Below are positions 1-64,000 of a stretch of 64,000 nt of DNA, piece by piece. How positions within the stretch are numbered: position 1 is the first letter of the stretch; each line of letters starts with the position of its first letter. The notes beneath the pieces are model-generated. The model ran no database searches and was not told where the DNA came from. It saw nothing but the letters and a program-made list of their open reading frames with translations. Source of the DNA: Halichondria panicea. Its lineage: Eukaryota > Porifera > Demospongiae > Suberitida > Halichondriidae. The stretch covers positions 4,284,169-4,348,168 of the forward strand of contig NC_087386.1 in assembly GCF_963675165.1 (NCBI RefSeq), written 5' to 3'. The position numbers and the translations under genes are program-made.

Positions 1-260
1 TGGGGTGCAATACACCATCCAAACTTTATGGGACCACTACCATTGGAAAACTTATGTTTTTATGTACCCAAACAGCTTACTTGATTGGCTTGAACGCTGA
101 AAGAATGATCTTGAAGCCCAAAAATATAGCTCAAAAAACAACAAATGACCTTTTGCAATGAATAACATTAAAAATCGTAAGTAGGATTGTACCGTCCAAC
201 TTCTGTTGAAAACATTGGTGCACGTGATGCGTTTCCAATCCCTTTCCTATGCTTCTTCTT

Positions 261-681
261 CAGAGGAGGTCGGACATCACTTGAACTTTCACTAATTATG
301 ACCTTTTAATGACATTCCAGGCCAAATTTCTTTTCGTTTTTGCTGACTCAGCAGTAGAACATGACTGGATCTAGGCGGATCTAGCTAGTATGGGTATTAT
401 GTGCTGATAGGGTTAGGTCCAGTAACCATCACAGACACCAAACACAACTAGTTGTCAACAGAATCAGTGACAGAAACCGTGCATAAATATTGTCTCATGA
501 ATCAGTCGCCCTCTATAACATAGACTCGCGATTAGGCCGCCCAACTTTTAGAGGGCAGCTGAAATAGAGACTAGAGCAGAAGTACAGTAGACGCTACTGC
601 TGAGTCAACAAAAACGAAAAGCAATTTGGTCATTAAAAGGTCATAATTAGTGAAAGTTCAAGTGATGTTCGACCTCCTCTG
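261..681. mobile_element. hAT-like non-autonomous inverted-repeat element
   Basis: The two ends are inverted repeats of about 90 bp (roughly 261-355 and 595-681), starting CAGAGGAGGTCGGACAT. The element is flanked on both sides by the 9-bp direct repeat CTTCTTCTT (252-260 and 682-690), which fits a target-site duplication. It has no coding capacity. The CAG...CTG ends and a duplication of 8-9 bp suggest the hAT superfamily; that assignment is inference. Related ends occur at 41660-42111 and 54906-55038. Confidence 0.75.
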
Positions 682-937
682 CTTCTTCTTATAGCCTCGA
701 TCCCAGGCCGAGTTTTCGCTTTTATAACGGTTAGGCAAACGTAGCTTCTTCTAAAACATCAGGCCTCACCCAACTAAATAGAGAAGTCAATTATGACGTC
801 ATAATTAAGAGGCGTGGCTTCCGGTCAAAATTTCGGCACTGCGCAGCTGATAAGTTTTGCCCTCTCTTCCAAAAAATCCTGGCTACGCTCCTGTTAGCAA
901 TAGCTAGTATAGCTTTATGTTATCTAGCTTTTTGACA

Positions 938-1140
938 CATCCACCGAGGCATCAGCACTTTCATTATACAAGAGGAGCTTAATAGAAACAGAAGCTATCA
1001 CCTAATCCACCGAGGCATCAGCGCCCGCTGTACTTTCATTATACAAGAGGAGCTGAATAGCAATAGAAGCGATCGGCTAATCCGCTGTACTTTCATTATA
1101 GAAGAGGAGCTTAATAAAAACAAAAGCTATCGGCTAATTG
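938..1140. repeat. Three degenerate tandem units, about 57-75 bp
   Basis: Each unit contains CTTTCATTATA(C/G)AAGAGGAGCT followed by an AAT-rich stretch and GAAGC(T/G)ATC. The first two units also begin CCACCGAGGCATCAGC. Close copies occur at 47300-47460, at the matching place upstream of the paralogous death-domain exon, so the array belongs to the duplicated segment. No coding role is visible. Confidence 0.6.
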
Positions 1141-1608
1141 GTTATGATATTCAAGTAGAAGCGTACGTAGATCTAATTTTTTTGCACTTCCTGTCAATGG
1201 AAAGGGGTGGATCTGCAATGAAGTCAGAGGCTGCCGGTAGTGTACAATGCAACTTTACAGCTCTTTTAACACTTGCATAGCTAATAAACAGCTATATATA
1301 GCGCTTTAGTGCAAGGCTAACTTGTAAGTTGAATAAACATTTTGTGCAAACAGATGTGAAGATTCTAAAGAGACGCAACGGTCTTCACTGTAAATCAAAC
1401 TATATAGCCGTAACTCGAGAAAGAAGCTAAATCCACGTATGAAAAACCATAAGAACGTGACTAGAAGCCTATAGAAGCTGTTAGTTTTCGTCTCGTTGCA
1501 ATCGTTGAGCAGTTACAGCTGGAATACATACATGCACACACACACAGCTCTACCGTATCTCTCGTGCGGCTATACCTCGAGGCATGTTTATATTAATTTC
1601 TGTTGCAG

Positions 1609-1817
1609 TACCTGGGCCATTATCTATTCAGCAGCTAAGAGAAAAATACAATGTCACTATTGAGCAACTTAACAGTGAAATAGAGGAAAAGGACATTCCC
1701 TACTTGGCTGAGAATTTTGACAGGATTGAGTATTACTTCCATGCATTTGATGAACTTGACTGAGAGTGAAAAAACAGATTTACAAAATGAAAATTGCAGT
1801 CAAATTGCAATGAGTAA
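1609..1817 (+). pseudogene. Broken death-domain exon of gene A
   Basis: This is the counterpart of the intact exon 47939-48271. The acceptor TTGCAG is at 1603-1608 and the first 130 bp are nearly identical to that copy. A 4-bp insertion near 1741-1750 (CCATGCATTTG here, CCATTTG there) shifts the frame and gives a TGA at 1762-1764. Homology stops at about 1817, where repeat sequence replaces the second half of the domain and its donor site. Upstream sequence (900-1600) also matches 47270-47930, so the exon came with the segmental duplication. It probably no longer contributes a folded death domain to gene A, unless the small insertion is an assembly error; the truncation would remain in any case. 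Confidence 0.75.
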
Positions 1818-3086
1818 TTGTGATGCGATAGGTCTGGTTCTACCTGTGGACGTTCATGAAATGATGATGAAGCCATGTGATGTATTTTTGCTGCATGCAA
1901 AAGAGTGGGTAATGATGAACATGATTGTTGTTAAAAACGATCGATGCCAAAAATTAAATTTAAGATCAGTACTGATGGGTGCATCAGCAGAGCCTTGCAG
2001 CTCTCTTCAATAGCTAGCGTTCTAGTGCAGAGCTAGCCTTGACCCCAGGCCGATTTGTCTCCAATTTAACGCTAGGTCGTCTCGTACTTTTGTAGAATTA
2101 CAGTACTGGTAAAGATTATTGACACCATCTGCATGCCCATGCAAGAGCTAGCTAGTATATAACTGTACTTTAGTGCAGCACTAAGCTTCTTTAGCTAGCT
2201 AGCTAACAATAGTTCTACACAAATGAAAGCACCGTGGGTGCTGCGTGATGCCTCGGTGAGGTGCCATAGCTACTATTTTAGTTTTGCTGCATGCAGGCAG
2301 AATCACAGGTAGCCTCCTTCACAAGGCCTTCTTCAGTGCGGCCTGGAATCGAGGCTAAATCACAGGGAAACGGAAACTCGGATAATGATCGACCATTAAA
2401 AACGATCGATGTCAAAGTTCAAGTCTACAATTAATGGCTGCATCAGCAGAGCCTTGCAGCTCTCTTCTCACTTTGCAGCTACCAATAGCTATATCGTTCT
2501 AGTGCAGAGCTAGCAACACTCGGTGGACAAGTTTTGCTACGCACTCTTCTGAAAAGGCTGCAAGGCATTCCAAGTAAGCAAAGCATTATTTTGCAAATCC
2601 ACGGTATGACTAGAAGCATATGAAACTTTTACTTGCACTTCATTGACCCTTGAGCAGCTATAGCAGTATACACAGACACAGACACACACACACACACACA
2701 CGCACACACACACTACTGTATATACCTCGCTTGTACATGCACACCAAGGCGTAATAAACTCATTGAAGAGTAAACTAAGCAGGATAAAAGCTGACTTTCT
2801 GGACATGAGTAATTGATTAGGAGGTCTGGCTTCCGGTTAACCCCCTAAAAATACGCGCCACAGGGAGTTCTGCACCCTTTAACTAATTAAGGATTATTTT
2901 CGGATGCGTGGTAGAAATTTTTGTATCAATAGCTGGAGTACCTACAAAAAGAACTTTTCAATGTCACTATCCTGAGAAATATCGTAGTTCGTACGAAAAT
3001 TTGTACTAACAATGCATGTTATCTTTACCAATCACATCAATTATCAGCGCATCCATGCACTTTATACATACATTTAATTTATGCAG
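1818..3086. repeat. Repeat-filled intron or upstream region of gene A
   Basis: This interval contains fragments of a repeat family that recurs at 8575-9060, 14360-14626, 18890-19455 and 46855-47170. Its marks are a CA/TG microsatellite (2683-2714 here), the phrase GCGTAGCAAAACTTGTCCACCGAGTG and an end with the inverted GCCTCGGTG motif. The sequence at 2037-2056 and 2338-2358 carries the recurring end GGCCTGGAATCGAGGCTA. I see no coding exon here. Confidence 0.6.
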
Positions 3087-4706
3087 TCCCTAAACAAGAA
3101 AGTCAATCTCTTACAACAGCTGAAAGGCCAAATTTGTGCCAATCATCGGATTTTAATATGAAGCGAACGTATGTGTGTTTTGCTTGTGGCTGTGATCGCT
3201 GCTGTTTACTGGATCGTGTACTAGGGAAAAAATGCCCTAATCAAAAACAGTATCCATTTCCTAAAATTGGTTTGAGTCAAGAGTTGTCTGACGATGTGAT
3301 GTGTGATTTAAACGAATTTAAAGAATCTCTACTGAACCAATCAAGAAGAATTCATGGTATGTTTCTTGAATTAATGACCCACACATTCGAAACTCTAAAG
3401 AAGAAGAAAGTGGATATTGAAAAGGTGAAGTATTATCTGAGATCACTATTTCCCCTTGATTGGCGTTTTCTGGCTATACTCTCTCAGGAAGAAGTAAATC
3501 TATCGGGTGATTTCAACTCTGTGCAAGATTTCTATAAACTTAGTTATTTTTTGCAAGAAAGATACTGTACTTGGTACAACTATGATTTGATAGCACGGCT
3601 GCGGAAAAAATTTCTTTATCGTTGGAGGAAAGATTCGAAATTAGAGAATTATGAGAGTTCGTTTAAAGATATTGTCTATCGTAGATGTTTTCTTTATTTA
3701 GACAACGGTGGTAAAACCCCCAAATATCAGACCGAAGTTGTTTGTAAGATTGATATTGATTATAAAGAATTGTCACAGCCACTAATTGAACACTTAACGA
3801 GTGTGTTTGCCAACGCTATTGGTTTGGGTAAGTATCATTTGGTTTTCAAAAAAGTTATAGAAGGTTGTACTGAACTAGTGTTTCGAGCACCTCAATACAT
3901 CATGAAGCTAAAGAAATTATCACCGTATCAGGTGCGTAGCTTAAGAGAACATAACATTATTGCAGTCAGAATCAGTGATCGGTACCTCTTTAGACATGAT
4001 CATGGCTTACTCAGCGCTTGTGAAAAAAACTTGGAACTTTTAGACAAGGTTAAAGTTGATGTATCTCCTTGCACACTGTGGACGGGTTTGCATAATGGTC
4101 AACCATGCACTGTTTTAAAGTATGAGGCAAAAGAAACCAAATCAAGCTACACTGAGTACACTCACTACATTCTGGAAAACAAACACGAGCATGTAGTGAA
4201 AGCCGATTGCATACATTTGGATGACGAGCTTTCACATAATCCAATAATTGTACTTAGACAAGTACATTTGCAGACAATCAATGGTTATCTTTCTTCAACT
4301 CGTAGTGTCTTGTCTGAAATAGAACAGCTTTCATTTTTATTGGACATTGCTAAGGGCTTTGCTAGTCTACAGAAGGATACTTCTGCCTATTTCAGAGGAA
4401 CTGAAAACTCAGTTTTTATACACGTTGAAGAAAGTATTGGCAACTTAATTGCACAGTTTTTCCCTGTGTATAAGCAATCATACTTTCCACGTGCTCAGGA
4501 GTATGCAGCCGCAGTATCTTCAGCAGATTTGATATGGCTTAGAAGAACAACAATTTTGTTAGATCGTGAAAGCAATGATGAAAAATCGGAGCTACCCGAG
4601 AGTCATGTACTATACAACATTTTTAAGCACAAGTGGTTGTCAGATGATGAGCGTTTACGCCCTCGTGATGTATCACAAGTTGCTAAAGAGGTTGAATACA
4701 TTCGAG
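3087..4706 (+). CDS. Gene A exon: sponge DD-protein N-terminal module and kinase-like region
   Basis: Internal exon with acceptor ATGCAG before 3087 and donor GTAAGT at 4707, in reading phase 1 at both ends. It encodes about 540 residues. The start is Cys-rich (FACGCDRCC...GKKC). A WYNY motif lies about 150 residues in. A region around VVFRAP follows, resembling a module I associate with sponge DD proteins but cannot name. The last third looks like a degenerate protein kinase: a helix like catalytic helix E (LSFLLDIAKGFASLQ) and a terminal KWLSDDERLRP like the kinase-ending WxxDPxxRP. No HRD or DFG is visible, so it would be a pseudokinase. The kinase resemblance is inference by eye. The paralogous exon is 48759-50417: about half the residues match in the first 150, far more in the last 200. 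Confidence 0.75.
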
Positions 4707-4770
4707 GTAAGTCAGCAATATTCAAGAATATTGTTCACATAATTATAACTATGTAATTTTCTCACCGTAG

Positions 4771-7700
4771 ATTTGGAGAAGACAAGGCTAGAAATGATTG
4801 ATGTAGTAAGCAACTCGGAGTTTCAGGAAGTATCACATTTGAATATGATCCTTATCGGGCACACTGGAGTCGGAAAGACCTCAATTCGAAAGCATCTACA
4901 AAACCTTTTATTTGCCAAGAATGAAACCAGTACTATCCTATTTGAACATGAGCTTCTATTTGTACAAACAGTTGAATTGTTGCCTGATACCAATATCCCA
5001 GTTTTCCAACGTAATGATGCAGTATACAGTAGTGAGAAGGATAAGGTGTTTCTTACTTTGTGGGACACAGGGGGCCAGCCAATGTTTCAGGATCTTCTTC
5101 CTTGCTTCGCCAAATTCAGATCCATTTATGGCGTTGTGTTTCGTATCAGTGATTTTTCGAATGATTCTAACGCTGTTACAAGACCCACTTGTCCACTTGA
5201 GAGCGAAAGTGAATCTCCATATACTTGCAAAGAGTACATTAAACGATGCCTTGCTTTTTTGGAGTTCTTTGCATTTGATATGAATCAAAGGTTTATTCAA
5301 CTACCTAATGAAGTAAAAAATGCATTGTTTCAAAATGCTGCTGATGATATAAGCCTTTTTCCTAAAGTCGCTTTAATTGGAACTTTTAAGGACAAGATGA
5401 TGCAAGACAATGCCGTAAGGGGAAAGTACAATGATTTCAAGAAAAATTTGCTTCAAACTAATTTTGTTGAAAGGTCCCTTTGCCCAAGCTATGATGACAC
5501 TGTGTTTGAAGTAGACAACACTAAATCAGGAGATTCCTGTGAAGACCCTGGTATTAAAGATTTACGTGAGAAGATAATCACGGAAACGCAGCTCACAAAG
5601 ACAAAGATACCTTTGAAATGGATTGCATACAAACTTGACTTGGAAAATGAATCACGATTACAACGGCCCTGCACAGGCATTGTAACCCTTAGTAAAGCTA
5701 ACGAAATAGCAAAGAAGCAGCAAATCAGCTCAAGTGCAGCTCTAAGTTATTTTCATGAACTAGGAATATTTCTGTGGTACCGTGAGACAGAATCTCTAAA
5801 CAGTTATGTAATTGTGGAATCAAGACATCTGCTATCTATTCTAGGCACTCTTCTTAACCCAAAAACATTCATTAGTTTCCCTGGTGAATGGAAAAACCTT
5901 CAGGAACATGGCATACTGAATAATGATGTCGGTTTTACGCTTCTTGACGAGACTATGAGCAGGACAGGGGTTGATCGTGAATGGATTTTTAGCTTTTTTA
6001 GAGAGCACCACCTAATAATGAACTTGTCAGCTGAAGGCTACTTCATTCCCTCTCTACTTCAAGTACTCCCGATTTGTTCAAATCCTTTCCACATTTGTGA
6101 TGCAATTTGTTCTATGTGCACCCTCCTCCCACAAGCCAAAGATATGGAAGTAGCCCCATTATTTTTAGTGCCTAAGTGTAAGTGCATACCACCTGGCTTT
6201 TTCCCTCGACTAATGACAATGCTTGCTGGAATTCAAGACGGCGAGATAATTTGGAAGATATCAGTAAGCACGATGAGCTGCAAAAACGTGGTTTCATTTA
6301 TTGTAGGTGGTAACGCTTTCCTTGTTTTCACTGAATTCATTGATTGTATTCGAATCTACTGTACTTCTGTTCCTAGTGCAAGCATTTCCCAATTGCTGTG
6401 TAGAGGCATCTTGCGTCAAATAAGAGCCCAAATTGAGCGGCTCTTTTTGGAGAGTAGTAGCCTTCCAATCATAATTACATTCGCTTGTCCTTGCTCCAAG
6501 TCCCTTCATTTTTTACCTTCTGTGCCGGCTAACTCGCATGATAAAGTGATTTGTACTGAGCACCCAGGATATGTTTTTGAACCTTGTGAAAGTCATCTGA
6601 AGTGGCTACAAAAGAAAATTACTTCAGATAGAGGTAAGTTTAAAATGTATACATGCAACAGAAATGTACATTCCTCATGTGCAGATGCTGAAGAACAGCT
6701 CAAAATTGCCCTGGAAGAAGGAGGAGTGGACGTACTTGTATCAACAGTGCTGTTTGTGGGATCTAACTTTTCTGATCAGATTGTAATGGATGACAGAGAA
6801 TCTGGTTCGACAAGTATTTCCAGGTTTTTCATTCTAGAAGACAACAACTTAAAATTATTACAATCTGAAGTTGTAGAAGCATTTTTAGCGAGTAACGCAG
6901 CCGAGTTAAAGCAAAAGTTTCCGAGTGATCAAGATAGTTCATGTGATCCACCCAAGACTGAAGCCTCTGCAAATTATATATCAGAATCGAAAGATTACTT
7001 GCCCAAGGCTGAAACGTCTGCAAATGATTTATCAGAATCGAAAAATTTTTTGCCCAAGGCTGAAACGTCTGCAAAGGATTTATCAGAATTGAAAGATTTC
7101 TTACCGCACAAACAACACAGTCCACTTAAGTCTTATGCTGTCAATGAACCACAGCAAATTGCTGGAGATGATGAACATCATATTACAAAACGCGAGGAAC
7201 ATAGCTCACCTGCATCTACATCTATGCATATCCCAACTGATCAGCTAACACATAATAAAAGTCGCATAGTCACATTAATGCAAGGTGCTAGTGATGAGCT
7301 ACAAAGTCTCCATTTAATGAATGCAATAGAGTGTAAGCATTCTCTTATCTTAACAATTTTACCATTGCTTACTCCGCAACTATCATCTTTCGGTATTCTT
7401 GATGTTCAGTTCACAGCGGAGATGCTTGAAAAATTTCCAGATATTTCTGAAAAATGGATAGTAATAGCTCCATCATTGATGAAGACTTCAAAAAATGAAA
7501 TTGATCTCGTAGAAAACAGTCCACATAGGCATAAATTTGCTTTAAATTTTTCTGGTGGAGTTCTTTTTTCTAGTCATGAAGAAGTTTTAAAAGTGTTGAG
7601 GACTTTGCGTAGCATGAACAAAGAACAGATTCCCTATTCTTGGTTTTATCTCTGGAGTTTTGTTAAAAACACACTTCAACTAAACAATTCAAAAATAATT

Positions 7701-8550
7701 ACTCTTGATACTGTTATTCGCATTTCAGACACTTGTGGTATCGAGTCTGGTCAGCAGCTACAGGACGCTCTTGCATATCTACATAAATGTGGTCTGCTAA
7801 TCTACTTTAAAGATATTCTCCCCAATGTTATTTTTGAAGATGTCTCCTTGCTCATGTCTTTAATGATTTCTTTGCTCAAAAACATTAAATATACTGGGCT
7901 ACTTACAGATACTGACTTTCATGCTGTTCAAAATGTTTATGATAGTATTTTTACATATGATAATGTTATAAAGCTACTCAAAGGGTTATGCTTACTCTCT
8001 CAAATTAGCTCGCATCAGTTCTTAATGCCATGTGTTCTCACAACGTCTCTAAGCCCTCAAGATTTGAGTATCTATTGCAAAGAACCTTGTCTTGTAGTTC
8101 AACACCCAATGGCTACCAACGTTTTTGGATTTTTGATCTGCTTTGTAACGTCTCAAGAAAGCAGCGACTTCTGGCCATGGAAAATACTCACAAATCCGAA
8201 TACGGGAGATCCAGTTTGCATATTTTCAAACTGTGCACAGTTTTCTCTGCCTGGATATGATTGTATGATAACATTGTTTGCATCTAACTCATGTGTTAGG
8301 ATTTATACTGAGTACAAGAATTATCAACCACCTTTGTTTCTGATCAAGACAGCTGTGATTCGTGGGATTGAAAAAGCATGCAAATGTTATCAATTGGAAT
8401 CGCTGGCTTGTGATGTTGGGTTTAATTGCATTTGTGGTTCCACAGACATTGAGCATAATATGATTTGGCTTGAACAAAGTTTGATATGTTCTTTCAACTC
8501 GGAGCAGACTTTTAAGCTGTCACAATCACAGCAACGCTGGTTTGATGAAG
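4771..8550 (+). CDS. Gene A exons: Roc GTPase - COR - second COR-like region
   Basis: Two exons, 4771-6633 and 6685-8550, separated by a 51-bp in-frame intron (GTAAGT...GTGCAG). The paralogue has 59 bp there and keeps its frame only if the intron is removed. Together they encode about 1,240 residues. The Roc P-loop is GHTGVGKTS near residue 28, followed by switch motif DTGGQ near 97 and ALIGTFKD as the G4-like motif. COR-type winged-helix sequence follows (IPLKWIAYKL... AALSYFHELGIFLWY). A second COR-like block sits near residue 960 (YSWFYLWSFVKN... DALAYLHKCGLLIYF) without its own GTPase. The linker carries three 17-residue repeats (6951-7103). Roc-COR proteins such as LRRK, DAPK1 and MFHAS1 are GTP-regulated scaffolds; that role is assumed here. 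The frame is open throughout, unlike gene B. All boundaries are phase 1. Confidence 0.85.
6951..7103 (+). repeat. Three 51-bp coding repeats, unit PKAETSANDLSESKDFL
   Basis: Three consecutive units of exactly 51 bp encode 17 residues each, hydrophilic and Ser/Glu-rich, in the linker between the COR region and the second COR-like block. Gene B has two units (52688-52789). The last two units here are nearly identical, which points to a recent duplication. Confidence 0.85.
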
Positions 8551-9982
8551 GTATGTAAGTATACATTACACCATGCAAGTGTATTATGCCTCGGTGTGCA
8601 TGCGCAAGCGAGGTATACTGTGCATGTTTGTGCATGTGTGTGTCTGTGTGTGTGTGTGTTTGTCTGTTTGTAGATTGCTCTAGGGATCAATGAAATGCAA
8701 GTAAGAGTTTCTATAATTATAGGCTTCTAGTCATGTTTTCAATTCGTGGATTTGCAAAATAATGCTTTGTTCCACCAAGTTATGCCTATAGTTTTATTTA
8801 CTTGGAATGTGATTGCAGCGTTTTCAGAAGAGTGCGTAGCAAATCTTGTCCATGGAGTGTTGCTACTCTACTTAGTCTGCACTAGAATGCTAGCGATTAG
8901 TATGGCTGCAAGAGTGAGAAGAGAGCTGCAAACTCCGTTGATGCAGCAGTCATTAATTTAGAATTGGACTTTTGGCATCGATCGTTTTTACAATCACGTC
9001 GATCATTTCCCACTCTTCGAGTTTCCCTGTGCATGCAGCAAAATTAAAATGTTCATCATGATTAGTGTTTGTATAAGCTATTGCTAATAGCTATAGATCT
9101 AGTTAGCCTCTATACAGGCTCTCCTTTTTCTCTTTTTCTGTTCTTTATCACAATCGTTCAATAAGATAAAATACTGTATTAATCGTTCAATGAGATAAAA
9201 TACGGTATTAATTGGAGGAATAAAGAAAGAAATAGACGTAGAGTTAGAAAAAAGGATAGTCTGTATCGGGAAGTCGCGTGAGGGTAGAAGGGTGAAAATA
9301 AGCGTTGGCATGCTGAGCTAGAGATGTTGGGCTGCCCACGCAGAGATCTATGACTAATAAAGCAGCAAGCTGGACATGGACTTGGAACTGGAAGTTTGCA
9401 AGCACTATAGCTAGCTATACCTTAGGCTTAGCTATGATCTACTAGTCTAGATTGAATTTGCAATTGTTTGTTCAGATTCTATCAGACTATCACCTTTTCT
9501 TGTGTGTTTCTACATGCTATATAGTCTATAGTTAGATCAAGAATAGCTTATAGTCATCATTATCATATAGCAGGTACGTAGCTACTGCCACCAGAGCTGG
9601 CCACGCTGGTTCTCTGATCTGACTTGCAGCACAGCTTGGTGTTGTCTCAGTACAACTCTGAATGCGTGGGAGAATACCTTACGTTACGGTTATGGGCTGC
9701 ATATCGCCCACGTTCATAAAAATCCTCGCGATTTCCCAAACCAGGCCTTACTTTTTCTTAACTCTACGCCCATTTCTTTCTTTACTGCCTCACTATGTCT
9801 TTCTTATGATTTATGGATGAACAGTGACAACAGCAAGAAAAAGTAAGGCCTGGGAACGAGGCTAAGAGATCTAGTTATTATAGCTTTATGTTATGTTAGC
9901 TTTGACACCTCCACCGAGGCATCAGCATCTGCGGTGGGTGCTTTCATTATACTGGCATTTGAATACCAACTTTGTATTACAG
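8551..9982. repeat. Intron filled by a composite repeat
   Basis: The gene A intron starts GTATGT at 8551 and ends TTACAG at 9982. It is about 1.4 kb, against 108 bp at the same place in gene B (54255-54362). The difference is repeat sequence: a unit from about 8585 (GCCTCGGTGTGCATGCG), through a TG microsatellite at 8637-8660, to about 9060. A small inverted repeat of AAGAAAAAGTAAGGCCT type lies at about 9740-9862. A closing CCACCGAGGCATCAGC lies at 9910-9925. No coding exon is visible. Confidence 0.65.
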
Positions 9983-10219
9983 GTATTTCTTCAGATGATG
10001 ATTCCATAACAGTAAACAGAATTTTTAGAAAGTTCTTAGCTCGGTCTAAAGTGTGGTATGAAGTAGGAATGGAACTTGGTCTTGACACTCCAACACTGTC
10101 ACGAATATCATTGAGGTACCAGAATAACCCGGATCTTGCCTTAATGGAAGCTGTCCGACAGTGGTTCAAGAAAACTGATAACCCACAACTTCTCGATGCA
10201 TCTCTTGGACTTGAACAAG
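9983..10219 (+). CDS. Gene A death-domain exon
   Basis: Exon of 79 codons, phase 1 at both ends, acceptor TTACAG, donor GTATGA. The typical death-domain core is visible: VWYEVGMELGLDTPTLSRI, then the LMEAVRQWFKK helix. It is about 90% identical to the gene B exon 54363-54644 until residue 66, after which it is shorter by 15 residues. Death domains make homotypic contacts in signalling complexes. If translation runs on past the donor, the frame stays open to a TGA at 10306-10308, so this could also be the last coding exon. The alternative is splicing to the gene C exon at 16128, which is in the same phase. Confidence 0.8.
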
Positions 10220-11328
10220 GTATGAAATGTGCATGTATATTAAGTATCTATAGTCATTATGGTATCACACTGCATGGCAAGACTCTTTGGTTTCTGTGCT
10301 ATGGATGATTTCCTCGCATGACCGTACATTATATAATAACAGGAGTGTATGAAGAGGAGTATCCAACTGTAGCAGTTATAGCGTAAACCATGTTAGGTAC
10401 AAGTATGTCATACCACGTCACTACCAGACTGCATCTTAAGTGGATGCTATATAGGTGTATATATTGGTTAATTATGATATCAGCACACACACGTGTGGTT
10501 TGTACCTCCAGCCCACATTTAATTTTATTCATGGCTAACAGTTTACGCAACTACAAGTGTTAGTGACGGATTCAGTCCGAGATGTAGAATGGAATGTGCG
10601 TGAGAGTCGTATACGGGTCATTTCATATCAATTCAACGAAATTTAAAACGTGACGCCTTCAGAATTGGACGAAACTTGGTATATGTATGAGGAATGGTAT
10701 GAAAACATCTCAGAAAAAATGTTGGGTTTGTAAACAATAATTATGGCTTCTGAGATTATTTCTAACCATTAACATTCAAGACTACGAATGTATATCATCT
10801 TGTTGCCTAAGAAATTCCGCATCAGTTGGTATGTTATACGGCTTCACTTAATAAATTTTAGGTATTGCATTTAATTGGTGTCCTTTGAACTCTGACTTCT
10901 CAAAAAGTGCTGTTTTTTCCCTGTAATTTTTTGTGTATCATGTTCCTCATACCATTCTCTTGAATTGTGACAAGTTTGGTTCTGGGATTCCAATGGGATC
11001 ATGAGATATGTTGTGGGATGTAGTGTGATTTGGGCAGTATTTGTGGTGAAACTTTATCGGGTTCTAATATTCGTGGTTTAATGCCGGGAAACCACACCCA
11101 CCAATAGCTTTGCATGTGAAATTACCAGTGTGTGGGAGTTTATCCCGGTTTTAATTTTCATGTTAACGCGAAAATTTCCCTCTATATAGATAGGGTATGT
11201 TCAAAAATGTGTACCAGCTTGCTCAGACCCCCTATAGTAGAACGCTATACAAGCAGTTCTGACAAGATTCCGTGTGTTCGGGAGCCCTTAGTCCCAAAGG
11301 TATTTTCCTCCTCTTCAATAGTTGATTC
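10220..11328. other. No gene seen
   Basis: I see no convincing exon here. The stretch 11050-11190 (TTCGTGGTTTAATGCCGGGAAACC to GCGAAAATTTCCC) looks like an old copy of the TACCGTATAGCGGG inverted-repeat family. It shares the GTGTGGGAGTTTATCCCGG phrase with 21860-21890 in inverted orientation. The rest is AT-rich and featureless. Confidence 0.5.
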
Positions 11329-12847
11329 CTACAATTTCAAAATCTCCTCAGCTGCTTCAGCCAATCCGACGAGAAAATGCAATCTGCAAAAAAATTGTTC
11401 GTTCGAATTATCTGTTCTTTTTCTCTTGTAGTACGTCATTTGTTCCCACCCGGCTACAACATCAGGGAGAATGCTGGGCTCTATAGTCGCTAGAAACGGA
11501 AGAGAACAGCTTTTCAGCAGCATGTCGATCTGTCATCGTATTCTTAAGTTTCGAGACAATAAGTGATGAAACACTTGATTCACCTAGCTCTTTCCGGAGC
11601 ATTTCAATTAGTGTATCCAGGGCATTCTGAGCCGATCCTGAAAAAACGAAAAATTTGCAATGAACACCAGGCCGTATTTTAATTGGCGTGGATTCGAGAT
11701 GATTACACACCATCATCTTGAGATAACTCCTCACCCAATTTGAGCTTGAGCACATGTAAGGCATTCCAACAACATATCACATACAGCTGTTTTTTGGGGT
11801 AGGCGGTCAACCTCTTTATGAGCGATGTTCCTTAAAACACTTTCAATTACCAGTTTCACATTGCTTACACTGACATTTAGGGACAATAATTCGTAACAAC
11901 ATGTTCATACATCATTAATTGGTGTACTTCCCTCTTTCAAAATTAATAATCCTATCACTGCATGGCATCAGATAAAATATCTTGTACTTAATTCACTTTT
12001 AGCTCAATATTGTCTGCTTCTAGTGACCTTATTTCATGCGCAGTAACTGTTCTTTGCGCTCGGCTTCTTCGGAGACAGCAGCAACTTCCTCAAAATTAGT
12101 ATCACTTGGTTCCATGCACTTCGCTTTCCAGTATAAGGCTCTATGACGAAGACGATCAAGTTTTCCCTAAGTTCACGAATTTTTTCTTCTAACCTCATAG
12201 TTTTTTTCTGTAAACCATGTATTGTTTGCTTGTCTTCCTGCAGTTGTGTATCCTGTTCCAAAATTATTGCTTCTCTTCTTTTCAACTTATTTTGATGGAC
12301 AGCATATGTTTTCTCTTACGTGATTTCTCTACAAGGTCCTTTAATTCAGTACATGATGAGCAACTGGATTCATCTAATGATTGGGAGACAATCACTTTAC
12401 CACATGCCACAAACACATTTGGTAATTCATTATTCTGATTAAGAAAATCAGCGAGCTTAGGCGACTTTTCATCACACGATGGCATTTTTTTGAGTTTGGT
12501 TAGCTTTGCTGAAAGACGTACAACACTCTGACGTAGAGATTTAATAGATCGACAACTTCCAAACAGTGAAGATACCCGTCTCCAGTATAATGTAGTATAG
12601 GTACACGAAGAATTTCCGTACAAAATTGAATAGTTAATTCCAACATAGTTCGATTAGTCACTTTTGAGCGTGGTATATTTTCAATATCTCTACAACTGTC
12701 AGAATCACCAGCAACAGCCAAGAGAAGCTCCGGAAATAACCCCATTTCCGACAGAGAAGGGTATAGCGTTCCGAAAATGTAAGTTCTGCCATTGGTTAGT
12801 GAGTCTATACGACTATATAGTGTAGCTGCATAATAGAAAATAGGCAC
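11329..12847 (-). pseudogene. Decayed minus-strand ORF cluster, probably from a mobile element
   Basis: Overlapping minus-strand frames lie at 12847-12500, 12623-12282, 12285-12034, 11764-11462 and 11523-11329. They read as one protein broken by frameshifts. A coiled-coil-like stretch is visible near 12280-12120 (EEKIRELRENL). Further on come KLKNTMTDRHAAEKLF, then ILPDVVAGWEQMT and FFCRLHFLVGLAEAAEEILKL in a different frame, with the shift near 11500. I remember similar sequence in uncharacterised repetitive proteins of sponges and cnidarians, but cannot name the family. It has no detectable link to the death-domain genes. A domesticated gene with introns is a less likely reading. Confidence 0.5.
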
Positions 12848-14359
12848 ATAGAGTACAAGGGGTATTTTGAGACATCAAAATTGATGACCCCTATCTTGCA
12901 GCATTCTTGAGGGAGCAAAATAGTCTACACAACCATGGTCAATAATGTAAGCAAAAAATTCCATAATGCATACACAGGCCTACAGCTCCAAATTTCTTTT
13001 GGCTAAAGAGGTATAGTGCATTAAAATAATGCAGAAAGAATAGCTGAAGTACTAATTATCATCTCATAATTGGTACCGTCTAACAGTGCCCTCTTCTATA
13101 CTCTATAAATACAAATTCTCTATTTAGCGAATCCTAAACACTACAAGGAGCTGAACAAAGCGTGCCAACCATGTGTGCTGGAATGCCTTTTGAGTATCTA
13201 CTATGTTTCATTGTAAGATTAACATGTATGTTCTCTATACCAGCACAAAAACATTGAAAGGACATCATTTACTAGCCTAAAACTAATGCTTCACTCATTA
13301 GTTGCTTTAAACAGAGCTCACCATTGAAATTAGCACCCCAGAGAACCCCTTATAGTCCATCCAATCATAGCGAGATCATGCAGAACTGATGCTAAAGTGA
13401 TTGTGCCACAGCTCTGTTCTTATTTACAGAGGAAAAAATTTCTACTTCCAGAGTCGCTACAAAGGTTGTTCCCCAATGGTATTCGTTTTATGGAGGTTCC
13501 ACTGTATAAAACTGAAACAGCAAATCCAACGTGACTAGAAGCCTATAGAAGCTCTTCATTGATCATTTAGCAGCTATAAAGCAGCCTACACACACACTAT
13601 ACTGTATCACTTGTGCGTACACCGAGGAATTACACAATACAGAAGTCTCACGAACAACACAAACATCAAGGTAAACTTATTATAGATTCTAATAGATTTC
13701 TAGTAGATTTAGCACAATAGGAGTAATTGCTAGCAAAGCAACTATAGTTTTATCATTGTATAGCTGTGGCTTTATGTATATATATAGGTTACCGTATTAT
13801 TATAATCTGGTTAGTAAGCGCATGTGCCTATATAGGGATAGGGTCCAGAAAGTGTCTAGTTTGTTCAAACAGCTCATTTTTGTGTCCACACACAATCACT
13901 CTACCCCAGCTAGTCTCATGAATTAGCCGCCCTTCCATGGAGAGTTTGTCTGAGCACTTTAGTCTAGAGGTCATTGCACAATGGAATTGTCATTATGCCT
14001 CGGTGCGCATGAGCAAGGTAGACAAATATCAGACCATAGCACAAAGTGGTCAGTCATGAAGTTGAAATGTGCAGTCCTTCTCACTCTAAAATTAGCCTCA
14101 GTATAGCTTGTCTCTCACTTTTCTTGCTGGAGCTAGCTATCATAGCATATGCATGCACTGCAAAAAATGACTATTTCAATCAATCACATGATATTTTCCG
14201 TTTGAACATGACATTTTCCGTTTTTTATCTTATTGAAATAAGCCACGTGATAATTCTGCCCAGTCAATTTGTGACCGAACGTTGGAGTCTCTAGTCTGTC
14301 ATCAAGCTATACTGATCGGTTTTTGACCAATATCCGACCGTTATAATCCTCACTGGTGT
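12848..14359. other. No gene seen
   Basis: About 1.5 kb without a supportable exon. A small CA-containing repeat fragment lies at 13520-13640 (TGACTAGAAGCCTATAGAAGCT), and the family mark TTATGCCTCGGTGCGCATG at about 13993-14011. Nothing else is recognised. Confidence 0.5.
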
Positions 14360-14626
14360 TCTAGTGCAGAGCTAACTACTAAGTAGAGTAGCAACACTCG
14401 GTAAACAAGTTTGGCTACGCACTCTTCTGAAAAGGCTGCAATGGCATTCCAAGTAAGCAAAACTAGGCATAACTCGAGAACGCAAATCCACGAATAAAAT
14501 CCATGACTAGAAGCCTCTTGCACTTGATTGATCCTTGAGCAGCTGTAGCAGTCTTCACACACACACACACACACGTAAACACACTACCATATACCTCGCT
14601 TGCGCATGCGCACCGAGGCATAATTA
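14360..14626 (-). repeat. TG/CA-containing repeat copy, inverted
   Basis: Reverse-orientation copy of the family also seen at 18890-19455 and 46855-47170. It contains GCAGAGCTAACTACTAAGTAG, TTGGCTACGCACTCTTCTG, a CA run at 14557-14573 and the end ATACCTCGCTTGCGCATG with ACCGAGGCATAAT. It has no coding capacity; the open frame through it is incidental. Confidence 0.65.
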
Positions 14627-14639
14627 AGGTGCTTTGCCT

Positions 14640-15262
14640 GGACTAAATGTACTTGTTGCCCAGTGAATGAGCAGATCAAAGCAGTCCAGTGCCGCTCTGT
14701 ATATGGCATGTTGCATCACTACCATAGCAACCATATATAATGCAACTGATTTGTTGTGTGGGAAAAGCATAGCTATAATGAGTTCATGCCTTCCGCATTT
14801 CTTATTTTGATACCACAAAAAAGTGAGTTGTATAGGAACAATATAAAAGAGATCATTCCAACTTTTGTCCAATATGCGGTGACTTGTTAGCTTTGATGTG
14901 CCTGGCTTCACTGTGCAATATGCCATATATTTGCACTGGTTTCTTTGGTCTTTTGCTCAATCAAACATGCAACAAGTATTAGTTATTGCCCAGCCAGAGT
15001 GCAACATGCCATATATTGCACTGGAGCAATATAATGCCCGAGGGCTTTATGTCATCCAGTGCAATATATGGCATGTTGCACGAGGGTGCCTGCAATAACT
15101 AAAGAAATCTACTGCATTTACACACAGTGCAAGTGCATATAATCCAGTGCATTATGCCATATAATGCAGTGCAATATATGGTAGCCATGGCAGTGATGCA
15201 ACATGCCATATACTGAGCACTGGATTGCTTTGATCTGCCCACTCACTGGGCAACAATTATAA
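14640..15262. repeat. Foldback inverted-repeat element
   Basis: The arms at about 14655-14730 and 15178-15255 are inverted copies: GCAGATCAAAGCAGTCCAGTGC against GCACTGGATTGCTTTGATCTGC, then ATGGCATGTTGCATCAC against GTGATGCAACATGCCAT. Further palindromic TATATGGCATGTTGCA units lie inside (15000-15080). It is non-coding and could form a long hairpin in RNA. Confidence 0.65.
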
Positions 15263-15317
15263 TTATGGCATTTGCACTGTGTGTAAATGCAGTAGAATTT
15301 GTAAGACTTCGTGCAAG

Positions 15318-15534
15318 ATACCATATATAGTGCGAAATTTTCGAGGGGCTTAATTTTCGCGGATTTCGTGGGTTAGAATCCTACACGAAAATTGAATTAC
15401 CTGCTATAACATGCATAGATTTAAAGGCGTGGCTTCCGGTAAGCAGTCATTCCGTGAACATTGTGCAACGAAATAGCTTTTAGAGGCTAATCCACGAAAT
15501 ATAAGTGCCTCGAAAATTTCGCGCTATACGGTAT
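15318..15534. mobile_element. Inverted-repeat element, TACCGTATAGCGGG family
   Basis: It begins ATACCATATATAGTGCGAAATTTTCG and ends CGAAAATTTCGCGCTATACGGTAT, imperfect inverted repeats around a 150-bp core. The family recurs at least ten times in this window. It has no ORF. A shorter related copy rich in TTTCGTAT lies at 15815-15945. Confidence 0.7.
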
Positions 15535-16127
15535 CTGCTTTTGGGACCCCTACCCTCCCAGCCAATAACTCATTTGGTTCCTTTTATAGGCTACTACCTG
15601 TTGCACTAATTATGGTAAGAATTTATTACGAATTCACTAAAATTCACACAAAACACATGTCCTACAATTAATAGGGAACAACTTGACCAATCAGAAGAGT
15701 TTGACGTCATTGGGCAACAAGTTAGTTATTGCAGGCGCCCTGCGGCAATAACTTATACATGTATATATAGTCGTGTGATTTGTATATAGGCATGCTGTAC
15801 ATAATTATAGTTACATACCATAAGTGGGTTTTTCGTATGGTGGATATTTTCCCATTTTTCGTATTGTAGAGCATCATACGAAAGTTAATTTAACATCACT
15901 ATCGTAATCCCGAGTTGTACGATACTGGGCAGGATATACGAAAATTTACAGCAAAGAAAATAACCTTTATATAACAAACATAGCATGTAATGATCAGTTT
16001 ATCATGCACATGTATTGTTCTCTTTCGTTGGTGTGTGACATCATAATAATAACAGCCATGTTGACAGTTCTGAAGTATTACATAATTATACTAACACCAC
16101 TGGCGCATATACACACATCCTGTTTAG

Positions 16128-18308
16128 AATCGAAGCGGTTGTTTGATGAGGCAATGAAGCATGGACACGTCTTGGTCAACATTGTCAACATGCTTGTGTT
16201 TGGACCGGCGGGAACAGGAAAGACCAACCTCAAGTGCCTGCTAACTGACAAGCCCCCTCCACTACAGCGAGACAGCACTCCTTGTATGGAAAAGCCAGTA
16301 CGCATTCGACCAGTGTCCAACACGAAATTCAAGTCAACTGGATGGGGCTGGGAAGAGATGTCTCAGCCAAAGTTGCTCAAACTACTAGCTCAAATCATCT
16401 CCAAGTTACCAAAAGAAAGTACTGATCAATCCACGGCCTCAAGGGTTGCGGAGAGCTTGAAAAGAATGACCACAATAACAGAGTCAGGTTTAACTTCTGA
16501 TAATGTTAAGTCAATTGATGAGTCCATATTGTCTTACTACAATCCAAGCGACACAAAATCTGATGAGATTACCACAATAACTACTTTTTCTGATATGAAC
16601 CTGTCAGCCAAAGAAGAGCCTCCATACTCTGGAAGAATGTTGGACAAAGCCATCGATGATTTGATAGCCAGTGTAGTGAGTGGTGTTGCAGAACAGCTGA
16701 AGCTAGCCACACAGGGAACTGATCAACTGTTGAGCAGAGACCAGCAAGAAGGAGAACTGTTTGATTCCAACTGGGTATATGTTACTGATTCCGGAGGCCA
16801 ACCTCAATTTCATGACATCAGTCCTCTCTTTATCAAGCACATTTCGGTGGCGTTGGTAGTGCTGCGTTTGACTGACGAACTATCCAGTTTCCCTTCTGAC
16901 GAGTACTACAAGGATGGGCAGCTGGTTGGTAGTCCCCATGCATCTCACATGACCCTCGGGGAGACACTTCAGAGTATCGTTCGATCTATTGAGTCCCATA
17001 CCTCACAAGACAGGAAGCCAAAGATGATCTTTGTGGGCACATTCTTGGATCAGCTGAGGAGCTTGGATACTCTTATCAAGAGGAATCAAGAGATTCTCGA
17101 CATGCTGCCACCCGATAGCAAGAAGCTATTGGTGTACAACGATCCTGGATTGAACAATCTGATTTTTGGTCTCAACACGATCAGCCGAGATGATGATTCA
17201 CTGGCCACTGCCAATAGGATTAGAATTACTGTTGAGCGTTCTATTCCGCTACAAGTCAAAATGCCCATCTGGTGGTCCTTCTTGGATTCACTTCTCCAGA
17301 GTTTATCTGCCACTCTCGAGCGAGGTGTACTAAGCATTGAAGAATGTCTTCGATTAGCCACTCGATTTGGTTATGTGCTCCAAGATCTTCAAGCTGCTCT
17401 GGTCTTCTTTGACAACGTGTGTATAGCGCACTACTATCCCTCCATTCTCCCCAACACAGTGTTTGTGGATGCCCAGATTCCACTAGACAAGATCACCGAG
17501 CTCTCACAGCACGCCATCTCCCTGAGGAATGCTGAAGTCAAATCACGCTCTACTCTAAACACAGCAATGATCGAGGTTGAATGGAAGAGATTTCGAGACG
17601 AGGGTATAATCACTTTAGGGTTCCTACGCTTCTTCAAGAAGCATTACGTTGAAGGCATCTTTTCTCCAGAAGATATGCTGTTGATCATGAAAGATCTTCT
17701 CGTGGTTGCTCCCATTGCACTAGTGGAAGCCACTCCCCACCAAGCCGAGTTCTTCATGCCATCTCTACTCACATCGATCCAACCTGTTGAGTTAGACAAA
17801 ATTCGTTCCTCCTTCACAATAGCACCCCTTGCTGTCTACTTTCGTAGTGGGTGTATTCGCTCTGGAGTCTTTTGCTGTCTAGTTGTGGACGTAATCAAGA
17901 GGCTGGGCTGGAAAGTTTTGCTCCCTTCAGGCGAAACAAGCATTTTTGCTAAAAATTGTATCCAGTACGAAATCTCCGATCTCCCGTGTACCGTGACTCT
18001 GATCGACTCCTTCTCATATATGGAAGTGTATATCGACGTCCCTGTTTCTCTTCGCAATGAAGTATGCCCTATGATTCGAAACGAAATTTTGCACAGTATT
18101 AAATTGTCCTGTGCAGTGTTGCATTATGTCAACGACACACCCAAGACAGCCATCTTTTGCCCATGCAAGAAGAGCACTGGAAAATTGCACCTTGCTGATG
18201 TGATCGAACGGAGTGGCTGTAAGTTTTGGAAGTGCTCCCTTCAGACACGTGTGTGGGGAGAGCTCAGTGATGAACATAGAATCTGGCTGGACAATAGCGA
18301 AGGTTCTG
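16128..18308 (+). CDS. Gene C exon: Roc GTPase - COR
   Basis: Exon of 727 codons with a plausible acceptor CCTGTTTAG before 16128 (phase 1) and donor GTGAGT at 18309 (phase 1). The frame is also open upstream to an ATG at 16004, so a start there is possible, but that stretch has no similarity to the paralogues. Motifs: P-loop GPAGTGKTN about 26 residues in, switch DSGGQPQFHD, G4-like FVGTFLDQL, then a COR-type region (MPIWWSFLDSLLQSL... GYVLQDLQAALVFF) and a C-terminal block with cysteines (IFCPCKKS). An insert of about 150 Ser/Thr-rich residues lies between P-loop and switch motif. Roc-COR proteins are GTP-dependent signalling scaffolds. Upstream exons are not identified; gene A's last DD exon (9983-10219) is in the matching phase. 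Confidence 0.8.
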
Positions 18309-18366
18309 GTGAGTACAGTCGTTTTTTAAAATTGAAAGTTATCTTTTTGTTTTCCCCCTCAATTAG

Positions 18367-18922
18367 GTGAATCATCCTCTGTTACGGGAGACATGTGTAC
18401 AAAGATGACATTGAGTGATCAGCAGCAACAATCTGGTAAGTACATGACATACATTGCTTTACTATCACTGATTAGATTACGATACTGAATAGTCATACTG
18501 TTTTTGCCTTCATGTAAATTGCAACTATAATTAAAGTTTATCGAAAGTTCTGGTAGGTGCAGTGTTCAGCAATATTTTGTTTCTGTTATAGGTGAAGCCT
18601 CCTCTGTTACGAGAGATATGGATACTAAAGGAAAGAGACATCAGCTGCAATACTCCGGTAGTTATGTAGCACTATACGTAAATATTTGCAGCTTTTATCA
18701 TAGGAAAATTATATGTACTACATAGTAACAAATTATTTGCGTATCATATTTTTGTAATTGACCTTTGTATTATCCCCCTCAGGTCCATCGTCCCCTGTAA
18801 TGGAACCTGTGTGTAGAATGAGTGATCAATATACCAGTAAGGAATGTCTGTTGGGGTTCCATGTATAGTGGATAAGTTATTTTACTTGGTCATTATGTGC
18901 AAGCGAGGTATATACGTACGGT

Positions 18923-18970
<48 letters not shown>

Positions 18971-19567
18971 TGTGTGTGTGTAGACTGCTACAGCTGCTCA
19001 AGGATCGATCCAGTGCAAGTAACAGTTTCTATAGTCATGCTCTCTTGGATTTAAATTCATGGATTTGCAAAATACTGCTTCGTTCTCGAATTATGCCTAG
19101 TTTTGCTTACTTGGAATACGATCGCAGCCTTTTCAGAAGAGCACGTATAGCCAAACTTGTTCACCGAGTGTTGCTACTCTACTTAGTAGTTAGCTTGCAC
19201 TAGAACGCTAGCTATTGGTAGCTGCAAGAGTGAGAAGAGAGCTGCAAGGCTCTGCTGATGCTGCCATTAATCTTATACTTGAACAATCGTAGTCGATGAT
19301 TACCCATGCACTCTTTGAGTTTCCCTGTGATTTTGGACTCTGCTCAGGATTCTGCCTGCATGCAGCAAATTCATTAATGCTATTAGCAGCTTTATGTTAT
19401 GTAGCGTTGGCACCTAGCTCCACCGAGGCATCAGCACCCGCAGTGCTTTCATTACTGTAACAATTATTATAATTATGTTTCCCTTCAATTATTAGGAAAA
19501 CCATCGTCTGCTACGGGAGATACTCTTATGAAGACTGAGAGAAAGAGTGATCAGCAGCAATACTCTG
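18367..19567 (+). CDS. Gene C micro-exon array: repeated SSVT...DQQQYSG linker
   Basis: Four very small exons, each phase 1 at both ends with good splice sites: 18367-18435 (69 bp), 18592-18657 (66 bp), 18783-18836 (54 bp) and 19496-19567 (72 bp). Each encodes a variant of one motif: G-E/K/P-x-SS-x-T/V, an acidic middle, and a DQQQYSG-type end. The exon at 20170 begins with the same GELSSVT motif before running into a death domain. The exons therefore arose by tandem exon duplication and encode a polar, probably disordered linker between the GTPase and the death domains. Because each has symmetric phase, any number can be skipped without loss of frame. The intron after the third exon is enlarged by a repeat (18890-19455). 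Confidence 0.75.
18890..19455 (+). repeat. TG-microsatellite repeat inside gene C intron
   Basis: Begins TTATGTGCAAGCGAGGTATA, contains a TG run at 18927-18980, then GACTGCTACAGCTGCTCAAGGATC, the shared phrase for this family around 19080-19210, and ends with CCACCGAGGCATCAGCACC at 19418-19436. Copies occur at 1818-2790, 8575-9060, 14360-14626 and 46855-47170. The open frame over the TG run is not a gene. Confidence 0.7.
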
Positions 19568-20169
19568 GTATATGTAGCCCCTTTATCTGTAAACTTACTA
19601 CAGAAATTTGAAAGCTATAATATTATAGAAGCTATTAATATTTCAGAAGTTATCACTCTAACCAAAAGTATACCTAGAAACCAGTAAATCATGAATTATA
19701 TACACTGTGGACATTTGTAGACCCATAAAGGATACCTAAACCATTTAACTTATGAAGTCTGAGACCTTAGCTGTTTAAGGTTAGTCGATTATACCCACTA
19801 TAACAATTTGCTGTTGTTTTTATTAATCCCCCCAAACCCACCACCTTGTGTTTCCATAGAAACATTTTTGTAGCTTGGTCATTCACCTACACAATGGTAT
19901 CAGCACCATTTCTTAGAAAGGTTTCAATCAAAAGATAATTATCAACATTAATTTAAGTACAGCCACTCACACAGTTGTGGTAACCACTCTCTATATGCTG
20001 CATGGTTGCTACACTGTAATTGTAAGCGCCAACTCAGACTTAACAGTGTCCTAAAAAATCTCCATTGGTTGCTGTTATGTCGCTTATAATATATAGTATT
20101 ATATATGTCGCGAATAATTACTTTTTGACCCAATATTTTTACTTTCGTTATATTTTTTCTTTTCTTCAG
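19568..20169. other. Gene C intron with a repeat that is an empty site elsewhere
   Basis: The stretch 19830-19935 (CACCTTGTGTTTCCATAGAAAC, then CATTCACCTACACAATGG) is homologous to 41600-41659 plus 42112-42160. In that copy a 452-bp element has inserted; here the site is uninterrupted. No exon is seen. Confidence 0.65.
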
Positions 20170-21270
20170 GTGAATTGTCCTCTGTTACAGTAATGGAAGA
20201 TGTGTGTAAGAAGACTGGAGTGAGGGACCAACAACTCAATCAAGAAATCCCTGAGAGTGACATCATTCTAATCGCGCAGAAATTTCCTCACCTGCTGAAC
20301 GTGCACAAGGTAGGCAGTACTCTAAATCTTATATCTACTTATCCTCCTGACATTTTAGCAAGGGGAGCAAATGGTGCACGTGCATGATATAAGGGGTTGA
20401 TGACATGTATATATCTAGAGGGTTCGTGACCCCCAGGAATTCATTACTATATCTGCCCTGTTAAGAATATTGTTCACCAGAACCCCTCAATTGCCATTGA
20501 GTTTCCTCTAGAAGATATTTCCGAGGGGGAAACCCCACCAAATGAAACCCTGTTGATTGTTGTTTTTGTACAGGCTTTGACCATCAACGATCTACAACAT
20601 GTTTACAAGAAACTACATGAAAGTGCCAGCCCTCACTGGTTCAATCTGGGATTTGCTTTCGGTCTAACTCATCCTGTTCTCACCAACATCGATAGAAAGC
20701 ATCGTGGAAATAATGTGTCATGCTTGCGTGAAATGTTGGCCAGGCTCCTGAGTACACAACATGTAACATGGAGTCTCCTGTCAGACGCTCTCAAAAAGCC
20801 CACAGTGGATCTTATCAATTTGGCTGACAGCATCACAGGTAACTATTTGTGCATTTTTTTATATTCGCCATTTTAGTGAATGATATAAACTGTCAAGAAA
20901 ATTGTAGGTAAATATTTTCAGTGTGCATTTTTTTTTGTTCGCCTGTGTGTCATTTTTAGAGCTTAATAGACTGTCACGAAAATTGTAAATTGTTATTTTA
21001 GTGATGTCTTTATTTCTTCATTCAGCCAATCAATCCACAACTCCTAACCTGCTTGATCGACTCAATCTCACATCAGCCGACCTTGGTGATGTAACTGATG
21101 TCACACGTCGTTATGGCAATCAAGCTGGAGTGGCTCATGCATTGATAGTGTGGCAAAGAGTGAATCCTTCCAGAGCTACCTTCAGGGCCTTGGTGGAAAT
21201 TGCCCTAGGACTGAGAAGAGGAGACATTGCTACAGACATCTGTAGGTTCATTGTAGAAAATGGCGGTTAG
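20170..21270 (+). CDS. Gene C C-terminal death-domain exons
   Basis: Three exons: 20170-20309 (phase 1 in, 0 out), 20574-20838 (0 in, 1 out) and 21026-21270 ending in TAG. The first ends the GELSSVT linker and encodes VCKKTGVRDQQLNQEI...IAQKFPHLL, like the first helix of the DD in 45872-46195. The middle exon encodes a full classic death domain (TINDLQHVYKKL... WFNLGFAFGLTHPVL... CLREMLARLL). The last encodes LNLTSADLGDV... VAHALIVWQRVNPSRATFRALVEI, like the second half of the 45872-46195 type DD. So one DD appears inserted between two halves of another. The protein ends 3 residues after the last helix. Splice signals are canonical; the order of exons is as it stands on the chromosome. Confidence 0.75.
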
Positions 21271-22196
21271 ATAATAGTTTTTGTACACACCCATGCACCT
21301 CCAATTATAGTTGTCAGTATTATTATACCTCGATTATTATAGTTCCTATGTTTAATTATTTTGCTATAAAGTAAATTTAATTTGTACTCAACCTCATTAC
21401 TTAGCCTCATTCTCTTCCCTCTAATTTTCCAGCGCAAGCCTCTGCTCACGTATCCATTTAGTGATAATTGTTTCACATTCACCTATTATATACACCTCAA
21501 CTTTATTCTTCACCCCAATGTACATGTGGTTCTATTATTGTTGTCACACTGAGCTATCAGGTCGACTTGTTTGCATGATATATATATATACCGTACATAC
21601 TCTACAATAACATTTTAGAAGCATACAATTAATGTAGCTCTCAATATAAATTACCATTGTGTAGAACCTGTTTCTCTCGACTCTATACAGCCATTCAAAC
21701 AGAGCTCGAGCTCAATTAATATAATAGCTCAGTTCTTGTGAGTGAAATATTATTATACATTGCTGTTTAATAGTATAGTACGTACGTACCGTATAGCGTG
21801 AAATTTTTGTGGGGTGCAAAATTTCGCGTTTTTTTAGGGCAGAGTAGTGAACGCGAAAATTAAAACCAGGATAAACTCCCACACATCGGTATTTCACATT
21901 CTGATGGGTGTAGTTTCCTAGCACTGAACCGCGAATATTAGAACCCACGAACATTTCTGCTGAGGGCTCTGGAGCCAAATAGCGAACATTTCCCGCTATA
22001 CAGTATAATATTGATTGAGTGACTAATGTTTTGGTAAAGACAGATCAGGAGGATAGCATAATTACGTTCGGAATGAGAGTACAAAGAGTGCACAATTCAT
22101 ATAGTCTAAACAACACTAGAATTGTTCTATCTTCTTCAATGTTAGGCAATTCTTCACAAAACAGCTTCTGAATATGATAATTGGGCAACAGTTCAG
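21271..22196. other. No gene; AT-rich with one inverted-repeat element
   Basis: Downstream flank of gene C and of the convergent JMJD4 gene. It holds an element at 21787-22005 and otherwise simple AT-rich sequence. Possible polyadenylation signals exist on both strands, but I cannot choose among them. Confidence 0.5.
21787..22005. mobile_element. Inverted-repeat element, TACCGTATAGCGGG family
   Basis: Ends TACCGTATAGCGTGAAATTT and GAACATTTCCCGCTATACAGTA. The core holds AAACTCCCACACA, related to 11140 and 59160. It is non-coding. Confidence 0.7.
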
Positions 22197-22487
22197 TTAA
22201 ATTCTTCTGGGAGATTCACCTTCATCTTTTAGTGAAGACAAAACCAGATGCATGCCATATCCATTTTTAGTATTCTCAAATTCAGAGGAAGATTCTAGAA
22301 ATGTGACAGCTTTCAATGGATTGGATAACGTCTCTCGAATCAGTGTGTGCAGTGAGAAGAAGCCTTTGTACAGTTTCGAGGTTGGGGTGAGAATTTCTTT
22401 GAGTTGATTCAGCCTTGACAGAGCAACGATAGAGAGCAGTTGCACAAACTCCCAATAGTCCATCCCAGCACTCGCCTTCAGCACAAC
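22197..22487 (-). CDS. JMJD4: JMJD4 last exon
   Basis: Acceptor CAATAG, phase 0, encoding VVLKASAGMDYWEFVQLLS and onward to a TAA at 22197-22199. It resembles the helical C-terminus of JMJD4, where a related QVIxxxxGxxxxEF pattern follows the catalytic domain. It joins in phase to the 19-codon exon 23029-23085. The final 50 residues are not conserved as far as I can tell. Confidence 0.75.
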   Translation of the reverse strand, partial: VVLKASAGMDYWEFVQLLSIVALSRLNQLKEILTPTSKLYKGFFSLHTLIRETLSNPLKAVTFLESSSEFENTKNGYGMHLVLSSLKDEGESPRRI

Positions 22488-22715
22488 CTATTGAGAACAA
22501 TATTATGAATAATTACACAAACAGTATAATTACAATCAGAAAATATACGTGCATGCGCCTACAACTTTAATTCATGCATGCATATAGTTATGTGATGCAT
22601 GCATGATTGTGTATACTGATCAATGCATCGTGTTTTGTGCGTTGATACTTCATATAAGACGCCACGAATAATTATGCTGAGTTAGCATTCCTATATACTA
22701 GACACATGTATACAT

Positions 22716-22922
22716 TACCGTATATAGAGGGTGATTTTCGTGGGGCAAAATATTCGTGGTTTTCGTGGTTGAAGGTCTGACCACGAATGAAGCGACCTTG
22801 GCTACCTTTACGTGTACCTACAGTGCAAGCTCCAACCACTAAAATATTACCCACGAAATGTACGTCTCAATATTGCTGAACCACGAATATTTTGTCCCCC
22901 GAAAATTACCCACTATACGGTA
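22716..22922. mobile_element. Inverted-repeat element in JMJD4 intron
   Basis: Ends TACCGTATATAGAGGGTGATTT and AAATTACCCACTATACGGTA. The inner GGGGCAAAATATTCGTGG phrase is shared with 25210-25419 and 44664-44870, making a close subfamily. It fills the intron between the last two JMJD4 exons. Confidence 0.75.
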
Positions 22923-23028
22923 GTTATATAATTGTAGATTTGGTAGTGTATATAAGGAAGGATTTGATGTCTCCAAGTTGGAGGTTCAATACAGCGCAAA
23001 AAGTATTATAATCTGCTCCAGAGCATAC

Positions 23029-23085
23029 CTGACATTGCTCCTCCCAGCTGTCCATTGATCGACAGTCCTCCAACTCCCGCTTTAC
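23029..23085 (-). CDS. JMJD4: JMJD4 penultimate exon, 19 codons
   Basis: Acceptor TTTTTTTCCAG, donor GTATGC, exactly 57 bp in phase 0. It encodes VKRELEDCRSMDSWEEQCQ, matching the JMJD4 helix with the WRDSM..W...CQ pattern. It is too short to stand alone as an ORF, but phase and similarity on both sides support it. Confidence 0.75.
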
Positions 23086-23412
23086 CTGGAAAAAAACGAA
23101 ATCACGCAAAAAATTACCTGTAATACCAGGTGAAATGAAGGTGTAAATGTTAGCGGTTTTCGTTGATTAAGCATGCATGCACTGTGAACATGAATTCAAT
23201 ATGCATGCATGCATGCTACATAAAGGCTACATGTATTCCGCGCAAACTTTTCTAACGGTCATTCCAAAATGTTTATACCCTTTTCACTATACGGTACGGT
23301 GCCTTTCCTTTGTGAGGTTATTTTATAATTGTTGTAAAGAATACAAGCTGGATAGTAGATCTACCAATGTACGCGTAACTGAATGTATCAATCTGCTATA
23401 GATCTATAAATC

Positions 23413-23589
23413 TACCGTATATAGGGTAAAGTTTATTGCGAGGGTATAAACTTTCGTATTTGTCGCTGATTAAGCATGTGCTGCGATACCCATGAATATT
23501 AATATATCGCATGCGCCAAAAGGCAACGAAAATTAAATCCGTGAAATCCTTTCTTTCTAAAAGGTCTTTCAGCGAAAGTTTATAGATCT
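23413..23589. mobile_element. Degenerate inverted-repeat element
   Basis: Begins TACCGTATATAGGGTAAAGTTTAT, contains GAGGGTATAAACTTTCG and ends near GCGAAAGTTTATAGATC. It is the GAGGGTATAAA subfamily also seen at 24605-24939. The right end is worn. Confidence 0.55.
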
Positions 23590-24604
23590 AGTGATCATGT
23601 ATGTCCAAATGGCATCTAGCTCTGGATCTCTATAGAGTGCCTCTGCCTGGTGGCTTTGAGACTGCCAGTTTCTACTACAAGAGCCTCCGGATGACCTCAA
23701 GTGCTCACTATGTCTGTGTGCATACATGTAGTTAAGCATGGAGACAATTAAGAGATGTGGGAAATCTACTGCATGTATACAGTACTATAATAATAATTAA
23801 CAAGTGCCCAAACTGTCGTAGACTTAAATTGTGACTTTCAGAGATGTTCGAAGTACGTGTATATAGACGAGCAGACGAGCTATACAGTGTACTGTAAGTA
23901 TTAAAACGTTGAGTTTTTCATCACGTATAATCTCTTGCAGGTGAAAGAGACATTTAGTCACTGAATGTAGTTTAATGTAGTTAAACGTAGTTAACGAAGA
24001 AATACACTAAACTGCGGCTTTACCTCGAAGCACACAAGCATAGGCGTGGCTTCTGGTCACATGCATGCCTACCGCACATGCGCATCCTGGTTCCACGTGC
24101 TAAAGTACAGCTGCTATCAGCAAGCCACAGACAAATTGGCTGCTCAATCTTAAGCCTCCCACCCTCCCATTCACGGAGGTTAAGACCTATTTTCCATCCG
24201 ACGACGTTGATACCGTTTGGGGGCCTGAATGAGGGCCAAACACTTACATGCTTGTTGCATTTTGAGTGGGCAGATCAAAGGAAACACTGTGCCAATATCT
24301 GCCATATGGCACAGGTCAAGCCTTGAACTGTGCCACTATCTAGATACTGGCATAGTATGGCTGAAGTTACCTAAAGCCTGCCCTCCTCCCAGTAACCTGA
24401 AATGGTCCCTTTTATAGTATAACACTGTTAAACAGATTCAGTGGTAGGCAGAAAACGTTTTTCGTGCGTCTCGTGCATTCCACAGCCACCACAAGTAGTT
24501 GAAACTAGTTGTCCTATAAAAGGAATGATGTGTACACGGAAAGGAATGCACAAGGAATGCAACAAATCAGTTGTTACACAGCTCACTCGTGCGCACATTG
24601 GATA

Positions 24605-24939
24605 TACCGTATCGCGGGTATATTTCGAGGGTATAAATTTTCGCGGATGGACCATTACAAAGGATTTTGCGGATTTTATTTTCGTGGTCTGAGTTCCAGC
24701 CTTTTGGCGCATGCGCACATCAACATGCAGCTGTACCTCCACACCGTTAGCCTCGAATCCAGGCCTAGCCCTATAACGGTGAGGCACCTCTTATTGTCGA
24801 TAGGTGTGGTCAATAATCTGAACACGCCTACTATTCAATGAAGATAAAAATTTTCGTGGGTATAAATTTTTGCGGTACAGGCTCAATCCGCGAAAACCGC
24901 AAACATTTTATACCCTCGAAATATACCCGCTATACGGTA
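24605..24939. mobile_element. Inverted-repeat element inserted in TRAF pseudogene
   Basis: Ends TACCGTATCGCGGGTATATTTC and GAAATATACCCGCTATACGGTA, with inner GAGGGTATAAATTTTCGCGG repeated near both ends. It is about 335 bp, the longest copy here. The open frames on both strands across it come from the repeat, not from a gene. Confidence 0.75.
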
Positions 24940-25209
24940 TTGGCTCAGTAGTGCACTTGCCCTCAAGGCCTGCAGCCCTCGGGCCTAAGTCACTACTGAG
25001 CCAATATATCCCATGTGGCACTCGTGCATGTGTCACAACTATAACTTAATGCTAATCACAGGGGGGCCCCTCTCTCAGTACTCCCCCAAAACCTAACCGC
25101 AGTCACGTGACCCCCAACTTCTAGCGTGACAAGGCACGAGACATCCGCTTAGACCGCCAAAAGATAAGGATATGATGCATTACCTAGATCGCAATCCTGT
25201 ACTGCAATC

Positions 25210-25419
25210 TACCGTATAGCGGGTAATTTTCGGGGGACAAAATATTCGTGGTTCAGCAATATTGAGACATTTCGTGGGTAATATTTTCGTGGTTGGAGCT
25301 TGCACTGCAGGTAAAGGTAGGCAAGGTCGCTTCATTCGTGGGTAAAATATTCGTGGTCAGACCTCCAACCACGAAAACCACGAATATTTTGCCCCACGAA
25401 AATTACACGCTATACGGTA
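25210..25419. mobile_element. Inverted-repeat element inserted in TRAF pseudogene
   Basis: Ends TACCGTATAGCGGGTAATTT and AAATTACACGCTATACGGTA. It is the same subfamily as 22716-22922, in opposite orientation and about 2.3 kb away. Its right end lies 15 bp before TRAF homology resumes. Confidence 0.75.
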
Positions 25420-26394
25420 TATGACCATAGTTAAAGGTGAAGTGCCAGAATAGTGAGTGTCTGGGTAGGAGAACTCAGATATCTCAAAGAACACCTCAAA
25501 ACGTGCAATTACACAAAACTACTTTGCCCAAACGAATTAATGCAAACAAAAGATTAGAAAGCGGTCTATATATTGAGAATTCAACAATTTGGGAAGTCTG
25601 TGAAGTATAATTATTGCGAGGATCTTAGAAGGCATCTCAAAACAGAATGCCCACAGAGTCAATTTGAGTGTCCTCACTGCCACGAGAATGGGAAATATGA
25701 AGATATCACTGCATGGCATACTAGACATTTTTGTCCCAAGGTAAAAACCATGCAGGTGTCCTCAGATTGTGATAATTAAAAGTGAACATATTTGTATTTG
25801 CCCTTATCAAAAGCTTATATGCGAATACAAAGAATTTGGTTGTACAATGTCGCAAAGACCTCAAGGATCACGAGAATAACAACAAGCTGCACCTTCGTAT
25901 CACCATGGATATCCTGCTGGCGGTACAGACACAGTGTAGAAGGTGGACAGAAGAATGCAGTGTATTAAGGGCACCAGTCAATTTGACTGCCAAACAAGCT
26001 CATCAGATAACATTTAAAAGAACAATTTCAGGAAAAAAGGAAGGAATTTCACATTCGATATACAATAATCGAAATCAAAGGATACGGTTTTCTAGAGCGC
26101 TAAGGTGCAAACACATCAGTATGTACTTACTTAATGAAAGGAGAATACGATGATCAACTTGAGTTCCCTTTCCAAAGTACCATAAAAATTGAACTACTGA
26201 ATCAATTGCAGAATAGGAATCATCACCAACAGTCTTACGAAGACCTGTTCTAGATTGGGTGCTGAAAGAGTAGAAGACCGCGAAAAGGATTTTTTCTGTT
26301 TAGCAGCATGGAAGCATTTATACTGCACACTGAGCTTGAGCTCAACACTACCACAAACTGTCAGTACTTACTGAATGACACACTAATTTTTAGA

Positions 26395-26508
26395 ATGCAA
26401 TGGCATTTGACCTCCACCAGTGGGCATATTCCTTCAGCGTCATCTCAGTTTTACGGTGAGTAGAGAATTCAACACAAGAGCAATCAGCCACAGGGACTAC
26501 TACATGTC
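26395..26508 (-). CDS. JMJD4: Displaced JMJD4 exon (third ordered element of the protein)
   Basis: Minus-strand exon with a C15 tract and CAG acceptor (the G15 run at 26511-26525 on the + strand). It encodes HVVVPVADCSCVEFST then MTLKEYAHWW, which fits the JMJD4 segment between the N-terminal exon and the catalytic core. Its phase (1) matches the donor of the exon ending at 32708 exactly, restoring a Gly codon at the join. It is nevertheless 6 kb downstream of where it should be, and the expected place (32350-32707) does not contain it. Its far end is cut at the TRAF pseudogene boundary. Either a rearrangement has moved it or the assembly order is wrong. Confidence 0.7.
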
Positions 26509-26525
26509 CTGGGGGGGGGGGGGGG

Positions 26526-27855
26526 TGATGTGTACATACTAGATCGCCATGACGAAATAGTATTGAACTGAAAGTGTAGTCCTGGGTCACAAACACCATT
26601 TATAGTAAAACGGTATACTTAATAATTATTCTATAAGCAAGTCACCTTCTATGGCCCAAAGTCTCCAGTTAGTTATATTTATAGCCTGCCTGTGCTAGCA
26701 AGGTCACAACGAGATCGCCTGATCGTTTGATCTGATCACAATGTTTATCAAGATCAATGTTTATCATAACAGCCCAACTTGCTTCAGTTGCTAGTGAAGT
26801 TTCAAATGTGCATTTTGAAAGGCGATTAGGTCTGCTCCAAGATATTTTGGTGCGGTGGTACGCAGTAAAGATCAAGCTGCTCTCACAAAGTCAAGCACTG
26901 ATCCAAAGGGGCATGAGTTGACAATAATTGCATGGTCTTCCTTCGAAAAAAGCTAACTACTGGAAAGCCGTGCATGCACGTTCAGCAAGAGTCACTCAAG
27001 GAAAGAACAAGGTACATGCAGCTAATTTAGTCCATTTGTGTTGAGTGTGTCCTTCATAAAGTTGCTACCGTATTACTAGAATGTTTTGCGAGCATCAAAC
27101 ATTTGCGAACTTTGCGATGGTTGATCAATTCGCAACAATAAAATCCGCAAAACCTAAATTATTACATGTACTAGTAAATACACACGATCCTTGCCAGAAC
27201 GCAATAGTTAGATCGCAAAAAGAGTCAACTTTCCTACTGATTTGGCTCATTCGCAAAGGTTTTTTACCCGCTAGTAATACGGTATATATAACCTTTACTG
27301 AAATTCAAAGCTTCATATATGGACTGATTCCTTGTTAAAAAGCGCTTCATCTATATCCCAGGCATACTTGTCAACTACATAACTTCCGGGGCCAAACTCA
27401 ACGCAAATAGACTATCTCATGCATGGCTGGTTGAAAAAGGTTGCAAGGAAAGCTCTTAAAGAGGGAGTATTTATTGAGGAAGATCGAGTGCCTAACTCAA
27501 TTGCTGATGAAAATGTCGATATTTTCTTGGTGCGAAGACACTTTACTTCATGCTTGGGCCGCGAGACTTGTTGAAGATGTATATTAAGCAGAAGCTGAAG
27601 AAAATGTGCTGGACTTACATCATGTTACCCATGACCTCAATACAGATCTGTCTATTGTGTATTGCTTGCGAGTCTTGCTTACTGTGGTATACCACTTCAA
27701 GTGTGTAGGACTTACTAAACAACTGAAATAAAAAAATTGGTTTTGTAGGAAATGCTATAATTATATGCAAAAGCAAAGCTACAAGTGATTAGCAGTTTAT
27801 AGTTGCTTTTTCGTGTACTATTGTATACAGTGTATAATTATTCTTAGCATTCTAG
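26526..27855. other. No gene; one inverted-repeat element
   Basis: Holds a repeat at 26720-26770 (ATCACAATGTTTATCAAGATC) also present at 32424-32450 beside the JMJD4 exons, which supports an old duplication of this segment. An element lies at 27066-27284. The rest shows no exon. Confidence 0.5.
27066..27284. mobile_element. Inverted-repeat element, TACCGTATTACTAG type
   Basis: Perfect 14-bp inverted ends TACCGTATTACTAG and CTAGTAATACGGTA. The core is rich in TTGCGA/TCGCAA. It is a distinct subfamily of the TACCGTAT elements. Confidence 0.75.
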
Positions 27856-27859
27856 TCAA

Positions 27860-28190
27860 GCGTGGGTGATGTAATCTATCAACCCATCCAAGTGTGGGTG
27901 ATGTAATCTACTTTCTTGATAGATTACATCACCCACACTTGGATTGGTCAGTGTGCAAAACATCAGATGTATGCGGAGAGTAACGTGACTTCCTGGCACA
28001 AGCTTGGAATTTGCACACTGACCAATCCAAGCGTGGGTGATGTAATCTATCAACCCATCCATATGTGGGTGATGTAATCTACTTTCTTGATAGATTACAT
28101 CACCCACACTTGGATTGGTCAGTGTGTAAATTTCAAGCTTGTGACAGATACAGGAAGTCACGTTACTCTCCGCATACATCTGATGTACAG
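27860..28190. repeat. Nested palindromic foldback
   Basis: The unit TGGGTGATGTAATCTA and its inverse TAGATTACATCACCCA occur repeatedly, giving short palindromes at 27890-27936 and 28063-28108. A larger inverted pair flanks them: ACATCAGATGTATGCGGAGA (27961) against TCTCCGCATACATCTGATGT (28165). The open frame across it is an artefact of the repeats. It could extrude as a cruciform or yield hairpin RNA. Confidence 0.75.
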
Positions 28191-28707
28191 TATGCCTACG
28201 TTCGATACTCTCTTCTCTATCATAATTATACTCTTGCTAATATACATACAGCACGCTTAACACGTTTTAGCAATACAACACTATAAATAGTAGCTGTTCG
28301 CCTAAAAATTAAACTGGGATGTCCCTTTTTACTGGGTGTGGTCAGTCATTAGCAAGTACTACACATGGCTCACAGACGGGGCCGGGGCGTGTTATAAATT
28401 GCTGAAAAAGATGATGTCTCGAGAAAACACAACTTTCTTATTTTGAGTGAGTTACCTGGCAAAATAGCCTCGTTTATAGGGCGTAATGCGGATAGTTTTC
28501 AAGGTTTTACTGCAGATTCAATGTAAAATAATCACGTGAACTGCTTCGGTTACCAATCCCTCTTACTCTTCTATCTATGCTGGCATGCAGTGAGAGGCTG
28601 AAACTTAGTGAGGCTGAAGCATGCAGAACGGCTATATATAGATTATAATTAATGTTTCTGAGGTTATTATTAGTAGGCCTATAAATAGACTTCTACTTTA
28701 TAGTCAA

Positions 28708-30117
28708 ATGGCATCCAGCTCTGGATCTAGAGTTCTTCTGTCTGGTGGCTATGACTGCCAGTTTCTACAAGAGCCTCCTGATGACCTCAAGTGCTTGATA
28801 TGTCTGTGTGTGGCCAGAGACCCCTTACAGCATGGAGACAAAGGATGTGGGAAAATCTACTGTAGACAGTGTATCACAGAGTATAAGAAGAAGAATGACA
28901 AGTGCCCAAACTGTCGTAGACTAATTGTGACTTTCAGAGATGTTCGAAGTAAGAATAGACGAGCTAGCTAGGCTCATAATTTGAACGTTGATTGTTGTCA
29001 TCACATACTATTTCATGCAGGTGAAAGAGACATTCAGTCACTGAAGGTGAAGTGCCAGAATAGTGAGTGTCTGTGGGTAGGAGAACTTAGATATCTTGAA
29101 GAACACCTCAAGACGTGCGATTACACAAAACTACCCTGCCCAAACAAATGCGAACAAATGATTAGAAAGCGGTCTATTGAGAATTCAATAATTTGGAAAG
29201 TCATTGAAGTATATCGCAAGGATCTTAGAAGGCACCTCAAAACAGAATGCCCACAGCGTCAATTTCAGTGTCCTCACTGCCACGAGACTGGGACATATGA
29301 ACATATCACCAAATGGCATATTAGACATTTTTGTCCCAAGGTAAAAATCAGGTGTCCTAATTCTCCAGATTGTGATAAAACTTTTTTGAGGGAAATAAAA
29401 AGTGAACATGTTTCTATTTGCCCTTATCAAAAGCTTATATGCAAGTACAAAGAATTTGGTTGCATAATGAAACCATTTCGCAAAGACCTCAAGGATCACG
29501 AGAATAACGACAAGCTACACCTTCGTATCACCATGGATACCCTGCTGGCAGTACAGACACAGTGTAGAAAATGGACAGAAGAATGCAGTGTATTGAGGGC
29601 ACCAGACAATTCAACTGCCAAACAAGCTCATCGGATAACATTTAAAATGAACAATTTCGGAAAATATAAGGAAAAGGGGAAGGAATTTCATAGCCCATTC
29701 TTTCATACTCATCCAGAAGGATACAAAATGATTATCGAAATCAAAGGGTACGGTTTTTTAGAGCATGAAGGTACACACATATCAGTGTGTACCTACCTAA
29801 TGAAAGGAGAATACGATGATCAACTCGAGTTCCCTTTCCAAGGTACCTTAAAAATTGAACTACTGAATCAATTGCAGAATAGAAATCATCACCAACAGTC
29901 TTACGATAACAAGGGTTATTGTAGATTGGGTGCTGAAAGAGTAACAGATTGCGAAAAGGCTTTTTACCCGTTTAGCAGCATGGACGCATTTATACCGCAC
30001 ACTGAGCTTGAGCTCAACACTACCACAAACTGTCAGTACTTACTGAATGACACACTAATTTTTAGAGCTTCTGTTGAAGTGCCTTCTTATAAGCCTTGGT
30101 TACAATGCACTGCTTAA
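28708..30117 (+). CDS. TRAF-family RING / zinc finger / MATH protein
   Basis: Two exons, 28708-28948 and 29021-30117, with a 72-bp phase-1 intron (GTAAGA...TGCAG); 445 residues. Order: RING at residues 29-69 (CLIC...GCGKIYCRQC...CPNC), TRAF-type zinc fingers at about 90-230 with repeated C-x4-C...H-x3-C patterns, a short helical stretch, then a MATH (TRAF-C) domain at about 265-435. TRAFs are trimeric adaptors that bind receptors and death-domain complexes and often act as E3 ubiquitin ligases. Oddity: the fourth RING zinc ligand, normally His in CGH, is Lys (CGK), and the pseudogene copy also reads CGK. Ligase activity is therefore uncertain. A TATATATA box-like sequence lies about 75 bp upstream of the ATG. 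The gene sits inside a JMJD4 intron on the opposite strand. Confidence 0.9.
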
Positions 30118-30244
30118 TGATTATGTGTATGTGCAATTGTTATTAATTTGTGTAGTGTCTTTTTACTGTTATTATGGTACGTATTGCCAAATTGACACTC
30201 CAGCCTACATGCATGTAGTACAATTATACAGATGTACCACGTAC

Positions 30245-30359
30245 CAATACCAGTTCATTCTGTAGATGTGACCACATGTACCCAATGCCACAAGAGTTAG
30301 TCCAGTTGTGATTAATGGAGAGGGTGTCCTCAGTGTTTCTCACTTGGTGATGCCATCCA
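30245..30359 (-). CDS. JMJD4: JMJD4 exon with the third iron ligand
   Basis: 115 bp, acceptor TGCAG, donor GTACGT, phase 2 in and 0 out. It encodes GWHHQVRNTEDTLSINHNW and a following MW...L helix, matching the JMJD4 cupin strand whose His is the distal Fe(II) ligand. It joins the 31698-31910 exon by completing a Ser codon. It is too short to appear as a long ORF but unmistakable in motif. Confidence 0.85.
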
Positions 30360-31590
30360 CTGCATGGAGGGATACAGCAGGAAGAAAAGTAGAGCAGCAT
30401 GGACTATTTGCTCCTGTTGATACATGGTAAATAAGAGGAGCGTAAGTAATTGGTTGCCAAGGCCAGCCACCAACCAATGAGAAATAAGCTACATAATATC
30501 ATAATTGTTAAGAAGGTGAACATGCATGGCAACATAATTCTTCCCAAAAAATATGTTCCTATTATGCTCAAAATATTATTATGCCAGCTAATAGGGATTA
30601 TAGGCAAACAGTATACACACAATAGATACACACAATAGTTAGAAGGGAAAGGGAAAAGTTGACATTGACTGACTGCTCGCCTTGGGAAATGCTATGATGG
30701 AGAGGCTATTGGGATAGAGACACTTCATGTATACTCTAGAGATCATGATGGCTCAGATGAGTGCAACTATGTTCAGAAAAAATTGACAGGGATTTAGCAG
30801 CATGCAGAGAGTACCACTATTATAACTAGTGTTCAAGCTGGCGCTGTGCTAATGCCTCTCGCCATGTTTTTGCTTTCGCTGAAAAGTATTAGAGTGTTAT
30901 ATTAGTTTCTATAATGAATATTAAAGTTAGCTTATCTATATAAAGTCACTGAGAAGAAAAGACTTATTTACATGCATCTATTGCTGTATTATGTGGCTTA
31001 CCAGGACCTCAAGAAAGAAGAAAATTGATTCTTCCAGGATCTGTGTAGTTCAGTGTATATAATATCTAAGAAGAAAAGACCTGTGTACATGCATATTGTT
31101 ATCTATATTGTTATATGGTGGCTTACCAGGCCTTCAAGACAAAGATGATTCTGCCAGGAGGATCTGGATCTGGATCTTGGATATTATTTCTCACACATGG
31201 GGAATGAGCGTGCATGCGCATTACATCCACAGGAATAATTAAAGGGTGTGTCCAAAGAGATCAATTTTCACAAATGGCTACTGCTAGCTAGCTGTTTTAA
31301 CAGATATTTTCTGAGTATTGTAGCTAACAAAAAGCTAGCGCTTTAGTGCAAGGCCAACTCATATGTTGAATAGAAAGTTTGTGGGGACAGATGATGCTAT
31401 GAAAGATTCTGAAGAGACTGCAACAGCCTTCAATGTGAGTCAAAACTAGCCATAACTCGAGAAAGAAGCTTTAGTTTGCTAATCCATGAATCAAAATCCA
31501 AGAGAACGTGGCTAGAAGCCTATAGAAGCTGTTAGCTTTCGTCGCATTGCAACCGTTGAGCAGTTACAGCTGGAACAGACACACACACAG

Positions 31591-31621
<31 letters not shown>

Positions 31622-31697
31622 CAGCTTTACCGTATCCCTCGTGCGGCTACGCCTCGAGGCATAATTATACTCCATTGAAGTAATAATTACACCTCAC
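30360..31697. repeat. JMJD4 intron with repeats
   Basis: Contains a phrase (30824-30890, CTAGTGTTCAAGCTGGCGCTG) repeated at 33010-33075. A longer element lies at about 31240-31670 with a CA run at 31581-31618 and the end CTCGTGCGGCTACGCCTCGAGGCAT. The latter recurs at 33830-34315, 47270-47910 and 1300-1590. I see no exon. Confidence 0.6.
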
Positions 31698-31910
31698 CTT
31701 GGAACAAAGATGATCTCCCCTGATCTCTGCACGACTCGTATGGGCCCACAAGATTTGTGTACATTAGGATACAGCTCTTTATTCTCCAGCTCTCTACTGG
31801 TAACGTCGAATGGCAGATGACCAAACTTGTCTTTGAGAAGCTCCTCCTCTCCCGGTGGGAAGAGCAGCCACTCTTTGCAACCACACACGTTGGCAGACCA
31901 GCTGTATGAT
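31698..31910 (-). CDS. JMJD4: JMJD4 exon, JmjC core
   Basis: 213 bp, acceptor ACACAG, donor GTGAGG, phase 2 in and out. It encodes SYSWSANVCGCKEWLLFPPG, then FGHLPFDVTS and a strand ending GEIIFVP. This is the central JmjC cupin with the WSxNVxGxKxW signature typical of JMJD4. JMJD4 is a 2-oxoglutarate/Fe(II) oxygenase known to hydroxylate a lysine of release factor eRF1. A GA/GT microsatellite lies just upstream (31918-31955 on the + strand). Confidence 0.85.
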
Positions 31911-32121
31911 CTGTGTGTGTGAGAGAGAGAGAGAGAGAGTGTGTGTGTGTGTGTGCAGGGGGGTTGTTTGGAGACAACGGTATCCAAGATGCATGTACAT
32001 GCATGTATATTGAGTTGTACTGTTAGGTCATTAGGTACAGAACGTAATCCTACCACCATACAGGTTAGTGCAAGGTAGGCAATTAATCTGTATTGTCACA
32101 GACCACATGTTAAATGATTAC

Positions 32122-32148
32122 CTGAACACATCAGCATGAAAAGGAGTC
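32122..32148 (-). CDS. JMJD4: JMJD4 micro-exon with the HxD iron-binding motif
   Basis: Only 27 bp between acceptor TTCACAG and donor GTAATC. It encodes TPFHADVF, holding the His-x-Asp pair that binds Fe(II) in JmjC oxygenases. Phase 2 on both sides joins Trp to Thr upstream and Arg to Ser downstream. It is supported by motif and splice signals only. Confidence 0.8.
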
Positions 32149-32195
32149 CTGTGAAGATTTAAATCAATAATTATACATTTTAAGTACTTGCTTAC

Positions 32196-32348
32196 CATGT
32201 TCCTTTGGGACCAATGTATACAAATCTGTAATCATCCGAGACATCCAATCTTGCAGACCACACTTCATTCAGCCAGTCACTCTTGAAGAAGTCAGGTACA
32301 GTGTACGCCTTGTAGTTGGGAAAATCTCTACAGAACCAGTAATTATAT
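32196..32348 (-). CDS. JMJD4: JMJD4 exon before the HxD micro-exon
   Basis: Donor GTAAGC at 32195. The acceptor is either CATAG (exon from 32348) or CTGTAG (from 32327). It encodes WFCRDFPNYKAYTVPDFF, WLNEVWSARLDV and DYRFVYIGPKGTW, the JMJD4 segment leading to the iron site. Neither acceptor restores frame with the 32708 donor directly, so the missing exon (found at 26395-26508) is needed. Confidence 0.8.
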
Positions 32349-32707
32349 CTATGTAAATGACAGAATTACTCCATGTTAGAAGGAGTTGTCGATATGCATG
32401 CACTGTGTATTTCATGACAATCGCCTGATCGGATCACAATGTTTATCAAGATCAACACCATCCACTTGGCTATTGTTGGGATGACACCGCATATTACAGC
32501 GATTTACCTAGGGATTACTGCATTTTTCGCATTGCACAGGGCCAGGATAGGGGTTCACAGCTTTAAAAGAGGTTGTTACAAAAGACCTCAGCTACGGCTC
32601 GTAATTGTAGTATATAACTGAGCTTCTACCAGATCTACCAGGCTTGTTTTCACATTAACTGATCTGCTTCAGAGACTAATATCAGGTCACAAATTGTAGC
32701 AATTCAC

Positions 32708-32906
32708 CAAAATGTTCCTCCAAAAAGTCTATGTTAGGTGTGTCGCCGACATTCCTCCATTCTTGCCGTGCCTTCCATCCTCTAGTGAAGGACTCTCCAA
32801 ACACACAAGGACGGTTGGGAAGCAGATTCTCCTCCAAAAATGTCAGAAAGTTTCCAGAATCTGGAAATCTTGATATCAGGTCAGTTCTGTCCATCATATC
32901 ATGCAT
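32708..32906 (-). CDS. JMJD4: JMJD4 first recognised exon
   Basis: Starts at an ATG at 32904-32906 or an upstream in-frame codon; donor GTGAAT, phase 1. It encodes FLEENLLPNRPCVF, FTRGWKARQEW and DFLEEHFG, the N-terminal JMJD4 pattern (LLPN.PC.F...GW). In the complete family this is followed at once by the GDVVVPVA-type strand, whose only visible copy is at 26395-26508. Confidence 0.8.
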
Positions 32907-33258
32907 GGAAGGTAAATTAATGGTCGTTTATTATATTAAGGTAAAGATGGTTCAAATAAAAACATACTATTGGAAACAATCCTCCTATATCGAATTTTAA
33001 TACTGTAACAACTAGTGTTCAAGCTGGCGCTGTGCTAATGCCTCTCGCCATGTTTTTGCTTTCGCTTAAAAGTATTAATAATTATGATTTCAAATTGACA
33101 AAATAGGTGGTAGCAAATTGAATGAACATTAAACACCGTAACAAATAATACAAATTGAAAATAATGTGATAATAGAGCACATTGCTCGCATGTTTAGGTA
33201 TGTGTGTGGGTGTGCATGCGTCCATGTGAGTATGCATGTGTGGTACGTGTTTGTTGGT

Positions 33259-33278
33259 TTGTGTGTGTGTGTGTGTGT

Positions 33279-33334
<56 letters not shown>

Positions 33335-33352
33335 GTGAGTGTGTGTATATGT
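33259..33352. repeat. TG microsatellite
   Basis: About 94 bp of nearly pure TG with a few interruptions, the longest simple repeat in the window. Open frames on both strands across it are artefacts. It lies between the JMJD4 start and the orphan exon. Confidence 0.95.
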
Positions 33353-33436
33353 GGTATAATTACATGCATGTGTGCATGGTAAGTAAATGTGTGTACGTGA
33401 CTATGACATCAGAGAGAAACACTGTGTGTGAAAAAG

Positions 33437-33790
33437 CTACTGTTCATTGTCGGGATCAATGCTAAGATCAAGCCTTAATCTCTTTGGTGCAGAGTAAGGG
33501 CAAGTATGAAAGTTATCTCCGTCTTGGCAATTTTCACAGAGGTAAAATCCAATGATGCCTTCATCAAATTCGAAATCAGGAATATCTGGGGCGTACACAT
33601 ACCAGGGCTTGATACGTGATTCCTTTGGTGTCTTGATATCAACTGTTGACCATCCGGGCACTTTGTTGAAGTCGTCAGCTGCTGGATTGTAGTCACATGC
33701 GTACGTTCCGTCGGGTGTTTCGTACATGTAGGGTTGTAACAGTTCTCTAAGCACTAATGACTCCCAGTAATCAGATGATCCGCAATATGA
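33437..33790 (-). CDS. Unidentified minus-strand terminal exon
   Basis: An open frame ending in a stop at 33437-33439 encodes about 115 residues with ordinary protein composition: LLQPYMYETPDGTYACDY, VPGWSTVDIKTPKES, WYVYAPDIPDFEF and a CENCQDG...CPY cysteine cluster, ending LSIDPDNEQ. I do not recognise the family. A pyrimidine tract precedes it (CTTTTTTTCCCACTCCTC), with acceptor candidates at 33761 or 33754. With the first, it is in phase 0 and could be the last exon of the kinase-ankyrin gene upstream on this strand. A separate gene is equally possible. Confidence 0.5.
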   Translation of the reverse strand, partial: SYCGSSDYWESLVLRELLQPYMYETPDGTYACDYNPAADDFNKVPGWSTVDIKTPKESRIKPWYVYAPDIPDFEFDEGIIGFYLCENCQDGDNFHTCPYSAPKRLRLDLSIDPDNEQ

Positions 33791-33829
33791 GGAGTGGGAA
33801 AAAAAGATATTTTTTTTTGTTTTGTGGCT

Positions 33830-34315
33830 TACCAGGACCACAAAAAGAATTGATTTCTGCCAGGATCTGGGTTAAAATGGAGTCTCTCACACGTGGTAAT
33901 GAGCGCATGCGCAGGGATAAGGGGTGCATGTGTCGGCAAGTTACAAGAAATTAAGAATGGCTACTAGCTTCTTTAGCAGCTCTTTTTCTGACTCTTGTAG
34001 CTAACAAAAAGCTAGCGCTTTAGTGCAAGGCTAACTTATTATGTTGAATAGAAAGTTTGTGCGAACAGATGGTGCTATAAAAGATTCTGAAGAGACTGCA
34101 ACATCCTTCAATGTGAGTCACTAGCCATAACTCGAGAAAGAAGCTTTAGTTTGCTAATCCACGAATCAAAATCCAAGATCGTGGCTAGAAGGCTATAGAA
34201 GCTGTCAGTTTTTGTTGTATTGCAACCGTTGATCAGTTACAGCTGGAATACACACACACACACACACACAGACAGCTTTACCGTATCTCTCGTGCGGCTA
34301 CGCCTCGAGGCATAA
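33830..34315. repeat. Dispersed repeat with CA run
   Basis: Close copy of 31240-31670, sharing TTCTGAAGAGACTGCAAC, CCATAACTCGAGAAAGAAGC, a CA run (34248-34269) and the end CTCGTGCGGCTACGCCTCGAGGCATAAT. The same family lies upstream of the death-domain exons at 1609 and 47939. Confidence 0.75.
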
Positions 34316-34927
34316 TGATTTACATGTAGAAGTGCATGCATGGACATGCAATTGCACTCAATTCTATTTTAACACCGGCATGGTCCCAGGTGAATACCTA
34401 TACATACTTCGCTAAGTTGTCTAGTGTATATAGACATGAATCAATAAGTGGGTGTTGACCACAGTACATACAGTAGATAATTACCCTAATTATGATAATT
34501 ATGTGGGCAACATAATTATATGCACCCACTGATTGATTCTTCATAACTATTGCAAAACACACTCCAGAACAAAACTTGAGTATAGCCCAGATTCCTGTCG
34601 TCCCAATGTGCCGGAAGAGAACGGGTATACAATTATATGCCCATCTATAATTGCACCGACTATGCTCAATTTGCATTGCATAGTCCCGGGAGATGCGTGT
34701 GTGCGCTGCATGCATGGATATAATTATAGTAGACATATAACCTTGCTGAATTTAGCAGCTTGTATATGTCCGGCTTAAGCCGCTATAATAGATATACATT
34801 GCATAATTATTACAATACTCCTCAAATATATTCAGTCCATGCACTCATATTAATTCAATCATGGAATCAGCAACTATATATATACATACAAACCCTATAT
34901 AATTATACCAATGTATATGTGACTCAC

Positions 34928-36181
34928 ATTAGTCTTGATATGGACATCAGCCTTGGCCTCCAACAATATTCTAACAACTCCACAATAACCTTTGTGAGCA
35001 GCCACTATCAATGCAGTTGCTCCATCCTGTACATGATCATGATGGATGCAGATTGAGCAGCAAGTGAACACATGCACATGCACTATCTATAGTACTCACA
35101 AAAAGTCACATTAATTTTGATAAATCATGAGAAACCACCATGCAACTAACTATATTTATAGCGTCTGAAATGTGCAATATATATTACACATAATTTTTAC
35201 TCACTTTGTTTTGAATATCCACATTGGCTCCAGCATCGATTAGTAAGCCCACACATTTCTGGTGACCATTGAAACTGGCTATCCAAAGAGGACTCTGTCC
35301 CGACTGTGTACATTCATGCATTAACAAAAGTATTTGCATTTATTCATTGGCTAAAGAACACAAACGAGTGCTGCATGCCCGAAATAACATGCAATCTACA
35401 TAAATAATGCATGGGTGCTACATGATATAATTATACCGTATAATTATATAGCAGGTAATTTTCGTGGTGCAAATTTTCGTATGAATTTCCCAATTACATA
35501 TTTCGTATTTTAAATATTCGTACAGCTCACGATAGTGATGTTGAACCTATTGCAGTACAATAATTTCATATTTTAATTTCGTATAAATAATTATAATGAT
35601 GCTCTGTATATACAACGAAATATACGAAAATTTCCACCGTACGAATAACCGTATAATAGAGCTATATTATTACATGAACTAATTTACCATGGAATTGCAT
35701 TGATCGTAACAATTATTATAATAGCGCGCAACAAACAACATAATCATGTAATTAGTGATGCGTAATTTTCTGCGAATGATTAGTTCGAAAATTAGCTACG
35801 TACTACTTTTTCATTCACCGTACTCTTACAACGTTAAATTGCAGTGACGTGAATGCCACAGCTCATTAATTATTATGACCGATTGACATAATTCTACTAA
35901 CATGGTTTATACATGTAAAAAGAATGAACAATACTGTGAGATCACCTTTGACTGAGTGTGTACGTTAGCCCCAGATTTAGTAAGGGCAAGCACAACCCCA
36001 TCATGTCCATTGTCACTGGCCCAGTAAATAGCAGTCTTGTTACACTGAAAATCAATTAAAGCATTAACCAACACAGTAGAAAAATTCCACTCACCTCATC
36101 TGCCTGATTTGGATCAGCCCCACACTCCAGTAGCTCTTGAACCACACCCACATTACCAGTTTTGCAAGCCTCAAGAAATGA
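34928..36181 (-). CDS. Ankyrin-repeat exons of the kinase-ankyrin gene
   Basis: Four minus-strand exons, all phase 0: 36095-36181 (29 codons, SFLEACKTGNVGVVQELLECG), 35946-36044 (33 codons, TAIYWASDNGHDGVV), 35205-35303 (33 codons, SPLWIASFNGHQKCV) and 34928-35026 (33 codons, TALIVAAHKGYCGVV). Each encodes one ankyrin repeat with the TxLxxAxxxGH consensus, and each has GT donors and AG acceptors. One repeat per 99-bp exon is the clean sign of exon duplication. They follow the kinase exon directly. Ankyrin repeats bind partner proteins, here presumably to target the kinase. Further 3' exons are not found before the repeat at 33830-34315. Confidence 0.8.
35434..35655. mobile_element. Inverted-repeat element in an ankyrin intron
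   Basis: Begins ATACCGTATAATTATATAGCAGGTAATTTTCG and ends near GAAAATTTCCACCGTACGAATAACCGTAT. The core is rich in TTTCGTAT and shares ATAGTGATGTTGAAC-like sequence with 15815-15945. Confidence 0.65.
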
Positions 36182-36279
36182 CTGGGAAAAGTATATGGTA
36201 TATGCAATACACTGCTATAGGAACATAATTATGAGCGTTCTCAGCAGCTACACTGAGTACAGATACTCCATGCACTCAC

Positions 36280-37177
36280 CATTGTGGGTCTGGGACACAG
36301 CTCTCTGACTGAGCTGATCACTTCCTCAACTGATGGTCTCTGCTCGGGGTGGTCGTGAAGGCAGCGAACAACAAGAGGATAAAGAGCGTGTTTCTCACCC
36401 ATTTTGTCACTAATGATAGCAGACTTTCGTCGCATGAGCTCGACTTTACCCTCACTAATGTACTTGGCATGGTTTCGATCTTCTCGAGGTATGTTGAAGA
36501 CATTAGGAAAGTATCCGATAACAGTGTGAACGATGAGATGACCGAATGAGAAGATGTCCAGCTTGGTAGTATAGATAGGGTATTCATCGTAGCACTCGGG
36601 AGGCATGTATTTTGGATTTCCAGGAATGTTTGTCAGAAAATGAGTTAAACGCTCCTGTTCAATGAATCTGGACATTCCCAAGTCTCCGATCTTGGCATGT
36701 GAGATCCTCAGTGAGCAGGATGTTGGGAGCAGTGAGGTCACGATGGATAAGGGGAGGGGTCAGAGAGTGAAGGTAGCGAAGACCTTTGGATACATCATAC
36801 AGAATACAAATTCTAGTAGTGAAATTCGTGTCTGGCTTTGTTTCAACGAAATCAGCCAAGTCCGAATAAAGCCTCTCCATTATCAAACTGATGTCGTTCT
36901 TATCACGGCCGTAATGAACGCCAACAAAGCCGACCACATTCGGGTGATCCAAGCCACTCAAAATGCAACACTCCTTGCGAAACTTTGCTACAATGTTCTT
37001 CTTCTGTCCATGGGAAGGTTCTTGGAGCAAAATATTATGGAGCTTCTTAGCAATGCAGAGTCTTCCATTCACAGTCACTCTAAAGACATAGCCATAAGCC
37101 CCTGAGCCTGCTTTGTTTTCATCCTGATCTAATCCTTCTACCTGAACTACTAGATCGTCGAGCTTCACCTCAGCCAT
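36280..37177 (-). CDS. TKL/tyrosine-kinase-like protein kinase exon with one frameshift
   Basis: Start ATG at 37175-37177 (an in-frame ATG also exists at 37210); donor GTGAGT at 36279 in phase 0. Kinase landmarks: glycine loop GSGAYGYVF, lysine in CIAKKLH, glutamate in RKECCIL, HPNVVGFVGV, catalytic loop LIHRDLTAPNILL, magnesium loop DLG in place of DFG (KIGDLGMSRF), PPE and the DIFSFGHLI helix, ending RPSVEEVI. One extra base near 36697 separates the catalytic loop frame from the DLG frame; removing it restores a continuous kinase. That may be a sequencing error or a real lesion. The HRDLTAPN loop and DLG resemble other invertebrate TKL kinases. Location is probably cytosolic: no signal peptide or membrane segment is visible. 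Confidence 0.85.
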
Positions 37178-37210
37178 TAAATTTGCAACCAACAGTGAGT
37201 TACTGTCCAA

Positions 37211-38629
37211 AAGCCAAGGGCGTATCCTTTTACTTTGCGCATGCAGATGTAACGTGTGGGTGTTTTAACATGTGCGACCAGCCTCGAATCCTGTGACACA
37301 ATCTAGAGAGATCATGTAGCTTGAGCTGAGATCAGTTTGGCTAGCTGTGGAGTGGTCTAGATGTATTAGACACTGAAGTGTATATATACTCACTGCTGCA
37401 ACTAGTCTAGATCTATATATAGAGTCTAGACTAACTCTAGAGTCTTAGTGTCTAGTGTCTAGAGTCTATAGACTCTACTTGGAGTCGACTGGTGGAGACT
37501 CAGAGGCCGCGCCAAAGGCCTCATTCGAACATCAACAACAAGTACATGAAGAGTTGCCCGAACTGTGCAGCTTCAATGGGGCACTATGGAAATGCTCAGG
37601 AAGGTATAATGTAGTAACCTTAAACCATGCTTTGGGGGCGAGTTTCATGGGACTTGAGCATTATATTCATGCATGGTATGGCCTAATACCAATTTAATTG
37701 TAGACTCGCAAGCTGTTCGCCTGCAACAGTGACGGCTTGTGAGTCTAATTTAATTGGGGGCAAGTTCCTTGGGTTAAAATGAATGCTTGACTGGTCTCAT
37801 GTAACATTTTTGAGGTTTGTGGTGTTCGATGGTTGGGGCAGCTGTATAGACAACCATGCAGTTAGTACTGCATGTATGTTGGGTTTGATTCACTGTGATT
37901 ATATAGTTGTGCACAATGCATGAGGGTGTGCTATACACGTCATGGTATTAAAACAAACAAACTACCCCTTGAATAAGACGGTCACTTGAGTGTTTTTCTC
38001 GATGCATACATGGGAGAAGCAATAGACCAGATTAGTGAATGCAGGGGATTCCGCTGGTCTGGCTACAATTCGTGATCCGCTGTTTATAATTTTCATAGCT
38101 ATATACACTTGCAGTGGAACCTCCATATTATAACCAAAACCTCCATAATTAACGAATACCATGCATTGGGATAGCCTTTTGGTCGTTATATAAAGATGTA
38201 GTCTTTGTTGAGAGGTTTGAATTGCCAACCACATAGTTAATTCCTGCTGTAAACAAATTTTGGAGCTTTGTTAACTGCTTCTCTAGCCCATTCAAACTTT
38301 GAAAAGACTGTAGGAACGAACTATAGCTAAACAGGATTATTAGCGCTTACTTGAATATAACTGCAGGTTTTTTGTACTCAAATTGAAGCGCTTTTCCAAT
38401 TATGCGAAGGATATTAGTGAAAATTTAGAATTGATTCAGCCATAGATAGTGAATGCAGGGGATTCCGCTAGCCTGGCTACAATTCGTGATCCGCAGTTTA
38501 CAATAATTTTATTCATAATTATAGCTATAATTATACAGTGGAACCTTCATATATATCACCAAAACCTCCATAACGAACACCATCTATGATTCAGCTAATT
38601 TATATCTATGAGCTAGCTAGCTTGTATAC
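37211..38629. other. No gene seen
   Basis: Upstream of the minus-strand kinase. The stretch 37310-37480 is unusual: short direct repeats of GTCTAG/AGTCTA with many CTAG sites, of unknown use. The remaining kilobase shows no exon. A phrase GAATGCAGGGGATTCCGCT (38039 and 38453) is repeated within it. Confidence 0.45.
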
Positions 38630-39236
38630 ATAGCCTCGATTCCGGGCCGATTAAAATACGGCCTGGTACCTATTGCATGGTGATAGTGCACACGCGTTAG
38701 TTTATTGTCCAGAATCTGGGAAATCCCCTTTTTTCTTTCCCTCATCTATTTTCTATCTTTGTACATCAGCTTAGCTCTCTATTGTGTTGTTCCAGAAGGC
38801 TTTAACACTAGTCTGAAGCCAGAAGAGGCTCTCATCTACCTCTATGACGGTTGTATGGTCAGGATGTCTTACCTTGAATCTGTACAGGCTATGCGAAATG
38901 TATGGTGCCTCAAACTGCTACTTGCGAAGACAACCCGGCTATAGGACCATCCTATATAGACGTAGATGAGAGCCTCTTCTGTCTTAAAACTAGTGTTCAA
39001 GCCTTCTAGACCAACGTAATAGACGGCATAAGCCACAGCTTCACAGAACTCAGTCATAGAGATAAAGTATTACGGAACATATTCTTAGTAAACGGACTAA
39101 TTTCCTGTGTAATTTACTAAGGTTTTACGTTCGTAGTACGATTACCCATATTCTGGGTAATTTGAAGCGCTGCGCAGTATCACCCCTGCAATACGTACCA
39201 GACCGTATTTTAATCGGCCTTGAATCGAGGCTAGCT
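38630..39236. mobile_element. Full-length imperfect palindromic element, 0.6 kb
   Basis: The two halves are inverted copies end to end. The outer ends are TAGCCTCGATTCCGGGCCGA and TCGGCCTTGAATCGAGGCTA. Inner matching pairs include CCAGAATCTGGG with CCCATATTCTGG and AGAAGAGGCTCTCATCTAC with GTAGATGAGAGCCTCTTCT. The centre is near 38930. The outer motif GGCCTGGRATCGAGGCTA recurs in the window. It is non-coding; its RNA would be a long hairpin. Confidence 0.75.
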
Positions 39237-39783
39237 TGTACAGTGCATGGCATAGCTGGTGATAATTATATCCATCTGGAATGACTCTCTGGGCATATGC
39301 TGTTTGTCTGATTATGCTGAGAGAATGTGAGACAAAGATTAGGTCTTTTTGTTCCGCAGTTATTCTTGATCAATATGATTGTTTTTGTACTGAATCTGTA
39401 AAATATGAACTGTAACATAATAGAGTTGCCTTGCTTGCTCACTTTCTAGCTATAGCTTACGAGTCAGGTCTCATCACAGAGACATCCAGTTACTGGGTTG
39501 GGCTCGAAAATGACTGCATTTTAGGCGCACTCTCAAATATAAGCGTATATATATAGAGCTCTGCTATTGACCCCATGCATGAGCTGCATGCGCTAATAAT
39601 CCAGTTTCTTGTTTTTGGTATTGTTTTTGGTATGTTCTCTTTATGGCCATTCCTATAATTATTATAGCAACTCAATTTTACATGGGTCATAATTATTTAG
39701 TGCATGCATGCATGTATCATTGTCCATTGTACCACCCTCTTTCTCTAGGTTTTGTTCAGACCATTAACTGTACTGCACTCCCA

Positions 39784-40111
39784 ATGGAACAATATTTGTC
39801 TAAACTCTTCTCTGATCACAAGGAGAAAAAAACATGCTTTCGAATAGAGTTGAGAAAATATCGTAACAGTAACAAACGTTGTTCAACAGATACAACCTGG
39901 ATAACCGGTTTGGACAAGACACCACAAATATTGGAGGTGGATTTTTTGTTGCTGATTATAGCTGGAGATATCGAAACTAACCCTGGCCCTGTTCTTACAA
40001 CACTGACACTCTCAACTCTTCATGAAGAATTAGTTGAGTTGACTAATCCACTTCTTTTTGGTAAACACTTGGGCATTCCTCAGTTGGTATTGGACAAACT
40101 TCATCCAAATG
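39784..40111 (+). CDS. Gene B exon 1: 2A-like StopGo motif and start of a death domain
   Basis: Proposed start ATG at 39784 (an in-frame upstream ATG at 39643 exists, but an acceptor-like CTCTAG lies between). Residues 1-52 are basic and polar. Residues 54-69 read FLLLIIAGDIETNPGP, a complete 2A-like ribosome-skipping motif (D-V/I-E-x-N-P-G-P); the Gly-Pro break would be at 39987/39988. After it comes TLHEELVELTNPLLFGKHLGI, the first half of a death domain. The donor GTATGT at 40112 is phase 1. 2A-like sequences near the N-terminus of immune receptor-like proteins are known in sponges and sea urchins. Expected result: a short leader peptide and a separate downstream protein, or an uncleaved fusion. 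Upstream exons, if any, are not identified. Confidence 0.75.
39964..39990 (+). promoter_or_regulatory. 2A-like translational recoding (StopGo) motif
   Basis: Codons for G-D-I-E-T-N-P-G-P. Every residue of the functional core D-[VI]-E-x-N-P-G-P is present, and a hydrophobic run FLLLIIA precedes it, as in active 2A sequences. It is in frame with the death domain in the same exon. Activity is not proven. Confidence 0.8.
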
Positions 40112-41050
40112 GTATGTGCTATAATTATGCATGCACGCATTAAGTTAATGCACCTTCTCTCTAATTATAGTAGCATATGCATGTGAGTCAGTGATAGAAT
40201 GCAATTTCAGTTAAGTGATGGTCGATCATTACCCACTCTTTGTGATCTGGATTCTGCCTGCATGCAGCAAAATTAATCAATGCAAACATGTTCATCATTA
40301 TCTATGATGCACTTGTCAATGAGTAGTTGGGTCCACTTAGTTGAGGGAACCCTATAATTAAGGGTGCACATACAGTGCATCCAGTCTAGAGAGTTGAATA
40401 CCACAAATGTATGAGTACAGTTGTACGGTATAGACTCTAGTTAATCCGGTCACCGTTGGGACAGTACAGCTTGGTCAGAATAGCGAGGTGGCCCCAGGAA
40501 ATAACCGCGGCTAAAAAACCGACCTTACCTCGAATATAAATTTTATGCGGTTCTGCCTCGAGGATAATTATGGTCTCAAGTGTAATCCATTGCCAAACCA
40601 TACCCAAAACGTCATATCCGGCCATTATAAAATTACATGAAAACCTTGTTTGGGGCAGCCAGCACTGACCAGTATATGGAAAAGCGAGTGGCCGCATTTC
40701 AGGATGAGTGTTGTGCAGTAAACATCTAGCTAGTATACTATTCTGTGCCAAATCAAATGGCCGATATATCGAGGTGGCCGTACGTACTTCAGAGAGCCGA
40801 AATAGCGACAGTCTACTGTTCTTAAAAGATTGGAACATTTCTAAGAAATTATGCTGACACCATTGTGTACGTGAATGAATAAGATACAACATTATTAAAC
40901 AAAAATCTATTGTGGGAAATAATGGTGAAAGCGGGGGTGATCATATAGAAAATAATGTGTGTAACATCGATTATCTTCGGAAAACTAAAGTCTTTCTTTT
41001 CTGATTAAAAGTTAGACAATTATTTTATTTCAAGCTTACTATATGTGTAG

Positions 41051-41440
41051 CAGTGGCGGATCCAGGGGGAGATCCCAGGGTGCTCCTTTCAGTCTAGATA
41101 TTGTGGCTTTACTACAGCCTACCAGCTAGTTATTTATCAGTTTTTGTAGCTATTGTCAATGATTGTACCTGTTGTTTTGATGTATCAACTGCCAAAGGAG
41201 TGTTCAGGTTAGCCTATAGGCTAGATAGTTGACTGTTTGTAGTTGGACTCCGCCCAACTAGACTGTTCGTGGCAGCTAGCTAGCTCTACGCAAGTCTATT
41301 ATGGGACTTCCCCTGTGATTTTCCCTAGTCATGTGTGACCGGAAGTGGACGTAATCCCAAAAAATTTTGCGCTGTGCGGGAATTCCACTACGCGCTCGTA
41401 GTTTGGAACCGCCCTTTCATTTTTCCTGGATCCGCCACTG
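41051..41440. mobile_element. hAT-like inverted-repeat element, CAGTGGCGGATCCAGG ends
   Basis: Ends CAGTGGCGGATCCAGG (41051) and CCTGGATCCGCCACTG (41440), a perfect 16-bp inverted repeat. This end sequence is widespread among hAT elements in animals. There is no transposase coding. The flanking TGTAG is shared by both sides; a full 8-bp duplication is not clear. Confidence 0.75.
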
Positions 41441-41659
41441 TGTAGATACGTAAGCAATATCAAACCTTGCGTAAAATAGCCAAAGTTCTTTAGATGTTGT
41501 GACGAAGTCCTAAACCTTAGCCGGAATCTGTTGGTCTTTCCTCTCCCTAACCGATTAGCCATTATTTGTAACAATTGTTTACTGTTCTATTATCACCACA
41601 AACCCACCATGCAACTTTCGTTGCTATGGAAACATTTTTAGTAGCTTATTCATTCACCT

Positions 41660-42111
41660 CAGAGGAGGAACGCCAGGGTCAATAGGGTCACGTTTAATTA
41701 AGGATTATTGTTCTGGGTTCTTGACCTTTGTTGCATATATATAGCAGCTTAGCGCTTCTGTTCTTTATTTGCCTGCTTGGAAAGCTTACTATACCTAGAT
41801 CTATCCAGTGCAGCAAGCCAGTATACATCAAAATTTATACCCTAGCCACGGAAGGCTAATTTCCATATCTTGTGGTTTTGAAGAATGCAATAAAAGGTCA
41901 AAGGTTGCAATTAAATCCTAGATCTCCTCTCTCAAGCTGATTCCTCTGGGGCGCGATAGCTCAACCGATTTCTGTTGTGATTATAAAGAGGATCAAGCTA
42001 TTGGTGGTGTATAAACTCAGGGGCGTGAGGGTAAACTCAGTTTTACATGTAAAACATAGGGCCACGTGGTGTTTTAATTAGTGACCTTTTGACCCTGGCA
42101 TTCCTCCTCTG
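41660..42111. mobile_element. Inverted-repeat element with 9-bp target duplication
   Basis: Ends CAGAGGAGGAACGCCAGGGTC and GACCCTGGCATTCCTCCTCTG. Flanked by CATTCACCT on both sides (41651-41659 and 42112-42120). The homologous unoccupied site at 19885-19900 reads CATTCACCT once, so the insertion and its duplication are shown directly. It shares the CAGAGGAGG start with 261-681. Confidence 0.9.
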
Positions 42112-42402
42112 CATTCACCTATACAAAATGGCAGCACCATTTCTTAGAAATGTTCCAATCAAAAGATATTAACATTTAAGTACAACTATACTCACACGTT
42201 TGTGGTGTTCTACTCTCTAGACTGGATCATGATGCACTAATGATTCTGTTTCCATCTGAACCCATTGCCCTACCCCACTGACCCACAGACATTTGCCATC
42301 GATTGGTATAATTATAGGCAGCGACTGATCTGTATCAATAACAAAAACAAGCATCTTCCCATCATGTCTATAAATTAATGCTTCTCTCCTAATTTCATGC
42401 AG

Positions 42403-42728
42403 ACGTCAGTGAACAGAAAAATACCCTGCTTCAGTACATTGCTAATAACTATGAACTATACGGATTTGATTGGGAGAAAATCGCTGATGCTCTTGATATA
42501 ATTTTATTGAGAGACCTGGCCACAAAGCTGAGGTCTAAATATTGTCAACATGGTAATGATTTGTTATGGCTATGTGATGATAAAGTTATTACATGATTGA
42601 TTTCCAAATTATCTACCGGTATGTCATTGTAGATCATTCATCTTCGAGTGATGAGTATCTTTCAGCAGAAGAGCCCCCTTCAAGTGATGAGCATCATTCA
42701 GCAGAAGAGCCCCCACCGGTGCAATTAT
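42403..42728 (+). CDS. Gene B exons 2-3: second half of DD1 and acidic repeat
   Basis: Exon 42403-42552 (50 codons) encodes NTLLQYIANNYELYGFDWEKI and DLATKLRSK, the last helices of the death domain begun in exon 1. Exon 42633-42728 (32 codons) encodes two copies of SSDEYLSAEEPP-like sequence, a 36-bp tandem repeat giving an acidic linker. Both exons are phase 1 at each end, with acceptors ATGCAG and TTGTAG and donors GTAATG and GTGAGT. They are short and were placed by phase and by the DD pattern. Confidence 0.7.
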
Positions 42729-45097
42729 GTGAGTTTCTAATGCGCATAGTAATCATTTGTGATATGTACTACCGTTCAATCATTTGTGATGTACTACCAA
42801 CGGTATAGTACATATCACAAATGATTACTACTGTATACTCTTCCGAGATTACGCCCACCCCCACTTTTGAGAGAAAGTTTCTGCATTGGCTAATTTGCCT
42901 TGAGAATATGCCCACCAGAAAGTGATGCATTTATTTTGTCAGTGAGAGCAGAAAATGTTTAGCAGTTTATTGATTATAGCTCAGACAATTGTCTTGTGTG
43001 GTCGACAAAATCTAGCCCTTCGTGATCATCGTGATAGTGGTACAGATGCATGTAGAAGGTGCACAGTCGGCAAGCACAAACCATGGCAACTTTAGGGCCT
43101 TGATAAACTTACAAATTATCAGCTGGAGACACCACCCGTAGAGAACATCTCGAGAAGGCAGGTAGGAATGCCACTTAGATACATACCCTGACATACAAAA
43201 CCAGATCATCAGTATCCTTGGTGACCAAATCTGTGAGAAGATTTTAAGGAAGGTTCGTAGCAGTGCCTGATAGCAGATGAGGTCACTGATTGCTCCAACA
43301 GAGAACAACTCTGGCCTGAGGTATGTTGAGCCAGGGTCTTGTTTACAATTTAACCTGGTTCACATGGAAACCTCTATAAGAACAAAAACACAAAACTTAC
43401 AAGAAGTTGACTGCCAGCTTCGATCTGGGAGGCTTTGATTTCTATGATAAATTAAACATACCATGTAGATTACACCAATCCATTGTGACATACCGTAAAC
43501 ATCCATTAGCACGAGTATGTTGGTCATCTATCTATATAGATATACTCCTCTATACAGAAGTGCTTGCGCCCCAGACGATCCTGCTTGAGAGAAGCAACAT
43601 TTGATGCATTTTTCAAACAAATTAGCCGCTAAAGGGTATGCATTTTGTGTACTAGCTGCTTTGCTGCCTGCATAGGTAGATCTATATATAGGTATATATA
43701 TCAACTTTCCAAAGGCAAATAAACAATCAAAAACGGTAGCTGCTAGATGAACAAATACGATGCGCAGGAGTCAAGAATGTAAGACAACAATTTGGTTCAT
43801 TAAAAGTGTCCCTATGTACCTCTTCTGGGATGCAGTGAGAACAAGAACAACATTATAATGATTAACAAAACACAACACAGTCCATGCAGTTAGGCTGAGG
43901 AGTTGGCAGTGTTCATCTTAATGTATCGTTGTGTTGCCACAAGCTAGTGTGGAGATCAGTGTTTTGAGCAGAGTGAGGTATAATTATATATTGCAAATGT
44001 ACAAGTGTATACTGCGCCATCATCTAAACCTGTTCATATTTGTATAGCAGTGCAGACTGTCTTTTCTTCTGATACTCTAGAGTGATAGAAAGCAAGCACA
44101 CACTGTATATACGTATATAGCTTTCAGTTTCAAAACTGTTGTTGGTTGTCACTCTACTAGATCTTCTTCAAAAAGGTGCCTTCTACAAGCTCTACTGATT
44201 TTCTATTTGTCTTTTGGCCGTCTTTTTTCTCCTAACTGGTCCTCGACTTGGAAAAATGTTTTGATGCAGGTTCAGTGCTGCACATCGGTTACCAACTAAT
44301 ATTATGGATGGCAAGCACTTGCAGTTACAGTCACAGACTCCCTAGTATCATCAAAATAATTAGTGTCAGGCTTTGTAAAACAATTATACATACATGCCTG
44401 TATAATAGCTCTTTCCATCCGCCACACAATAATAATCCGTAGTGCATGCGTGGAACACAAAGCTGCATTGCTATAATTTATATTCTTTTGATCATAAACT
44501 TGTTTATAGATCTCTATTACCAACTGTACAGCCCTGACACCATCATCTCAAGTACAAACTCCAGTAATTCCAGACCCTGCATGTTCCTTTGACCAAGGAT
44601 TCAATAGCAGCTATGGGCACTTCAATGTCAGACTCTGCAACACTCGATATTTCTACACTGGAGTACCGTATATAGAGGGTAGTTTTCATGGGGCAAAATA
44701 TTCGTGGTTTTTGTGGTTGAAGGTCTGACCATGAATATTTACCAAAATGAAGCGACCTTGCTTACCTTTACCTGCAGTGCAAGCTCCAACCATGAAAATA
44801 TTATCTACAAAATGTCTCAATATTGCTGAACCACGAATATTATGTCCTCCGAAAATTACCCGCTATACGTTTTTTTGCAATGATTATAATTTTATGGGTT
44901 TTATGATTAAATTAATAATAATCAGGCTCAGCTATGAACCACCTCAATACTAATTAAGAATGCATGGTTTTATTTCCTAAGGTTTGCTGCATGCATGGCT
45001 TTCGAATGTTTTAAGAGAGCCATTTAATTTAATCATAGTTTACGAATTACGCTGCAGTGCATGAAGCTGTATATATACTTTTCAATTATACATGCAG
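42729..45097. other. Gene B intron 3, no exon seen
   Basis: 2.4 kb between GTGAGT and CATGCAG. It contains one inverted-repeat element (44664-44870). A small palindrome lies at 42745-42825 (ATCATTTGTGATATGTACTA with its inverse). No coding signal is seen on either strand. Confidence 0.5.
44664..44870. mobile_element. Inverted-repeat element, TACCGTATAGCGGG family
   Basis: Begins TACCGTATATAGAGGGTAGTTT and ends AAATTACCCGCTATACG. It is closest to 22716-22922 and shares GCAAGCTCCAACCA and ATTGCTGAACCACGAATAT. Confidence 0.75.
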
Positions 45098-45262
45098 CTG
45101 ATCTGCCGAGAGTAGGACTTCAAGAACGGTTTCTAGTGCCAGACCCTGTTCCATCTCAGCAGCCTACCGAGGGTTCACTAGTGCCAACTAGGACTTCATT
45201 ATCAGTAGCACTGGGTCCTCCTGGACCCTCACCAAGTATACCAACACTAGTAAATGAAAAAG
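45098..45262 (+). CDS. Gene B exon 4: Pro-rich linker
   Basis: 55 codons, phase 1 both ends, acceptor ATGCAG, donor GTGACT. It encodes a Pro/Ser/Thr/Leu-rich sequence (FLVPDPVPSQQPTEGS, LGPPGPSPSIPT). It completes a Ser codon with exon 3. This is probably a flexible spacer between DD1 and DD2. No domain is recognised; support comes from open frame, splice sites and phase only. Confidence 0.6.
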
Positions 45263-45871
45263 GTGACTGTAATACACAATAGTTTATATCGGCTTGAGAA
45301 TATACAGTTTCAATACTTACAATTGTACTGTATATATATTTATACATAGTTAGATGTATATACATGCAGGTCAGAATCTTCACTGCAATATTCTTACAAA
45401 ATTACATTATAATGCTACTTAAATATGGCCTTCAGTTGATTATAATTATATACTTAATTGTGTTACTCTACTACCGGAAACGTTATCAATTCGGCGAATT
45501 TATATAGGTGAGGTTTGCCAATTTATAAAGCGCAATGCCCTGGTAATGCGCACACATGCATGCACACGCATGCGTATACCATAGTTGCCCATGCACGTAC
45601 CTGATTCGCACAGTTGCAGGTGTGACACAGACAGAGGAGGGAGCTCTATGGATTCCTTTGAGTTTGAGAGCTGTGTGAGAGGCTATCACGCCTAGAGTAT
45701 AGATGGAGTAGTATAGGATAATCATTGATCTGCATGCAGAAAAGACATGCATGCATACTGAAACTCAATTGAATGCATTCGCACCTATATAATGCGCATT
45801 ATGTAACCTCAATATTGGCACTTTTTTGTGTCAAATTAGCAATAATAATTATGTTTTTTTTTTCTGTGCAG

Positions 45872-46195
45872 GTATTCTAATGCTAATGAAAAGACACAAT
45901 GTTACTGATAAGCAACTCAACACTGAATTACAGGAAGCTGATTTCTCCCACTTGGCTAAATATTTTGATAGGATTGAGCTCTATATTTACGAGATGGATT
46001 TAACTCCTTCAGAACAAGGTGATGTGCAACTGAAGGGAAATCACAACATTCAAGATGCAATGATTATGTGCTTGTCTTACTGGCGAAGACACAATCCTTC
46101 GAAAGCGACATACAAATCTCTGTTGAACATCTTAGTGAGTCTTGACCAAGGATTGATAGCTGATTACGTGTGTCAGTACTTGGCGCAGAAAAATG
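45872..46195 (+). CDS. Gene B exon 5: death domain 2
   Basis: 108 codons, phase 1 both ends, strong acceptor TTTTTTTTTCTGTGCAG and donor GTGAGT. It encodes a DD-superfamily bundle: MKRHNVTDKQLNTELQ, HLAKYFDRIELYI, MIMCLSYWRRHNPSKATYKSL and IADYVCQYL. It is a tandem paralogue of the next exon (47939-48271), with about half its residues identical, so the two arose by exon duplication. Confidence 0.8.
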
Positions 46196-47938
46196 GTGAG
46201 TATTATTTATAGCAAATGTTCACTTGAGCCTCGTTCACACGCACATGCAGATTAATGTTAATAGTGCTTGTTAATACTTTCCTCGCTTTAGCCGACTATA
46301 GGGGGCATGGCTATCGAAAAATCGCTGTATAGACACTGTGTTTGAGCATAGATTAAAGAGGAGAGTCCAAGCAGTGAGCCCCGCCCTTATTTCCTGCCCT
46401 CTTGGTGTTTAGCGAGCCCCAACCATCTGTCCTGCATTTGCCAACATGACGTGTCTATATTATAGGGTCTATTACTGAGATCATAGCTAGGTAGGAAGCT
46501 ACCTTTCAGAGGTAAAGCTAAAAAGAAAGAGCCGCACTTTAGCATGGACCAAGTTCCTGTACCTGGTGCATGTATATATATATATATATATATAGCTATA
46601 TCGAGTAGCATTTGTTGTCTTGATTGATATAATAATTACCCGAGGCGGGTTAGGGTTAGGCCTAACATATTTTCCAATGTACACATATTCTAGCAGCCAT
46701 TTTGGAATGATGATATCATATGATGTAACAGGTGGTGGTCCAATGGAAGCGCCAATAGTTGAACTTTCAGTACCTGCACTCAAATTGATACAATCACATT
46801 TAGTTTAGAAGATATTCACAAAAACGTAAAAAATCAAAAGTTCTACTCTCTTTGGTTGTTGCACTGTATGTTTTCTTGGATTTTAATTCGTGGATTTGCA
46901 AAATATGCTTCGTTCTCGAGTTATGCCTAGTTTTGCTTACTTGTAATGTTATTGCAGCTTTTTCAGAGAGTGCATGCGTAGAAAAACTTGTCCATGGAGT
47001 GTTGCTACTCTACTTAGTAATTAGCTCTGCACTAGAACGCTAGCTATTGGTAGCTGCAAGAGTGAGAAGAGAGCTGCAAGGCAGGCTCTACTGTACTGGT
47101 GCAGGAGCCATTACTATGATTTTATCTTGTAAACTGTGTATTTTTGTCATCCTTTTTAGCATCAATCATGGTCGATAATTTCCCATTCTTTGAGTTTCCC
47201 TGTGATTATATTATATGCAGCAAAATTACCGTACGAACATTATGATATCTATGTGTATTAGCAATAATTATAGCTAGTATATTATGTTATCTAGCTTTTT
47301 GACACATCCACCAAAGCATCAGCACCCACGTCACTGTACTTTCATTATACAAGAGTAGCTGAATAGCAATAGAAGCTATCGGCTAATCCACCGAGGCATC
47401 TGCACCCGCTGTACTTTCATTATAGAAGAGGAGCTTAATAAAAACAGAAGCTATCGGCTAATTGGGTATTGATATCCAAGTAGAAGCGTAGATCTACAAT
47501 GTATAATTTTTTGCACTTCCTGTCAATGAAAGGGGTGGGTCTGCAATGAAGTCAGAGGCTGCCGGTAGTGTACATGCATGCAACTTTGCAGCTCTTTTAT
47601 AACTCTTGTATAGCTAACAAACAGCTATATTATATATATAGCGCTTTAGTGCAAGGCTAACTTGTAAGTTGAATAAACATTTTGTGCAAACAGATGTGAA
47701 GATTCTAAAGAAACGCAACAGCCTTCACTGTAAGTCAAACTAGCCGTAACTTGAGCTAAATCCACGTATCAAAATCCAAGAGAACATGACTAGAAGCTGT
47801 TAGTTTTCGTCTCATTGCAATCGTTGAGCAGTTACAGCTGGAATACATACACATGCACACACACACAGCTTTACCGTATCTCTCGTGCGGCTATACCTCG
47901 AGGCATGTTTATATTAATGCTTATAATTTCTGTTGCAG
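46196..47938. repeat. Gene B intron with dispersed repeats
   Basis: Contains a TG-family repeat remnant (46855-47170), three degenerate CCACCGAGGCATC tandem units (47300-47460) and the long element ending CTCGTGCGGCTATACCTCGAGGCAT (47520-47910). From about 47270 on it matches 900-1600, upstream of the broken gene A exon: the left part of the segmental duplication. A TA run lies at 46571-46594. Confidence 0.65.
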
Positions 47939-48271
47939 TACCTGGGCCATTAACTATTCAGCAGCTAAGAGAAAAATACAATGTCACTATTGAGCAACTT
48001 AACAGTGAAATAGAGGAAAAGGACATTCCCTACTTGGCTGAGAATTTTGACAGGATTGAGTATTACTTCCATTTGATGAACTTGACTGAGAGTGAAAAAA
48101 CAGATTTACAAAATGAAAATTGCAATCAAATTGCAATGATTAATTGCTTATCTTTTTGGCGAGGGCACAATCCTTCTGAAGCAACATACATGTCTCTACT
48201 GAATATCTTACTGCGTCTTGGCGAAGGAGAGATAGCTTATAATGTCTGTCAGTATTTGGCTGAACATATTG
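47939..48271 (+). CDS. Gene B exon 6: death domain 3
   Basis: 111 codons, phase 1 both ends, acceptor CTGTTGCAG, donor GTGAGT. It encodes TIQQLREKYNVTIEQLNSEI, YLAENFDRIEYYFHLMNLTE, CLSFWRGHNPSEATYMSL and IAYNVCQYLAE. It is the intact counterpart of the broken exon at 1609-1817 in gene A. It probably mediates DD-DD contact; the partner is unknown. Confidence 0.8.
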
Positions 48272-48758
48272 GTGAGTACGTTTTTTTATACTGGCAATTG
48301 CATGCCTATAATTATTGCCTATAATTATATTATTATAGCATGCGTACAATGTACCTGTTAGTAAGCGCATGCGCCTATAGGGAAAAGAGCAGGCCTATGC
48401 GCCTATTATCCGGATGTGCTTATAGAAAGTAACCACGCCCACGACGTTTCAATGAAGCATTAGCTAGCTCGATCGTTTGTCTGCAAGAGGTCTATAGTCA
48501 TATCTGTGACAGCAGTAACACAACTACCGGTAGTGAAAGAGACTTAACAATAAAGAGTGTGGAGACCAGTTGTTGGGCATAAAACTGTGCAGAAAACCAT
48601 GCGCCTTCTCTCCAGGCTTCTTGGTCTGCTAACAGGTATGCGCCTATTCGATAATGTGCGCTTATTAACCAAGTACCCTTATTAACCGGTAGTTATAGAG
48701 TGGGCAATAATATAATAATTAAACAACGCACGTATATCCATCTACTCACGATATGCAG

Positions 48759-50417
48759 GCCCTAAACAAGAAAGTGAATCTCTTACAAAAGCTCTGAATC
48801 CAAACTTGAGCCACTCATCTGCTTCACCAATTTTAAATGTTAAGGCAAGCTATATACGCTTTGCTTGTAATTGTAGTCGCTGCTCCATTTTTGATTATGT
48901 ATTAGGAAAAAAATGTCCTGATCAAAATGAATTTCCTTTCTTCAAAATTGGTTTTAGTGAAGAATCAGTGTCTGATGATGAATTGTCTGATGATGTGATC
49001 TACGATATAAGGAAGTTCAAGAAATCTCTGCTAGACCAATCAAGAAACATGCATGTTAAATTTTCTGATTTAATGTTTGACACGTTTACGACTTTAGCAG
49101 ATCCGACTCTGCACTATGATGATATTACAAATGTGAAGCATTATCTAGAGCTACTCTTTTGCCCTGATGAGCATTTTCCACAAGTTTCTCGGGAAGCAGT
49201 ATCTGGTGATTTAAGCTCTGTGCAAGATTTTCCTAGCCTTAGTATATTTTTAAACAACAGATATTGTACTTGGTATAACTATAAGCTGCTACTACTCTTA
49301 AGAAAAAAGTTTCTTTATTCTTCAACGGATTCTTCTACAGAAGATTTTGAAATGAATAAATATGAGAGTGCATTCAAAGACTTTGTATATCGTGCATGTT
49401 TTCTCTATTTAAACAATGTAGGCGATACCCCGGAATATCAAACTGTCGTCATTTGCAAGGTTGATATCGATTTTAATAAAATTTCACAACTGCAAATCGA
49501 AGATTTATGGAATGTTTTTACTGATATTATTGGTTTGTCTAAGTATCATCTCATGTTCAATGAAGCCAGAAAAGGTTGCACTGAAATCGTATTTCGAGCA
49601 CCCCATTACATCACAGAGTTAAAGATCTTGTCAGCATTTCAGTTGCGTAGCTTAAGAAAGCACGATATTATTGCTGTCAGAATTGGTGATCGGCATCTCT
49701 TTAGACATGATCATGACTTACTCATCACTTGTGAAAAGAAGTTGGAACTTTTACACGTAATTGATGTTGGCGTAAGTCCGTGCACTCTATGGAGGGGGTT
49801 GCATAGTGGTCAACCATGCACTGTTTTAAAATGTGAGGCAGAAGAAACCAAATCAAGCTTCACTGAGTACGCTCACTACATTCTGGAAAACAAACACGAG
49901 CATGTAGTGAAAGGCGGTTGCATCCATACGGATGACGAGCTTTCACATAATCCAATAATTGTACTCAAAGAAGTTCAATTGCAGACAATCAATGATTATC
50001 TTTCTTCATCTCGTAGTGCCTTGTCTGAAATGGAACAGCTTTCATTTTTATTAGACATTGCTAAGGGCTTTGCTAGTCTACAGAATGATACTTCTGCCTA
50101 TTTCAGAGGAACTGAAAACTCAGTTTTTGTACACGTTGAAGAAAGTATTGTCAACTTAACTGCACAGTTTTTTCCTCTGTATAAGCAATCATACTTTCCA
50201 CGTGCTCAGGAGTACGCAGCCGCAGTATCTTCAGCAGATTTGACATGGCTTAAAACAACAACTATTTTGTTGCATCATGACAGTAATGATGAAAAATCCG
50301 AGCTACCCGGGAGTCACGTGCTATACAACATTTTTAAGCACAAATGGTTGTCTGACGATGAGCGTTTACGTCCTCATAATGTATCGGAAGTTACTAAAGA
50401 AATTGAATACATTCTAG
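48759..50417 (+). CDS. Gene B exon 7: N-terminal module and kinase-like region
   Basis: 553 codons, phase 1 both ends, acceptor ATGCAG, donor GTAAGT. Same layout as the gene A exon 3087-4706: Cys-rich start (FACNCSRC...GKKC), WYNY motif, EIVFRAPHYI block and the C-terminal kinase-like region ending KWLSDDERLRPHNVSEVTKE. The first third differs strongly from gene A and has a longer acidic stretch (SVSDDELSDD), while the last 200 codons are nearly identical. HRD and DFG are absent, so a pseudokinase is the most I would claim. An ATG at 48806 exists, but phase and gene context argue for an internal exon. Confidence 0.75.
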
Positions 50418-50464
50418 GTAAGTCAAGATAATTATTGTTCACATGTGCTAATGTTTCACCGTAG

Positions 50465-52356
50465 AATTGGAGAAGACGAGGCTAGATATGATTGATGTGG
50501 TAAGCAACTCGAAGTTTCAGGAAGTATCACATTTGAATATGATCCTTATCGGGCACACTGGAGTCGGAAAGACCTCAATTCGAAAGCATCTACAAAACCT
50601 TTTATTTGCCAAGAATGAAACCAGTACTATCCTATTTGAACATGAGCTTCTATTTGTACAAACAGTTGAATTGTTACCTGATTCCAACATCCCAGTTTTC
50701 CAACGTAATGATGCTGTATACAGTAGTGAGCAGGATAAGGTATTTCTTACTTTGTGGGACACAGGGGGCCAGCCAATGTTTCAGGATCTTCTCCCTTGCT
50801 TCGCCAAATTCAGATCCATTTATGGCATTGTGTTTCGTATCAGTGATTTTTCGGATGATTCTAACGCTGTTACAAGACCCACCTGTCCACTTGAGAGCGA
50901 AAGTGAATCTCCGTATACTTGCAAAGAGTACATTAAACGATGCCTTGCTTTTTTGGAGTTCTTTGCATTTGATATGAATCAAAGGTTTATTCAACTACCT
51001 GATGAAGTAAAAAATGCATTGTTTCAAAATGCTGCTGATGATATAAACCTCTTTCCTAAAGTCGCTTTAATTGGAACTTTTAAGGACGAGATGATGATTC
51101 AAGACAATGAAATAAAAGGAAAGTATAATGATTTCAAGAAAAATTTGCTTCAAACTGAAAGGTCCCTTCGCCCAAGCTATGATGACACTGTATTTGAAGT
51201 AGACAACACCAAATCAGGAGATTTCTGTGAAGACCCTGGAATTAAAGATTTACGTGAGAAAATAATAACGGAAACACAGCTCACAAAGACAAAGATACCT
51301 TTGAAATGGATTGCATACAAACTTGACTTGGAAAATGAATCACGATTACAACAGCCCTGCACAGGCATTATAACCCTTAGTAAAGCTAACGAAATAGCAA
51401 AGAAGCATCAAATCAGCTCAAGTGCAGCTCTAAGTTATTTCCATGAACTAGGAATATTTCTGTGGTACCGTGAGACAGAATCTCTTAACAGTTATGTGAT
51501 AGTGGAATCAAGACATCTGCTATCTATTCTAGGCACTCTTCTTAACCCCAAAACATTCATTATTTTCCCTGGTGAATGGAAAAACCTTCAGGAACATGGC
51601 TTACTGAGTAATGATGTCGGTCTTACACTTCTTGATGAGACTATGAGCAGGACAGGGGTTGATCGTGAATGGATTTTTAGCTTCTTTAGAGAGCACCACC
51701 TAATAATGAACTTGTCAGCTGAAGGCTACTTCATTCCCTCTTTGCTTCAAGTACTCCCAATTTGTTCAAATCCTTTCCACATCTGTGATCCGATTTGTTC
51801 AAATCGTTTCCACAAATGTGATGCAAACTGTTCTATGTGCACCCTCCTCCCACAAGCCAAGGATATGGAAGTAGCCCCATTATTTTTAGTGCCTAAGTGT
51901 AAGTGCATACCACCTGGCTTTTTCCCTCGACACTAATGACAATGCTTGCTGGAATTCAAGGCGGCGAGATAATTTGGAAGATATCAGTAAGCACGATGAG
52001 CTGCAAAAATGTGGTTTCATTTATTGTAGGTGGTAACGCTTTCCTTGTTTTCACTGAATTCATTGATTGTATTCGAATCTACTGTACTTCTGTTCCTAGT
52101 GCAAGTATTTCACAATCACTGTGTAGAGGCATCTTGCGTCAAATAAGAGCCCAAATTGAGCGGTTCTTTTTGGAGAGTAGTAGCCTTCCAATCATAATTA
52201 CATTCGCTTGTCCTTGCTCCAAGTCCCTTCATTTTTTACCTTCTGTGCCGGCTAACTCGCATGATAAAGTGATTTGTACTGAGTACCCAGGATATGTTTT
52301 TGAACCTTGTGAAAGTCATCTGAAGTGGCTACAAAAGAAAATTGCTTCAGACAGAG
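50465..52356 (+). CDS. Gene B exon 8: Roc GTPase - COR, with a 2-bp frameshift
   Basis: Acceptor ACCGTAG after a 47-bp intron, donor GTAAGT at 52357. Nearly identical to gene A: P-loop GHTGVGKTS, DTGGQ, ALIGTFKD and COR block. At 51929-51933 the sequence reads CGACACTAATG where gene A has CGACTAATG; the extra two bases shift the frame and produce a stop at once. Downstream the frame reopens in register with gene A. A second difference is an extra Cys-rich unit near 51770-51830 (NRFHKCDANCS), a tandem duplication. If the insertion is real, this allele makes only a truncated GTPase. If it is an assembly slip, gene B is whole. Confidence 0.8.
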
Positions 52357-52415
52357 GTAAGTTTAAAATTTATACATGCAACAGAAATATAGAAATGTAC
52401 ATACCTCATGCGCAG

Positions 52416-54254
52416 ATGCTGAAGAACAGCTCAAAATTGCCCTGAAAGAAGGAGGAGTGGACGTACTTGTATCAACAGTGCTTTTTGTGGGATCTAACTT
52501 TTCTGATCAGATTGTAATGGAATCTGGTTCGACATGTATTTCCAGGTTTTTCATTCTGGAAGACAACAACTTAAAATTGTTACAATCTGAAACTGTAGAA
52601 GCATTTTTAGCGAATAACGCAGCCGAGTTAAAGCAAAAGTTTCCGTTATCAGCTAGTGATCAAGATCAAGATAGTTTACCTGATCCACCCAAGACAGAAG
52701 CCTCTGCAAATGATTTGTCAGAATCGAAGGATAACTTGCCCAAGGCTGAAACGTCAGCAAATGATTTATCAGAATCGAAAGATTTCTTGCCACACGAACA
52801 ACACAGTCCACTTATAGCTTATGCTGTCAATGAACCACAGCAAAATGCTGGAAATGATGAACGGCGTATTACGAAACATATGCCACTCGACCCAAGTGAG
52901 GAACATAGCTCACCTGTTATTGATTCGATGCATATCCCGACTGATCAGCTAACAGACAATAAAAGCCGCATAGTCACATTAATGCAAGGTGCTAGTGATG
53001 AGCTACAAAGTCTCCATTTAATTCATGCAGTGGAGTGTAAGCATTCTCTTATCTTAAGCATTTTACCGTTGCTTACTCCGCAACTATCATCTTTCGGTAT
53101 TCTTGATGTTCAGTTCAGAGCGGAGATGCTTGAACATTTCCCAGATATTTCTGAAAAATGGATAGTAATGGCTCCATTATTGATGAGTAAAATTTCACAA
53201 AATAAAATTGATCTTGTAGAAAACAGGCATACATTTGCTTCGGATTTCTCTGGTGAAGTTAATCAAGAAGAAGTTTTTAAAGTTTTGGGGACTTTGCGGA
53301 GCATAAACAAAGAACAGATTCCTTATTCTTGGTTTTATCTCTGGAATTCTGTTAAAAACACACTTCAACTAAACAATTCAAAAGTGATTACTCTTGATAA
53401 GGTTATTCACATTTCAGATACTTGTGGTATCCAGCCTGGTCAGCAGCTAAAGGACGCTCTTGCATATCTACATAAATCTAATCTACTAATCTACTTTAGT
53501 GATATTCTTCCCAACTTTATTTTTGAAGACGTCTCCTTGCTAATGTCTTTATTGATCTCTTTAATCGGAAACATTAGAAGTACTGGACTGCTTACATACG
53601 CTAACTTTTATGATGTTCAAGGTGTTTATGACAGTGCTTTTACACATGATAATGCTATAAAGCTACTCAAAGGGTTATGCTTACTCTCTCAAATTAGCTC
53701 GCATCAGTTCTTAATGCCGTGTGTTCTCATAACACTTTTAAGCCCTCAAGATTTGAGTAACTATTGCAAAGAACCCAGGGACTCTTGTCTTGTAGTTCAA
53801 CACCCAATGGCTACCAACGTTTTTGGATTCTTAATCTGCTTCGTAACGTCTCAAGAAAACAGTGACTTCTGGCCATGGAGAATACGCACAGATCTCAATA
53901 AGGGAGATCCGGTTTGTGTATATAAAAATTGTGCACAATTTTCTCTGCCTGGGTATGATTGTACAATAACACTATTTGCATATAGCTCTAGTATTAAGAT
54001 ATATACCGAGTACAAGGATTATCAACCACCTTTATCTCTGATCAAGACGACTGTGATTCTTGGGATTGAAAAAGCATGCGAAAGTTATCATTACGCAATG
54101 AAACCGTTGACTTGTGATATTGGCTTTACTTGCACTTGTGGCTCCACAGACATAGAACATAACATGATTTGGTGTGAACAAAGTTGGATATGTTCTTTCA
54201 ACCCAGAGCAATCTTTTAAGCTTTCACAATCACAACAACGCTGGTTTGATGAAG
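52416..54254 (+). CDS. Gene B exon 9: linker and second COR-like region
   Basis: Follows a 59-bp intron (GTAAGT...GCGCAG); donor at 54255, phase 1. Encodes about 610 residues: a Cys-poor start, two 17-residue repeats (52688-52789), a His/Asp/Glu-rich linker, then the COR-like block (YSWFYLWNSVKN... DALAYLHKSNLLIYF), and a C-terminal Cys-rich part (CDIGFTCTCGSTDIEHN). The frame is intact. Differences from gene A are more frequent here than in exon 8. Confidence 0.8.
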
Positions 54255-54362
54255 GTATAATTATATATATACCTATGTATAAGTAAAATTATTACACCAT
54301 GCAAGTGGCAGTTGTATAGCCTATATAGAGATACGCACATACCAAATTTGTTTACTTTTTAG

Positions 54363-54644
54363 GTATCTCTTCAGATGATGATTCCATAACAGTAAACAGC
54401 CTTTTTAGAAAGTTCTTAGCTCGATATGAAGTATGGTATAAAGTGGGAATGGAACTTGGTCTTGACACTCCAACACTATCACAAATATCATTGAGGTACC
54501 AGAAGAACCCGAGTCTTGCCTTAATGGAAGCTGTCAGACAGTGGTTCAAGAAAACTGATAATCCATCTCTTGACCTAGCCTCCTTCACTGCACTCTATGA
54601 GGAAGTGCGGCCTGGGATCGAGGCTACTCTTGACCGTGAACAAG
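54363..54644 (+). CDS. Gene B exon 10: death domain 4
   Basis: 94 codons, phase 1 both ends, acceptor TACTTTTTAG, donor GTAATT. Core VWYKVGMELGLDTPTLSQI and LMEAVRQWFKK as in gene A exon 9983-10219. Unlike that copy it has a longer tail (FTALYEEVRPGIEATLDREQ). The codons for VRPGIEA are the 20-bp GCGGCCTGGGATCGAGGCTA, the same word as a repeat end found elsewhere in the window. If not spliced, translation would stop 2 codons after the donor. Spliced, it meets the helicase exon at 56745 in phase. Confidence 0.75.
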
Positions 54645-54905
54645 GTAATTGATAAATAAGCTTTGAATTTGCAAAATTAAAGGTATATTATTATCAGTAG
54701 TGATATAATAATGAAAGCACCGCGGATGCTGCTGCCTCGGTGGAAGTGTCAAATCTACATAATATAAAGCTACTAACTATAGCTATTACAGAGTTTTCAG
54801 GTTGCTTGATTGCTATAAGGTCACCTAAGGTGGATGCACATGCTCATTAATTTGCTCAGTCAGCACAGTAGCGGTGCAAGTCTTGACAATACATGTAGTC
54901 TCAGT

Positions 54906-55038
54906 CAGAAGAGGTCAGACATGCGTGCACGAATCACTACAAGTTCAGTGCATTGATGTCATTGCGGTCACATGATAATGTCCAGGCCAAATGCACTAAA
55001 CTTGTAGTGATTCGTTCATGCATGTCGGACCTCCTTTG
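54906..55038. mobile_element. Short hAT-like inverted-repeat element
   Basis: Ends CAGAAGAGGTCAGACATG and CATGTCGGACCTCCTTTG around inverted ATCACTACAAGTTCAGTGCA and TGCACTAAACTTGTAGTGAT. It is related to 261-681 by its terminal bases. The flanks AGTCTCAGT and AGTCTCGTT look like a worn 8-9 bp duplication. Confidence 0.7.
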
Positions 55039-55138
55039 AGTCTCGTTCTATTCTACAAAGCAAAGATGGAGAAAAAAAAGGGGATCAACCTGCTGAAGTC
55101 AATTTTAAGTAATTTCTCGGTGTTCCAAAGAATCTTGA

Positions 55139-56172
55139 CTAGCCTTCTGCCATTCTAACATTTTCTTTGTCAAATTTGAGCTCCAACATAGAGGTTATGA
55201 AGGGGCCATTGGGTTCTTGTCCCATGGACTTGAGAGCACGCAGATGTTGTTTCACAATGTCTCTCAATTCCCGTCCTGATCCATCTTTGAGATTGGGTAT
55301 TTCACAGATTTTCTTCGCATGAGTCTGGTGAATGAGGCGAGGACGATTGTAATTCAGAGATGCGACAGCTTCCTTATACTGATCCCCTGTGTGGGATAAT
55401 CTTTCAATGATGGATCCATCCTTGATAGAAAGACGAAGGTATACCAATTTCTCAGTGTCAGATATGTCAATGTAGAATTAATTGCTCCCAGAAAAACTCC
55501 AGTGCAAAATGTCACCGTCAAATGTAGGGACTTTGAGGTAACGCCTCGGGGTTCTGGTGTAGAGGAATCTGGAACAAGTGTTGGATTGTAAAGCAGGCTA
55601 GTGACTTCTACTGACATGTCAAAAATCTTGAGTTTCAATAGCCGAGTAGAGAGTCAAACAGTTCGGGTGTAATGGCTGCTATTTCACTTCTTAGATCGGA
55701 CCGCTTCCTCTTGAATTCCGAGAGTTGCTGCTAATATAAGTGTATACTAAGTGTACGTCACGATGCTCAGGAGTTAATCTGGTTACATCGGAATTCACTG
55801 CAATTAGCCGTGCCTGCAAGTGGGCTAGCCGGCGTTTGATAACAGTTCGATGGAATCGGTCCACTAGAAACATGTGTAGCCAATGAGGAGCCGCACAACA
55901 CTTGCAATCTGGGATAGAGTTTGGTTATATATATCGTCATTATGTTGGTCTGGGACGTCTAGTTCGGCACCAACTAGCTCTTCGTCGTCCGAAGCATCAA
56001 TCACACTGAAATGGTGTGTCTTGAAGTCAGTCTCTCTAATTTCTTGTTGCGCACGGGCAGCAATGGAGAGGTTGTACTCAGTTGCTTCAAGTTCAGTTAC
56101 TTCGGTCGCTAGTCTTGTTATGGAGGCCTTGACAACGCCTCTTCTGCGCTTCAAAGCTGTCAAATCAGCCAT
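55139..56172 (-). mobile_element. Decayed BEL/Pao-type retrotransposon gag remnant
   Basis: Minus-strand frames at 56172-55864, 55873-55691, 55638-55354 and 55447-55139 form one gag-like reading with frame breaks. A Lys/Arg-rich coiled-coil start (LTALKRRRGVVKASITRLATEV) and the DUF1759-type stretch (SIIERLSHTGDQYKEAV, then LRALKSMGQEP) are typical for BEL/Pao gag in animals. No protease, reverse transcriptase or long terminal repeat is seen. It sits antisense inside the gene B intron between the last death domain and the helicase. It is non-functional. Confidence 0.7.
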
Positions 56173-56229
56173 TTCAATTGTTATACAAGTTCAATTTCAA
56201 TTCAAATTTGCACCCTTGTGTAGTTCAAA

Positions 56230-56744
56230 TTAGTTAATTTGAACAGGTGTGCACCTTTGTGCCAAACAGCGAATGGACGTGCACCTTTGTGCAGAGTAGA
56301 GAACAGCTAGTACTGTAGCTTCAGCGTCCACGGAGGCATCAGCACTGTCTGAAGCACATCTAATATGTAGACTAAGAGATGATAGATCCACATGCACTAT
56401 AGGACTAACTTCATATAACCATACGGAGGGTGAATTAAACAAACTTCTCCAGATTAGGACTCATGAAGATATGTCAGCAAGTATAATACGTATAATTATA
56501 CTGATATGTTTATATCAGTGCCTCCAAACGCAATATAGTTGGGGTTTAGAATGGGTAATGTAGACTCACAATACTGAACTCACTTACATGCAAGGTTTAT
56601 ATCTTACCGTTAGTACAATCGATATAACCATCCATTGGATCATCATTTAATCCACTCTTGAGGGTATGACAAATGTGTGACCCACTGCTTATGAGTTTAG
56701 TTGACCCACTATAGTTTGTTAAAATGTCCCACTTGTTTTTACAG
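56230..56744. other. 3' part of the DD-helicase intron, no exon seen
   Basis: The intron 54645-56744 ends CTTGTTTTTACAG. Apart from the gag remnant and the small element I see no exon. The words GTGCACCTTTGTGC recur at 56247-56260 and 56280-56293. Confidence 0.5.
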
Positions 56745-58838
56745 TGTATCAACTAAAACTCCCAGCAGGACATAAGATTCGAGACTATCAACAAGAGCTT
56801 GCTGAGCCTGGGATTAGGGGTGAGAATTACATCTTTGTAGCTCCAACTGGTAGTGGGAAAACACTTGTAACAGCAATTATAATTACGGAGCATCTGAAAA
56901 AGGTACAAGCATCAGGTGATATGGCCAAAGTGATTTTCTTGGTCAACACAAGGCCACTAGCCGATCAACAATATGCAACTCTGCAATCATATATCCACGG
57001 GGCTCATGTAGAATGCATTGTGGGGGATAGTATCGGCACAATAAAAGATGCACTTATCCAATGTGAAATTGTGGTTTGTACTGTCGGGAAATTTTTCGAT
57101 GAGCTAAATCGCGACATGGTCAGATTAGCTTTACTATCAGAAACTCAAACCAAAATTACCCTAGTCATAATGGATGAGTGTCACCATGCACGGAAGTCAT
57201 CATTACAAGCACAGCTTATGTTCCACTACATTCGTCGCAAGCTCGAAGATCCTTCGGCACAGCTGCCTCAAATTGTTGGTCTTACAGCTTCACCTGGTGC
57301 AGGTGATAATCCAAACTTAGACACGACAAAAACAATTGACCATTTAGTCAACCTCTGTGCTTTATTAGATGCCACATCTGGAATAGTCACTGTTCAACAG
57401 AATGTGGCCAATTTGGAACGGTTTGTTAGGAAACCAACACTTAGCCGAGAAATTGTTTCGAATCGAAGTCAAAGCGAAACATTTGTGTGCTTGATCAAAG
57501 AAGAAATGGTTAAGCTTGAGCAACATACACCTTTAAAGACTTCGTTTCCCAAATGGTCTCAGAATTACGAAACTGTCGCTTGTGAAGCCAAGCAGCCACT
57601 AGAACTTAGCAATAATCCAATGTTCAGGGATAAGATTTCTACCCTCAGACTACTGGTTTGCTATTGCCAAGCTCTGAACATCTATATGGACTTAAGACAA
57701 GAAGATGCCATCAAGGTTCTAGAAGATTTCACGGACCTACCCGATGAGGACCACAATTCAACAAAGCATGAGCAAACATTAAAGATAGGACTCCACACCC
57801 TGAAATCTAAGCTGAATACACTCCAGTCTGTTGAGAATCCGCTCCTACAAAGAGCTAAAGAATGCATCAATGAACAATTTCAGAACAACCTGAAATCACG
57901 TGGAGTATTCTTTGTACATAAAAAAACGTCATGCTTATGCTGTTTGCGAATGGCTGCAGAGCCTCCAGTATAGTTTTTTGAAGCCAATAGTCATTACAGG
58001 ACAGGGTGGCAATGGAATGACACAAGCTGATCAACACGTTGTCATGGAAAATTTCAGGAGTGGAGATAGCAACATCTTAGTGGCAACTTCAGTTGCTGAA
58101 GAAGGACTAGACGTTCCTGCATGTAATTTTGTCATCCGATTTCAACATGTTTCCAATGAAATTGCTACAGCCCAAACTCAAGGGCGAGCTCGGGCTGAAG
58201 AAAGTGAGGTGATTACTATTCTGTCAAGTGATTCATCGATGTACATGAAGGAAATTCAAAATTTTGAGCGCCTCGAGCTTGTCAACAAAATTGTTAAAAA
58301 CAATTGGTTCCCAAAAGGTAAAATACTCCATGAGAAGCTAAGAAAGCAACAGACACTCATAATACGCCAAATGAACATAACAAAACTTTTACGTCAACAA
58401 CGTCTGCCAAGTCGATCTGGTGATAGGGAACGAATCAAGTTACGGTGCAGAAAGTGCAAAACAATTGCTTGCTTTGGCTCAGACATATATACAGCTGAAG
58501 GCTCATCACATCACGTTGTTCCAGGTGAAGAAATAAAAGATAAACTGGTCAAGAAACCACATCACAAGCCTGGCAAACTTGATGAAAATGTGATCAAAAC
58601 ACACAAAATTCACTGCAAAGTTTGTGATGCTGACTGGGGAATAATGTGCATTTGGCCAGTAGAAGGGTTTGAGTTTCCAGTCTTGAAATGTAAAAGCTTT
58701 GTGTTTCAACATGAAACCACAGGTAGCTTGTTCCCTGTTGCACAATGGTCCAGAGCCCCATTTGAGCCATTGCCACTCGACGTATGGATTGCTGAGCATT
58801 TTCCGAGCCCCGATTCCGACACTGACTTTCTGATTTAA
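56745..58838 (+). CDS. RIG-I-like helicase with C-terminal RNA-sensing domain (one frameshift)
   Basis: One exon, acceptor TTTTTACAG, stop TAA at 58836-58838, about 697 codons. Motif I APTGSGKT at 56840-56863, motif II DECHH at 57173-57187, motif III TASPG; the C-terminal helicase half shows SVAEEGLDVP and QTQGRARA. The RIG-I type C-terminal domain has zinc ligands CRKC (58446-58457) and CKVC (58614-58625) with DWG after the second pair. The RLR/Dicer branch of SF2 helicases binds double-stranded RNA. The first in-frame ATG is at 56921, after the P-loop, so the exon must splice to an upstream one; the death-domain exon 54363-54644 is the nearest in phase. An A7 run at 57920-57926 has one base too many, separating the two helicase halves. 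Vertebrate RLRs carry CARDs where this one would carry a DD. Confidence 0.85.
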
Positions 58839-59089
58839 TACGTATATAATATAGGTATTTAATAGTTGCTAGTGACAGACAATTAATGTTTTTTTAACTA
58901 GAATTTTGTTAACTACTATTTAGAGGTAGACTCTAATAATTATATTGCACAGTTTGTGTGTTTTAAAAGTACAATAATTTTAATGAGATCCATGATTTAA
59001 TTTGTGTTCTGGGAATCAGGAATGTGACATGCTTACATGATATGCTGAGCCATTGGTTTTAGACTCTATAATTTGTGTGTGCACATGTA

Positions 59090-59236
59090 CACCGTATAGC
59101 GGGAAATTTTCGACGTTGTAATTAATATTGGGCAGGAAACCACACACACCAAGAGGTGCGTGGGAGTTTCTACCAGTTAATTTTTGCTCTGCCCTCGAAT
59201 TTTACCTCATGAACATTTCCCGCTATATACACGGTA
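59090..59236. mobile_element. Short inverted-repeat element, TACCGTATAGCGGG family
   Basis: Begins CACCGTATAGCGGGAAATTTTCG and ends CATTTCCCGCTATATACACGGTA. At about 147 bp it is the shortest copy here. It includes AGGTGCGTGGGAGTTT, related to 11140 and 21870. Confidence 0.7.
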
Positions 59237-59574
59237 ATACGATGTAGATCTTACAATTTATATGCTCTGGGAATCAGGAATGTATGGACGCCGTTTGCGA
59301 CAAAATTCAGACAGAATGTAATTGGCGTGTGCAACCTCGATTTTTAACAATTTATTTCTATTTACACGTGAATGATCTTTGACTGATAATCGATTTTTGC
59401 TTGATCGATTTTAGGGACTATTCGCTTTGAAGCTGTATCACGTGAGATTAGTAAACCTATCAATTAAGATAGAAGCAAAATTTCATGGATGCATGAATAA
59501 AAAGACCTCTGGAGGTGTACACCTACTCCATTCCGTGTTTGCGGTTCATTTCACAGTTCAACTGCGCTTCTGCA

Positions 59575-59643
59575 GTTGGCTTCTTCAGTTGGCTTTTGCA
59601 GTTGGCTTCTGTAATTGGCTTCTGCAGTTGGCTTTGCAGTTCA
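59575..59643 (+). repeat. 13-bp minisatellite, unit CAGTTGGCTTCTG
   Basis: About five consecutive units with small changes. The open frame across it (CNWLLQLA-like repeats) is a by-product. Confidence 0.8.
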
Positions 59644-59809
59644 ATAATGTGATATCACAATAATCGTGTGACGATCACATGTGCTTTATAAGAAACATTT
59701 TGCTACAGCCAGCCTGCTAGCCTACATTAGAAGCCAGGTTGTCTTGCCTATTGCCCAAACATCTTTTCTAAAATAATGATCCTTGTCATACATTTACTTT
59801 TGTAGCTAT

Positions 59810-61640
59810 AGTTCCACTAACCCTTCAATCTCAGACTATCTCTGTGTTGCAAAGACGGAATTCGAGCACATACTCGAGCTGGGCATCATCAGACCTTCTA
59901 TAGTGCCTGGGCCTCCCCACTCCACAAGGTTCCTAAGAAGACTCCTGGTGACTGGCGCCCCTGTGGTGACTACCATGCTCTCAACCGTTCAACAGTGCCT
60001 GATCGGTATCCTGTACCTCACATCCATGATTTTTCTTTCTTTCTACAGGGTTCCACTATATTCTCAAAGCTGGATCTTGTACGTGCCTACCATCAGATTC
60101 TAGTGGCCCTTGCGGATGTATTCAAGACGGCGATTACCACCCCCTTCGGACTGTTTGAATTTGTGAAGATGCCCTTCGACCTCAGGAACGCTGCCCAAAC
60201 ATTCCAGCGATTGATAGACCAAGTTCTCCGCGAGGCCTACGCCTACGTAGACAATGTTCTCATTGCCAGCCCCACCCACGATAAGGACTTGCAAACTGTT
60301 TTCGAACGCCTCTCTGCCAACGGTGTGACCAACCTGGATTTCCTTGGACACCACATTTACCAACACGGTATCACCCCTCTCCCAGACAAAGTGCGATCTG
60401 TTCGTGAATCTCAATCTCAACGCCAACTCCGGCACTTCATTGGACTTATGAACTTTTTTTTACCATCGCTTTCTACCTCTGTGCTGACCTTATGCAACCA
60501 CTACACAAACACAAAACACAAACCCTCACTTGCATGGAATGACTCGACTCAGCTCTGACCTCCTTCAACGCAACCAAGGATGCCCTTGCTAACGCTTCCC
60601 TCCTCTCTTACCCTCAACCTGATGCCGCTCCCACCTGTCTCATGACCGACGCATCCGACACTGCTGTTTACACGCAACCACGACGACGCACTGTGTTCAA
60701 CTCCCTACACGGTCTCTCTCATCCAGGAATTCGTGCCACCCAGAAACTAATTACTGCTCGATTTGTTTGGCCAGGCATAAACTCGGATGTTCGTTGCTGA
60801 ACCCACTCCTGTGTACAGTGTCAACGTGCGAAAATCCAGCGACACACAACAGCCCCACTAACACCCTTTTCAACACCTGACAACCATTTTAATGTCATCC
60901 ACATAGACCTGGTTGGACCATCCACATACCTTCTTTCTAACCTGCGTTGATCGATTTACTCGATGGCCCGAAGCCACCACAGAAGCTGTAGCAAAAGTAT
61001 TCCTCAGTGGTTGGATCTCGCGATTTGGCGTACGTACCATCCACTATTGTCACAGACCGCGGACGACAGTTCGAATCGTAACTTCATCTCTCCAAACGCT
61101 CTCGAATTACCTCATACCACCCTCAATCCAACGGACATTTTCACCGGCAACTCAAAGCCGCTCTCAAGGCCCAAATTCAACCAACGGCTTGGATGGATAC
61201 TCTACCTTTTATCCTTCTAGGTACATGTATTCGGACTGCACTTAAAGAAGACATCTCCGCCACCATAGTTTATGGCACCACCTTTCGTCTGCTCGATGAA
61301 TTTTTTTCTCCTTCACCAACTAACTCTCTGCCAGACCCCTCCGCATTTATCAACCAGCTCTTTCGGAATCTGCAACCAATACCCACCCGTTCCACCAATA
61401 GAAACTCTCACATTCCCAACGGACTAGCATCCTAGTATCAGCCACATGTTTTTGTTCGCCATGATGCTGTACGGAAACCACTCCAACCACCCCTATTATC
61501 AAACGAACTAATAAACATTTCACCCTTAATCTGAACGGTCGCCACGACACAGTCTCCATCGACCGCCTCAAACCAGCCCATGAATTTCGATCATCGACTA
61601 CCCTCACGAACACTACTACGTCCACATTGTATAGAGAAAG
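59810..61640 (+). mobile_element. Decayed Ty3/gypsy retrotransposon pol fragment
   Basis: Reverse-transcriptase fragments in several frames: [35 protein letters not shown] and YVDNVLIAS (the YVDD box with Asn), then [11 protein letters not shown], as in Ty3/gypsy elements. Downstream parts resemble RNase H and a zinc-binding His-Cys region (HPGIRATQKLITARFVWPG in one frame, near 60720-60790). An integrase-core remnant follows (FLTCVDRFTRWPEA, 60930-60990). Many stops and shifts; non-functional. Long terminal repeats are not recognised. Confidence 0.8.
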
Positions 61641-62455
61641 TCTGCGTTGAAGCCACTAATAACGACTTTTGTCCCTACAGGGAACTACCATGCAACGCAA
61701 GGCTTTTTCTCTAGCACAAAAGATGATCCAAGAACAGTGCTGCATACAACTCAGAATGGATGCACGAAAGAAGATAGCACCAACTAAACAGTTCGATATA
61801 TATTGGCCCTACTTTCTAATACCAAGGAGACCAATCAATTATGTAGGGCAAAGACAGTTTTAGCAATTATAATGGTTCTCCCTATCTACATATATTTTTT
61901 ATGATGTCTCGCTTTTGCGTTACGATAGCTATAGCTTTTGTTCTGAGTTTCGAGGGCGGCCTGGAATGAGGCTGGCTAACTGCTGGTCCCCATAATAAAT
62001 CATATCGATTTTCAGTCTAATGATTATTCCAACTTGATTTCTGTAATCGATTTTCAAAAATTATGGCAAGGCAGACAGAAAAATCGTTGGGTGCATATCC
62101 AAGGCAAGGGTCTTTCGACCAAGGTCAAAGCATCAGGCGACCATGCATGCAGGGATAAGATAGAAAAATCATTGTGGGAATACCCAGGGTCTAACCCACA
62201 GGAAGAGGGAGACTTGGCGAGCTGCCTGCAGCTCATTCACTGGCTCACCTTACGGTGACAACAGTAGGGGGCAGCGAGCCCGTACATCAACACCTGGATA
62301 CAATATTTCTCTGTGTACACCGAACGAGCAATTCAATGCTTATGTACATAGCCTCAATGGGGAAACTAAGCAAAAGATTCAGGCAGGTGCAGCGCATCTG
62401 CCACGGCTGTGAAGATCAGAGGAGCTGACCGCATCCCGAAAGTCAAGACGTTGAA
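61641..62455. other. Unassigned stretch between two decayed elements
   Basis: The word GCGGCCTGGAATGAGGCT at about 61960 is again the repeat end seen at 2340 and 54607. Short open frames on the + strand (61669-61863, 62034-62258) have no recognisable motif. The second (WVHIQGKGLSTKVKASGDHA) may belong to the recombinase element that follows. Nothing is certain. Confidence 0.4.
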
Positions 62456-63640
62456 TTGTCTTTTTCCAGTTCACCCCGAGTAGGGGTCGGTCCTCCGGGT
62501 GTATGGGCACATTACGCTGTCAAGTTAATTATGCACATCATGCGATGTATGGCATTTATCACAGCTCGTTTTAACTTTGTAGTTTCTGCCTCCCACATTA
62601 GGGCCCTGGGGGGTGGACAATACACTAGCGGATACCGGACAATGCTATCCTATTTCATTCATTCTCTCTACCCCAGCAACCCCTATCCCTCGGTGGAGCT
62701 GCTCATGGCTAACCAGACCAGATTGGACATCGCAGCATTGGACCAGGCTGTTAGGTTAGCTCCATCCACTCAAAGAACTTACGCTCCGTTACTATTTAAT
62801 TTTGCACCTCCCAGTATATGAATATTAATTATGTCAGTATGTGTCACTTTTGTCAGGAAACGGCATTTCACATGGATCCATCAACTGTCGACAATTGAAA
62901 CATGCAAATTACGCAAGACGGGCCAGACCAAAAATTAGGAGGGAGTGATTAGAGGCATCAAAGCTGAAGCATGCAAATAAGCAACCGAATCTTACACCGG
63001 AAATTTTGCGGGCAGTTTGGGAATGTGATAGGTCGAATTCCGACCATATATCATGGTATGGGCAGCATGCTGTGTGGCGTTCTTCGGGGGTTTTTTATCG
63101 GGAGAAATCACCGTCCCTTCAGAGGAGGGAGGGTATGATCTGGCGGTTTATATGAATTTGGCAGACGTGTCGATAGACAGCTTGTCCAACCCTCCACCCT
63201 AAAACTACGTCTGAAGCATCGAAGACGGGCCCCCTTCGAAAAGGGATAGAAATTGTGTTGGATCGAGCCGAAGGCCCGCTCTGCAGCACTCTTCTAGCTA
63301 TTCGGGGACAAGACCCGGAGTTTTTGTTCAGGTTTGCCGACGGTCGCCTATTGTCAAAGACTCGGTTCGTGGCTACAGTCCAGGAGGCCATGACAAAAGC
63401 TGGGCTGCAGGCCAAGGATTATGCAGGTCACTCGTTTCGTATAGATGCAGCACCGACAGCCGGGGCACGTGGGATCCGATTCGACCATAAAAATGTTGGG
63501 TAGATGGGAGAGTTCAGCGTACCAGTTGTACGTCCGGACACCCAGATCACTTAGTTGCAATATCGGCAGTGTTATGTCCCCCGTGAACGTCACCCCACGA
63601 AAGTTTGACATTTGGCAGCTCAGAGTAAAACTCTAGTTGG
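62456..63640 (+). mobile_element. Decayed tyrosine-recombinase element (DIRS- or Crypton-like)
   Basis: Fragments in shifting frames: the N-terminal SAM-like stretch with DQAVRLAPSTQRTYAP (62740-62790), a middle part near 63060-63300, and the catalytic end. There KDYAGHSFRIDAAPTAGARG gives the H-x-x-R pair and, in another frame, GRWESSAYQLYVRTP gives the W and nucleophile tyrosine. A frameshift near 63475 separates these two. The pattern is common in animal tyrosine-recombinase retroelements. It is non-functional. Confidence 0.7.
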
Positions 63641-64000
63641 CCTTTGGGATTTTATTATTTTGATTCGTCACTTATCATTGTTGATAGTTGTGGTTTTCCT
63701 ATGAGGTTTCGTTTAGGTAAGGTTAGGATATAGAAGTGCTCATCCAAGCGGTAAGACCTCATCAATCAGGTATGTAATAGGCAGCCATGCGCAGGGGGGT
63801 CTTGCCGGCGAAAGAGTAAATAATTCCCTTAATTATTAGAGTACCTAACTGGGTTACTGAAGTTGCTAAGGGAATTAGCGAAGGTACTATAGTTGCATAC
63901 CGGGCTGCCTACAGGGGACCAGCTTCCTCGGCCAAGCTCCGGGCAGGTTAGCAAGCAATCTGAACTGTTAAAGAGAGCAGAAATTCCATCATCCTCGAGA
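63641..64000. other. End of window, nothing recognised
   Basis: No exon or known repeat could be supported. A short inverted pair (GTATGTAATAGGCAGCC near 63767 and GGCTGCCTACAGGGG near 63903) may mark an element end. Confidence 0.4.

Follow-up and report, generated by a model that had tools for sequence, protein, structure and literature searches.

Organization of the locus

In the 64-kb window analysed here, eleven exons can be chained between 39784 and 58838. All 10 internal boundaries are GT/AG and in phase 1 in their own exon frames, which confirms the chain of the first-pass annotation if two frameshifts are allowed, one in exon 8 and one in exon 11. The chain runs from a Roco gene, across a gap containing repeats and a transposon end, into a RIG-I-like helicase. 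The features are listed below.

39784..40111, plus strand: Roco exon 1, StopGo/2A motif and first part of putative DD1 (from the chain)
42403..42552, plus strand: exon 2, remainder of putative DD1 (also conserved at the DNA level in paralog L011)
42633..42728, plus strand: exon 3, acidic linker (from the chain)
45098..45262, plus strand: exon 4, proline-rich linker (from the chain)
45872..46195, plus strand: exon 5, DD2 (Pfam Death E 0.008, below cut-off)
47939..48271, plus strand: exon 6, DD3 (Pfam Death E 0.096, below cut-off)
48759..50417, plus strand: exon 7, possible TRADD-like N domain and pseudokinase-like stretch (weak profile matches)
50465..52356, plus strand: exon 8, Roc-COR, two-base frameshift near 51927-51934 (Pfam)
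52416..54254, plus strand: exon 9, second COR-A-like stretch and C-terminal region (Pfam)
54363..54644, plus strand: exon 10, DD4 (phase-1 GT at 54645)
54905..55039, no strand assigned: palindromic high-copy repeat in the gap between DD4 and the helicase
55139..55477, minus strand: retrotransposon-type fragment (DUF1759), antisense (E 1.6e-10)
56617..56748, plus strand: right terminal end of a DNA transposon family, its last bases forming the AG acceptor of exon 11
56745..58838, plus strand: exon 11, 5'-truncated RIG-I-like helicase (DEAD, Helicase_C, RIG-I_C-RD), one-base frameshift near 57919-57927

No known RNA family reached the gathering score in the window, and NCBIfam searches with five pieces yielded nothing more specific than general helicase and P-loop matches below cut-off. 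Paralogs were sought in the genome of 131.5 Mb in 39 contigs.

Domains of the Roco gene

2A/StopGo motifs have the form D(V/I)ExNPGP. Exon 1 contains GDIETNPGP at 39964-39990, as had been called, and this fits the motif; skipping activity is predicted only. A genome search with exon 1 returned nine rows. On C10, near 4.27-4.42 Mb, there are four: three match identically across 109 aa and the fourth at 93%. The other five have 47-58% identity. We read 39784-54644 as one of the four Roco copies of a tandem array, in which 2A is followed by death-like exons, the TRADD-N/pseudokinase-like exon, Roc-COR, a further COR-like exon and finally DD4.

Four death domains had been annotated. The exons are real, and none of the four reached the Pfam Death cut-off. 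DD1 gave no Pfam Death match even when joined across its intron, and neither did DD4 alone. In the DD4 family, three of eight members matched Death when E values up to 1 were admitted, the best at 0.013, and comparing the DD4 profile with those of Death-type exons gave a probability of 80%; a PDB profile search with DD4 found no match at E up to 1. Thus, the four putative death domains are weakly supported.

The pseudokinase-like call in exon 7 (about 49730-50416) is backed by one match to PK_Tyr_Ser-Thr (4.7e-5), at 23.3 bits barely above the cut-off of 23.1. The same profile gave only 0.013 in the sibling exon 7, and it matched 3/7 members of the exon 7 family at E up to 1. A PDB profile search with this stretch returned only interleukin-1 receptor antagonist (E 0.39), which is unusable; therefore, the label depends on the Pfam match. 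The possible TRADD-like N domain (about 49440-49690) is suggested by a weak TRADD-like_N match found in the relative L020 only (E 0.031, below cut-off), and Pfam gave no TRADD match in the window exon 7 at E up to 1.

The Roc-COR call was borne out by Pfam. Roc in exon 8 is above cut-off (4.2e-10), and the COR-A that follows it matches over the full profile just below cut-off (4.0e-8, 33.7 bits against 35.3), much as in the sibling (8.8e-8, 32.6 bits). The second COR-A-like stretch, in exon 9, is also below cut-off (2.4e-6). From what is known of the family, the product is presumably a GTP-switched, death-fold assembly scaffold. The order Roc then COR is shared with the Roco proteins LRRK1/2, DAPK1 and MASL1 (PMC3995007), and relatives of the window gene in the same genome have Death and kinase exons downstream. 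Unlike those proteins, the window gene has a 2A motif, several death-like exons and the possible TRADD-like domain before Roc, and no Pfam LRR match was found in the exons scanned. The gene also resembles Death/TRADD-N immune proteins, which combine 1-3 Death-like domains with a TRADD-N-like module and have C-termini that vary (PMC8195603), although its putative TRADD-N-like module rests on the L020 match.

DD4 belongs with Roc-COR

A search for Roc identified 11 strong copies in the genome, the remaining 47 of 58 rows being weak (23-32% identity). In all 11, a DD4 exon lies 3.9-5.2 kb downstream of Roc, start to start, and a phase-1 GT, read by eye, directly follows it. Because DD4 stands downstream of every strong Roc-COR copy, we assign it to the Roco gene. 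We also considered DD4 as the Death domain of a RIG-I-like gene and rejected this, since DD4 tracks Roc in 11/11 strong copies and a genome query with DD4 gave 17 rows without a RIG-I-like locus. In a more permissive search, the best match of a RIG-I-like Death exon to DD4 was weak (L007, E 0.010). The annotation had offered, as its alternative, two adjacent genes with DD4 shared or belonging to either. It thus named the fusion as well as two genes; its components and their chaining hold, and the paralogs settle most of the choice.

In the seven divergent Roco copies a further exon follows DD4, and this exon was not found at the window locus. In the downstream DNA examined, a kinase ORF follows DD4 in 2/7 of these copies and a Kelch ORF in 2/7, and thus the C-terminus of the Roco gene seems variable. 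Reading through the DD4 donor in the window meets a stop after two codons, and ATTAAA occurs downstream at 54676.

A truncated RIG-I-like helicase at a transposon end

Pfam matched DEAD (3.6e-24), RIG-I_C (4.2e-6), Helicase_C (2.6e-14) and RIG-I_C-RD (2.7e-23), upholding the earlier call of a RIG-I-like helicase with its C-terminal domain; DEAD and Helicase_C lie on opposite sides of the frameshift. A genome search with the helicase gave 18 rows in nine places, namely the window, five places on C1 of which three are open and two broken, and three weak matches (25-33%). Among these nine places and the 11 Roc copies, only the window helicase adjoins a strong Roc copy. Elsewhere, the gene consists of a Death-like exon followed by an exon with linker, helicase and RD, and the Death-like exon is present upstream in all three other open copies.

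The nearest relative, on C1, is 91.5% identical in DNA over 56747-59032, and its best solved-structure match is RIG-I (3e-82). It has an upstream Death-like exon (E 0.0013, below cut-off), a linker of about 100 aa, a DExD/H helicase, Helicase_C and RIG-I_C-RD, like the sponge RIG-I-like receptors of Death and helicase type (PMC8998645). The window copy differs from these receptors: it begins inside the relative's second exon, lacks the linker and the Death-like exon, and is frameshifted. Neither missing part was found when searched for in the gap 54645-56744. An N-terminal signalling domain in the same gene, expected of a RIG-I-like receptor, was thus not found for the window helicase, and DD4 could serve as one only if it were spliced on. 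The open frame of exon 11 has no in-frame ATG upstream of motif I. An origin as a retrocopy is not supported, as homology continues past the stop into the flank to 59032 and no poly(A) tract was seen. Beyond 59032, homology with the C1 relative is patchy by eye.

The helicase directly abuts the transposon end, which supplies the phase-1 acceptor of exon 11. Other copies of this end on C7, C8 and C11 terminate at the same bases, and three of the four other copies examined are TA-flanked. The window copy has 11 private changes in 121 columns, so the junction with the helicase need not be young. Phase-1 chaining is weak evidence for joining exon 11, because an acceptor-like phase-1 AG occurs within the first 60 bases of 10/36 plus-strand ORFs of at least 100 aa in the window anyway; on the minus strand the count is 5/29.

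Frameshifts and constraint

The two-base frameshift in exon 8 was seen against the sibling in the window, and the three array siblings have open 1269-aa frames at the Roc-COR exon. The one-base frameshift in exon 11 lies in an A run. Both are absent from the relatives compared and could be assembly errors. Apart from one frameshift apiece, the Roco and helicase parts are open, and no single reading frame runs through both.

The dN/dS ratio to the C1 relative is 0.25 for the window helicase, whereas the two broken copies reach 0.55 and 0.89. The window helicase differs at 7/299 conserved columns versus 39/393 other columns (P=4e-5), and the two pseudogene copies show no such avoidance of changes at conserved sites. 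On its own branch, change at codon positions 1+2 relative to position 3 gives a ratio of 0.57, compared with 0.30 (C1 relative) and 0.37 (two distant open copies) in open genes and 0.84 and 1.97 in broken copies; these ratios are arithmetic on branch lengths with a very distant outgroup. By these measures, the helicase copy seems to have been under constraint during part of its history rather than simply dead, and some of this constraint may postdate the transposon junction.

One gene or two

As an established gene, the single Roco-RIG-I-like protein that the annotation envisaged is not supported, because DD4 tracks Roc and the helicase its own Death-like exon, the helicase is truncated at the transposon end, and both parts are frameshifted. 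The reading we consider likely is that a Roco gene of the tandem array and a RIG-I-like duplicate truncated at its 5' end met at a transposon end and are now broken. On this reading the loci differ in origin and lie head to tail, Roco at 39784-54644 and, at 56745-59032, a fragment duplicated from a RIG-I-like gene of Death-helicase type, with its nearest relative on another contig, C1. A TA-target DNA transposon would have inserted at the linker-helicase border of the duplicate, after which its 5' side would have been lost, leaving the helicase against the transposon end. This order of events is inferred, and neither part is now expected to yield a full-length protein.

A spliced transcript from DD4 to the helicase, recent or decaying, is possible, because the phase-1 GT after DD4 has no known partner here and the transposon end offers a phase-1 acceptor. 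We regard as unlikely a chimera made by the transposon, in which a DD4 donor without its usual downstream exons captured the helicase and the product was selected for part of its history. Still less do we expect one chimeric gene in which the Roco downstream exons were lost, the DD4 donor is spliced to the transposon-end acceptor, and helicase and RD form the new C-terminus of a working fusion. The GT conserved after DD4, the variable Roco C-terminus, the phase of the acceptor, the helicase constraint, and the missing start codon and upstream exons agree with such a chimera. So does PMC8195603, in which fusions with RIG-I-like proteins are described from cnidarians and brachiopods and transposons are connected with the diversity of Death/TRADD-N proteins, although its sections 10 and 11 describe no fusion of Roc-COR with RIG-I. 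However, a full-length fusion product would have to cross both frameshifts, the three close array siblings lack the helicase, and a phase match is frequent by chance.

About as improbable are two separate working genes. The Roco gene would then end with DD4 or shortly beyond it, and a promoter and first exon hidden in the gap would drive a RIG-I-like or LGP2-like helicase that has no linker: the helicase constraint, the early stop past the DD4 donor and the ATTAAA would fit, but the gap is largely repeats, an ATG is lacking before motif I, and the helicase is frameshifted.

Implications

Two immune-type genes, Roco and RIG-I-like, that are otherwise apart in this genome adjoin at this locus, separated by the end of a transposon. 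If they are a broken juxtaposition, as we favour, the phase-perfect domain chain is an accident of the transposon end, and DD4 is placed firmly in the Roco family. If a transposon-made chimera did arise, RNA binding would be coupled to Roc-COR and death-fold assembly, bringing a GTPase switch, death-fold assembly and dsRNA sensing into a single polypeptide. Were it expressed, now or formerly, the locus would capture in progress the domain shuffling by transposons that has been proposed for Death/TRADD-N immune proteins (PMC8195603), and a single genome would show the donor, the acceptor, a close relative of the gene that supplied the helicase, and siblings free of it.

Exon chain and domain content

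The stretch 39784..58838 is best read, from its sequence, as a unit of a Roco array that would stand beside a 5'-truncated RIG-I-like duplicate, with a transposon end as the joint and with both parts now frameshifted. The first-pass annotation had proposed one gene of eleven exons here, encoding a StopGo motif, death domains, a pseudokinase-like part, Roc-COR, a fourth death domain (DD4) and a RIG-I-like helicase. The chain exists as sequence, and all ten internal boundaries are GT/AG and in phase 1, two frameshifts aside, but a single gene is not established. Chaining by phase is weak evidence, as a phase-1 acceptor-like AG lies within the first 60 bases of 10 of the 36 ORFs of 100 aa or more on the plus strand of the window. 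Pfam detected Roc, DEAD, Helicase_C and RIG-I_C-RD in the chained exons. For COR, a COR-A match fell just below the cut-off and a second COR-A-like stretch also lay below it; the pseudokinase-like part is a kinase-like stretch with a borderline match. None of the four death domains (DD1-DD4) reached the cut-off; DD4 resembles Death-type exons by profile comparison (probability 80%). The N-terminal module of the same annotation might be TRADD-like_N, as a weak match in one Roco relative suggests (E 0.031, below the cut-off).

The Roco family and its C-terminal exons

Copies were counted across the 131.5-Mb genome containing the window. Exon 8 (Roc-COR, 50465..52356) gave 58 matches, of which 11 were strong (the window's own, three at 95% that share its contig, C10, and seven at 55-58%) and the remaining 47 weak. 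The DD4 exon (54363..54644) gave 17 matches. Each of the 11 strong Roc copies has one of these downstream on its own strand, at a start-to-start distance of 3.9-5.2 kb; the other six are weak and located elsewhere. Exon 1 (39784..40111), which carries the 2A motif, has four copies on C10 near 4.27-4.42 Mb, plus five weaker ones, and the region is therefore read as a four-unit Roco array. Over 109 aa, exon 1 shows no difference among three units (C10:4273608, 4323952 and 4421287), yet the other units are 95% identical to the window in the Roc exon. The array sibling at 3080-10244 shares 98.3-99.8% identity with two further C10 copies, which points to gene conversion or a recent duplication. The Roco part gave a dN/dS of 0.35 against this sibling, a value for exons 8-10 only, exon 7 having been removed by an identity filter and exons 1-6 left out.

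Other features in the window
About 3080-10244, + strand: second Roco copy (array sibling), 85% DNA identity over 5.6 kb, exon 8 open
15908-18367, + strand: large GTPase-like ORF with motifs GPAGTGKT and SGGQ; Pfam gives only Ras, E 0.21
20118-21270, + strand: death-like ORFs after the GTPase-like ORF
36241-37264, - strand: protein kinase ORFs upstream of the array unit, on the opposite strand; PK_Tyr_Ser-Thr 1.2e-18, Pkinase 6.1e-13
59821-60558, + strand: retrotransposon reverse-transcriptase ORF just after the helicase; RVT_1 5.2e-14

The ORFs at 15908-18367 and 20118-21270 together seem to form a further Roco-like gene that has diverged more.

Sequences read by eye have a phase-1 GT directly after DD4 in all 11 Roco copies, and DD4 does not look like the final exon of the family. 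All seven divergent copies have an additional exon after DD4, seen as an ORF, with a clear Death domain in the two copies scanned (Pfam, 3.5e-14 and 1.2e-17). Within the flanking DNA examined, a kinase ORF comes next in two of the seven and a Kelch ORF in two; Pfam covered one kinase and both Kelch ORFs.

ORFs after Roco relatives
L020 7998-8864, + strand: protein kinase ORF, Pfam 5.9e-37
L022 81-1022, - strand: Kelch repeats, Pfam 6.2e-27
L021 2018-3154, - strand: Kelch repeats, Pfam 5.4e-18

These kinase and Kelch ORFs are probably part of the same gene as the Roco exons, and C-terminal modules seem to differ between copies. In the DNA examined around the four C10 copies, no match to the first 230 residues of the post-DD4 exon went below an E of 0.14. 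A match at 20577-20849, to the last part of that exon (4.7e-6), lies inside the death-like ORF of another gene. As the exon was not found near the C10 copies, no partner is known in this region for the GT at 54645.

The helicase copy and its junction

A search with the helicase gave 18 matches at nine places: the window, three open and two broken copies on contig C1, and three weak matches elsewhere. The open C1 copies (92%, 46% and 46% identity) consist of a Death-like exon followed by one exon of linker, helicase and RD. The Death-like exon of the nearest copy has an E of 0.0013, below the Pfam cut-off, and those of the other two are 41-44% identical to it; of these two loci, L010 and L007, the Pfam scan covered L010, which gave no Death match. 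The window helicase (exon 11, 56745..58838) shares DNA homology with the 92% copy over 56747-59032 (91.5% identity). Its start falls within the exon of that copy, beyond some 100 aa of linker; it also differs from that copy by an in-frame gap of 9 bases and in the last few codons. The linker and the Death-like exon were both looked for between DD4 and the helicase and not found. The broken C1 copies (L008 6223-7579 and L009 6255-9432) have 5' breakpoints that differ from that of the window copy, and an insert of 0.75 kb, bounded by inverted ends of 61 bases, interrupts L009.

Similarity to 56617-56748, in whole or in its right part, was found in repeats on C7 (three), C8, C6 and C11 (two). In the four copies fetched (two from C7, one each from C8 and C11), similarity ends at the same ...TTTTTACAGTG terminus, followed by TA in three and by TG in the C11 copy. 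Helicase homology begins at a TA that is also present in the C1 relative. The transposon end thus supplies the AG acceptor of exon 11. At its opposite end, about 1.18 kb off, the element on C7 carries the matching inverted terminal repeat, and its ORFs do not exceed 82 aa. Judged by TA target and termini, the family would belong to the Tc1/mariner group. Apart from one match, a 14-base pattern for the opposite end (up to 2 mismatches) gave nothing in the window; about one match is expected by chance, and a diverged opposite end could therefore have escaped it. The gap also contains a high-copy palindrome and an antisense DUF1759 fragment.

In the parts of the literature consulted, Porifera are described as having RIG-I-like genes of the Death plus helicase type, and Amphimedon as having two RIG-I-like genes (PMC8998645). 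PMC8195603 describes variable C-termini in Death/TRADD-N proteins, among them RIG-I-like fusions from cnidarians and brachiopods, and proposes a transposon mechanism for this variability; PMC11378527 reports shuffled Roco LRR exons in brown algae. A fusion of Roco and RIG-I was found in none of the matches listed.

Constraint and a possible chimera

Compared with the array sibling in the window, exon 8 contains two additional bases; the three array siblings are open over this exon (1269-aa frames). Exon 11 contains one base more than the C1 copy, in an A run. Between the window helicase and the C1 copy, dN/dS is 0.25 (dS 0.129), whereas the broken copies gave 0.55 and 0.89. Differences from the C1 copy avoid conserved columns (7/299 versus 39/393 in others, P=4e-5), a bias not seen in the broken copies (19/270 versus 30/376; 18/187 versus 30/245). 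On its own branch the window copy has a ratio of codon positions 1+2 to 3 of 0.57; the C1 copy has 0.30 and the broken copies have 0.84 and 1.97. These values, computed from branch lengths with a distant outgroup, are rough. In the topology, fixed beforehand from dS, the window copy branches off before the C1 and broken copies, and thus the C1 copy is not properly its parent. On these comparisons the window helicase does not behave like a typical dead copy.

A working fusion protein from the Roco and helicase parts would be quite improbable, and a spliced chimeric RNA less unlikely than that. The best argument for a chimera concerns timing. Over 121 columns, a length too short for good dating, the transposon end shows 11 private changes; together with the constraint on the helicase, these changes indicate that part of the constrained history of the helicase may postdate the junction.
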